DNA from: Zeus faber
Taxonomy: Eukaryota > Chordata > Actinopteri > Zeiformes > Zeidae
DNA length: 64,000 nt
Direction: 5' to 3'
Assembly: GCA_960531495.1 (NCBI GenBank)
Contig: OY482863.1
Coordinates: forward strand, 2,235,966-2,299,965
The position numbers and the translations under genes are program-made. Positions 1 to 64,000 of this stretch are shown here, piece by piece (position 1 is the stretch's first letter; each line of letters opens with the position of its first letter). Under the pieces are notes generated by a model. It did no database searches. It worked only from the letters and a program-made list of their open reading frames with translations, and had not been told where the DNA came from.

Positions 1-1331
1 CATTTTAAAGTAATAAGTTACTTGACAGTATGATTTCCTGTGTAAGGTAACAAGTTACTTATTACACTACTTGTAAGTTACTCACCACATAAGTGCAGAA
101 GTCCGACTAGGCATTATAAAATGGAAGTGAGTAAGGGAGACGGCCTAGAGACCATTTCAATGTTCCTATCAAGAATTAACCTTAATGTGTGGCAACTATA
201 GTGCTACTACGCCCCTAATAGGCTACTTGCTCTCACAAAACACGTAAAAAAAAAAAAGAAAGAAAAGTAGGCCTAAGTTACGCTTATTGTATGGCCTAAT
301 GAGGAATATAGGGCTGAAACAGCAAGCGACAACACTTATCCGAGACTAGTTTAAATTTGATGGTTTATAAATAACTGAGAGAAACAATAGGTCTATGCAC
401 ATCAGAAAGTTCCTGAGACTTGCCGATGCAAATACTGCATTTTACAATTATGTTCTTTTATAAATTCACAGTAATGACAATATATCCACTCCATGTCTCA
501 CAAGGATTGCATGACTCAGCTGACAACCGACTTAGCGCTTCAACGTACCTTCCGATAACCCGATATATTTATATAACGCTATACTTTGTGTGGCGCGATA
601 AAATAGTCAATACTCAATTGTTAGATGAATATGCAATATGAGGCACACGTGATACCTTCTTCCCTTAAACATGGCAGTGAATGAAATAAATATGATTAGA
701 TCCACCCTAAGTAACTGAATTTAATTCCAATAAGTAACCTGTATCATGTTCAATTCCTCACGTTAACAACAAACTACATTTTATGAAAATCGGTTCGAAA
801 TTAAGCAAGTTACAGTTGATTTTGTACAGAAGTCTGCATCTCTCAATAAACATTGTTTATGTTTACTAGCGGAACTTGACCGCTCCAATCTGGCGGACAC
901 GCAGAGACCTAGAGGTGACCTACAGCGGCTCATTCCTGACATGGTAAAGTAGCAGCAACATAGTGCGACGCACCGTAAACCAATAATTGCGCTTCAGAGT
1001 AAAACATAGCACGCATCTGTCTTGTCTGTCTTCCTTTCACTGCAGCTCTGCATCAATATTTATTGAATTATTGCTTTAAAAAGTAGCAGTAAAACTGTTT
1101 TTCACTATGATGGTTAAATTTTGCAATTGATCCGTGGTTCATATGCAAGCCGAACCGTGGGGGGCGACCCATACGGATCACAGATCAACTACGTTCTGTT
1201 ACACCACTACTTGACCTGGTAACTGTAATGATATTACTAACATTGTATAAGCCACTCGTTATATTACTGCTAAAAAGTAATTTATTACTGTTACGCATTA
1301 CACACTTTTGTAACACATTACCCCCAACACT
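1..1331. mobile_element. Non-autonomous hAT-like repeat (right end; left end not identified)
   Basis: At 1314-1331 the + strand ends in a sequence whose reverse complement is CAGTGTTGGGGGTAATG. This is a terminus type I recognise from very common fish hAT-like short elements. AT-rich text with repeated GTTACT/AGTAAC words occurs at 1-80 and 1230-1320, suggesting that most of this stretch is one degenerate element entering from outside the window. No transposase ORF is visible and no gene is seen. The left boundary is a guess; the right terminus is the part I trust. Confidence 0.4.
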
Positions 1332-1539
1332 GTAGACCAACCACTTCAAACTATCAGGCCCAAGTAATCCATTCCGGAAGTGGGCTGAATAAAATAAAAG
1401 GAGAGGTGGAAGGAATAAAAACATGGATAAGCATGGTCGTTTCAAATATTACTCCTTTGATTTGGGATTTAGGTAGATGTGGCGTGGGGATGATGTGGTT
1501 TGAGCAAACACACCTGTCCTGGGTCTAGGAAGCTGATTC

Positions 1540-1605
1540 GTTCAAGATTCAAGAGGTTTCTTCGTCACATACATATACATACTTTCATACGTATGTGCAG
1601 GAAAA
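1540..1605. repeat. Dispersed repeat fragment shared with 17046-17112
   Basis: This short stretch (TCAAGAG, then GTCACATACATATACATAC, then a GTATGTGCAG box followed by AAAATGTC) recurs in recognisable form at 17046-17112, where the last part reads ATATGCAG then TGAAATGTC. A partial inverted match lies near 37905-37945. It is a dispersed fish repeat, perhaps a SINE tail. The 1606-2884 interval around it shows no convincing gene; its small ORFs have no recognisable domain. Confidence 0.4.
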
Positions 1606-2884
1606 TGTCAATTGGGGCCCAGGATCAGAGTGGTGGCTACAACTGTTGCTCGTTGGTTGGTCTAACCAGCAACAGGTAAAACCCCCATCCCCTCACTCCC
1701 TCAGGAGAGGAGCCCTTGTCATGACATGTGTCCATCAGCTCCGGGGTTGTTCTATCAAGCCCCGTCTCCACAATACACTTGTGTTTTCTCAACCCCATCG
1801 TCTGTGTTTTTGTGCCGGAGGGCTCTGAATACACCACTTGGAAGGCTTGTGGTAGGCGAAACTGCCACAGTAGGATATTGAAAATATAGACTATCAGAAT
1901 ATAAATATATTTTCAGTGTCCAAATGTAGTTAGATACATCACTAGACCTTTCTATAATTACCAGAGTGATTGCTGTGGGGTATTCATTTTTCAGTGTCTA
2001 TATTTATTTGTTACTTAAACTGCCATCTTAGCACTTCACCATTGTCACCATTTAAAAAAAATAACATCAGGGCGGAACTCAAACTCCCACCTGATAATAA
2101 CTAACTATGGTAACTTACTATCTGGCCTCGACCCGTTTGGTCAAGACTGCATTCAAGCCGGCTCAGGTTGCACCGACTTAACAAAAGGTGAAGGCGGATT
2201 CTCACAAAGTGGGGTTGAAAAGGAAGCTTTGAGCTTGTGCGTTTGGCTGGCTACTCCTGTGAGAGCCGGGCTGGGAAAGGAATTAAACACCGAAATTACA
2301 CTCTGGTGTCCAAGACGCTCAACAAAAGGCCTGAAATCTCATATGGGGCTCAAATACAAACCGGCTGTTTATCCATTTTTCTGGGAAACAATGTACTGTG
2401 ATGGCAGTAGCACAGACTCCACAATGCATAGCTGAGATTGATTCTTTTCCCAGGATGAGAAAATATCTGAGAAATAAATCTTATGTTTTTTAAAGAAGTA
2501 CTTTTCATGTGCGCGGAAATACCAACTATCCTCAATTTTTAGTCAGATTTCTGACTTAAGAAACAAAAGTATTTGTGCAATTGGATTACCGTATTTCCTC
2601 AAATAGTGACAAGGGACTTTAATTACCTCAACATCCTTCCTTGAGCTCAATGTCATCTGGTTGTTTTTGTCGCCACGCATGGATGGATTGTACAGTTTGT
2701 ACCTGCAGACCTGTTCGTGCAACCTTCCTTTAGAACATGTCGGTCTTGAATTACCTGAGATGCATGGCACGGAGTACCAAAAATTGGGGGGTGCGCTCCC
2801 TCTTGCAAAATCGCCATGCGGCGTTGTCACGACTGCCACAATGACATCATACATACTGCGCACACTAAATGACACTACGGAGAC

Positions 2885-2997
2885 TAAAGCAGGCTTTAGG
2901 TGTCTTTGCAAGGATACCTCAGCAGGCTACCAGGAGGTTGACTGGCAATCTTCAGATTGCTAGAGGACCCGCTCTCCCTGCTGAGCCACTGCCCCCC
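2885..2997 (-). mobile_element. tRNA-derived SINE fragment
   Basis: Read on the minus strand from 2997, the sequence starts with a tRNA-like head: GGCAGTGGCTCAGCAGGGAG resembles a pol III A box, and TTGCCAGTCAACC occupies the B-box region. It continues into a SINE-like body (GTATCCTTGCAAAGACACC). The 3' part fades near 2885. The tRNA cloverleaf cannot be completed, so this is a SINE relic and not a tRNA gene. Confidence 0.55.
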
Positions 2998-2999
2998 GT

Positions 3000-3960
3000 T
3001 TTCACAAACTCAGCCATGCTACAGGGCAAACAGCTCATGGTGAGCAGTTGGAAGCCCACTGATATAGTACCTTTTCCAAATCCGCACCTAAAATTAACCA
3101 AGAACAAGCCATTGTAAATCTGAAAACTTCACACGTCACTAGACAAAAGTGATTAATTAGCCTAAGCAATGCACCAGCCAGACAGCCTATCAGCCTGATA
3201 GCAATAATAGACAGCACTAGGACGTAGCAGAAGAAATGTCTCCATCAAGATCAGTGGTATTCAAACTGTGGGCTTCAGAGGATATAACAACACACACACT
3301 TTTTTTTTTTTTTTTTTTTTTAAAGCACTGATTTGACATAAATAAGTACATTTCATGAAATATGTTAAAGGGGACCTATTTTATACTCCCTTTCAACAGG
3401 TTAATAAAAGTCTCCGAGTCTTGTCTTTGAACTTTTTTGTTTATGAAAATACCACTCAGTTTAAGCATTCTAGCCATTCTACCATGCCTCAAAATCCAGT
3501 TTCCAATCCAGTTTCAGTGTGTGTGTCGCTTTAAATAAAAATGCTGCCGCTCCCCACGCCCACTCTGGAACTGTTTGCCCCAGTTCTGTGAGCTTGTTGC
3601 ATAAAGTACGTAAACTTTTACTTATTTCACCTTAGCGGTACACCAAAATCTGTTTCTGAACAAATTCGAGAAAATTAGAAAAACAAGCCATCCAGTTGCT
3701 GAATCTCCACTCATATTAGATCTAGTTTAAAAGGCCTAATTTAAAAGTTTGTTCCGACTTTTCTTGGCCATGCTGCAAGCTTGTGGGGGCGCACAGGGCT
3801 TTTGTTTCACTCAATTAGGAAATGTCGGAAAATAAAATAAAATAAATAAATAAATACATCTACAATAAAAACACTGTTTAATTGGTTTTGTTGGTAGAAA
3901 CATGCAGCGCATGTTTGCGGTTGCCTACAGCCAACCTACCACATACACACAGCAGAATTA
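3000..3960. other. Gene-less interval with simple repeats
   Basis: It holds a T run at 3301-3322 and an AAATAAATAAATA stretch near 3836-3860, otherwise unremarkable AT-rich sequence. No ORF with a recognisable domain, no RNA gene and no CpG cluster are seen. Confidence 0.5.
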
Positions 3961-3964
3961 TTTT

Positions 3965-5659
3965 TTAAATAGTTACCTTCAGTTACATAATCATCACATT
4001 TAAAAACAAGCAATAAATCTTAAAATCAATCCTAAAGCAGACAGGAAGCCAGTGGAGGGAAGCCAAAACTGGTGTTATATGTTCATGCTTTCTGGTTCCA
4101 CTTAGTTGACGGGCAGCTGCATTTTGTACTAGTTGCAGATGATTCCGAGAAGATTTATACACATACAGAGAATTGATTGCAGTAGACCAACCAAGAAGTA
4201 ATAAAACCATGAATAACTCTTTCAAGGTCATTCGGAGAGAGATAAGCTTGGCTAGGAGTCTTAGCTGGAAGAAGCAGGTTTTTACAACTGACCTAATCTG
4301 TCTGGGGACAACTGTCTGTGTATCAAATTGAAAGGCGCTATCAAAAATTACACCAAGATTCTTGGCAGCCGACCGATTGTAAGAAGCTAAAGGGCCAAGA
4401 GTATCACAATTGTCCACTGGGCCAGTTTGTCTAAATGTAACAATTTCATCTTTATTTTCATTAAGATTAAAATGTTTTTATTTCATCCAGGTTTTGACAT
4501 AATTTAAACAGTCCAGCAGGGACTGCATGGATTAGTTACTTTTGGTTTGTAAACGCAGATAGATTTGTATGTCTTCAGCAAAACAATGAAAAGGAATGTT
4601 GTGTTTCTTAAAAACTGACCCCAAGGGCAGCATATATAGTGAAAAGAGGACCGGGCCCAAAATGGATCCTTGAGGCCCAATCACTTGACGGCCCAAGTGA
4701 TTGGGCCGTGTTAGAACAATACTCATTACATTACATTACATTTACATTGATCAGACGCTTTTATCCAAAGCGACTTACAATTGTTCAATCACCGACGGAC
4801 GCAGCCATCAGGAGCAATTTGGGGTTAAGTGTCTTGCTCAAGGACACTACAGCATGCTAACAGGAGGAGCCTGGGATCGAACCAGCAACCTTTAGATCAC
4901 TAGACCACCAGCTCTACCGCCTGAACTACCATCCCCACTCACTTAACTGTACTGAGAACTTCCTATTTGACAGGTAAGACTGGAACCATTTAAGGGCAGT
5001 ACTTTTGATAGCTACGCAGTGTTTGAGACGTGATTAAAGGATACTATGACCCACTGGGTCAAAGGCAGCTGCCAGATCCAAAAGCACTAAAACAGCCAAT
5101 TTCCCTCTGTCCACCATTAAAAGAAGGATATAAAAGACTCTTTAAAGTGTGACGTTGTTTAAAACCAGGCCTAAACTTTTCTTGAATGCCATGGTCATCT
5201 AGAAATGTTTGAATTTGGATATAAACTACTTTATTCAAGACTTTGGACAAAAAAGTTGCGGTGATCGGAGAGAATGGAGGGGTGCAGGTTTCTCTTCTTC
5301 TTCTCTTCTTGATAAAACAAGAATTCTTGAACCACCAGCATCGAAAACTTATTCTAGAAGGCAAGAGGAAATGCTATCTCGGGGACAACTTGTAGGCCGC
5401 AGATGAATAACTACGTCTGATAAGAAGTATAATGATATTCGTTTAAACTGAACAAAGACAGCTGGGCACAAAGGGCCCACTGACGGGTCAATGGAAAAGG
5501 AAGTGGGAGAAGATGTAAGAGCAGAAATGTTATCGATAAAGAAATTCTGAAAGTTTTGACAGAGTGTAGGAGTTGGCATAATACACAGTGTATCACAGAG
5601 ATTCATGAGATAATTGAAAGTGTAGAAGAGGACCTGAGGTTTATGGCTGTTGGCAGAGA

Positions 5660-5660
<1 letters not shown>
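3965..5660 (-). mobile_element. L2-type LINE relic (reverse transcriptase), broken by a SINE
   Basis: Minus-strand frames give successive pieces of an L2-type reverse transcriptase. At 5349-5606 there is the linker before RT. At 5059-5364 comes SKVLNKVVYIQIQTF, then a DHGIQEKF-type block and a degenerate FNGGQ region. At 4970-5040 there is a KWFQSYLSNRKFSV-like match. At 4532-4726 come [20 protein letters not shown] and a decayed catalytic box, FAEDIQIY for the usual YADDTQIY. At 3983-4417 the C-terminal block reads NLGVIFD, LVQNAAARQLSGTRK, HITPVLASLHWLP. Stops, frameshifts and the damaged YADD box show it is dead. A SINE interrupts it at 4723-4936. Confidence 0.8.
4723..4936 (-). mobile_element. 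tRNA-derived SINE with an L2-like tail
   Basis: On the minus strand from 4936 the head reads GGTAGTTCAGGCGGTAGAGC (A-box-like), followed by a GGTTCGATCCC B box near 4875. A body with a GTGTCCTTGAGCAAGACAC motif follows, ending in TTGTAAGTCGCTTTGGATAA and an AATGTAATGTAATG tail. The tail matches the 3' end of the L2 LINE at 48752-48790, the hallmark of a SINE mobilised by its LINE partner. It sits inside the RT region of the LINE relic. A near-identical copy lies at 63144-63357. Confidence 0.85.
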
Positions 5661-7640
<1,980 letters not shown>

Positions 7641-7950
7641 ACCGCCAAATAGTCGAAAATTCGCATTTTACAGCCGAATCCAAAATCCTGAGTCGAGTAC
7701 AGCTCTAGACAAAACACAGAATGTCTTCGGTTCTCAGAGGTAAATGTAATATTTGTATGAAGGTAGGTCTTGGGTTCAGTTGTAAATTTAAGATTTGAAA
7801 ACATCACAAATGTTGAGTCTGATGCAGAAGAACTTGACTCATTTTTGGAAAAAAAAAGAAAACTATGAATAAAGTATATAAGAAAATGTTGACATTGAAA
7901 TGAAGGTACTTAAATAAATTCAAAACTTAATTTAAAGCTACTCCATCACT

Positions 7951-8737
7951 AGGGATGTCACGATTTTACAAATCCACGATTCGATTTTCGATTCAAACTT
8001 TTTTTTTTTCCCCAGCACTGACGGCTATGCCATTGTAAAGACTATGGAGTCTTGATTTGTGAAGAAAAACACTTGTTTCTCAATAAGTAACTTATTTGAA
8101 TATTAACAATTATAAAAAATAACAAAAATATAAAAATATTTAAACAACACACCTAAACAGTTAAGAGCTTTAGAAAAACTAGACTTTAGAATAATAAACA
8201 ATAAGTTACTTATGACACCACTTTTAAGATAGTCACAAAAATAAGCCTGAAAAACAGATGCTATTTTAGGCCAGAGGGGAAGGCTGGTAGTAAAATGCAA
8301 ATTACTAGCTGCAGCTCCGCAGCTCCGACCAGAGCGATCTTTTCTCCAAACAAAGCAAACAAAAACTCTAGATGTATTTAATCAACTCCGTTTCCTGCTA
8401 CTGCATTGCTGTGGAGCAAATCACAGATCGCTCCTGAAAAAAAATCCCTCCCACGTTCTCACGGGGCAAATGCCTGGCACGGTCCGGGAGCTGGTGGTCG
8501 GGAACCTCTGCATTAGAGGACATTCCGTCGGTGAAGGTCGGGTTTATTTCCCACTTTCATCTTCACATCTGTGGAATTACTGGACATTCCGGTCAAAGGC
8601 GCGCTCTCCCTTGTACACACGGCGAAACCTAGTAGACTTCGCAAACAGTTACTGGGAATATTTCTCTTTAATGTGCGTTCACTGTGCAACAAACCCAATC
8701 GATTTTCGATTTTCGATTTCGAATCGTGACACCCCTA
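7951..8737. mobile_element. Non-autonomous hAT-like element with terminal inverted repeats
   Basis: The left end reads AGGGATGTCACGATT (7951-7965). The right end (8721-8736) reads GAATCGTGACACCCCT, whose reverse complement AGGGGTGTCACGATTC matches with one change. Both ends then run into CGATTTTCGATT words pointing inward. The 787-bp interior has no transposase ORF. I could not define the target-site duplication with certainty. Confidence 0.65.
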
Positions 8738-8974
8738 TCCATAACCTTTAAGGCCTAATATTTGAAGACTTTGAATTAAAACATTTTAAGTACACGCAGA
8801 TAGGCCCCAAATAACTTTAAGTAAATATACAGAAGAGAAGCCTACCGTACACTCTACTTAGTAGTGTAGTCACCTCAACCTTCTCTGCAGCCCTGTTTAA
8901 TAGAATGTAATAGTATAATAATATAGTATAATTTACTGGAGTGTTTGTAATGTTGGGTGGCCGCCCTCTCTTGT

Positions 8975-9358
8975 CAAGCAGTCATTTTCAGCACCGTAAC
9001 AGAGCAGGAATCGTGGAGTTGAAAACATAACGATGGCCACCTCCACTGGCTTCCGGTCAAGTTCGGCATCTCCTATAAACTCTTCCTCCTCACATACTTC
9101 AAGCACTCGCCCCCCAATATCTGTCCAACCTCCTCCACCAGCACACTCCATCCTTAGACATGGGTCTGCTGTCCGTCCCCCCAGTACCAAACTTTCGGGG
9201 ACAGAGCTTTCAGTGTGGCCGCCCCCACCCTCTGGAACTCTCTCCCTCCAGTTATCCATAACATTGTTTCTGCACCTCTCTCCCTTAATCTGTCGCCCCC
9301 CCCGCCCCTCTCCTGTAAAGCGATCTTGGGTTTTTTGAAAGGCACTATACAAATTTTA

Positions 9359-9391
<33 letters not shown>

Positions 9392-9395
9392 GTTA
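8975..9395 (+). mobile_element. 5'-truncated L2/Rex-type LINE 3' end
   Basis: The forward frames encode the last part of a LINE reverse transcriptase: HWLPVKFGISYKLF-like text near 9040, then FSVAAPTLWNSLPP at about 9209-9250. The 3' UTR-like end GTAAAGCGATCTTGGGTTTT is followed by a (TTA)n tail at 9359-9391. A severe 5' truncation is typical of LINE insertions. Confidence 0.7.
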
Positions 9396-9399
9396 TAAT

Positions 9400-10440
9400 A
9401 CAGTTCAATGTATAATTGGATGCATCTGTGAAGCTGCAGAAGGCTTAATGGGTTTAAAAGGCCAGTGAGCACCCCTAGGTGTTCTGCCAAAAGCGCGAAG
9501 GCGCGTAATTAAACACAACTTAGTAGGCAGTGCCTCACTGGACTGGAGACGAAACAATGGAATCTGAAAACGCTCACTGTGTCCGATCAGGAGAGCGACC
9601 CTAAAACCTTTCACAAAAGTGTGATTTTGTCGACGGACACGATATACTTAGTCTTGTCTGTCTGAATGTGAAACAAACAGGGTGTGACTGGAGGCCATGA
9701 TAACAAAATGCAGTTTTCCCCCTTTCCTTCCTTCCTTCAGCCTGGCCAAGCCGTACGAAAGGATGAAGAGTCTTTCTGTTTTTCTGTTAAAATTCTTTGG
9801 AGCTGCAGTGCATCCAAACCACCACGCCGGAGCAGATCGTTTGGCCAGAGGGCTGGGTTTTTCATTCCCCCAGTGAAGCGTTGCAAAAAAACTGCAGATG
9901 GGGATCTGAGAGATGGGACTGTCTTAGCCCGTCTTTCAGCCAAAAACAATGTATTGGAATTAAACTCTGACACTTCATAATGAAGCCCCCCCCCCTGCAA
10001 GATCACTTACAGCAGGAGCAAAGATATAAAAAGTTGATTAAAAAAAAAGGTTCCAACTACATCAATCTTACTATATATCAACTATATCCACAACTTCTCT
10101 TTATTTTGTCTGCACTGAAGAAGATCCAGTGTCCTTTTACCATTTTAACTGTTTGGTGAAAACTATTTCACGCGGCTGCGAGAGAACATTCTGGTCCCTC
10201 TCATGATGGCGCACGTCCTCTCTGAAACGTTCTGGATCAGCAACACACCAGAACCAGCTACCGAGCCCACTTTACATCAAACTAAGGATCAACCAAAAGA
10301 GCTTTTGGGTTCTGCTACGTTTTCCAAGACAGACAACAGATAATGTGCTGTCTCGCCGAGATGGGTGAGTGGATGAATTACCTGCTGGGGGAGGGGCTTG
10401 CCCTGGGGTTCCACGCCCACTTCTTGATTACGTCACTTGA
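9400..10440. other. Gene-less interval
   Basis: Two overlapping ORFs of 89-98 codons on opposite strands at 9684-10006 show no domain and no splice context. A C run at 9986-9995 is present. No repeat class recognised with confidence. Confidence 0.35.
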
Positions 10441-10444
10441 TTGG

Positions 10445-11175
10445 TTAAAAAATTAAAAAAGCGCGAGAGCCCGTGTGTTGGGTGGAGGACACCACGGCGG
10501 ACCACGCCACCACCCCCACCCCCACGGAAACGACATAGAGGAGCGCACGCATAACGAAAATACATTCAATGGCTGTTTCCATTTAACTGGCAGCTAAATA
10601 AACGCGGTGTAAGTATTAAATGTGGGACTTTTCAAACTACATCACCTCATGGATTACCACTTTAATTAAATCCACTTCTCCAAACCGCCGTGAGTTGGCT
10701 CTTCATCGTCCGTTAAAGCGTCTGGGGGGAGGAACGTGGCGTGTGACAGGACGACTCTCAGTCGCAGCTCGTCTGTCGGTGAACTTTCGACAAACATTTC
10801 CCCACATTTCCCCACATTTCCCCACATTTCGCCACATGTCGCCATGTTTCGCCGCGGCTCCGCTGGGTCAAACCGCGGCCACCATACGAGAGGACGCGGC
10901 GCGGGGTGCGCGGAGCCCAAGTGGCCGTGACAGCGCCGCCACGCTTCCTCCGCACAACGCTCGAAACCCTCGCTGCTGTCAGTTCCAACGGGCCGAAGGT
11001 GGAGAACCGGGGAGAGTTTGTCACAGATGGCGCGACCCGCAGTGTTCTCTACTCACGGTGAAAGCGCCGCCGCCGCCGCTGCTGCTGCTCCGGCTGCGAA
11101 TGACTCCGCTTCGCTGTGCTGCGCATGCGCCGTGGCGACGATCCCCAATTCGCAGACGTCTCGTCCGTTAGAATA
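10445..11175. promoter_or_regulatory. Orphan CpG island with an NRF1-like site
   Basis: CpG density jumps here against AT-rich flanks. At 11121-11130 there is a perfect GCGCATGCGC palindrome, the core of NRF1 sites. A 10-bp repeat (CCCCACATTT and variants, about five copies) lies at 10798-10845. On the minus strand a strong splice donor (ACC then GTGAGTAGAG) ends at 11059, so a non-coding first exon of a minus-strand gene running leftwards is possible. The forward 183-codon ORF (10620-11171) is low-complexity and looks accidental. Promoter function is inferred from composition only. Confidence 0.4.
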
Positions 11176-11870
11176 TTTCTGGAATATTCGGCGTCAAGTG
11201 ACGAATGAGAAAATAATTTGTATGAATTGTTTTTGAAATTTGCTTATTTGCTTGTTTATTTATAAATTGGGTAAATAAATAATTACATTTTGATAAAAGT
11301 TAAGCTGTACTGTTGCGTATGTAAGTTATATATTACTCTATTTTCCAGTAATATTTGTCCATATTGTTTTTCATTTTGTTAAACCCTAAATTCATTCATT
11401 CATAATAAATAAATACATTTGACAAAATTAATACATGATTCACGTTCGCGTGGCCGTTGAGTATCCGCCATGTTTTCCAGATGTTAGCGCCAACGTTAGG
11501 TGACAGCGCTCCCTGCTGCCTGTCCACCGCAACTGCACCTGAGAATACAATAGCACCGCAGGAAAATCACCATTTTGATATTTTGGTATGTTTCTGTTTT
11601 TCTCGTTTATGGAGGTGAAGTTCATTAGAAAGCTCGTAAGGCTTATTGTTTGGATTAATATACACGTATCCTTCAATTGAAAATTAAACTGTAATAATTA
11701 AACCCCGCCCGCCCTCAATCCCTCATCCCTATTTTAAAGGGATGTTTGTTTGTCCCCATCCCCACAGGTGTTTTCCTTTCCATTACTATTTCCGTCTGTG
11801 TCAGGTTTATTGTCTCCGTGTTTTTTATTTTATTTTAATACTTTTAATCTTCTTGTTCTTTCGGCTGCTC
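11175..11870. other. Gene-less AT-rich interval
   Basis: Contains AAATAAATAAATA-type words near 11260-11280 and 11400-11415. No ORF with a domain or RNA gene seen. Confidence 0.4.
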
Positions 11871-12159
11871 TTGTTAGGGGTCGCCACAGCCGATTGTCTG
11901 TTTCGATCTCTTCCTGTCCTCTGCATGGTCCTCCCTCGCCCCATCCATGAGCCTCCTCCTTGGTCCTCCTCTTTTCCTCCTCCATTCGTCAGCATCCTTC
12001 CCCACGAAATACCCTGTGTCCCCCCTCCGTACCCGTCCAAACCATCTCAATGTTGCCACCCTGGCTTGACCCCAAGTGTTTGAACTCCTCCACCTTTGCC
12101 ACCTCCATCCCTTGCCTCCTACCACCATTCCACTGCCCTCCCTCTCATCCAGTGCATAC

Positions 12160-12592
12160 CTCCACCTCTCCAGGCTCTCCTCAACCTGCTCCACCTCTCC
12201 AGGCTCTCGGAAACCTGCCCCACCTTTCCAGGCTCTCGGAGACCTGCCCCACCTCTCCAGGCTTTCTTGAACCTGCTCCACCTCTCCAGGCTCTCCTCAA
12301 CCTGCCCCACCTCTCCAGGCTTTCTTCAACCTGCTCCACCTCTTCAGGCTCTTCTCAACCTGCCTCATCTCTACAGGTTCTTCTGAACCTGCCCCACCTC
12401 TCCAGGTTTTTCTCAACCTGCCCCACCTCTCCAGGTTCTTCTCAACCTGCCCCACCTCTCCAGGTGCTTCTCAACCTGCCCCACCTCTCCAGGTTCTTCT
12501 CAACCTGCCCCACCTCTCCAGGTTCTTCTCAACCTGCCCCACCTCTCCAGGTTCTTCTCAACCTGCCCCACCTCTACAGGCTCTCGGAGACT
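12160..12592. repeat. 29-bp minisatellite grown out of LINE RT codons
   Basis: About 14-15 copies of a 29-bp unit (minus-strand core GAGAACCTGGAGAGGTGGGG with variants). The unit corresponds to the VEENLERW stretch of the surrounding LINE reverse transcriptase. Because 29 is not a multiple of three, each copy shifts frame, which explains the long but meaningless ORFs seen in all frames. Copies are more diverged at the 12160 end and nearly identical from 12400 to 12570. Confidence 0.85.
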
Positions 12593-13204
12593 CCCGCCTG
12601 ATCCCGTCCGTCCACCTGTCCATCCCCGTTGCAAACAAGAGCAGGCTCGGGGCCAAACCTTGACGTAATCCCACCTCCACCCTGCAACCATGCCTCACTC
12701 CTACACATCCCTCCACTGTCACACTGTCCTCATACACACAATACCACACCTCCTCTCCCAGCACCCTGTCATAGGCTTTCCCTAAATCCACAAAGACTCA
12801 GTGCAACTCCTTCTGACCTTCGCTGTGCTTCTCCATCAACATCCGTCGAAGCAAACCTCACATCTGTAGTGCTCTTCCCAGGCGTGAAACCATACAGCTG
12901 AACCCTAAGATGGTGGAACTGAGCTTCCACTACTTTATCCCATAACTTTATGCTGTGGCTGATCAGCTTTATAGCTCCGTAGTTACTCACGATTCTTGAG
13001 CATCCGTACCGGCGCACTTCTTCTCTACTGCTCTGGCATCCTCTCACTTTCCAAGATTGAGATAAACAAGGGAGTAAAACCCTCTGCTGCCATCTCTTCT
13101 AAATATCTCCGTGCCTACACAGGTCTGTGATCTGGACCCACCGCCCTTCCACTCTACATCCTCTTCATAGCTGCCCTCACTTCATCCTCGCTAATCCACC
13201 GCAC

Positions 13205-14110
13205 TTCTTTATTATTTATTTATTTTTATTCATTTATTTTACCGTGCTGTCAGCATGCTGGACATAAAACACAGAGTATTTGTTCCATTGCATCTTGGAC
13301 AGAGTTAGTTGCAAGTGGAGTTCAACTTTTCAACCTGCAATGAAACTCTTTATTTGTTCTTTAGTCATCAACAACTGCTGCAATAACTCTGTTCTGTGGA
13401 CGAGCTGTGGGACGAGCAGAGCACAGCTTTATATTATATACAACCACCAACAACCCCCTTTTAGGAAAACCATCATGTTTTAAATAATTACTACTCCAAG
13501 AGGAGAATCACCACGGGTGAGGCAAACAAACACAGAACCAAAACAACATGTACGTGAAAAAACATAAACATAGAACCAAACTAAAACATGTACATGGAAA
13601 AACATCAACAAAGAAACAGACAACAACATGTATATGGAAAAACATCAACATAGAAACATCAGATGACAACATGTATCGACAAAACGTAGTTAATAAGGTC
13701 CAGGAAAGGCCAGGCTCAGGCCCCCGGGTCACATAACCAGTCCTACGATTGGCTAACCCCCCCCCACGCAAGCCCCACCCTCCACCAATCGGCACCCCCT
13801 ACCCACAACCACGCCCCAAACCAATACATGGACGCCAGCCGCAGACACCCCCCAGGAGGCAGGAGGACCCTCCCCCACCCCTGGACAGACCGGCTCAACC
13901 GAGGGACAAGAGTGGGTGCCACCACCCGGCCCCTCTAACACCCCAGTGGGGTCCCGGGACCCCCACCGCGACCACAGGACTAAGCGCCACGGACATCCCC
14001 ACAGCCGCCGGGCACCCACCCAACCGCCCCGCTGAGACCAAGGGGACCCCCACATGCCCCAAAACACCACGACATTGCCCCGACTTAGGAAGACTCAGGT
14101 AATAATGGAT
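13205..14110. mobile_element. Insertion splitting the RTE-like LINE, unclassified
   Basis: LINE coding sequence is recognisable up to about 13200 and again from about 14115, so this interval is an insertion or replacement. It begins with an ATTTATTTATTTTTATTC stretch. At 13540-13680 it has a minisatellite of about 34 bp (ACATGTACATGGAAAAACAT units). It ends with a C-rich, CpG-containing block at 13740-14095. No transposase or RT domain is seen, and I cannot name the family. Confidence 0.4.
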
Positions 14111-15784
14111 GGAGTTATGTCAGTGATAAAAGTAGCCCATATTGAACACTCCTCGCTTGTAGAGTGATATGGCGAAGCGATTCCTGAATTCCACATCATC
14201 CAACCTTGTTCCTCTCTCATTTTCTTCATTCATAAGCCCCTCCAAGTGCTCCTTCCACCTTCTCAATGTGCTCTCCTCGCTTGTTGGCCCAATTCCATCT
14301 CTATCCTTCATCACCCTCCTGCTGCACATCCTTCCCAGCTCGGTCCCTCGGTGTAGCCGTCCGGTACAAGTCCTTTCCTCCTTCCTTAGTGTCCAACCCC
14401 TCGTACAACTCGCCACACTATGCGTCTCTTCCTCGGCCTTCTCCACCTCTCTCCGCCTTACGCCGTCTCTCCTTGTATTCTTGTTTACTTTCGTCATCTC
14501 TCTGACCATCCCACTTCTACTTCGCCAACCTCTTCCCCCGTGTGATTTCCCGTACTTCGTCATTCCACCACCGAGTGTCCTTTCCCAACGGTCTTAACTC
14601 CTCCCTGAACTCCACAAAACAGTCTTCCTTCCTCAACTTCCACCATCTGATCATTGGCTCTGCCTTCACTCTCTTCCTCTTCTCGATCCCCAAAGTCATC
14701 CTACAGGTCACTGTGCGATGCTGACCGGCGACGTCCTCCCCTGCCACCACCTTGCAGTCTCCAATCTCTTTCAGGTTGCACGCCCTGCATAAGACATAAT
14801 CCACCTGTGTGCACCGTCCTTCACTCTTATACGTCACCCTGTGCTCCGGCCTCTTCCCGAAATATACATTCACCACAGCCATTTCCATCCTTTTCCCAAA
14901 ATCCACCAACATCTGTCCTTCCACATTTCTCTCCTTGACACCATAGCTGCCCATCACCTCCTCCCACCTCTGTTCCCTTCGCCAACATGCCCAGTGAAGT
15001 CTGGAAGGGCAGTTTGAAGCCACTGCTGATGCTCTTGGCCTTACTCCCCTTCCGCCCGGTCTCTAGCACACACAGCGCGTCAACCTTCCATCATATCAGC
15101 CGGCTCTCCCCCTTCACCGGTCACCGTGCCAACATTCAAAGCCCAGACTCTCACCTCCACACTCCCACCCTCCCTCCTCCTCCCGCTGACCCCGGACATG
15201 CCCTCCCCTTCTTCTTCTCCTTCGCCCAACGGTAGCATAGCCTCCTCCCCCTTAACCGGGCCAACAGTACTGGGGGCGGGGGTTGGTAACCGGGGCCTCG
15301 ACTGATGGAGTGTGGAAATCAGATTCATGAATCGCATATTTGATATGGCATAGAGGCCAGTGGATGGGTGTTTTTTTGTTTTGTTTTTTAAAACTTTTAA
15401 TCATCTAATGAAAATACATTTGTATTGATATCCTCAGGAGGGAATGTGAAGTTTGACAGTTGCTATGGGTTGCTATGGACTCCAGTTCCCATTTTTGGAG
15501 GATCGCTTCCATTCAATTGCAGAGAGAAATAGATAAAACATACAAAATGTACAAAAATGGAGGAAGGAGGGAAGGAAAAGAGGGGTAGAGGCTTCACACA
15601 AGATGGTTGCACGATTTTCTGTGGTGTTTTTTCACCGAACAAGACTTCCAAGCGTCTTTTAACCCAAACTTGCTGACATTCACGTTCAATGTGAGGGATC
15701 CTCCAAATATGTGACTTCAGCTTCACGTTCCCTGTTGTCTGGTGATAGTGATATAACATCTGCTTGTGACTATTCAAACTAAAC

Positions 15785-16327
15785 ATGCCGGACGATTTTG
15801 AATGGCAGTTGCGTCATCTTGTCAAACGTTATAACAACCAAAAGTACGTTACTTTGCATTCAACTGATTTTTTTGGAACATCAAACCAGATTAAGCAGTT
15901 AGACAGTGGCAGGGCCGAGGCTGCGTTCCAAGAACGTTGGAAATCTGTTTTTCCAGGGCGGGAGACCGCATCCCCGGTCCCGTTGCTTATGTTCTGGGAA
16001 CACGACGCCTGCAGTGAAGCTCTATTTGTTAGTGACATCTACAAGCTGGAAAACATTTCTTCACACGTAGCATCACAGTCAAGTAAAGCGACACGTGTAT
16101 TCAATGAAAAAAATCAGTGCGGAGGCAACTTTATTAATCGTAACCGGTGTTTCCACTTCTTGTTATCTCGCTCAACTCGGTCGCTTTTTGCGGCTTTTTG
16201 CGGCTTTTTGCGCTTTTCTCCAACGGGAGCTTGGATTTCTTTCCGAGTTCGGATTTCGATGGAACGCAGCGTCAGTCACATGGCGGTTGTTTGTGGGCGG
16301 GTCCCCCCTGCCGTCGGCGCATTCTGA
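15785..16327 (+). CDS. Possible ORF of unknown function
   Basis: A 180-codon open frame starts at an ATG with A at -3 (AAACATGCC). The first roughly 95 codons have ordinary composition (MPDDFEWQLRHLVKRYNN at the start). The last third runs into low-complexity Phe/Cys-rich sequence and the promoter of the next gene, so it is unlikely to be coding as it stands. I do not recognise a domain. It could be a retrocopy fragment, a first exon, or chance. The preceding 15340-15784 interval contains no recognisable feature. Confidence 0.15.
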   Translation: MPDDFEWQLRHLVKRYNNQKYVTLHSTDFFGTSNQIKQLDSGRAEAAFQERWKSVFPGRETASPVPLLMFWEHDACSEALFVSDIYKLENISSHVASQSSKATRVFNEKNQCGGNFINRNRCFHFLLSRSTRSLFAAFCGFLRFSPTGAWISFRVRISMERSVSHMAVVCGRVPPAVGAF

Positions 16328-16487
16328 TTGGCCGCGTTCCCTCTGACGTGGCGTCCGTTCGACCAGTCAGCGGGGTAGAGGTCAGCTGTGCTAACGCAGC
16401 TAGCCGCCCGCTAGCCGAGGACTCTGCTCGCTGGAAGTTACGGTGGATGTTGTTTAATCCGCCGCGGACGGAGCTGCGCCAAGCGGG
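16255..16487 (+). promoter_or_regulatory. Promoter and 5' UTR of the UBA/UBX/LRR gene
   Basis: CpG-rich sequence directly upstream of the first coding exon. An inverted CCAAT box (ATTGG) lies at 16327-16331 in the context TCTGATTGGCCGCG. There is no clear TATA box, consistent with a housekeeping CpG-island promoter. An upstream ATG at 16447 opens a frame that overlaps the main start. The transcription start is not determined. Confidence 0.55.
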
Positions 16488-19400
16488 ATGGATTCCACGG
16501 GTTCTCCGGTAAGTTGTCGGAGGTGCCACACGGTCGGCGCGCCATGGCTAGCTGCTGTGGCTCGTAGCTTAGCGTAGCTCGTTTTAGCTCCTGTGTTTCC
16601 CAGCTAGCGGTAGCTTAGCTTTAGCCTCGGGAGTTAACTAAGCGCTTGTTTACAGTCTGTTACTGACGTCACAACAGATACATTTCTTACCGCAGGGATT
16701 AACTCGAGAATCTACGTCAGACGACACGATTATACGGACTCAGCATTAGTTTGGACAATATCTACTTGAACTTTTCGCGATGTTATTTGCATCAATAAAG
16801 TTATTGTTCGTGCTAACCCAGTGCAGCCAGCCCCTGTAGTTGATATGAGTTCAAATGTAATGTTTGTTGAGGCAGGTGTGAAAGAGACAGTAAAGTCTTT
16901 TGCATGGAGACCAGTTAAATATCACCCTTAAATTAAGACTTTGAGAGGAGCACGTGTAGTTAGAGATGATATTAATATTCCCACCAGCAAAGCTCCTCTG
17001 AAGCTGGGTCCAGTTAAAAAGTGTGACAGGCGGGGAGCCATACAGTCAAGTTCAAGAGATTATTTGTCACATACATTTACATACGGTCACACATATATGC
17101 AGTGAAATGTCATCACACGCGGGGATTACGCACAATAAACTCTAAAAATACAGTGAGATGTTTAAATTGTCACTCAATCTGATCTGAAGCAGCAACATGC
17201 AAAGAAGATCTGTCCTGGACTAGAACTTGTCTGGCATTTGGGCCATCGTCATATCTCGGTATAGTTCAATTTAGTCTTTAAGGCTTCATTACATTATGGC
17301 ATGGGAAGTGTATTCTTATTTAACACATTTCATACACAACAGAAATTTCAAGAAGAATTAAAGCTGCAAGCAGTGATCACCGGGTCCTCAAAGTGCAACT
17401 GTCGGTGGGACCTGAAAAATCGTCTAGGAGGAGTTTGTGACAGTACGGAGCATGAAAACGACCAAAAAGTGAATAAAATATCACGTAAACGGTGCCTTTT
17501 TCAAACATGAGATTCAACGCTTCGCCACGCCCATACCGTGTGTTAAAAACAAAATAGTTTAATAACTTTTAATCGTGAATGTGTCTTGTAGACACTCACC
17601 AAGGTTGAAGAATATCCGATAAATTGCCAAGGAGGAGTTTGGGAAAGTACAAAGCATAAAAACGATCAAAAAGTGACCAAAATGGCAACTTTAATAAATA
17701 TGCCGGACTTCCTGTTGGGTGTGGGTCGGTTTCGTGAGTTTTCAAGTATCTTAAGGCCCCCAAAAAGCAGATTCAAAAAAGCTGAAGAAGAATAATAATA
17801 AACAGAGCAATTACAACATTCTGTGGGCTCGGACCCTAAAAAAAGTGTCAGAAAACTAAAAACATTAAAAAAATACTTTGAAAGCAAGGAGATCAATTTA
17901 AAACAGGCCTACACACTCAAAAATGGCAGTGATCAAACCCGTTAGGTGGGACCCACAGTAAAGTAATGCAGTTTTCTGAACTTCATAGGCTGTTCCCACT
18001 CTTCTGATCGCCTTAATATCGACATAATATCCACATAACTGATGATTGTTTCGAAAAATGTAATGCAATGTGAAATGTGTTGCAGACGATCGGGGCCCTC
18101 TTCTTCACGCTCCGTGAGATGGGATTCAGCGAGGAGCAGATCCAGGCCGCCGTGCAGGCGGGACACTTTTCGGTGCCCGCCGCCGCCGAGTGGTAAGATC
18201 CTCCGTACCGGCTGTGTTTAGAAAGTCGGGGCCGTTTTCATTCAGCAGGAGTATTAAAGACCCACGTCTTCTGTGTCCTGCATTCAGGCTCTTGCAAGGG
18301 CATCATCTACGACACAAGCTGGTGAAACATTCCGCTCAACCTGCTGAAACAGCGTTTTCAGCATTCAACCCTCCTAAGGCGGCGGCGGCGGCGGGGACGA
18401 GCGGCTCTGAGCCACAAGCAGCTTCTGATGACGGTCCAGCTCCAGGTTTTGATAAAGTCTTATGTTTATTTTACCTTACAGGACAATGTGGACGTTTGTC
18501 ACACTGCTTTGGTTCTGCCAGGTGTGAACTGGGTTTGAGGGGAAGAATCAGGGTTTCTGCAGTTCCTTAAAATGCATTTTCAAGGTTATTAAATATTCTC
18601 AGATTTGTCTCAATTTCAACACATCTTGTCTTGAGTTATCCATGTATGTATTTTTTTGAAACATCAAGTCCGTCAACATTTCTTTTGTTCTAAAATCCAA
18701 AATGTAATACTTCTCCCTCTGCGCCTGCACCAAATGTAAACTACTACTGAACTGCAATACTTTGTTGAATACAAGAGATGATTTGTCCAAAAACAAATAT
18801 TACATTTTCTTTGAATTTGCCTTCAAAATATAACATTTAACTCTCTGAAACCTCTAGTCTTCATATGTATTTTACCTTTACTGCAGGTATCAACAACTCC
18901 TGTGGAATACTTTTTAATACCTTTATTCAATCCTGTTTAGCAACTTGATTTGCAGTGTCCCTATTCTGAATAAACAAATACCTGCTTGCCAATGCTTTTT
19001 ACTATCAGAAGCAAACTTTTTAATACTATATTTAATAATGCAATTTCAGATTTTTTTTAAATTTTTGCTAAATAGATTATTTTGAATAACCTGCAGATAG
19101 CAAGCTCTATTCTTTCTCCATCGTGGGAATTGTTTAAGGAGTATGTTATGTATCATTGCATTCGTAGATTTTCTTGTAATAAAATATGACTCTCACAGCA
19201 CATTATATAGGCATATTATTATATTATTTTGGCAAAATGGAAATGTTTATTGTTTGATACATTTACGAACATACATGTATATTTTGTCAGCGCCCTCAAC
19301 CTCCTGGGACTGTTTCTCATCTTGATGTTTCCCAGCATGCACCCTTCTGACCCTGAGAACGCCGCTCGGCTCTGCCTCGTCCCCCGAGCCGCCGACGATC

Positions 19401-22400
19401 GAGTCTCGTGTGAAAGCCGACGTGAGCGACTTCCAGGAGCAGAGGCAGCGCGTGGCGCAGGAGGCGCGAGCCGAGAGGCGGCAGAAGAAAGAGGTCAGAG
19501 GACATCCAACACTCCGGTCGCTTTCTCACCTTTTAGTCCGTTTGCCTCGTCCAAATCAGAGTGAAAATTGTACTTTCGGTTTGTTTTCCTTTTGGTCCAA
19601 TTCGGTTTCACACTGCCTGGGCCCAGCATGCCTAAGCCCACTGGACCTGGGGCCTGTCGCTTTAAGAGATTGCGTTGTTGGTAATGTCGGAGCCCTGTTG
19701 GTGCATGGAGGAGCAGGCGTGTTTATGGAGAAATGTAATCTAATCTATGTAACTGTCTAATCTAACCCAACTGTAAAGGAAGGGATCTCTGTCTGTCTGT
19801 CCTTTGATTATCTCGACAATCGTTTATCAAAATCTACTTCACACTTGGCGGTGGTATTGTTTGGGGCCCAAGGACCTGCTGTGTCAAATTTGGTGCAGTT
19901 TGGACACACAACACGTGTGATATTAATAAACGACAAGCGAACAGCAAACCCTCAGCCGCTCAGCTCCGTGCAGCAGTGGGACGGGGAGGCTTCAGGGTTT
20001 TGCAACTGAGTCACTTACGTCCGTCACAAAGGAAGGAATCTCTGTGCGGGAGACTCTACCCACCGATACGGGTTCAGGGAGGGAGACGGAGATTCTCAGG
20101 CTGTGAGGTGCCGACGCGGCGGGGTTTTTATTCAAAGGATAAACAAAAAGGCTCAATGGCTAAAGCGAGCATACTTTCGTCTCCACGTGGTGGTGACTGA
20201 GGGACGTGTGGCCTGGCAGTGGGGGCAAGACATCAGAGAACTGCAGTTGTAACATGGCCACGTCCACATTCTGGCCAGGAGAGAGATGGTTCTGGAAAGG
20301 GTCGGGGTGGGGTCCGTCGCTTTTGGAACCTCCGGTGCAAACTCCCTGAGCCGGGCCCCCTCTGTCGTATAACCAGTTATCCCAATTACGGCAATCCTCG
20401 TGCACAAACTTACAAACCATGTTATGCCCAAAAGCTTGTAAAGTTCCCCAAGTGTACGTGTCATTAAAGAAGTGCCCTGGTCAGTCACTGCGGTCTAACG
20501 GCAGTACCTTAGTGCCCTGGTTTGCCTCGTGGTCTCCTGCACCACGCAATCTCCACAGCAAGACAAAACCCAGCCCAGTCGACCAATCAGCGCTAATGAC
20601 AGTCATTAGGCGGACGTGGTACAGCTGCGCCGCAGCGGGAACAAGCCAGCACCTTCACATGAGGACACACTCTGTCTGTCTGTCTTTCGATTATCTCGAA
20701 TGGGCATGCACTGGCTCTGCAACTGAGTCACTTACCTCCGCGGTGCAGCCCGTTCCGAACAGGCATGTTTTGAATGAGCATGCACTAGTTTTATTCTAAA
20801 CTTTAGAAGTAGTCTGTCCACTTCCTGTAGTCCAGAGTAATCACTACTTGTCGGAAGTTCCCACTGAGAGCCAGCGGCGTGTGGGACGGAACAGGGCTGG
20901 AAAAGTAAACAAATGTGGGTGGGTATGTAAACAAATGCCCCAACCGCAACCAATAATAGACAATTGTAATTTACAATGTATGTTGTACATGAACACACTA
21001 GGGTATGCTTGGAACCGGTCCCAGACCACCTCTCTCACGCTGTCTAGGACTGGTTGTTTTGGTTCCCTGCCGAGTTCCATTTTGGCTTTCACACCTGCTT
21101 AAAGGAACCGCACCACAGGGGGGGAAATGTACCAGGGTTCCATTCAAACGGGCTGAACACGGCAGATGTGAAAGCGCCCTCAGATAGAAACAGAATGTGA
21201 AGGGAGATTAAAGCCACAGAATCAAGCAACAAAAACCTTCTTTAAAGGGCCCTATTATCGGCCCGTTTTTTGTTTATGAATGTCAGAAGATTATTAAAGA
21301 CGTTCCGCACTGTATAAATAACACATCATATGGTATTCCCTCCATACCTACCATGCACTCCCCATCCCCACATCTCTCTGCATTCATTCATCCGGTATAT
21401 CACACTGTCTCATCCAGCAGACTTTATAAGGAATCACATCCATGCACATGGAATTTGACTCAGTATGGTGCCTTGTTTTACTCAATCAGACACACAGACA
21501 AAAGACAATTGACAATATATATATTTTTTTCTTTTGTGATTGTGTATAGAGAATATACAGGAGGCACAATGTAAAGTAAAAGGCTGTTGCAGCATTATTG
21601 TACTAAATACTAAGTTTGGGTTTGAAAATAAAAATGGTCGGTGAATTAGTGTATAGATGAATGAATAAGTATGTATACAATAATTTTACGTGAATATCAA
21701 TGGATAAATATTTACAATATGTTGCTTGTCGTCATAGTATTTTAATAAGGGTGACCACATTTCCTAATTTCTTTGCTCAGAACCTCTAAAAGTGCGTCCA
21801 TTTAACTGGTGTGTAGCTTGTGAAGCGGTTGACATTGAATATAATACCTGCTTCCAGGAGCGAGAGCTGGTTCTGCTGCGTATCGCTGAGGACCGCAGGA
21901 GTCTGCAGGAGAAGACGCAGAGCAGCGCAGCGGAGAGCGCTGCCCCCACAGAGCAGGCGCTGGGAGGGAAGATCCAGACAAACGTGGACAACAACTGCAT
22001 CCTCATGGTGAGACCCAGGAGAGCCCAGCCCAGTCTCATACATTTAATAACAATGATAATACATGTTATTTATACCACAACATTCATGCATGAAATACAG
22101 CTCAAAGTGCTTCATATAAAAAAAAAATAACAATAATAATGGGATAAAAAAAGGAAAACAGACAAATGAAAACAATAACATGTAAAGTGGATAGAAAGCA
22201 GTTTAAAAGTGCTTCAAATTTAATAGAAGATAGTGCGCAGAAATAAAAACAATATACAAATAAAAATTGGATGTAAGAATAAAATGTGCTGCTTATTGTA
22301 TGCACAGTTAAATCATTTGTTTAAAGCTTTCGTTTAAAAATGTCGTTGTCAAAATGTGACGCTTTTTACACACAAAAAAAAAAGTGTTGGAAGTGTTGAA

Positions 22401-25400
22401 TTCTTTTTATGTGACAAAATACCATACTAATGATAATAGACACAAATAATGATTTTTTTAATGACTAATAAAAGGCAATTTATTATTTGATGTGTAGCTG
22501 TTTGTTAATTAATGAGACTATTGAGGCGTAAAATGTTTATTAATTATTATTATTATTATTATTATTATTATTGTTATTATTATCTGTATCGCTGTCAGTT
22601 TTATCCTAATGCCATTATTTCCATTTTCATGGCTTTACTGCTATTGCACTGCTGCTATCAACTATTTGTGCTGCATTTTAGCGTAACCTGCCACCTGCCA
22701 ATTTGATTTATTTTCTCTTGCACTCTTCTGTCGACCTAACCCTCTTCCCCCAGATCCGCCTGCCCTCTGGGGAGTCAATGCGGGAGCGATTTCCTGCCGA
22801 CGCCCCCCTGCGCAGTGTGGTCGAGCACATTTCGGGCCGTCACCCCTCGCTGCCCTCCTTCTCCCTCCTCCAGGGGTTTCCACGGAAACGCTTCGGAGAG
22901 GCGGAGCTCTCCTGCTCCCTGCGCTCGCTGGGCCTGACGCCCAACGCCGCGCTCTGCATCCAGACCACGCCCCTGGAGACGCCCCAGCAGCTGCCTAGCC
23001 CTGTGGCCCCACCCCCTCCCCAGAAGGAGGCGGAGCCTCCACTGCCGCTCCCTGCCCAGGGGGAGGAGGAGGAGCCTGTGCTGCCTCCCCCACTGCTCCC
23101 CCCCCAGCTGTGGGAGGAGGCGGTGGGCTATGCAGGGATCCCCGGTGTCGGACCGCCGCTGCCTGGGCCGTCCCACTTCTGGGGTAGGTGTTACTATGTG
23201 GAGAATGTTATTTTTTGTAGTAATTCCTTTATTCACTGCTTTGTTGCCATGAAACTGGACTGAATTCTAAAAATCTGAAATATAACAGCAACTCAATGCA
23301 ATTACATGACATTACATTGGTGTCCGATTAAGGTTTCAGATTTCACCAACGTTCTCTGTGCATCCATAACCCATAGTGTTTTAGTATTAGGCTATTAAAT
23401 ATTTGCACACTTATGATTTCAAGGCACAACAATATAACAGACTCAGGGACGAATTCACAGAATGCATTGTGGCCTCTAATAGCGCTATTAACTGGCATCA
23501 ATTGCTCCCACTGTCTGCGCTGTCTTAGCATCCGATTAAAAAATATATAAATTTTGTTTTATTGTGCAATATGACAGGGCAAACACGCCCATAAAGTTTT
23601 GCTGCTGAGTGCAATTTGCCCTTGTTTTGCATCTGATTGCTGCTCCGCGGAGATGTGCGGATTCAAACACGTTATACTGTACTTTTAGGTTAAATCTACA
23701 TAGTATTTTTAGGTTTTTGTGCAGTATAGCACTATAAAACATTTAAATAGTATGTGTTAATCTATAATATATATATATATAAATATATCAATAAATAAAA
23801 CTTACTCTCCCCACACAGTTCATTTATTACATGTGTAAATGAAAATGTGTATAAAATGTATGTATGTGTAAACAATATAAAATGTGTGTATATCCCAATT
23901 TTCCCCATTACGCACAATGCTTGTTTTGTTCCATAAGGAAACAGAGTAAAATAAAATGAGCCACATCTAAAATAATCCAATCGCCGGTACAGCTGCACCG
24001 GTTGCACCGTCCGTCGGTACTTAGGGCCCTGTCTCCCTCTCTGGCCAAAGGACATGGCCGCATATTGCTATGGACTAATTGCGCCCGATCATTGCCTCTC
24101 CGTGCCCCCCCCCTGGGTAAGTGCCCTAGGCGGTCGCCTATATGAAGCGCCGGCCCTGGCTGTGACACTAATAATAATACAATTTAAATACATGCAAATA
24201 GCACCAGCGCACCGAGATGCTTTCTGCTTGGAAGTGCAGTTAGGTTCTTTTTGTGTCATTTGAGCAGGTTTGGTGGCTGCAAAATCCACGCAATCTTTTT
24301 GTGAATTTGCCCCTGACTGTTGAAACCCATTCTGTGGTCTGCTGCCTCTTATAGGTCTTTGAAAGAATTGCAGGAGATCCGCAGCTTATTTTTAACGTAT
24401 TCTTTTTTTCCACAAAAATAAATACTCTTTCTTCACTAATGAGGGAGTTTGGGGCCTTGCCATAAACAACAGTTTGGGAACCTTTTTGTGGTTTAAATGC
24501 CTGAGCAGTCCGGCTAACTCTCAGTTCTGGTTCTGTTGGACAGGGCGTGGCCGTAAGTTGGTTCCCGGCGTCGCCGAGGATGCTCCCAGCCCAGACGAGG
24601 ATGAGGATGAGGACGATGACGATGACGATGAAGATGTGGCGGAGAGACAGGAGGAGCCGCCTCCCATGGTGAACGGTATTTGGCTCAGTGTGTGTGAGAG
24701 CTCTCAGAGGAACTCTCTCCGAGACGTCATCTTATCTACTTGTGAACCACACTACAGTACAGTTGTGAGGGACATATGTGAAGACAGCGTGGATTAGGAT
24801 GTCCTCACATTCCAGGTTGGGACCTTATGGTCCCTCAGCGCTGCGTTTGGCTCACTGCCAGCCTGTCATCCCGTCTGAGAACATGTGTTTTCCATCCAGT
24901 CGTCTGAATGTAGCACGTGATCAGCACTCTCAGAAGGAATCCACGAATCAGAGCAAAGCATGTTGATCAGCAGTGCTTTACAAGAGCACTTTTGTGTGTG
25001 AGAATGTGTCTTTTTCTATATATACCTGCTTCAAAGGGATACTGCTAACCGTGTTAGCGCAATGCATGGCTGCAGAGGGGTTCAGCTAGCCTAGCTCCTG
25101 TGAAATTAGGGAAAGGACCTTCCAGCGTCTCTAAAGCTGGGTTATTTAACCAATACTTCTTGTCACCATGATGAGTTCAATAAAGCACCATGAAAACAAC
25201 ATTTTAGTTTTGAATGAGGCTACATTCAGAACTACTATAACTAATTTTAAAAGCAAATTTCACCCGAAAAAAACAGAGTATTCCTTTAGACATAGGGAAT
25301 GAAATCTGCTTTATAGACGGCAGTCCGAGTCAAATTGGTTCTGTCGCTCAATGTAAAAGTAATTGTAACTTCTCTACGTATTTCCAAAAGGTTTTAAATG

Positions 25401-28400
25401 TTTATTCCTTTTTTTTTGGAGGGGATTATAAAATGGGATTTTGATCACAGTAACTAAACAGCAGAAAACATGCAGCGGGTGTACAGTAGTGGTTTTTTTT
25501 TTTTTTAACAAAAACAAATTTTGATTGACATGGAGTGTTTTGATTTGAAGTCTGTTCTCATGGATCACCACTGGTCCATGTCCCAGGAATGCCCAGGCTG
25601 CCGTTCCTCCCGGAGAACCGGCTCCGCGGAGGCTTCGAGCCCCGGCACCGGTGGCCGGAGCAGGGGAACCGACTCAGGTGCGTGTTGCGGGCGAGTGGGA
25701 CTAAAATATCACCTTGTGTTGTTTTTTTATTGTTTCAATATTATTGATTAGTTTTGATTCACATCACACGACCCTAACCCTTAAAAGAGGCAACGGTGTC
25801 ATTTATTATAGACTCTTCTTTATTGATATATGATAATTGTAGAATTGCTGACACTCCAATTTCCCTTTAGGGTATTGATCTAGAAATAATTTGAAAGAAT
25901 ATTAGAGATATAAGATATTTCATGAGTCATGTTTCATACTAGGGAACCGCTGAAAGCTTTAATTTACAAACCCCCGGTATAACAACGTAAGACTCATAAC
26001 CCTAAAGGGGAAGTTCAGGATATCAAAAAGCCTGTTTCTCCGTGTGGCAGGGAGGAGCCGGCGGAGGAGCAGGCGGAAGCAGAGGATGCTGGGATGCGAG
26101 CGGTGCCCCGTGCTGCCGGCCTGGCCGCCGTGGAGCGCCTCCAGAGGGCGGCGCAGGACGAGCCTCCGACCGGACACGGGCACCCGTCCCCCCCCAAGAA
26201 GGCCTTCAGGGCCCCCAGCATCTCCACCCTCTGCAGCATGGCCACCAGGGCCACCGTACACCTCATGACCGGTCAGTGACACTAGTTAATACACTAATTA
26301 ATACACTACTTAATAAACTAGTTAATACATTAGTTAACACATGAGTTAATACACTACTTAAAACACTAGTTGATACACTAATTGATACACTAGTTAACAC
26401 ACTAGTTAATACACTAGTGAACTTGGTACAGTAAAGGTTTCTCTGAAGCGTCATGACAACGTGCTGAGAGAAAGTGGAGCGTCTACGTGTCCATCTAGTG
26501 TTTCCCATAAGGACACCAGCACCTCAGCTCCCAGCACGCAGTACAGCAGCAGAGTATCGTACGTAGTACTGTAGCAGCGTGTGCTCCGCCCTCAGCTCCC
26601 AGCACGCAGTACAGCAGCAGAGTATCGTACGTAGTACTGTAGCAACACGTGCTCCGCCCTCAGCTCCCAGCACGCAGTACAGCAGCAGAGTATCGTACGT
26701 AGTACTGTAGCAGCGTGTGCTCCGCCCTCAGCTCCCAGCACGCAGTACAGCAGCAGAGTATCGTACGTAGTACTGTAGCAACACGTGCTCCGCCCTCAGC
26801 TCCCAGCACGCAGTACAGCAGCAGAGTATCGTACGTAGTACTGTAGCAGCGTGTGCTCCGCCCTCAGCTCCCAGCACACAGTACAGCAGCAGAGTATCGT
26901 ACGTAGTACTGTAGCAACACGTGCTCCGCCCTCAGCTCCCAGCACGCAGTACAGCAGCAGAGTATCGTACGTAGTACTGTAGCAGCGTGTGCTCCGCCCT
27001 CAGCTCCCAGCACACAGTACAGCAGCAGAGTATCGTACGTAGTACTGTAGCAGCGTGTGCTCCGCCCTCAGCTCCCAGCACGCAGTACAGCAGCAGAGTA
27101 TCGTACGTAGTACTGTAGCAGCGTGTGCTCCGCCCTCAGCTCCCAGCATGCAGTACAGCAGCAGAGTATCGTACGTAGTACTGTAGCAACACGTGCTCCG
27201 CCCTCAGCTCCCAGCACACAGTACAGCAGCAGAGTATCGTACGTAGTACTGTAGCAGCGTGTGCTCCGCCCTCAGCTCCCAGCACGCAGTACAGCAGCAG
27301 AGTATCGTACGTAGTACTGTAGCAGCGTGTGCTCCGCCCTCAGCTCCCAGCACGCAGTACAGCAGCAGAGTATCGTACGTAGTACTGTAGCAACACGTGC
27401 TCCGCCCTCAGCTCCCAGCACGCAGTACAGCAGCAGAGTATCGTACGTAGTACTGTAGCAGCGTGTGCTCCGCCCTCAGCTCCCAGCATGCAGTACAGCA
27501 GCAGAGTATCGTACGTAGTACTGTAGCAGCGTGTGCTCCGCCCTCAGCTCCCAGCATGCAGTACAGCAGCAGAGTATCGTACGTAGTACTGTAGCAACAC
27601 GTGCTCCGCCCTCAGCTCCCAGCACACAGTACAGCAGCAGAGTATCGTACGTAGTACTGTAGCAGCGTGTGCTCCGCCCTCAGCTCCCAGCACGCAGTAC
27701 AGCAGCAGAGTATCGTACGTAGTACTGTAGCAGTGTGTGCTCCGCCCTCAGCTCCCAGCACGCAGTACAGCAGCAGAGTATCGTACGTAGTACTGTAGCA
27801 ACACGTGCTCCGCCCTCAGCTCCCAGCACGCAGTACAGCAGCAGAGTATCGTACGTAGTACTGTAGCAGCGTGTGCTCCGCCCTCAGCTCCCAGCATGCA
27901 GTACAGCAGCAGAGTATCGTACGTAGTACTGTAGCAGCGTGTGCTCCGCCCTCAGCTCCCAGCACGCAGTACAGCAGCAGAGTATCGTACGTAGTACTGT
28001 AGCAGCGTGTGCTCCGCCCTCAGCTCCCAGCATGCAGTACAGCAGCAGCCTGTCGTGCCTGACCCCGGAGCTGGCCGAGCTGCTGCTGGGCCACATGTCT
28101 CGGGAGCGGCTACTGCGTCCTCGCACCCTGGAGCTGTTCTTCGGCTGCCCGCTGCAGAAGTTTGTCCTCAACTGCTACCCGTACTCCACCAACGACCTCC
28201 TGCGGCAGCTCCGCGCCTTCCCCGCCCTCAAGCACCTGAGCCTGGTCAACTCGCCACTCATCACAGGTTTGGAAAAAGGGAATTTTACAAATGAGTAACT
28301 CCTGGAGTCGCTCATGTGGTGGATCAGGGAGGCGGCGTTGATGCAGGTGTTTAGTAGCGTGTAGGATACCGTCTGTTCCGTTCACCCTGAAGGGAACTTG

Positions 28401-31400
28401 GGCCGTCAGATCCTGCGCCCATGCATTTAAACTCATTAGTATTTTAACATTAATTTATTTGATGGTGCAAACACTTCTCTTGACTTTGTCAGTTTCTCTG
28501 TCATGGTTTGATGATAAAAATAATAAAACCTTTGTCAGATGAAAGTGCATCAAGTGCTACATAACCCCAGTGATGCTGTTTTAACAGATATATACTCTTA
28601 TTTCTCCTCAATCTATGTTGTCATTCAACGTTCTAGTTTAAGAAAACACACTTGGTGGAGGCAACTAGTTTTTAAGTTGGAGGCAATAACTGACCCCTTG
28701 AATCTCCTGTGTCCGTGCTGCAGATTCTGGTCTGTCGGTGCTGTCCAGTTTGGTCAAACTCCAGTATCTGAACCTGGCGTCCTGCAGCAAGCTGACCGAC
28801 TCCTGCCTGCACTGCATCACAGGTGCGTCCTCCTCCCGTCACAGCGGCAGTTCGGCCTGGAAACGGCAGTTCAGCCAACGGCCACTAGATGGTGCCCCAG
28901 AAAAAAAGGAGAAATACAAAGTCACATCAGTTTGCTTTTCCTGGAGGGCGTCTGGGTTGTGATTTTAATGTTATTTTCCCTTTCAGAGGACATAAATGAC
29001 AACACTGATATGAATGATATTCGTGTTCGAGCAAGGTGGGCGTGTCTCTTCCTTCCTCCGACTCTGGCGGTTTAAATTCAAATATATTTTCTGAAATTAA
29101 ACCTTTCATTCATGATTTTATTTCATCATATCCGTCAAATAGCTTAATTACATATGATATAAGCTGTTGAACCATGTTGGATTACTTTGCCGGTAGAGAA
29201 ATACAAGGGCCCCCATTAGAAGCAGGTTGGCCGCCACTGGTCCACGTTGTGATGATGAATCCAACAGATGCGTGCAGGAACGCTGGGCTCCACCATCATC
29301 TGCTAAGACGTCTTAGGTGCTGAGGAACAGGGTTTGACCCGTACCAGGCATTTTGTCAACCTCGTTGTTGTTACGTCAAATATAATGGTGTCTTTGTTTT
29401 GCAACACGGTCGTTTTTCAGAATAACAATCGATTTTCCATTTATACAGTACGTGTTTATGTGTTTACTGACGTTGCCATTAGGACCAGGAGATAATCATA
29501 AGGCAGGTTTCTCACCCTGTCGCTTGAATTTTCTAAAACCCCAAAATATACAAGACAAAAAAATATATAAAAATGTGCACCTTCATCCGGAAAATGTGAA
29601 ATATGTGTGTTGACTAGTAAACGGGCTAAAACTCGTTTTGGCACCAGTACGGTCCTTTTTATTGTTTACTGATCATTTTTCCCACATCTCAACTCATCAA
29701 ATTGCATCGATCACAGTGTTAAAGACCGCGTCAGCGTTTTGGCGTCTTTATGTTTATTTTCACCAAATGCTGCATCGTGAGCTTTGTGTTTTTCCTGCCG
29801 TTCGGTTCACTTCAGTTTGGAATGAAAATCAGCTTGAAACTCACTTGACTTTGAGTTAATGTTGCCTTCTCTAATCTAATGCAGATACAATCACGGATTC
29901 CATGTGTGTCCCTGCCAGAAAATAGTCCCTGTAGAGAAGATGATTTTACAAAATGGACCTGAATGTCGGCTGGAGAAGCTGGGGGTTCATCACCTGAGCG
30001 TTTGAATACAGTCGTTGTAGTATTATAAACTGTGGCAACGTGGTATAAAATGGGATCCTTCATGTTAAAACACAGCTGTGGTTCTTTAAAAGTCACTCGT
30101 ATTTACTCCCTCGTAGTACTTATCTGAACAGAAACAAAAACCCCTTCCTTTGTGATCTGAACCCGGCTCCAGGCCTGAAGAGCCTGTGCTTCCTGACTCT
30201 GGACCAGACCAAGGTGACCGATGCGGGGGTCGTCTCCTTCCTGCGCTCGGCACCCCCCAGCCTCACGCAGCTCAGCCTCAACCAGACGGCCGTGACCGAG
30301 CTCACCATGCGCGCCCTGCCCTCCTGCGTGCCACAGCTCCGGCTGCTCAGCATCAAGCAGACCCGGGTACCGCACGCTCCGTCACCTCCGTCAGCACCAT
30401 CGGAACACTTTACTTAGGCATAGTATAATATACTTTATGAAACAGTTTCAAAAAGGCTGATGAAGCAGGGACACTAAAGTATGACGTCAGACCCGTTATA
30501 AAAAATAAAATATGGAACTTTATGTACATTTAACCTTTTATTTACTCTACAAAACTGTAAATCAAAGTAAGGGCCGTCACTACCTGGTGATTTTAGTGGG
30601 CAGTTGTTTGTTTTTTTCTTTTTCTTTTTTCAGTTTAGCTTTAAACTCATGGAAGCAGATCAAATATTTCTAAATCAAACACAAATCAAACAAGGGAATT
30701 AAATGTGAGTATAACAATGAACATGTATACACACATTTACTGTATCATGCTGTTTACTGTGTGAATGTATTATTGCATGGTTTTTAAATTCCCCTGTTTG
30801 ATTTGTATTTAATGTACTATTAATGGATGTATGTATATATTTTTCTTCTAACAAATGGGTTCTATATGAATTAACATTCTGAGCGTTGGGTTGGTAAATA
30901 ATTAAAAAAAAAAAAAAGAATAAAAACAAAACACAGCTTTAAGATGCGTGACCGTGAATCTCTGCACGATCTCATCCAAGTCACTGCAAATCTCTTTTGA
31001 GAATAATTGTCTTTTATGTTCATTGTTATTCCTCAATGGGAAGAAAAGCCCTGAGCACCGGAATAAAACAGTGTGTGTCGTCCACACTGGGTGGATTTGC
31101 CTTCACTCATCTGATGAAATCCTCCTTTTTATTCCACCGTCTTGTCCCTCGGTCCCTCTGGGTCTCCCCAACGATGGCCGCCCTCCGTGACGTCTCCGCG
31201 GTGACGCTGTCTCCATCGCCCAGGTGAGAGACGTGTCGGCACTGGCGGAGCTGCACTGCCTGCAGACGCTCCACCTGGACGGGACGGGCGTAGCCGAGGA
31301 GGCTCTGACGCACCTGGCCGCCCACCCCGCCCTGGCCACCCTCAGCCTGGCGGGCGTCGCCGTGAAGGACGGAGACCGAGCGCTGGAGATCATCTCAGGT

Positions 31401-31467
31401 GCCAAAAAGCAAAAGTACTTATCCTGAAGGGGAGTGTTGGTCAAGAAAATAAAAGCAATATACAATT

Positions 31468-31512
<45 letters not shown>

Positions 31513-32354
31513 AATCATCATCATCATAATAGTTAAACAAAAAAAATATACAGTATATAGAAATACAAAATGGCAATAAAATCGTAAAAACTATAAAAGG
31601 GCTAAAGTATGAATCATGTTGGGTAGCATGACATCGCTGGAGTAGATTTCTCTAAAAAATGACGAAGTGACATGATGGAGATATTGTCTCGTGGTCGATG
31701 GCTGATTAATTGGGCCGATATTTGCGCATTTTGAGATAATCGCCATCACCTGATGCCTGCGCTGACGAGGCCGAGAAACAAAGTCTGCAGACTAGTGTTG
31801 TCAAAAATATCTATTTTTCTATACATATCCATTGTGAGTATTTGAAACTGTTGAAATACTCGTTTTCAGCACTATTGATAGACCAGTATCAGCTGCTTCC
31901 TCACTCTCTGCTCCCACAGCGAGTCACTCACACCGCTGCAGCGCCCACATACTGTACCCCCACCCCCTCTCCCCCACCCCCTCTCCTTCCGCCTCCTTTT
32001 AGTCAGTATTTTATGCACTAGTGCTCCCTCTGGTGGTGGCCTTGCAATTTACCTTACCTTAATTTACCTTTTCATGTGACATCCCATTTACATGAGCAAC
32101 ACCAGTCTCATTCTGCCACCTGTTCTGTTAATCGTAAAACACTTTTTTAAATGTATTTTCGTGTGTGCCTGCCTGCCTGCCTGCGTCCCCCAGGCCTCCG
32201 ACTGACCCAGCTGAACCTCCCCGGACGCCACTTGGTGACGGACAGTGGTCTGGCGTTCCTCTGCCGGCTGAGGCTGCTGACGGAGCTGGACCTGACAGAC
32301 TACACACAGGTCACTGACCAGGGGGTCCGCCAGCTCAGCTCCATGACCAGGTCA

Positions 32355-32402
<48 letters not shown>

Positions 32403-34464
32403 AAATGAGTACCTATTCATACACGTGTGTGAAACTCATTTTCGGTCCCAGAACCAGAGTAGTTATGAATGGATTATTATGAATGGATTATTATGAATGG
32501 ATTATTATGAATGGATTATTTCAGGAGAAGCTTCTTCCGACTAATTCTCAGACTTAAATCAAAGAGAAAATTTGTGACAAGTTATTCATACTTATTTATC
32601 CATATCTTATGGATAAATAATTTGATTGTCCATTCATTTATCCAACGTGTAACCATAGTGTATTTAAGTATTTTACGGTTGAATCTAGTGTGCAGCTACT
32701 CCCATTGAACTTATAAGTGGTTGTTTTAGGCTCTTTGAAGAGATTATGGAGTTAGATATATTATTATTAGATAGAACGTGGGGTCAGATATTGATTTAAT
32801 TATTATTGTTATTATTATTGAAAAGAACGTGGGGTCAGATATTGATTTAATTATTATTGTTATTATTATTGAAAAGAACGTGGGGTCAGATATTGATTTC
32901 ATTATTATTATTAGATAGAAGGTATCGAACCAAATCATAAATTTGACCAAAATAGTGTCCAATACTTTTGTTACCTGGGGGAGAAAGAAATGATGAACCC
33001 AATATTCATGTCAATATACTGAAGTCAAGCTACGTACTTCAAACTCATATTAATGGTTGAGGCCAAAACAATAGGAAAGGCGTGGCTGGTGTGGCTGATG
33101 TGGTTGATGTGACGGTGTCTTCTCAGGCTGAAGAGGCTTTCTCTCAGCAACATTCAGCTGACGGACGCAGGGCTGCCAGCGCTGTGTGGGCTGCAGGATC
33201 TACAGGAGCTCTACCTGAACCGAACCACCGTGAGCAGCCGGGGCGTGGCGGCGCTGGTCACCCGCCTGCCGCACCTCCAGGTCCGTCAAACCCCCCAAAA
33301 AACCCCGCGACTGATAACCAGTGTGTTTTAAAGGGAAACTCGTCGCCTGACGCAGCCGCTGGATTCACGTGGAGGGAAATTAAGCAATGAGATGATTGTT
33401 CATGTTGTTTTATCCTTTTTTTTTTTTTTTTAACTTAGAATTGCAGCTCCACTCATGTTGGTGTTGCTTAGTGAAGTCGGTAAAAAAAAACATTTTCCAG
33501 CCGTCGTCCCCAAAAAGCTCAAGATTGTAGATGAAATAAAGGAACAAACCCTGACGGCCGCTCCGAACGCTGTGTGTGCTGCAGGTGCTGAGCTTGGCCA
33601 GCACCCGGGTGGGCGACAACGTGGTGCGCAGAGGTGTCACCCACTGTCCTCAGCTGGTGAAGCTCAACCTCAGCCAGACCCGCGTCACCGACCACAGTGA
33701 GTCCACACTGACACCCGGGCGCTCACCCCAACTCTGACCCGTAGAGGCACCCGGCTTCCATTCCACAACCTCGACCCTGCCGACCCGCAGGCTGGAGGTT
33801 GTTCTGGACGTGGTGCAGACTCTTTCCACCACCGTCGCTGCAGCTCCAGTCACGAAGGCTCAGCTGTTTTGAGCCTCGTTCTTGACCAGTCGCTCAGTAA
33901 AAACAGTCCTCCCACTTGATGCAGTTGGTATAATTCACGCTGAGCTACAGTGAACGAGTGAGAAGTCATCCATTTTTTTTTTTGGCAATGATTGCACTTT
34001 ATTTTGGATTGGCAAGTACTAGATATAGATATCATATATATGGATAAAAGGTCATTGACATACATTGAAAATGTATTATTTGTCTTGTGTGAAGCCTTTG
34101 AAAATGAATAGAGCTTAAAAAGTATTTGAAAGTCCTTGAATTTTACTTTGTAATGCCAGAATGAACGTCAAGGTCGCAACCTGCGCCGTTTCTACCCAAT
34201 ACTTACCTCTCTGTTCCAAGTATGTAGAGCTTACCTGCGACACTGAATGGAGTGACGCGTGGTGCTGAAGCCTCCTCCTCCTCCTCAGGTCTGAGGTTCC
34301 TGCGCGGCCTCCAGCTGGTCCAGGTGAACCTGGACGGCAGCGGCGTGACGCTGGCGGGCGTCGCCGGCCTCCTGGCGCTCACCTCCATCCGCAGCGTCCG
34401 GGCCAGCGGCACCCGCAGCATCGCCCTGGACGACGTCTCCGATGACGACGGGGAGTCCCAGTGA
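16488..34464 (+). CDS. UBA-like/coiled-coil/UBX protein with LRR ladder (17 exons, 925 aa)
   Basis: Predicted p97/VCP cofactor with a substrate-reading LRR array. Coding exons by my reconstruction: 16488-16508, 18086-18192, 18288-18445, 19336-19493, 21858-22007, 22754-23183, 24544-24675, 25587-25677, 26051-26271, 28024-28266, 28724-28822, 30173-30366, 31224-31398, 32194-32350, 33127-33280, 33585-33696, 34289-34464. All junction phases agree. Residues 8-46 are UBA-like with the MGF loop (LREMGFSEEQIQAAVQ). Residues 121-180 form a charged coiled coil. Residues 194-271 are a UBX fold with the p97-contacting FPR loop (LLQGFPRKRF, F240-R242) and an Arg in the first strand. Residues 272-340 are proline-rich, and 358-372 are almost all Asp/Glu. 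From about 545 to 905 come roughly a dozen LRRs of the FBXL/AMN1-like LTDAGL type. No F-box is visible. The N-terminal half resembles UBXN1 in layout. I do not recognise a named gene for the whole chain. Exon 3 uses a weak donor (CCAG then GTTTTG), the least certain junction. Confidence 0.85.
17345..17845. repeat. Dispersed fish repeat in intron 1
   Basis: Contains two related blocks (AGGAGGAGTTTGTGACAGTA near 17427 and AGGAGGAGTTTGGGAAAGTA near 17631), each followed by AAAACGA(C/T)CAAAAAGTGA. The start resembles AGCTGCAAGCAGTGATCACC and the end has an AGAAGAATAATAATAAACAG run. The layout matches non-coding dispersed repeats common in fish. No ORF. Confidence 0.5.
19494..21857. other. Intron 4, with unclassified dispersed repeats
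   Basis: A GTCTGTCTGTC word followed by a CGATTATCTCGA-like stretch occurs at about 19787-19815 and again at 20673-20700. CAACTGAGTCACTTAC occurs at both 20005 and 20720. At 21010-21180 there is a segment ending in GATGTGAAAGCGCCCT, which resembles a hAT-like end. These point to one or more nested non-autonomous elements. No coding exon is seen in this intron. Confidence 0.4.
23870..24160. repeat. Dispersed repeat, second copy of the 7245-7640 element
   Basis: Shares ordered sequence blocks with the copy near 7.3-7.6 kb and ends at about 24160 in GAAGCGCCGGCCCTG, a hAT-like terminus read in reverse. It lies in intron 6 of the UBA/UBX/LRR gene. Non-coding. Confidence 0.5.
24985..25320. repeat. 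Dispersed repeat shared with 39480-39685
   Basis: Both copies carry the words GCAATGCATGGCTGCAGAGG (or CTCAATGCATAGCTGCAGAGG), then CAGCTAGCCTAGCTCCTG, then ACCTTCCA, and end near GGAGTATCCCTT or AGTATTCCTTTA. One copy lies in intron 7 of the UBA/UBX/LRR gene, the other in an abcf2 intron. Non-coding. Confidence 0.6.
26280..26422. repeat. Short tandem repeat (CTAGTTAATACA-like)
   Basis: Imperfect tandem copies of about 10-12 bp (ACTAGTTAATAC and variants) at the start of intron 9, directly after the exon-9 donor. Confidence 0.8.
26523..28018. repeat. 68-bp minisatellite, exactly 22 units, in intron 9
   Basis: Units start with CTCAGCTCCCAGCA every 68 bp from 26523 to 27951 with no indel at all. 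The 23rd occurrence, at 28019, is the real acceptor and start of exon 10, so every unit carries a copy of the acceptor (TGCTCCGCCCTCAG) and the first roughly 30 exon bases. Variants are CACGCAG/CACACAG/CATGCAG and CAGCGTGTG/CAACACGTG. Seven units have a CACGTG E-box. Units 10-15 and 16-21 form a nearly perfect 408-bp duplication. Confidence 0.97.
31468..31510. repeat. (AAT)n microsatellite
   Basis: An AAT run in intron 13 of the UBA/UBX/LRR gene. Similar triplet runs occur at 9359-9391 and 22543-22574. Confidence 0.9.
32357..32401. repeat. (CA)n microsatellite just after the exon-14 donor
   Basis: A CA run begins six bases after the splice donor at 32351. The intron 14 start is therefore length-variable by nature. 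Confidence 0.95.
32467..32925. repeat. 14-bp and 51-bp tandem repeats in intron 14
   Basis: Four copies of GAATGGATTATTAT (14 bp) lie at 32467-32520. Three copies of a 51-bp unit (GAACGTGGGGTCAGATATTG plus an ATT-rich tail) start at 32774, 32825 and 32876. The apparent minus-strand ORF with repeated KSISDPTFFSIII text is an artefact of the second array. Confidence 0.9.
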
Positions 34465-35055
34465 ACCCTGCGCTCTGATTGGTCAGACCCCCCCCCCCCC
34501 CCCCCCACTGCACTGCACTGCTTCCCCAGGAGACGACTCGGTATCAACCTGAGTCGACCGGCGCCATCGGCTTCCACAGCTTTCACATGGACCCAGTGTT
34601 GAGCAGCGATTCAGTAGCTTAAAAAGCAGGTTTAAAGTATATGTACCAACACCCAGCATGAATATTTAACAAGACAATCTACTCAAGGTAATTACATTTT
34701 ACTTTCAAGCAACTCACCTGAAAAACTTTCCAAATCATCAGATTGGCACCAACTCAATTCTAATTATTCTAATTGTCATTTGTTAACGAGGTTTAAGTCT
34801 CACAACAGGAATCGACGAGTGACTTTGTGTTTTGGGAGGAACGTTCTGAGACGACTGTGCAGCCCAATATATTTTTTTAATATTAAATATTTTGAAGTTA
34901 ACATTTGATGACACAAAGCAAAACAATGTTTCTCTTCTTTTGTTTACAGAACTGTAAAATACTGTTTATTTTGCAGACATTGTGGTTATTTTTGGATGAG
35001 ACCACCATGTCCAGTACATTTACAGATGCAGGAATGAATAAAGTTGCATTTTAAA
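34465..35055 (+). other. 3' UTR of the UBA/UBX/LRR gene
   Basis: From the TGA at 34462-34464 to just after the AATAAA at 35037. A C run at about 34488-34506 is present. The rest is AT-rich without ORF. The end point is inferred from the poly(A) signal. Confidence 0.6.
35037..35042 (+). terminator. Poly(A) signal AATAAA of the UBA/UBX/LRR gene
   Basis: Canonical AATAAA in the context GGAATGAATAAAGTTGC, about 570 bp after the stop codon, followed by TG-rich sequence (CCTGTGTTTATTTGG) typical of a downstream element. Confidence 0.65.
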
Positions 35056-35139
35056 TCTGGTTCCTGTGTTTATTTGGAGTACCCCCCCGCCCCCTCCCCT
35101 TCAGTCCCCCCCCAAAGGAAAAAAAAAAAAAAAAAAACC

Positions 35140-35145
35140 TTTATT
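35140..35145 (-). terminator. Probable poly(A) signal AATAAA of abcf2
   Basis: TTTATT on the + strand, 245 bp beyond the abcf2 stop. A second AATAAA lies at about 35178-35183 on the same strand. Either could serve. A homopolymer A/T tract follows directly at 35120-35137. Confidence 0.5.
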
Positions 35146-35389
35146 GCATTTACATCGTTAAATAAGGCAGAACCACTTTTATTTTCACAGGAAAAACAAA
35201 GTTCAACTTTTAAATATCCTAAAATGACCTAAAAGCTGCTGCATCTTCAGGTAAACAAACAAAACAAAGCGACGGCTCGTTGGAATGCAGCCAAAACACC
35301 GACGCGTCGGGAGAATCAGCCAATCAGGAACCAGGAGGGTTTACCCACCTGTGATGTCATATTGGGGGTGGGGGGGTTCTGCTGCTGCT

Positions 35390-35559
35390 TCAGATGTCGT
35401 GACCTTGCTGTTTGTCGATTTTGGACTTGAGGTGCTCCTTGTACGCCAGAATGTCCCTGTTCCACTTGGTTATGGTCTGTTTCTCACACACCCAGATCTC
35501 CTGGGCCACCTGGGGGAAGGGAGGGGGTCAGAGTGAGCACCAGACTGCCCTTGAGCAAG

Positions 35560-35595
<36 letters not shown>

Positions 35596-38500
35596 CCTGC
35601 TGGATGAGCCTGAAGTCGTGGCTCACCAACATCATTCCTCCGTCAAACTCGTTGATGGCGTCGGCCAGAGCGTCGATGGTCTCGATGTCCAGGTGGTTGG
35701 TGGGCTCGTCCAGGAACAGCATGTGGGGGTTCTGCCAGGCCAGCCAGGCGAAGCACACGCGACACTTCTGGCCGTCAGACAGGTTCCTGATGGGGCTCAC
35801 CTGCCGGGAACACAGACAGCTCCTCAAGTCCAAAACCGCTCAGACAGACCTGGAATCTAAAGCCAAAAGCTTCCTCGTCTGCGCCTCATTTAGGCCTGAC
35901 GGGAGGTATTTGGAGGAGCAGGGTTTAGGGTTTGCTCCTCAAATATCAAAGTAACATGAAGACACGCCCCTTTCCTCCACCAGGGCCCAGAGCCCCCGCA
36001 CGAGGTTTTTCCGCATTAAAAGTCCTCACATCCCCATCTGTCCTACCTGCTGCTTCCCCGTCAGGCCGTAGCGTCCGATGATCTTTCTCATCTCCTCCCT
36101 CTCCTTGATCTCAGGGTAGCACTTCATCATGTAGTCCAGAGGAGACAGGTCCAGCTCCAGCTGCTCCGTCAGGTGCTGAGGTGGTGCAGTAAAACAAAAA
36201 ACAAACAAAAAAAAAAAAACATCTGGTTTGAAATCACCACAATCAAGAGGGAGTCCAACCAAACACCATCATCGTGTGATTGATTGTCCGAGCTCGTAGT
36301 GTTTCAGGAGAAGACCGGTGCCGTTCCTGAAACGATGAAGAGTCAGATACTGAAAGTAACAACTGGAGCCTCTGGTCGTCCTCCACCATGAGGAAGCAGC
36401 TGATGACTGACGGTGCTGCGGTGACTCATGGTGACTCATGGTGAGGTGGCACCAACAGGAAACCGACTTCAGGCTGTTTCACCGTGTGGTGACAACTGAG
36501 CGAGGAGGGGAAGGCCACGCCCTTCCTCCTTCCTCCTCTGAATCAAATTATATTTTTTGGAAGTACTTTCTCAGTAAAATCAACAACTTGGAGGTTTCTC
36601 AGATTGAGTTCATTCCAAATCCCAGAATTTTTAAGAATGTCTGAGACGTTCATTGAAGATGAATTTGTTCCAGACTGGGAAAGCAGAGACCGCGGTGACG
36701 GAGGAGCGGTCAACTCCTCCTGTCTGGTCTTTGTGCCAGATCAACCTGCTCCACCTGGAGGCCACACCCATTCCCCCAAAAGGTTGAAGTGAAGCCTCCA
36801 CCGAGCCTCGAAGCCTCAATCATCTCTAATCCTCCGTCTGGAAATCAGACGTTTTTAAACTGATCAGATCCCAGTGAGGCCAGATCAAAGTGTCATTTTA
36901 ACGAATTCGGCCTGAATCCGTCCGCAAAGCCCCCCCCCCCCTTAATGCGATGGAACACTGAAGGTGTAAAGGGTTCCTCCACCCGCTGGTCGGAGGGTTC
37001 AGCTCTCCTACCTGGTGGTAGCGGCCGATCTTGACGTGAGAGTGTTTACGGATCATGCCGTCGCTGGGCAGCAGCTGCGGAGGACAGACAGAAAGGGTTG
37101 AGACTCCTCTTCCCCCCCCCCAAAAAGGCGGGCGGTGCACTGGATCAGGTGGAGCACAGCGCCCCCTACCTCTCCCATGAGCAGCTTGAGCAGCGTGGAC
37201 TTCCCCGCCCCATTAGGCCCCACCAGCGCCACCCGCGTGTCCAGGTCGATGCCGAACTCCAGGTCTCTGTAGATGTACGGCTGCAGGGGGACGACAAGTG
37301 CAGATGGTGAGACCCCGTGGTCGCCACGGCAACGTGGGTGACCCCCCCCCCCAAAAAAAAAAAAACCCTGCCCGGAAGTACACCCACCGCATTGTCGCTG
37401 TACTTGAAGCTGACATTCTGAACCATGATGACCGGTGGAGGAATCTTCCCGCACGGAGGAAAACAGAACGTCAGGGTCTGAGGGAAAGAGAAACAAGTTA
37501 AACAGACGACGTGAAAACAAATCCTGTTCCACCCAAAGATGTTAGAGAAGCTGCAACTAATAAAATGTGAATTGTGGGGTTGAGGCAAATTGTAGAAACA
37601 CTTATTTTAAACAGTTTTTAAAGCTATTGAATACTTTTGTCTCAAAACTGGGTCACTTAAAAAAAAAAATAAAGACGATGCCGATGCCTCAGGTTTACTC
37701 ACAATTGGGCGTTTAGCAATAGTTACTAAAATATACAGAACGTCTACTTCATCATACGAAATAGAGACATGACCGTGGTAACTCTTCTGACCTCGATAAA
37801 TCGCCCGTTGTGTTTACATAAGAATGTCACCTACATTTCAGCCGACATGATGCCAGAATAAACAGCAGCTTATTGCGCGTAATCACCAGGTGTCATGACA
37901 TCTGCATATATGTATGACCGTATATGTATGTGACAAATAAGTTTGTGAACTTGAGCTTTTCCCGAACCACCATAAGACTTGGGCGCAGCGCCTCAGCAAG
38001 AATCCTCTGAAATGGCCATCTCCTCCTCATCTTGTGGAGTTTTCACTGTGACCACCATCACAGTTCCTGACGGAGTTTTATCTACGCTAGAATCCACTGT
38101 GGAGGCTCTGCCGCCGTTACTCCTACAGATGCTGCGTTCAAGTCACGTGGGAATTTATGATCAAAACAACTTGCTGCTTTCTGCTGTTCGTAACAATCTT
38201 AAATATCAGTCGCTTCTCTACTAATATTTCAACTTATGGAAAATATATTTGGAAATGTCGTTGAACAAAAGTGCCAGAGAAATGTAATGTTGTACATTTC
38301 AAAGTGAATAAAAACACGTTATGGAAGGAATTATGTATCACAATCCACAAATACATATAATGCAATAAATACAAATGGGAAAAGATCAATGAATACTACA
38401 ATCTACAAATCTGAATTATGGTAAAAAAAAAAAAAATTAATTCAGAAAAAATGTATTTCTTAATCCACAAATAAATAATGTATTACTTGGATTTTTTTTT

Positions 38501-41500
38501 TTTTTTTTTAACCATTTTACTTAATGAATGTAACCGAGCCAAAAGCACCGAAAAAACCAAACACAAATTATTTAAACAAAACTATGCTGAGACATGTTTT
38601 GCTGTCATTTCTGATCGCACTGCTTCTGTGTCGGAATCACTTTATTTATTGTTTTGGTTGTGTGGTTTTATTTTATTTAGGATATATTCATATTTTTTTC
38701 ACATGACAATGTTTGAATATTCTTAAGAATTAAAAGTTCATTGCTATTTGAAAGGGTGTACTTGCATTATTATGCTATTATATTGTCATTATATCAGTGG
38801 CAAAAAAATTTAAATTAAAAATAATATAATTTATCGCGGGGCAATATATCGTCCAACAAAAGTAATTATCGTCCCAATGTTCGAAAAATAAAGTTTAGAC
38901 TAAAAAATGAAAAGTAAATAAAAAAAAATAAATGCAAACCAGTTTCCCTTCTAACCATCTGAGTTTTTATTTTTAAACCTTCAATGCCAATAACTGGCTC
39001 CCTCCATAAGCATGTGTATTATTACACTACCACGAGGATTATACTCGGAGAGAGACATTAAACATAACACTGAAAATACAATTTGAATCAGTTATTTGTA
39101 TGATAATTAGCAGTAAACTGTCAGTGCATTCTGCTCGTGTTAAAAGCTGTACGGAGATGGTGCGATTTTTGGGATCCGTCCTCACCTTGTCATTCACTAC
39201 GCGCTCCGTCAGGCCCGAGGCCACCATCTTCTGCAGCGTCTTCTCTTTGCTCTGTGCCTGGCGGGCCAGCTTGGCGGAGCCGTGGCCAAACCTGGCGATG
39301 TAGTTCTGCAGGACGGGAAGGAGACCGTTCAGATGACACTAAAGCTTTCAAAAAGCTAATTAACACACCAATCAAAAGGGAAACTCATACATGAAAGTTT
39401 TTTTGGGGAGATTACGTATTTTCATCCTACCCAGATTCACACCAATTATATCCCTGCGTTTCCAGTACGGACATAGTGACGGTCTGCATGCTAACTGCGT
39501 TAGCTCAATGCATAGCTGCAGAGGGGATCAGCTAGCCTAGCTCCTGGGAACTTATGGAAATACACCTTCCAACCTCATTTAAGAGACATGTTTTGTGTAA
39601 AACTAAAAAGTGATCTTTGTTGAACCATTTAACATTTAAATTCACATGGCTACGCAAGTTGATGGAGTATCCCTTCAAGAATAACTTCTACAGATAAAGT
39701 TTTAGAACTGAATCAGAGTTTCCGTTAGAACAAACTGGGGACGGTCAACGTGTCCTGGAGGATTTCAACGGCCAAGACAAAAGGGAGGGACTCAGGTCTA
39801 ATATTCTGTGTTAATGAGCTTAAATACATTTGATAAGCAAGTTTCATAGAGAATGACATCAAGAAATGTAGATGTATAATATTTTTTATTGAATATTCAA
39901 AATAAAATAAGCCCTGTCAGCTAACGCGTTTTAAAAATAAATAGAGATGAATATTACGACTTGAAATGAAATAATTTCCGTTCATGAACAATAATAAACA
40001 AGTGCAGTTGCTTTAACATTTCACCAAATTAAAATTGATCAGATCAAAAACAAAATAAAGCTGACGAATCAGTCTAAATAAGTAACGATGCCGTCAACGT
40101 TGACATCTTTCTGACGCTGCTCCATGTTTACAAGCTGTCCATCAAGGAGGGGGCGGGGCTTACTTCTATATCCACTAATCTCATTGGTCAGAGGTCAAAG
40201 GCTGGCTTTAGATCGTCCAAACCGATTGGCTTTCCACTGCGACTTACCCAACGCGGAAATGAACAGATCTGGAATTGTATTTTTTTTTTTCTAAACGATA
40301 GTAAGTTTTATTTTGACATAGAAGGAAAAAATATATGGCGCTAACTATCGTTATATCCACCCAGCACTAATTTAAATTGTGCTTAGAGGGAATTATTTTC
40401 ACCCGACATTATGACGGAGAGATTAGAATATGTTCCCAGTGAAAACAGATAATGTCAACTCTGATCAGACCATCTATTCTCCCTTCTCTAAATGATTGTT
40501 TCTCTTATTTATTGTGTTAATATCTCATGAAAGCACCGATAGCCATCCCCAAAATATCAAACTAAGAAATATAGGTGGCGCTTGTCAAATTAAATAAATT
40601 GTGATGTCTGATGTAGTCATGGGTGTGGATGAGGTGGAGGATGCAGTACAGCGCCTCCACCTCACACCCACCTTCATGTGCGTAATCTGGTCCTGCTCCC
40701 AGTTGAAGCGCTTCATCTGGTTCTCTTCCAGCTCTTCTCTGGTCTTTATATACTGGTCGTAATTTCCCTGGGGACACAAATAGATCTGCACCGTCACCCC
40801 ACAGCAGCAGACGACGCTACACAGCGCTAGAACATAATTAGCATCACTCACCACCTCCTTATACAGGTTTACTGCTGCCATCAGAACCTTCTACTTGAGA
40901 TCTTTAAAATGACACTTTTGTAAAATTAACCAATCATGCAGTTGAAATGCATTTTTCCAATTATATTCAACAAAATATTTCAGTTTGAATACCACAAAAA
41001 TAAATCAAAATAAACAACACTTTTCCTGCAATTAGGGCCTTAATTTTCACCAATTGATTTTCCACTTTTAATGGTGAACTTCAAGTTAGGGATGCACCAA
41101 TTCGAGCATCATGTTCGATATTGTGCCGTTGTACGCACTGACTCCATGGTTATTGCAACTACAACCGTTAGTATTTGTATCATCCAGTACCCATAGATTG
41201 AGTACTCTACTTAAAATCTCTCTGCATGTTTCAACCCAGGCCTCAATAAAAACGCTGGTTACCACCATTCAAAAATGCTGTAGCACCAACTCACAGTGTA
41301 GTACTTCAGCTTCTTCTGATGGAGGTGGGTGATGTTGGTGCAGACGCCGTTCAGGAAGTCCTGCGAGTGGGAGATCAGCACCAGGATCCTCTTGAACCTT
41401 GGGACGAAGGCAGAGCACGGTGAGCAAGGCAGTGGTCTGACAACTAGAAGTCACTACATTCTGTAGCCCAAGTCTCCAAACAGCCCAAACTACTCTTGGG

Positions 41501-44112
41501 CTTTTAGTTGTCATCAACAAACAAGCAAGTTTAGAACATGACTCATTGGATTAAAACCGAGACTCACGACTTGAGCTCCTCTTCCAGCCACACGCAGGCG
41601 TCCAGGTCCAGGTGGTTGGTGGGTTCGTCCAGCAGCAACATGAACGGCTTGATGAACAAGGCTCTGGACACGGAAACAACACGGCTTCAGTCCGTGATCC
41701 TCCATCACCCTGATCTCGTTATCTGAGGTCTCCACACCGGGGAACCGCAGAAACCTCTCTGAATAAATCAATTACGGTTTAACACACGGCGGCTTCAATT
41801 TCTGCGGTTTCACCTTGATGCTCGACAGAAAATGTCTCACATCAGTTCTCTGTAGTGGGGGAGTACGGAGTAAGGTAACTTGTTGTTTTCCATTTATCCT
41901 TTTGGTTTTGGATGTTGTGTCTGGTGCCACAGATGTAACGTTCTCGACGTTCAATTAATTATCCATCCACAGAGTAAAATCCCATTAAGGCAGGGCGATA
42001 CTGATAATTTTACAATTTTTGTGGATGATGACTATTGGTGCTTTCATAACATTGGCACAAAATAAATATTTGAGAAACAAACATTAGTAATGTCGATATT
42101 AGGATCATTGGTTGGAAGCTAGAACAGTCTATGAAATTCAGAAAACCACTAATTTACTGCAACGCTCCTTAAAGACAACATATATATTAGACATCATATG
42201 GCAAGATCTGTAGTTAATAGTCATGATAGCTTGTTTCCTGCACCTGGCCAGAGCGACTCTCATCCTCCAGCCTCCGCTGAAGTCCTTGAGCTTCTGCTGC
42301 TGCATGGCGGCGGTGAAGCCCAGACCGTGCAGGATGCGTGAGGCTCGGACCGCCGCCTTGTCGGCGTCCAGCTCCTCCAGACGCTCATACAGCTCCATCA
42401 GTTTCTCACATTCCGCTGGGGGGGGGGGGGGGGGGGTAAGAGAATGGGAACGGTTTTATTTTTGCAAGATACATTTACATATACAAAGAATTCCTTCTGG
42501 TGAGGTTTGGGGCACTTCGGTACGGACCATCAGCATTAAAAATAAAGCTAAATAAAGTTTTAGTACAAGAAACAATGAGGGGAAAAAAAAAAAAAAAAAG
42601 TCACATATACACAAATGACCAAAAAACCCCAACAAAATTGTGAGACATTTAACATATACAAATGCAATACTATGCACAGGATAAAATATTGTTATGGGAT
42701 AGGTTTTAAATGAGAAATTATAATATGAATTATAACTATGTACGGCAATGTAAGGTTAATAAACGCCGTCTCAACAGGACGCATAAAACTGCTGAATAAC
42801 AGTATGTCTGCGTGTATCTCAGCAATATCTCCGGTAATTCAACTCTTATATTGTTTTTAACAAATCAGTTACACCTTAAAAAGGACAGCTTTGCTATTTT
42901 TCCAACCCATCCCGATTTTACAACAAAATTTGTGGGTTTACATGACGGCTCTCCCATTGCCACGTAGAAATGCAGTTTTTTTGGGTGCGTCATGTTTAAC
43001 GTCATGAGCACACCAGAAAAGGGGCGTGTCATGTTACAGTGTGATTGGGAACAAAACAGTAGAGGAGACAGCAACATTAAATGGTAAAACCGGGGGAGAA
43101 GAGGAAAAAAAATAAAAAATAAAAATAAAAGTATTTGGAGCCGTTCAAATGATTCGGACGTCTGTGAATGACCGAGCCCATTGACCCTATCCGTGCTGCC
43201 GGTGTGCACCGACCCATTAATGATTCCGGAAGGGGAAATTCGGAGGCCAATCCTCCGTTCTTAATTCTTACTCCCAGTTGTAATTAAATAAATAAACAAA
43301 TAGATAGATAGATAAATAAATAAATAAATAAATAAAAGAGACTACGTCTGGGCTTTATCCTCCTCCACCCATTACATAACTCACAGTCTTCGTGAGCAAG
43401 TCTCTCCGCCTCCTTCTCCAGCATGATCCTCTCCTGGTCCACATCCATGACGCACTGCAGCGGCGTCTTCTCGCTGGGCGCCATTTCCCGGGTCAGATGG
43501 TAGATATCGATGTGCTCTGGAATGGGGATCTCACGCAGCCCGATGGCTGACAGCAGCATGGACTTCCCTGCCGGACAGAAGAAGGGAAAACTGTCTGGAA
43601 ACCGGGCAAAATGAACCCAAACATGCATGTTACGCATTGAGGCTGACAGAGCCCTCACCTGTGCCGTTGAGGCCGATCAGGCCGTAGCGTCTGCCCGAGT
43701 TGAGCTCCAGGCTGGTGTCGGCCAGCAGCTCCTGGCCGTGGAAGGTGAGCGACAAGCTGCAGATGTGCACGTCGGTGCTGTTGGGGTGCGAGGCCAACAC
43801 CCCGGTCACTGCGCGGGCCTCGGCCTTCTTCAGCTCAAACTCATCCAGCTCCTTGGTTAGGTTGGCCATCCCTGCCAAACAGAGTAAATATGTAATCCAG
43901 CACAATCTCAGATCCGACTCTAACGTGACTTATTTTTAATGCATTCAATAACCTTGTTCAAACTCTCTCTTACCATCGCTGTCTGCTCCATTCTGCTGTG
44001 TATCGTCGGCATCGCCCTCCCCGTTCACTTCGTCGGCCTTCTTGGTGCGCCCCCGGGACTTGGCGGCCTCCTTCTTCTTGGCCGCCTTCTTCTTGGCTAA
44101 ATCGGATGGCAT
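35390..44112 (-). CDS. abcf2: ATP-binding cassette sub-family F member 2 (14 coding exons, 612 aa)
   Basis: A soluble twin-cassette ABC-F ATPase, without membrane segments. The family acts at ribosomes and in related cytosolic roles. Coding exons, 5' to 3' on the minus strand: 44112-43974, 43871-43659, 43567-43385, 42415-42244, 41663-41568, 41397-41295, 40767-40672, 39305-39186, 37477-37388, 37280-37170, 37074-37012, 36175-36047, 35800-35597, 35509-35390. All phases agree. The N-terminus is [18 protein letters not shown] followed by a Lys/Asp-rich tail. Cassette 1 has Walker A GLNGTGKS (near 113-120), signature LKDFSGGW and [11 protein letters not shown]. The ABC-F linker follows. Cassette 2 has GPNGAGKST (425-433), signature NLSDGQ (511-516) and [11 protein letters not shown] with the catalytic Glu at 537. 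Length and sequence match vertebrate ABCF2 closely. Fish have a/b copies and I cannot tell which this is. Confidence 0.97.
38480..38500. other. abcf2 introns 37.5-43.4 kb: AT-rich, repeats only
   Basis: The long introns (37478-39185, 39306-40671, 42416-43384) hold T/A runs (for example 38490-38508 and 42580-42598) and a (TAAA)n stretch at 43315-43335. No additional exon or RNA gene is visible. The point coordinates mark one of the T runs. Confidence 0.4.
39480..39685. repeat. Dispersed repeat shared with 24985-25320
   Basis: Carries the same ordered words (GTTAGCTCAATGCATAGCTG, CAGCTAGCCTAGCTCCTG, ACCTTCCA) as the copy in intron 7 of the UBA/UBX/LRR gene, here in an abcf2 intron and in the same window orientation. 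Confidence 0.6.
41980..42170. repeat. Dispersed repeat shared with 56650-56830
   Basis: Both copies contain GGATGA(TGA)CTA, then GGTGCTTTC, then CACA(A)AATAAATATTTGAGAAA, then TATGAA(G/A)TTCAGAAAA. A partial reverse copy appears at 17960-18060. A non-coding dispersed element, likely a MITE. Confidence 0.6.
42416..42436 (-). other. abcf2 exon-4 coding acceptor made of a C homopolymer
   Basis: On the minus strand the acceptor AG at 42417-42416 is preceded directly by a run of about 19 C (G on the + strand, 42418-42436). The polypyrimidine tract of this splice site is therefore a mononucleotide run. Confidence 0.8.
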
Positions 44113-45240
44113 CGCTGTGCTGGGGTGTCCCCAAACCGTGCCGAGAAGAAAGGAGGGGTGGGGGTGGGGTGGGGTGGGGTGGGTGGGGAAAAAGGATTTC
44201 AATTCAAAGGTTGCTGCCACTTCATGCAATCCGCGTCGAACCGACCTGCATACTTGGGACCGGGTAGTGGGAAACTAAAGCACTCAGGATTGAAGATAAA
44301 CAAGCGATTTGGATTGTAAGCCTACACTGCTAAGCAGCCATCAAGATTTGGGCTGTCACGATCATGACATTTTAGTTGACTTTTAATTATCATACAAATA
44401 ATTGTGGGGTTTTTTTTAGTTTTTTTTTTAAATCTTTATCGTAAATTAAAAACACCATTGAAGATTGGAACAAGAGAGCACTGAGGATGCATCAGCTGGG
44501 GTGTTGGATTTGTGTTTATTGAGACATCTCTAACGTCCTTATCTAATAGGTGTGACAGCTCTAATCAGGATGATCTGTGTATGATACAGCAGCGGTGCTC
44601 GCTGTCAGCAGCAGGTGAAGCACCCCGCCGGCAACGTTCTTATATGGTTCGGCTTCTTATATTCTGAGGAGGTGAAATATGAATCACACTAATGTGCCGG
44701 GAGCTCAGGCGCTGCGCACCTGCAGCACGTTGCGGGAAGGACTGCCGGCTAGCCGGCTAGCCACCAACCAAGCTCCCGCTCTCACAGTGTCAGGCTGGGT
44801 GTCACCGAAAAACCAACTCATATTATTGAGAAAAAAAATACAATGGTCCCACGGATTTACTCACTGCGGGAAAACCAGTCATATAGTTCACAATTAGAGG
44901 CTCGACCGGCTAAGCTAAGCTAAGCTAAGCTAAGGTCCGTTAGCTTTCAATGCGCGGCTGGGCCGGCTAGGCTAACAGTGCTAGCCTTGCCGGCAGGCCT
45001 GTTATTGCGCCGCGAGGCCCGGTAACGGCGGCGTTTATGGCGGGTTAACCGGCCAACGGCTCCTTCTCCCGAAATCACCGCCATCTCTATTATTCCGGTG
45101 GCGCGAGAGGCGCTTCGTGCCGGTTCCGTTTACCTGCTTGGTCACAACTGTGCTCGCGCCGGTGTCTCGTGTCCGCCGCTCGCCGGGTGAATGTGGCCGA
45201 GGCGCCAGACAGACCATATATGGTCATGGGGGGGCGGGGA
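44113..45240 (-). promoter_or_regulatory. abcf2 5' UTR exon, first intron and promoter
   Basis: The coding exon begins with an acceptor two bases before the ATG (CACAG at 44119-44115, then CG, then ATG). The likely non-coding first exon ends at 45134 with donor AAGCAG then GTAAAC. In the intron, next to the acceptor, lies a G-rich tract (44155-44188, GGGGTGGGGTGGGG type) on the + strand. A GCTAA repeat occurs at 44910-44935. Upstream of the exon, at 45212-45225, there is the perfect palindrome GACCATATATGGTC, which contains a consensus CArG box CCATATATGG. Confidence 0.6.
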
Positions 45241-45375
45241 GCTCTAAGCCCCGCCCCTTATGACCGCATTTGGCGTCGAGGGGGCGGGGATATCCCCGAG
45301 GCCCCGCCCCTCCCGCACACTCCGCGTGGGTCTGCAGTGAAAGGCCGTGATGCGGCGTTCACGTCACGTGGGACA
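45228..45375. promoter_or_regulatory. GC-box cluster and E-box upstream of abcf2
   Basis: GC boxes lie at 45231-45240 (GGGGCGGGGA), 45249-45258 (reverse), 45281-45290 and 45301-45312 (reverse). A GTCACGTG E-box/CLEAR-like site lies at 45363-45370. With the CpG-rich surroundings this looks like a housekeeping promoter. Factor binding is not shown by sequence alone. Confidence 0.6.
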
Positions 45376-45379
45376 TTGT

Positions 45380-45900
45380 GCCGCGAACCAGTTGCTTTTC
45401 CGTCGTGTTGACGCGGTTGGACTCGGCTGAACTCGTTCAATGCTGTTACATCTTTTTACATCTTTTAAAAGGCATCAAAATGCAAAAACAAAAATCACCA
45501 CCAATCCTTTAAGTATTTACATTACTATTTAATGACAATGTAATATTGAAATAAAATGGGAAGCGGAGACTCTTTATGTGTATGTCAGCCTATGGGATGT
45601 ATAAGGTTTACTTTGAAGCTGTTTTATCCGCTTTGTCCCAGGGTTTTTGAACTATCCTTTGCTTTGTTCGCGGGCTTGTACTTTTCTGCGATATGCAGCG
45701 TTCATGTCACAAGAGGGAGGTGGGAAATCCGAGCTTTCAACTTGGAAAAACCATCCAGGTCAGCTGGAAGCCCTTCATCATGAAATGGAAAACTACAAAC
45801 AATTACTACTCAGCTCATACTTCATGTGCGCCAAATTAGTTAAGTATGTGTGTACAGTATGCACCACAGTATGTATGTACACTGTGCCAAAGAGTATGTT
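45380..45900. other. Intergenic, no feature
   Basis: Between the abcf2 promoter and the SINE. A 75-codon forward ORF has no domain. Nothing else seen. Confidence 0.4.
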
Positions 45901-45901
45901 T

Positions 45902-45961
45902 TTAAAGAAGAAGAAACAGTCTTTATTTGTCACGCAACACACCACACTACAACACATGCTT

Positions 45962-46012
<51 letters not shown>

Positions 46013-46357
46013 CACATGCACATGCACATGCTTGGATGGTGCTGGTGAAATGGTTCCTCTGCATGTAACCATCCTGGCTTGTCCTTCCTCCGGGGGCACA
46101 GCAGGAGCAGTGGGCAGCGTACGTGTCCATCGCTGGTCAGACAATGATTGGTGCATGTTTTTGGTGGAGGTTCTTACTGACGTGAGGTGGAGGAAACCCC
46201 ATGTAAGCACGGGGAGAACATGCAAACTCCACATAGAAAGGCTCCTGTTTGGGAGATAACCCACCGAAGCACGGTGCCAACAGCGCCCCAGGCGGGAATC
46301 GAACCCCTTCTTGCTGTGGGGCAGCAGTGCAATGCACTGCGCCACCGTGCCACCGCG
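45902..46357 (-). mobile_element. tRNA-derived SINE with internal (CA)n
   Basis: On the minus strand from 46357 the head reads GGTGGCACGGTGGCGCAGTG (A-box-like), then GGGGTTCGATTCCCGCC (B box). The common body GTGGAGTTTGCATGTTCTCC follows, then an internal TG/CA run (45962-46009), and the tail GTGACAAATAAAGACTG followed by TTCTTCTTCTTT. A shortened copy of the same family lies at 58661-58789. It is a mobile element and not a tRNA gene. Confidence 0.75.
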
Positions 46358-46371
46358 GTAAAGCTTACAAC

Positions 46372-46850
46372 ACAGTATGTATGTACAGTGTCCAACACAG
46401 TATGTATGTACAGTATGCTACACAGTATGTATGTACAGTTTGCATGTTTAGTATGAATGGACAGTATGCCACAGAGTATGTATGTACAGTGTGTACAGTA
46501 TGTATGTACAGTGTATAACACTATATATGTACAATATACATCACAGTACTGTATGTATGTATGTATGTATGTATGTATGTATGTATGTACTGTATGTATG
46601 TATGTATGTATGTATGTATGTATGTATGTATGTATGTATGTATGTATGTACAGTGTTAAACACAGTATGTATGTACAGTATGCAACACAATATGTATAAA
46701 CAGAATGTATGTACAGTATGCAACACAGTATGTATGTACAGTATGTATGTACAATATGAGACACAGTATGTATGTACAGTGTGCAACACAGTATGTATGT
46801 ACAGTATGCAACAGTATATATGTACAGTGTATAAGACAGTATGAAATAAT
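46372..46850. repeat. GTAC-rich tandem array
   Basis: Imperfect copies of a unit of roughly 25-34 bp built on CACAGTATGTATGTACAGTA, with an internal (TATG)n stretch at about 46550-46650. The long ORFs reading Tyr-Ile-His-Thr or Met-Tyr-Val-Cys repeats are artefacts. It directly follows the SINE, so it may have grown from its flank. Confidence 0.9.
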
Positions 46851-47190
46851 TATCTTGAGTGTGCAATGGGTAAATAAAGTAGTAGTAGTGAAATACCTTT
46901 TAGTATTGCTTTTAATAAATAACTAAAAATAATTAAAAAAAAATCAAATTATACAAAAATATCAACATATAAAAGGTAAAAGTCAAATGATGTTTCTGTC
47001 ACTGGATTGTCAGGTTGTGACTGTTCTCTCTGTAGTCCGTCTGTGTTCTGTCCATAGTCTGTCTGTGTTCTGACTGTAGCTTGTCTGTAGTAGTGTGTGT
47101 TGTGTCTGTTGTAATGGAATACAATACCAAGATGAAACATGTTGAAACTGCTGAAACAGTTGCAACTGTCTGTGACCCAGTCACACAACT

Positions 47191-49330
47191 ACACCCTCAG
47201 CACCTGTCTGTGTGACCTATGCGTACGACTACACCCTCAGCACCTGTCTGTGTAACCTATGCATACGACTACACCCTCAGCACCCGTCTGTGTGACCTAT
47301 GCATACAACTACACCCTCAGCACCTGTCTGTGTGACCTATGCATACGACTACACCCTCAGCACCTGTCTGTGTGACCTATGCATACAACTACACCCTCAG
47401 CACCTGCCTGTGTGACCTATGCATACAACTACACCCTCAGCACCTGCCTGTGTGACCTATGCATACAACTAAAACAGCGAACCGAAACAGCCCTGTTGTC
47501 TGTGACAGAGGCCTTAAAAACTGCTAGAGCTGCTGCCAAATCCTCGGTTCTCATTCTGCTTGACTTATCAGCTGCTTTTGACACTGTCAATCATTGCATA
47601 CTCCTGTCCATACTCTCAAGCATGGGCATAACGGGCAGTGCACTTTCCTGGTTCGAATTTTACCTCACTGGGCGCTCGTTCAGTGTGACATGGCGAGGCC
47701 AGCTGTCTGTGCCTCACCACCTCACCACAGGGGTGCCCCAAGGCTCGGTGCTAGGACCCCTCCTCTTTGCCATATACACCACCTCACTGGGCCCCATCAT
47801 CCGCTCACATGGCTTTTCATATCACTGCTATGCGGATGATACTCAACTCTATCTGTCCTTCCCGCCCGACGACCCTACTATCTCGACGCGGATCTCGGAT
47901 TGTCTCGCTGACATATCCACATGGATGAAGGATTATCATCTTCAACTAAATCTGGCGAAAACGGAACTGCTGGTCTTCCCGGCCAAACAAGGTATCTATC
48001 ACAACATTGATATTAAAATCGACTCTATCTCTTGTTCCTACCAAGGCTGCAAGGAATCTTGGTGTCATTATTGATGACCAACTGACATTCTCGGACCATG
48101 TTGCCGCCGTCTCCCGATCCTGTCGCTTCGCACTACTCAACATCCGAAAAGTCAGGCCGTACCTGACCCAATATGCCACTCAACTGCTGGTACAAACCTT
48201 GGTGATGTCCCGCCTCGACTACTGCAACGCCCTCTTAACAGGCTTGCCGGCCTGTGCGGTGAAGCCACTTCAGATGATACAGAATGCGGCGGCGCGACTG
48301 GTGTTCAACCAGCCAAAGAGGGCACATGTCACTCCGCTGCTCATCGAGCTCCACTGGTTACCTGTAGCCGCCCGCATCAAGTTCAAGTCTCTGATGCTGG
48401 CCTACAGAGTGATTGCTGGGAATGCTCCCGCCTACTTCAATGCTCTTGTAAGAGCACATGTTGCCCCCCGGATGCTGCGCTCGTCAAATGAGCGTCGCCT
48501 GGCTCTGCCGGCCATACAGCCACGGCAATCCAGGCTATTCTCATTTGTAGTTCCACGTTGGTGGAACGAGCTGCCAAAAATGACCAGAGCAGGGACCTCC
48601 CTCTGTCTTTAAGAAGCACCTGAAGACCCAGCTCTTCAGTGAGTACCTCCTGTCCTAACCTACAATAGCACCACCTTGCAGTATTTATTGTTACATGAAT
48701 GTTGTTGTTACACCAATCTCTGTTGCAATGTAGCTTGAATGTTATTCTCCCTTGTAAGTCGCTTTGGATAAAAGCGTCTGATAAATAACTAAATGTAAAT
48801 GTAAATGTAAATGTAACTACACCCTCAGCACCTGTCTGTGTGACCTATGCATACAACTACACCCTCAGCACCTGCCTGTGTGACCTATGCATACAACTAC
48901 ACCCTCAGCACCTGTCTGTGTGACCTATGCATACAACTACACCCTCAGCACCTGTCTGTGTGACCTATGCATACAACTACACCCTCAGCACCTGTCTGTG
49001 TGACCTATGCATACAACTACACCCTCAGCACCTGCCTGTGTGACCTATGCATACAACTACACCCTCAGCACCTGTCTGTGTGACCTATGCATACAACTAC
49101 ACCCTCAGCACCTGTCTGTGTGACCTATGCATACAACTACACCCTCAGCACCTGTCTGTGTGACCTATGCATACAACTACACCCTCAGCACCTGCCTGTG
49201 TGACCTATGCATACAACTACACCCTCAGCACCTGTCTGTGTGACCTATGCATACAACTACACCCTCAGCACCTGTCTGTGTGACCTATGCATACAACTAC
49301 ACCCTCAGCACCTGTCTTTGCGACACCCTC
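47191..49330. repeat. 40-bp minisatellite (about 20 units) split by a LINE
   Basis: Units of 40 bp (ACACCCTCAGCACCTGTCTG followed by TGTGACCTATGCATACAACT) start at 47191 and repeat seven times to about 47470. They resume at 48819 and repeat 13 times to about 49330. Variation is slight (CTGTCTG/CTGCCTG, CATACAACT/CATACGACT). An L2 LINE occupies the gap. Confidence 0.95.
47470..48812 (+). mobile_element. Young 5'-truncated L2-type LINE in the minisatellite
   Basis: RT starts mid-domain: SVLILLDLSAAFDTVNHCIL, then GVPQGSVLGPLLFAIYTTSL, then the intact catalytic box YHCYADDTQLYLS. Near 48030 the frame shifts once, and the C-terminal block follows (ARNLGVIIDDQLTFSDHV; LDYCNALLTGLP; LQMIQNAAARLVFNQPKR; PRWWNELP), with a stop at 48610-48612. 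The 3' end is CTTGTAAGTCGCTTTGGATA (48751-48770), followed by AAATGTAAATG repeats. A single frameshift implies a recent insertion. It is dead because it is 5'-truncated. Confidence 0.9.
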
Positions 49331-49334
49331 ACAG

Positions 49335-50080
49335 AGCGTGATGAGCCCCCCGAGGCGGCTGGCTCAGGGGTGATGCTCTTTGCTGTTCTGTGTGACCTGT
49401 GAAGGGCTCCTGCTGATCAGTCTTCTACACAAGGAACTCAGTTGTAGTATTTTCTGTTCAACCTGAACTGTCTCACCCCACGCAACTAACTGAGGGGCTA
49501 GAAGTTACACCGTGTTGGAAGTGTGTGTTGTGTCTGCAGTGTGTGTTGTGTCTGTTGTTTGTGTTGTGTTGAAGTGGGTGTTGTGTCTGTAGTGTGTGTT
49601 GAAGTGTATGTTTTGTCTGTAGTGTGTTGAAGTGTGTGTTGTGTTGTAGTGTAGTGTGTGCTGAAGTGTATGTTTTGTCTGTAGTGTGTTGAAGTGTGTG
49701 TTGTGTCTGTAGTGTATGTTGTGTTGAAGTGTGTGTTGTGTCTGTAGTGTGTGTTGTGTTGTAGTGTAGTGTGTGTCTGTAGTGTGTGTTGTGTTGTAGT
49801 GTAGTGTGTGTCTGTAGTGTGTGTTGTGTTGTAGTGTAGTGTGTGTTGAAGTGTGTTGTGTTGTAGTGTAGTGTGTGTCTGTAGTGTGTATCCATAGTGT
49901 GTGTCTGTAGTGTCTGTTGTGTCAGTAGTGTGTGTCTGTAGTGTCTGTTGTGTCAGTAGTGTGTGTCTGTAGTGTCTGTTGTGTCAGTAGTGTGTGTCTG
50001 CCGTGTCTGTTGTCCGCAGTGTGTGTCTGTAGTGTGTTGTGTCCGTAGTGTGTGTTGTGTCGTAGCACCCACACCCAGCT
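49335..50080. repeat. Degenerate TGTGT-rich simple repeat
   Basis: From about 49517, irregular copies of GTGTGTTGTGTCTGTAGT-type words. The minus-strand ORFs of Thr-His-Tyr repeats are artefacts. The 49335-49516 part shows nothing. Confidence 0.8.
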
Positions 50081-50084
50081 GATG

Positions 50085-50279
50085 GTGCAAACTGTTTCCT
50101 CTGAACTGCAGCGACACACACTCCGTCCTCACTTCATGGAGCTGAACGGGACGGCGGCGTCCGAGCGACGTGGACACCGACTATGGATCCGGAGATGACT
50201 TCACCCCGCGGATCGTGGAGGATTCACCGCCACCCGAGATGACTTCAGCCCGCGGATCGCGGAGGATTCACCGTACGAG
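50085..50279 (+). promoter_or_regulatory. Probable non-coding first exon of chpf2
   Basis: A CpG-containing block ends in a donor (TACGAG then GTGTGTGG) at 50279/50280. It includes a 44-bp tandem duplication (copies starting at 50192 and 50236, core GAGATGACTTCA). The matching acceptor would be at 51519 (GTTTGTCTTGTGCAG), opening the leader of the coding exon. The exon is inferred from position and splice signals only; the transcription start is unknown. Confidence 0.4.
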
Positions 50280-50589
50280 GTGTGTGGAAGCTCCGGGGTG
50301 CCCTGGGGAACATGGACCGTTAGCATAGCTAGCACTAGCCCGCTGTGTGTGTGTGAGTGAGACTGTTAGCTTGTTGAGGCTAGCAGGCTAACTAGCCAAG
50401 CAGAGGATTCAGCGCAAAATGTGTAAATAAAGATGTTTTTTTTATGGCGGCACCCGGGTGACGAGACCCGGTCTCCAAGCCCGCTAACTGTTATCTAACA
50501 CGGTGTTAATGACGGCTTATTACGTCGTTATTACTTTATTATTACTATTATATGAATTTACCCTACGGCGGATCAATAATGTACTATCT

Positions 50590-50800
50590 TATCAGTTGAC
50601 AGACAGACAGACACAGACAGACAGACAGATAGATAGATAGGTAGGCAGATCTGTCTGTCTGTCTGTCTGTCCGTCCGTCCGTCCGTCCGTCTATCTATCT
50701 GTCTATCTCTCTATCTGTCTATTGATCTATCTGTGTCTGTCTGCCTATCTATATCTGTATATATAGATGGATGGGTGGGATAGATAGACAGATACAGTAG
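50590..50800. repeat. GACA/GATA microsatellite cluster
   Basis: Compound tetranucleotide runs (CAGA, GATA, TCTG, TCCG, TATC) in the chpf2 5' intron. A second such cluster lies at 51280-51470. Together they imply length instability in this intron. Confidence 0.9.
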
Positions 50801-51296
50801 ATAGATGACTATGACTAAACAATAGGCGATGATAATAATAATAATAATAACATTAATAATAATAATAATACAAATCAAAACTATTAAAGAATTGACAATA
50901 TGCAATGAACATAAAAATGTAATACAAATAGAAGAAATGGAAATAAACAGAAGAAACAGAACAATAAACCTCTGTATCAACAATTCACATTCTGCCAAAA
51001 GTAAGAAGCTTTCCAGGTTTCCAAAATAAAAAGGTTGTGTTGTCTAATAGTAATGTTAAGAACGGTTAAAAGGACATAAGATAAACAGTGTTTTTACAGC
51101 CGATGCAGCATCATATCAACCCTGTCTCTATAGAGATCCTGTGTTCTTTACCCAAACATAGCAACTCATATAAAGAGAATAATGGGACCTGGAATTCAAT
51201 GTATGTTTTAGTTGTGAAATGACTTTCCATTTATTTGTTGGTTTGTGTGTTAGTCACTGTCTACTGTAGCCAAGGCAGACGGACAGGCCGATAGAC

Positions 51297-51359
<63 letters not shown>

Positions 51360-51552
51360 GACTTTCCATTTATTTGTTGATTTGTGCGTTGGTCACCGTC
51401 TACTGTAGCCAGGGCAGACAGATAGACAGATAGACAGATGGACGGACAGACAGACAGACTTTCCATTTTCCAAGCTCCTTTCTGTCTCATGTCTGATCAC
51501 AAGTGTTTGTCTTGTGCAGAGGTCCAGTGGTCTGACACCCAGAAGATTCTCA

Positions 51553-51695
51553 GGGGCCCGGCCCGCAGCCCCTAGACCAGAGGGTCCACCTGGGGCCCGG
51601 CCCACAGCCCCTAGACCAGAGGGTCCTCCTGGGGCCCCGGCCCGCAGCCCCTAGACCAGAGGGTCCTCCTGGGGCCCCGCCCGCAGCCCCTAGAC
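51553..51695 (+). repeat. 39-bp tandem repeat in the chpf2 5' UTR, ending at the ATG
   Basis: Copies start at 51553, 51592, 51631 and 51671 (39, 39, 40 bp). Each reads GGGGCCCGGCCCGCAGCCCC, then TAGAC, then CAGAGGGTCC. The fourth copy stops after TAGAC, where the start codon ATG follows. GC content is very high and no upstream ATG lies in the repeats. Confidence 0.9.
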
Positions 51696-54600
51696 ATGCG
51701 GCTCTCCTCCCTGGTAGCCTTGTTCCGGCCCGCCCTGCCCCTGATCCTGGGGCTGTCTCTGGGCTGCAGCCTGAGCCTGCTCATGGTCTCCTGGACGCAG
51801 GACGACACGGACGACGCCTGTGGGGATGAGCTGGGGAACGGCGGGCTCTTCCTGGGGAGAGGGGAGCGCGGAGATTTCAGGGACGGGGCGGGGAGCGAGG
51901 ACTTTCAGCCCCGGATCGTACCCTACCACAAGGACCCCAACAAACCCCACAAGAAGGTCCTCAGGTGAGTGGCTCCTGAATACCCAGTGAGGGAATAAGG
52001 AGTGTCGCCAGGTCCAAGAGGTGAAACCTTGAACAGGGCACGTCGGCTTCATTTCAGTCCACTTTCCCAGACTTTCTGTGTACTCGGCCTTGCATATACT
52101 TCACACATTCTGTGTCAACAAAACAGATTTAGGGCGTAATTTATACTATGAAGTGCAATACGGTGGTAAAAATAGTGCTGAATCTCCTACTCGCTGTTCC
52201 GTGCAGATGAATGGCTTCTCAGTGAGCATGTGCACATCACCCAACTCTGCCTGAAATGTGAATAAGGCTCAGTATGCTTTCTGGAGGTACATGGCATCCC
52301 CGCTGCAGGGCTGGCCATCCAGGCAGACACCAAGAGCCCATAGGTGCCACGACACTGCTGAGAGCCGCACCACACACACACATGGAAACACACACACATC
52401 ACACACACATGGAAACACACACATACATCACACACACATGGAAACACACGCACATCACACACACGGAAACACACACAGGTCACACACACAGAAATGCTCA
52501 CACACCCGTTGCGTTCAACAAGAAAAAAAACGAATCCACACTTCTGAAAATGTTCCGCGTCCGACTTGACGTTTGCGCGTCGATTTTCCTGACCCCGCCC
52601 GTGATGTTTGTGTCAGAGCTTTAAGTTAGATCAAGGGGGCGTTTGTTGCAAGATCACCATGGCAACGTTTTTTTTTTGTTTTTTGTTTTTTTGTTTTTTC
52701 CAGGTTGCATATCCAAGGTTTTGGGTTCCTTCTCTGTGAGGTGTGCGGTTGTGTTCAATTCGCTCAGGAGATCGTCTCTCAGGGCACAGATTTAAACCCC
52801 CAATGTAGGCCAGCGACATGTGAAATGTATAAAGAAGCCTCAGTTGGGCCCATCAGAGCTGAAGAGACCATCGTCTGCTCACCCTTTTAATGAGATTACA
52901 CGTAAACCTTCCAAAGCTGCTCTACGTGCATTTAGGCATCTGCAATGATGCAGTTATTACATGTCATCTGTGCATGTGCGTTGTGCATTTAGTGAACACC
53001 TGTTAGAACATCATATTAATATAACAACCTTCGCATCATCGACCTTTTATCTGGTTTTATTCATAAATGCACAAGATGTAATTATCTGCTCCCTCATGTC
53101 TGAAGTTGCTTTTTTAAGCAGATTATTTGCAGGAAAGGGCTCCATTTAATTAGCCGGGGATTTGAAGAACCCGTTCAATGGGTTTAAAGTCTTTCAGACA
53201 GACGACTGGGAACTGGACCAAATACTACACATCAATTTGAAACAACGGCCGTGTTTATGTTCACATTAATATCTCGGTGAGATATTCAAGTTTCCTCAGT
53301 ATGAATTTGGGCCCCATTAGAATAGAAGGGATAAGCCCACGTCCTGGTTTATGAGATACTGGAGCACTGCCGAATCCCAGTTTACCACTGAACCGCCACC
53401 GGTTGAACATGTCAATCAGCTGTGAGAAGGACGGCGTGGCACCCGTCATCGTACCTTCAAGTTTGACAAAACGAGGGAGGTGAATAAACGAGTCACTGAT
53501 GGTTCCTTTTAAAATGTGCCTCCTGACTAATCAAGCGCGTAACGGCAATATTAAAGTGGAAATCCATCAGATTGTTTCTGTTTGGTGGAGAATGCCCAAA
53601 CCATTCAAACCTTTCTCCTTTTCCATATTTAATATACATGACATAGATAGTTGGTGCCTTGTGTACTTATTTTGTTATTAACATGGTGTAGCTGTTTACT
53701 TAGCAAATTAAAATGACATCTTGAAAAAATGATGTAAATAATCTTGCCATCCCTCCCTTAAAATAAAGAATTTACCTGGTTGGAGAAACATAAAATGATG
53801 TGTTACTTATTTGATTCATCGTTGAAGGGACCTTTTTCAGAAAAACTATACGCAGTAGTGGGGGCGTCCATTTTCCAAGGATCAGCGTCATTGAGAGCGT
53901 ATCTTCCCTTCTATTGGTTGTCGGTCGTGGCTCCGCCCCCTGCAGCTGGATGAAGCCAAGCTCCGTTTGAGATGCATTGCAGCCTGTTGTTCGCAGCCTG
54001 TCGCTTTGCAGACTGCGCCCCGTTGCCAGCGCTGTGACCGCACCCTTACACTGCGAGTCCCAGAGTTCCATTTCAAACGGAGACTTTTTTTTCCCTGACA
54101 TCATGCTTTCCCCTCGTCTTCGCTCTAAGACATTCACTTTCTCCAAAGTTTCCCTCCTTCTGATCCATTGGCAATGGGGATGTATTTTTTTATTTTTTTG
54201 CGAATGTGCATCCGTATCGACAGCGTAGCGACCACAGCTAGCTACGCCGCTTCATCTAATTCATCATGGCTGCCTTTCACTTATTGCGCGTGCCCGATCT
54301 TGGACCCCGCCACCAACAATGGAAACAGCAAATAGAGGAGCACATGAATAAAATAGAATACAGTGAATGGTAAAAGCTAAATAAAGTTTCAAAAATGGGA
54401 TTTCTTAACAAAATGTGTTCGCGGATGACCTCTTTAAACCCATGTAATTGCATTCTCCCTTTGCATTGTTTTTTATAACCCTTGTATCTCTGTCTCCCTT
54501 CCTCCTCTTCCTCCCCTCAGAACCCGCTACATCCACACAGAGCTGGGCATCAGAGAGCGCCTCCTGGTGGGCGTGCTAACGTCGCGCGCCGCCCTCAACA

Positions 54601-57600
54601 CGCTGGCCGTGGCGGTGAACCGCACGGTGGCGCACCGCTTCCACCGCACCTTCTTCTTCACGGGCCTGCGCAGCCCCAAGCTGCCCCACGGCATGACGGT
54701 CATCGCTCACGGCGACGACCGGCCCGTGTGGCTGATGTACGAGACGGTGCGCCACCTGCATCAGCACCACGGCTCTGACTACGACTGGTTCCTCCTGGCG
54801 CAGGACGACACCTACCTGCAGGCGGAGCGGCTGACCGAGCTGGTGGAGCACCTGAGCGCCGGCCAGGACCTGTACATGGGCCGGGCCGAGGAGTTCATCG
54901 GCGGCGAGGAGAAGGCGCGGTACTGCCACGGCGGCTACGGCTACCTGCTGTCCCGCAGCCTGCTGGGACGCCTGCAGCCGCACCTGGACACCTGCCGCAA
55001 CGACATCCTGAGCGTGCGGCCCGACGAGTGGCTGGGACGCTGCATCATCGACTACCTGGGGCTGAGCTGCGTGGAGCTGCACCAGGTGAGGACTCCGCCC
55101 TCCACCGCTGGAGAGAATCACAACTCCAGAGAATCACAACTCCAGTCATTGAATTACTCATCGCTGCCCTTCATCCACACAGACAAAGTACATTGCGGTT
55201 TGGATTAAATGTCTGCGATCCACACAAACTGTTCTCAGTGTTAGCGTCGTTAAAATACCCTGTTCTGGGTATGAAAACAAATTGATACCCAGCGAAGCAG
55301 GACTAAAGGTGTGACAACACCAGCCATCTGGAACGCTCACACTTTGGTTTCTCACACTTGATCACTCATTTGTACCCTTGTGTATTTGTACCACAAGCTA
55401 CTGGATTTACTCTCTATTGACCACTCAAAACAGACGTGAGCCAACCTGTCAACACGGCGTCCTGTAATCAGGGAGCAAAAGATGGAATTAATTATTAATT
55501 CAATGTAACTAAATAGTTTACAGCACCAGTTAGGAATTCATGGTTTGATATGATTTATGAGCGTGTTTTGGCCACAGATAACTCATTTGCAGGTACCATA
55601 AAAAAAGAAAATTGACCCTGGTTGTTGGCATGGTGATGTATGGCGATTGAATTCAGATGGGAGCTTTGTTCAGTGTGATGGATGATCAATTATAATTATA
55701 ATTTATAATACATTTCTAATTAGATATTGTGATATTTTTGATATTGCGCAAAATTCCCTTCAATAATGAGAGCACATTCTTCAAGCCCTGATCCTAAATG
55801 TGTCTCCCTGGCAGACACTCTGCGACCTCATCGCTTCTGTCAGTTTTTGTTTCCTCCGTGTGTTGACGTACGTCTGGCCCCGCAGGACATGACGTACCGC
55901 TACTTTGAGCTCGGGAAAAATGCGGATCCGGAGCGCGAGGACAGCGAGCGGTTCAAGAGCGCCTTCACCGTGCACCCGGTGTCGGAGCCCAACCTGATGT
56001 ACCGGCTGCACAAGCGCTTCAGCCAGATCGAGCTGGAGTGGACGTACCAGCAGATCGAGCAGCTGCAGGTAGAGCAGAGCGGCGGCCGGCCCTCCTCCTC
56101 GCCACGCCCGGCTCCTCCTCTGGAGCCCAGACATTCCAGACTAATCCAGTGTTTATAACGATGTCGAGGAGCCGAGGCGAGGGACGGCCCGTTCTGTCAG
56201 AGATGCTTTCAGGGTCGCTCCCTTCATCTAGGTTCCATCCGCCTGCGCAAAGGATTTTTTTTTTTCTAAACCGATGGAGTAGAAGTGAAAGCCTTGAGTT
56301 GCATTACAGAATCTTAAACTTTATTTCTACGCGTGTTGCTTTGTTGAATCAAACTAAGTTCTTTGTGTCTCACAAAACAGCACCTGCGTACGTGTATTAA
56401 CATTAAAGGGAAACTGAGTTGTAGCTCCGCAGAGAAAGGGGAACAAAATATACAGAGTTGAACCACAATGAAAGTGCAAAACTGCTGTGAAAATGTCGTT
56501 CAAAGGGGAATGAAACGGTTTTAAGGGAACGAGCTGAAACCTGCAGATACTGTTACTGTGATGCTGAACCTTCTCAACGCGCTCACAAATACAAGCAGAG
56601 TTCTTTTACACTTTACCCCAGGCAGGCCATATTGACTAAATCTAATTTCACAATATCTTTCTATTTGTAAGTATCTCAATGAAGATTATTTGACAGTATT
56701 TTGGGGATGACTACCGGTGCTTTCGTAAGATAATTACACACAATAAATATTTGAGAAATGACCAATCACGGAGGGGCATCGATTAGAGCTCTATGAAGTT
56801 CAGAAAACTTTACTTTACAGTATTTAACTATATATATCCAGCCATATATATATAATATCACAGTATCAATATAGATTGATATTTACTCAATGCACATAAT
56901 ATTTTGCAGGGTTCCTTTTCAGTCGTGCAGTGGAGAATATCTATTTCTTCTGGTATTTAAGCTTGTGTTTCTAACTTCCAGATGCAGATAAACAACCTGA
57001 GTGTTTTGACTCCGGAGGGAAAAGCTGGCGCCACGTGGCCGATCGGCATCAACGCTCCCTTCAAGCCGCGGACCCGCTTCGAGGTGATCAACTGGGAGTA
57101 CTTCACCGAGGAGCACATCTACTCGTGCGTGGACAGCGCCCCCAAGTGCGAGCTGCACGGCGCCGACCGGGCCGACGTCAGCGTGGTGCTGGAGATCGCC
57201 GTGGAGCAGCTCAACGAGCGCTACCAGCCCCAGCTGCGTTTCCGCAAGCGGCGGCTGCTGAACGGGTACCGGCGCTTCGACCCCACGCGCGGCATGGAGT
57301 ACGTGCTGGACCTGGCCCTGGAGGCCTACACACAAAAGGGCCACACCCAGGTGATCGGCAAGAGGGTCAACCTGCTGCGGCCGCTCAGCGCCATCGAGAT
57401 CATCCCAATGCCGTACGTGACGGAGGCCACGCGGGTGCAGATCATCCTGCCCGTCACGGCCCAGGACCAGGACTTTGTGGGGAACTTCCTGGACCTGTAT
57501 GTGAGCAACGCGCTGGACGCCCGCGACAACGTGCTGCTCACCTTCCTGTTCATCTACGACCCCTTCGACGCGCAGCGGGTCAGCCAGGCCGACGTGTTCG

Positions 57601-58256
57601 CCGGCGTCAAGGCCATGATCGCCGAGGTGGAAAAGCGATACAGCGACGTGAAGATCCCGTGGATCAGCGTGAAGACGGAGGTGCCGTCGCAGGTCAAGCT
57701 GATGGACATCATCTCCAAGAAGCACCCGGTGGACACGCTCTTCTTCCTGGCCGGCGTGTGGACCGAGGTCAATGCCGACTTCCTGAACCGCTGCCGCATG
57801 AACGCCATCACCAACTGGCAAGTGTTCTTCCCCATCCACTTCCAGGAGTTCAGCCCGGCCGTGGGGGCCCGGGACCAGCAGCCCTCGGTGGCCCCGGGCC
57901 CCTTCGCCTCCGAGGCGCTGCGCGACGGCCGCTTCGACCGCCACGCCTTCGAAGAGGCCTGCTTCTACAACGCCGACTACATGAGCGCGCGGACCAAGAT
58001 GGCCGCCGACATCCTGGACAATGAGGAGCTGCTGGAGAGCATGGATGTGTACGACATCTTCGTGCGCTACTCGGGGCTGCACGTGTTCCGTGCCGTGGAG
58101 CCGGCGCTGGTGCAGAAGTACGTGCGGCGCTCGTGCAACCCGCGCTTCAGCGAGGACGTGTACCACCGCTGCGTGCTGAGCAGCCTGGAGGGGCTGGCGT
58201 CGCGCTCCCACCTGGCCATGGCGCTGTTCGAGCAGGAGCAGGCCAACAGCACCTAG
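51696..58256 (+). CDS. chpf2: Chondroitin polymerizing factor 2 (4 coding exons, 763 aa)
   Basis: A Golgi type II membrane protein that works with chondroitin synthases to extend chondroitin chains. Coding exons are 51696-51964, 54521-55085, 55886-56068 and 56982-58256. Phases agree and the stop is TAG. Residues 1-11 are cytosolic, and about 13-31 form the signal anchor (PLILGLSLGCSLSLLMV). A stem follows, then an N-terminal GT31-like region with HGDDRPVWLMYE and an acidic QDDTY box (184-188), GRAEEFIGG and YCHGGYGYLLSRSLL. The C-terminal GT7-like region has RLLNGYRRFDP, PMPYVTEATRVQ and SQVKLMDIISKKHPVDTLFF. It ends in MALFEQEQANST as in mammalian CHPF2. The start has G at -3. No DVD-type metal box is seen in the C-terminal half, in line with the family's weak or auxiliary activity. 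Exon GC content is far above that of the introns. Confidence 0.97.
51965..54520. other. chpf2 intron after the first coding exon
   Basis: A CACACACAT-type repeat with GGAAACAC words lies at 52370-52500, and a T run interspersed with G at 52669-52700. The rest shows no exon or RNA gene. Confidence 0.45.
56650..56830. repeat. Dispersed repeat, copy of 41980-42170
   Basis: Shares GGATGACTA(C)CGGTGCTTTC, CACAATAAATATTTGAGAAA and CTATGAAGTTCAGAAAAC with the abcf2 intron copy. It lies in the last chpf2 intron. Confidence 0.6.
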
Positions 58257-58660
58257 GGGCTCCTGGGACCGGGTGGTGTTCGGGTGGGCGGGGGTCGGGG
58301 CGGTGCGGTGCCTTTGGAGTGCAGCTGTGTTCCTGCGCTGCCGGCTGTTTAAAGTCGTAAGTCGTAAAAAACACTTTAGGGCAAATGGATTTTTGCTCTG
58401 CCAAATATTTGCGGGGGGGTGCATTGAATATAAATGGATAGATTGGAAAATGCTTCCTTTAGTGAAACCTTATATTTTCAGGGTTTTTGCAATTAATTGT
58501 GATATAGAATTGAATTGTCTTTTCTATTTGTTTTATTTAATAATACACATCCACTTTAGGGAGAAAAGCCAACATAAACATTTGGGTCGACAGTTCATTT
58601 GCCCGAACATATCTGATGAGAAATGTGCTCAAAATTGGCAAAAAATTCCTACAAAATTTT

Positions 58661-58789
58661 GAAGAATTTTTAATTGTCACGCAACACACCACACTACAAG
58701 ACATTTTCACACGCACATGCGCCCCGGGCGGGAATGGAACCCAGGACCTTCTTGCTGTGAGGCAGTAGCACAATGCACTGTGCCACCGG
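58661..58789 (-). mobile_element. Shortened copy of the 45902-46357 SINE
   Basis: Minus-strand head GGTGGCACAGTGCATTGTG, B-box region GGGTTCCATTCCCGCC, and the same tail TAGTGTGGTGTGTTGCGTGA. The central body is missing. A SINE relic. Confidence 0.7.
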
Positions 58790-59035
58790 AGGTAATTTGG
58801 AGGTAAATGTGCGAAAGGAGAATCGAGCCATCTTACAAAATGATTGCAATTAGGTGCAAGAATTAGATGCGAAACACTAAATTAGATCACAAAACCCTAA
58901 AGACATAAAGGTTTTACCAATGAGGCGTTTTTATAAGTTGATTTAATAACACATGGCTTTCAGTGTTAAGGCTGCGTGTTGGTCTGGTGATATGAAATTT
59001 GATGAAGAACACAGTCACGATTCAATGTATCATGA

Positions 59036-59165
59036 TATATATACAGTATGTATATATATATATATATATACTGTATGTATATATATATAGAGAGAGAGAG
59101 TATATATATATATATATACTGTATGTATATATATATATAGAGAGAGTATATATATATATATAGAT
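59036..59165. repeat. (TA)n-rich repeat
   Basis: TATATATATATA runs separated by ACTGTATGTA and AGAGAGAG words. The Tyr-Ile ORFs on the minus strand are artefacts. Confidence 0.9.
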
Positions 59166-60575
59166 GTCTGTAAAAAAACAATGAGTATAAATGAGGATAC
59201 AAATCAACAACTGATACAATACTGCACTACAATATTAATGAGTTACAATAGTGTACTGTAGTACGGCCTACAAATTACACCTTCCCTAACTACATTTAAC
59301 CATGAATTAAATATTGAAGTTTCCTTTGTCATGAAATCAAGACGTGTCTTCCATGCAGCTCATCCTGCCATGAACACTCCACTTGAACACTGTGTTGAAT
59401 ACACCTGAGGGAACAGCAACTCTCACTGTCCGGAAAACGTACTTTTTTGTATTTTGGGGAAAAAAACCTTGAGCCATACTGTAGATCTTCATGGAGGAAG
59501 ACGTTGAGGACGATTCTAGAATTGTCCCTGAAGCCATGGACTGTCTTTGCTCTCTTCTGTAAACTGCAATCTTTGTTTGTTCCTTTTTCATAACTGTATT
59601 AAAGGAGGATATTTCACTTGTTCCAGTTTTATTCCAATGCAATGAGGGCTGTGAGGAATTATGGTTGTGTTGGTGATCAATTATATTGTAGGATATTCTA
59701 TTCTATTACTCGCGTTTATTGTGTAAAACAAAAACAAATATGCTTTCACTTTGTGCATTGTGCAAAGGTGACATCTGACAGGTGTCTTAAATTCACGATT
59801 GGGAGAATGGACGTTAAATAACATTTAAGGTTTGCAAAACTGATCAAAAGCTTCAGAAGAAATACTTAATATGACAGAAATGTATTTGATCCATCATTTT
59901 GATTGATTTTTTAATATATATTTCAAGAATAGAGTTGAAATGACTGAGATAAAACACAAAACCAACCTGGAAATAAACCCCAAAAATTCAAAACTTTTGA
60001 CATTTTAACTTTTGTGAAAAAGGACTCTTTACTCTCTTTTTTTATTACAAAAGATGAACTATGCCTCAATTGCGTCGTCCATCTCTGGCCTTGTGAAGGA
60101 GACCAAATGTGTCTCCCCTTATCGGAGAAATCTCAAAAGTGTATTTCCACCTTCATTCTAAGCTTGTATTTTAACATTTATTAAAAAAAAAAAAGATATG
60201 TTGACACCCTCCATGTCGCCCTAAACTTATTCTGTAAAGTGACGATGATCTGCTGCGGAAATTATATAATAATAATAGATAATAAATGAAATAATATTCT
60301 CCTGTGTCCAGGGGCGGTCTTGGTTATTTGGAGGCCCTGTGCAGGACCAAAGTGAGCCCCCTTCTCCACCACACTCAATGCAAACATGGCTGGTAAACAA
60401 AAAGTATTTTGAGAGTGGAGCTGTTTTCAGTGCGCAAAACTAAATGAGAATTCTAACTGAGCCATTCAAACGCTCTTCACTCAAGTCAGAAGAAGACAAT
60501 GGGACTAGAAAAGGATTAGGAATATGTTAAATACTAGTTGAATTGGCTCAGGAGTGACTCATTTTCTCATTTTGT

Positions 60576-60851
60576 TTGTTGGCGACACTAGCTGCAGCGA
60601 CTGAGACTCTGATCCGGAACGAAAACAGCCCAGAGTCCCCAAGAGACGCCACGGCGCCCGAGACCCGTTACATCTGGAGTCCTGGTCTCTCACCGCGTCG
60701 CCTTCACGCTCGGCCCTGGTTCTCCGTGGGGCCTTTAAACGTGCGCCGGCTTTTTGAAAGCACACGTGGCATCGAACCGGCAGGTCCTCCAAAACCGAAG
60801 TTCTCCCCCGACGACGTATCTCTTGGAGCCACCGAGTCTTTCGAAGCCTGA
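60576..60851 (+). CDS. Unidentified CpG-rich ORF, 91 codons
   Basis: An open frame without a recognised domain, in an island richer in GC and CpG than either flank. It is preceded by TTTTCTCATTTTGTTTGTTG and a possible acceptor (GACACTAG) at about 60592. It may be an exon of an unrecognised gene, a degenerate repeat or chance. Confidence 0.15.
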   Translation: MLATLAAATETLIRNENSPESPRDATAPETRYIWSPGLSPRRLHARPWFSVGPLNVRRLFESTRGIEPAGPPKPKFSPDDVSLGATESFEA

Positions 60852-61189
60852 CCCGGAGGGAAAAATCAGGCCTTGAACCTGTGACCTGAGTTTTTTGGGG
60901 AAGATCTCACTCTTCAGATTCCTTTTCAGGAATTTGTTATTTTTGGTGTCTTTCACTACAGACCAACTGTCTCTTGGAAATGGAGAATAAAAATCTAAAT
61001 AAAATAAAATAAAATAAAATAGATGTTGAATATATAACAAAAAGCCCCAAAATACCAAACAGAAATAAACCGATATATAAGAATATAAAGAATATACAAA
61101 ATGCAATACTATGCACAGGATAAGTTATTGTTATGTACATAGGGTATAACTTAATAAATATATTCATTATTACTACAGGATACTAGGTA

Positions 61190-64000
61190 CTAAATTGCTT
61201 GTTACTATGTTACTATTACTACTTGTTATGTTGTCATGTTATTATTACTACTCCAACTATCAGTCCCCCACAAAGCCATGCACCCAGAACAATACAAATG
61301 GCTTCATTAAACGTCAGGTGACTAACTAATAAGTCATTCTTAGTTAATGAGCTTATAAGTACCATAACCTGGATCTCTCCACTGACTGAGACCTGGCTGG
61401 ACAGGAATGTCACAGTCACACTGGTTGAGACAGCACCTCCTCATTTCAGGTTCATCGTAAACACTAGAACTGACCAGAGAGGCAGTGGAGTAGCTGCCGT
61501 CTGCTCTGATATCTACACCTGCAGGGAAGCCCTCCTCGGAGAATTCACCTCTTTTCAACACCTTGATGTATCCATAAACTGCAGCGCCCCCATTTTAATC
61601 ATGGCTGTCTATCGGCCACCAAAATCGAAATGTGGCTTTCTTGAAGAATTCTCTGAGCTTCTGTCCAAGGTCTCCACTGATTATGATTGTGTCATCATCT
61701 CAGGTGATTTTAACGTTCGTGTTGACAATCAAACAGACCCAGATGCTCAACACTTCATGAGCCCGTTGGAGGCGTCTGACCTCACTCAGCACCTTTCTGG
61801 ACCCATCCACGATAAGCGGCAAACTCTGGACGTGGTCATATCAAAAGGACATAATATCACTGTACCCTGTGTCATGGATGTTGCTATTTCAAATCACTGT
61901 TGCATGTTCTTTGACGTGTCTGCTCTTCCTGTACAACAGAGGGGAACCCCAACAGTTAAAAGACGTATCATTAACAATAATACCATTGAAACCTTTAAGA
62001 GAATCCAAAATGAGTTACCGCTGTTCAAGGCATCGTCAACTGAGGATCCTGTGAACAACTTCAACTCCAAAATACAAAATATCATTGATAAGATTGCACC
62101 TGTTAAAACTAAAAACATAGAAAAACAAAAAGCCCCCTGCAGAAATGGAGCGGTTGCTAGGCAGCTTAAGAGAGAGAGTCACCGGCCAGAACGAAAATGG
62201 AGAAAGACAAAACTTCAGGATCATCATGAAATTTACAAGGATGGACTCAATCGATACAACATAGAAATGAAACAGGCCAGAGCGTCTTTCTTCTCTAAAA
62301 CCATTCATGAAAATATCAACAATAGTAAAGTGCTCTTCTCCACTGTTGATCGACTTATTAATCCACCGTCTACAACCCGTCAGAGATGCTCTCCACTGAA
62401 AAATGTGAGGAGTTCACTACATTCTTCAGAAACAAAATGATTTCTATCACAGAATATTAGTGCCTCCACATCCAGAAATAAACCCTCCCTCCAGTTCCCC
62501 AGTAACATGACTGCTGCCATGTCTCACGTCGTCCCTGGACTGGACGGTATTGTTGGTCAGCTTAGGTCCTCCACCTGCTGCCTGGACCCCCTTCCTACCA
62601 CCTTTTTTAAAACTGATTTTAACTGCCTGGCACATGAGGTATTAGACATTTCAAACGTCTCTCTTCAATCAGGTATATTTCCTGCAGCATTTAAAACAGC
62701 TGTCATTAAACCACTCCTGAAGAAGAGCAATCTCCATGCAGCAGTTATTGCCAACTACAGGTTCATTTCCAACCTGCCGCTCCTCAGCAAAACACTTGAA
62801 CAACAGTTTACCTTCAGCTTAACAACTATCTAACCGCAAACAGCCTTTTAGACACCTGTCAGTCTGGTTTTCCACCTCGCCGTGGCACAGAAACAGCACT
62901 TATTAAAGTTCTGAACGATCCGCACATAAACACTGATTAAAAAAACCGATCTGTTCTTCTGCTCCTGGATCTCAGCGCTGCCTTCGACACTGTTGACCAT
63001 CACATTTTATTAGAGAGATTACAATAATGGGTCGGCCCATCTGGCCCGGCTCTAAACTGTTTCATAACCTACCTACAGGACAGACAGTTCTTTATGTCTA
63101 TTGGATATTTTGTGTCAAACAAAGTGGATATTATATGTGGAGTACATTACATTACATTACATTGTATTTATCAGACGCTTTTATCCAAAGCGACTTACAA
63201 TTGTTCAATCACCGACGGACGCAGCCATCAGGAGCAATGAGGGGTTAAGTGTCTTGCTCAAGGACACTACAGCATGCTAGCAGGAGGAGCCTGGGATCCA
63301 ACCAGCAACCTTTAGATGACTAGACCACCAGCTCTACCTCCTGAGCTGCCATCCCCATAAATAGAAGTAAATAAATAAACAGAGTACCCCAAGGTTCGAT
63401 TCTGGGCCCATTAATGTTTAACCTCTACATGCTCCCACTTGCACATATTATAAAGATACACAAAATAAATTACCATAATTATGCAGATGATTCACAACTG
63501 TACATATCCCTATCTCCTGATGACCTACTCCCCGTACACTCCCTCACTCAGTGTACTAATGATATTAATGCCTGGATGTCACAGAACTTTTTACAACTGA
63601 ACAAAGACAAAACAGAAATACTCATCTTTGGTGCAAAGGCTCAAAGACAGAAAACTGCAGCTCATCTCAGTTCTCTGTCCCTGGAGAGCGAGAATGAAGC
63701 CACAAATCTGGGTTTAACAACCATATCAATCACATCACAAAATGAGCCTTCTACCATCTAAAAAACATTTCAAAATGTAGAGGCTTCCTGTCAAAGGCAG
63801 ACTCTGAAAAAGCAGAAAAAATACTCCATGTATTCATCAGGAGTAGATTGGACAACTGTAATGGCCTCCCCACCGGCCTCCCCAAATCAGCTGTGCAGCG
63901 GCTACAGTCAATCCAACACGCGGCTGCAGACGTTCTCACTGGGACTAAGAAGTTTGAAGACATCACAGCTGTTCTTACATCTCTACATTGGCTCCCTGTC
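61190..64000 (+). mobile_element. L2-type LINE, endonuclease plus RT, runs off the window
   Basis: Endonuclease pieces: MASLNVR near 61301, a TETWLD block near 61387, then MAVYRPPKSKCGFLEEF from 61601 and DCVIISGDFNVRVDNQ, with TLDVVISKGHNITVP. The frame is open to 62440. RT follows at 62507-62833 (PLLKKSNLHAAVIANYRFIS), near 62950 (LLLDLSAAFDTV), and after a SINE at 63414-63761 ([20 protein letters not shown], then the box [11 protein letters not shown]). The C-terminal block starts near 63840 and is cut by the window end. Several stops and frameshifts show that it is inactive. Confidence 0.88.
63144..63357 (-). mobile_element. tRNA-derived SINE, second copy, inside the LINE
   Basis: Nearly identical over its whole length to the SINE at 4723-4936. 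The minus-strand head is GGCAGCTCAGGAGGTAGAGC, the B-box region GGTTGGATCCC, and the tail TTGTAAGTCGCTTTGGATAA then AATGTAATG. It interrupts the RT just before the PQGSILGP motif of the host LINE. Short GAGTAC words on each side (63140-63145 and 63381-63386) may be the target-site duplication. Confidence 0.85.

Follow-up and report, generated by a model that had tools for sequence, protein, structure and literature searches.

The best reading of the locus, to which we assign a probability of about 0.6, is that a single gene specifies an adaptor of p97 (VCP) of the UBA-UBX type, related to UBXN1 by common ancestry and extended by an arm of leucine-rich repeats (LRRs). The window, that is the whole stretch of 64,000 nucleotides analysed here, corresponds to positions 2235966-2299965 of contig 19 (C19) in an assembly of 803 Mb and 153 contigs, which by its size and its genes is probably that of a bony fish. 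In its favour are a 17-exon model with an unbroken frame, UBX and LRR matches above their cut-offs, coding character in the linker exons 7-9, the recovery of a single gene under all 12 relaxed settings of a gene finder and two introns shared with a UBXN1-like gene.

The gene was rebuilt from GT-AG splice sites around open reading frames, which returned a plus-strand model of 17 exons and 925 amino acids extending from 16488 to 34464, with the phase intact throughout. The first-pass annotation had proposed a phase-consistent model of 17 exons and 925 residues, and the rebuilding reached the same ends. The features of the model, all on the plus strand, are the following.

16488-16508, plus strand: exon 1, 21 nt, start codon and MDSTGSP; coding score -4
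18086-18192, plus strand: exon 2, the greater part of the UBA-like domain, MGF loop included; its end splits a Trp codon, TG/G
18288-18445, plus strand: exon 3, rest of the UBA-like domain, then an Ala-rich linker; start backed by a shared intron, 3' end uncertain
19336-19493, plus strand: exon 4, charged coil
21858-22007, plus strand: exon 5, coil and start of the UBX domain
22754-23183, plus strand: exon 6, UBX domain with the FPR loop (PF00789), then a Pro-rich tail; preceded by the intron before IRLPSG
24544-24675, plus strand: exon 7, acidic linker; coding score +37 in the required frame, donor below 0
25587-25677, plus strand: exon 8, linker; coding score +18
26051-26271, plus strand: exon 9, linker with SISTLC near its end; coding score +45
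28024-28266, plus strand: exon 10, LRR cap and first repeat; coding score +72
28724-28822, plus strand: exon 11, LRR; coding score +0.5
30173-30366, plus strand: exon 12, LRRs; acceptor and donor scores both below 0
31224-31398, plus strand: exon 13, LRRs
32194-32350, plus strand: exon 14, LRRs
33127-33280, plus strand: exon 15, LRRs
33585-33696, plus strand: exon 16, LRRs
34289-34464, plus strand: exon 17, last LRRs, acidic C-terminus and stop
35037-35042, plus strand: AATAAA, a possible poly(A) signal; the motif is frequent in the region, mostly within introns

Coding character was evaluated with a three-periodic model trained on two neighbouring genes (3330 nt). Scores in the required frame were positive for 15 of the 17 exons, barely so for exon 11; the negative ones were the very short exon 1 and exon 3 (-47, z -0.6), whose donor reads CAG/gttttg. 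Splice scores, for which assumed base frequencies served as weights here and in gene finding alike, fell below 0 at six sites of the model: two acceptors (exons 2 and 12) and four donors (exons 3, 7, 12 and 13). Just upstream of exon 1 lies a 185-aa open frame (15770-16327, plus strand), 180 residues of which gave no Pfam match to E 0.01 and which is possibly a fragment of a mobile element.

The domain content of the predicted protein was then assigned by Pfam searches. The UBX domain (PF00789) scored 54.5 bits at residues 193-268, where 21 bits is the cut-off, and chains of UBXN7, UBXN4 and FAF1 were retrieved among the PDB sequences. Its loop reads GFPRKRF, and the FPR aligned on the FPR of the UBXN7 and FAF1 chains, in agreement with the intact loop originally described. 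The UBA domain (PF00627) was placed at residues 15-44 with an E value of 0.011, below the Pfam cut-off, and contains an MGF loop, which together with the shared intron described below speaks for a UBA. Three LRR families exceeded their own cut-offs (LRR_4, 1.7e-18; LRR_8, 6.3e-13; LRR_14, 1.4e-11). A core LRR pattern, composed after inspection of these very repeats, gave 17 matches in 12 distinct repeats between residues 490 and 925, whereas 1000 shuffled sequences averaged 3.2 matches and never exceeded 11; about 14 repeats were counted by eye, and about a dozen had been reported earlier. The two halves are joined by a linker that is acidic at residues 346-389 (19 of 44 residues are Asp or Glu). 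The exon model and the Pfam matches thus reproduced the previously proposed order of UBA, coil, UBX and LRRs, with the UBA below its cut-off, and, in line with the reported lack of an F-box, none was present in the Pfam list of 12 families to E 1. Single-sequence AlphaFold models were of too low confidence for use, with a mean pLDDT of 56 for the UBX piece of exon 6 and 59 for exon 10; the former, modelled without the start of the UBX domain encoded in exon 5, was helical with almost no strand, a result that is uninformative at that pLDDT.

The relationship of the first half with known UBX proteins was explored within the same genome, where eight UBX matches were found, the window gene included. 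One of them, on contig 10, we take from its sequence to be a UBXN1-like gene. In this gene the UBA intron splits a Trp codon as TG/G (AMDW/LMEHEND) and a phase-0 intron in the UBX domain precedes VRLLDG; the window gene has introns at the same codons and in the same phases, TG/G in AEW/LLQG and phase 0 before IRLPSG. The comparison at the UBX site covered four of the six other UBX matches (L003, L004, L007 and L008, with L005 and L006 left out). The UBX domain continues without an intron at the shared site in the FAF1-like gene (L004), unlike in the window gene, and also in L008; at the UBXN7-like locus (L003) only an exon beginning further in was observed, and the UBXN4-like locus (L007) shows an ambiguous acceptor-like site some codons earlier than the shared intron.

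Alignment of the UBX domain with the UBXN1-like gene gave a score of 75, reached by none of 1000 shuffles (mean 27.5), while the FAF1-like piece scored 76; since the UBX score cannot single out UBXN1, the kinship rests mainly on the two introns. The score of the short UBA piece against the UBXN1-like gene was reached by 28 of 1000 shuffles, and that of the coil against the coil of the same gene was not above chance (316 of 1000). The kinship of the first half with UBXN1 is therefore upheld by the two common introns, the UBX sequence alone not being decisive, and a common ancestor of the two is part of the reading preferred here. The window gene resembles human UBXN1 (SAKS1) also in the order of UBA, coil and UBX. 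The UBXN1-like gene, however, ends right after the UBX domain (GLVPSAVLVVTKK, stop), whereas the window gene has no intron near the UBX end and runs about 650 residues further, into the LRRs, so that in its model the UBX domain is not C-terminal, contrary to the UBXN1 lineage. UBXN7 and FAF1 likewise are p97 adaptors of the UBA-UBX type that carry an FPR loop, and neither is known to contain LRRs. A further difference is that Ubxn7 has UAS and UIM parts, according to a published study (PMC9633789).

Whether the UBX and LRR halves belong together depends on the region between exons 6 and 10, and we consider it likely that they form one fused gene. Linker exons 7, 8 and 9 scored +37, +18 and +45 in the frame that the fusion requires, with both other forward frames negative; the best reverse-strand frames reached +17, +5 and +20. 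Gene finding by dynamic programming, run with two relaxed sets of thresholds, returned a single gene under all 12 settings. The optima agreed to the base with between 9 and 11 of the 17 exons, nine of the 12 omitted the given exon 1, and six began at 17700, bypassing the UBA exons. Once the penalty for opening a new gene was discounted, a forced break cost about 18-22 bits at 23300 and 32-36 bits at 24800, compared with 3-7 bits at 27000 and only about 1.3 bits at 25300, between exons 7 and 8.

A stricter and cruder run, the thresholds of which shut out six splice sites of the 17-exon model, gave two or three genes in all nine settings. The break fell between exons 7 and 8 (25048/25589) in five of the nine, and the LRR part was itself broken (31427/32151) in all nine, as consistently as exon 9 was linked to exon 10. 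Taken together, the low cost of a break at this point and the strict splits identify the join of exon 7 to exon 8 as the weakest link of the model. The same results are what would be expected from two adjacent genes merged in the model, one for a UBXN1-like adaptor with exon 6 or 7 as its last and one for an LRR protein that begins in exon 8 or 10, and this arrangement is also consistent with an in-frame ATG near the start of exon 10, with AATAAA motifs within introns 6-9 and with the composition of the windows from 26501 to 28000, ahead of exon 10 (GC above 0.55, CpG o/e 0.78-0.84). We regard it as rather unlikely, given the single gene of all relaxed settings, the coding character of exons 7-9 in the joining frame and the constant link of exons 9 and 10 under strict settings. 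The single UBX-LRR transcript proposed by the first-pass annotation is accordingly favoured by the relaxed optima, with the strict split at exons 7/8 speaking against it.

CpG content was also considered as a guide to the number of gene starts. The CpG o/e of the gene region peaks at 1.25 in 16001-16500, adjoining exon 1, and this peak was initially taken as support for a single start; the argument was withdrawn, as windows above 0.75 are common and also occur before exon 10. With GC- and CpG-rich sequence there too, the CpG content is compatible with a second start and does not settle where transcripts begin.

The intron between exons 9 and 10 contains a further element.

26522-28048, plus strand: 68-bp minisatellite, 22.5 copies with 95% matches, between exons 9 and 10

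The array is specific to this locus, all 23 genome matches falling within it. Its unit includes the end of intron 9 with the acceptor and, following it, 25 bases from the start of exon 10, with one base different in most copies, and the 18-base string spanning the exon 10 acceptor occurs 22 times, once at the real site and 21 times in array copies, all of them upstream (exon starts 26596 to 27956). Splicing of exon 9 to any of these decoy acceptors would give APS(T/M)QYSSRVSYVVL and then a stop in 21 of 21 cases (17 with T, 4 with M), that is after 15 codons and ahead of the LRRs, with a UBA-UBX protein of 504 residues lacking the LRRs as the predicted product. This uniform outcome and the identity of the 18 bases around the decoys with the real acceptor would suit a gene whose main product is a short UBA-UBX protein, made through retention of intron 6 or use of the decoys, with the LRR half rarely included. 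Such a scheme appears quite improbable, because the LRR exons have open frames and, with the exception of exon 11, clearly positive coding scores, which suggests selection on the LRR half. A related proposal, speculative and in our view improbable, is that the minisatellite acts as a switch, in which the 21 acceptor copies would compete with the real site, each giving the same LRR-less UBA-UBX protein but for one varying residue, and the number of repeats, which may vary from one individual to another, would govern how much targeted relative to untargeted p97 adaptor is made.

UBX domains dock on p97, UBA domains bind ubiquitin and LRR solenoids bind proteins. In the single-gene UBA-UBX-LRR reading that we prefer, the FPR loop of the UBX domain would dock on the N-domain of p97, the UBA would bind ubiquitin on a client, and the acidic linker would tether a solenoid of about 14 LRRs able to bind selected clients, or a ligase already present on them; p97 would thus be brought to selected ubiquitylated proteins and not through ubiquitin chains alone. 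We infer the client-binding role of the LRR arm, like the other steps, from knowledge of the respective families. A published study of UBA-UBX adaptors, which mentions four vertebrate UBA-UBX cofactors, infers that ubiquitin chains are where these adaptors and p97 come together and that the substrate is probably not contacted (PMC9633789), and this published inference counts against a client-binding function of the LRRs. Should the joined transcript be real, the protein would be an adaptor that could choose its own targets. It would offer an example from nature of a p97 adaptor selecting its clients directly, a question that removal or addition of the LRR arm would make testable. It would also be a member missing from the list of 13 mammalian UBXD proteins given in a review, in the main text of which the terms "LRR" and "leucine-rich" are absent (PMC5085755).

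The LRR half might alternatively make the protein a substrate receptor of a ubiquitin ligase, of the F-box or BC-box type, in addition to a p97 adaptor. The sequence SISTLC at residue 472 is BC-box-like, is the sole match of a loose pattern and precedes the LRR cap; of the BC-box and cullin box that CUL2/CUL5 receptors carry ahead of their LRRs, it was the only sign. Six residues in a protein of 925 are nevertheless weak evidence, and the Pfam search described above listed no F-box, so that we hold a ligase receptor to be very unlikely. A ZER1/ZYG11-type cap, suggested by eye from SISTLC...LTPELAELLLGHM, was tried and rejected: 950 of 2000 and 886 of 2000 shuffles reached two local-alignment scores, and the comparison with the N-terminus of a ZER1-like protein of the same genome remained at shuffle level. 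What the window protein has in common with the ZER1/ZYG11 receptors of CUL2 ligases is a weak Pfam match to LRR_Zer-1 (E 0.012, below the cut-off), the cap being the point of difference. A similar cap may occur in a plant LRR family. FBXL proteins (FBXL2, FBXL17) and GALA proteins have LRRs alike in sequence, and the window protein differs from them in having no F-box.

Relatives of the whole architecture were sought in the genome, in other databases and in the literature. Exon-by-exon genome searches, whose sensitivity was limited, as the UBXN1-like gene was not listed by them and diverged copies may likewise escape detection, revealed no second copy of the UBX-LRR arrangement, and consequently no paralogue backs the UBX-LRR join. 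All eight matches of the LRR-half exons were to the window gene; the first-half exons gave 12 matches to E 1, eight to the window gene and four weak ones (E 0.001 to 0.5). Among 144 pattern matches of the LRR half in bacterial and archaeal genomes, one was to a planctomycete LRR locus with 32% identity, which, judged by sequence, is generic LRR likeness. The PDB matches of this half were equally generic, and the NCBIfam matches, to an internalin-type LRR model and others, were far below cut-off. No UBX-LRR protein appeared in the titles and abstract openings of the open-access papers listed, direct phrases for such a protein and a fish-directed search gave no paper, and an automatic annotation of an orthologue probably exists.

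Finally, the surroundings of the gene were inspected. To its right, tail to tail on the minus strand, lies an ABCF2-like gene, a 68-aa exon of which best matches yeast ARB1, presumably a relative of ABCF2; a second exon gave no Pfam match. Beyond it follows a gene of the CHGN family (459 bits), probably CHPF2, which we believe to be adjacent to ABCF2 in human too; no literature on the synteny of the locus was found. The segment at 45001-45500, with a GC content of 0.60 and a CpG o/e of 1.19, is probably the promoter of the ABCF2-like gene. Elsewhere in the window, open frames at 47376-48612 and 61322-63761 resemble by eye the reverse transcriptase and endonuclease of non-LTR retrotransposons, and a short tandem peptide repeat present in several frames (NLPHLSR...) at 12084-12663 is probably a minisatellite.
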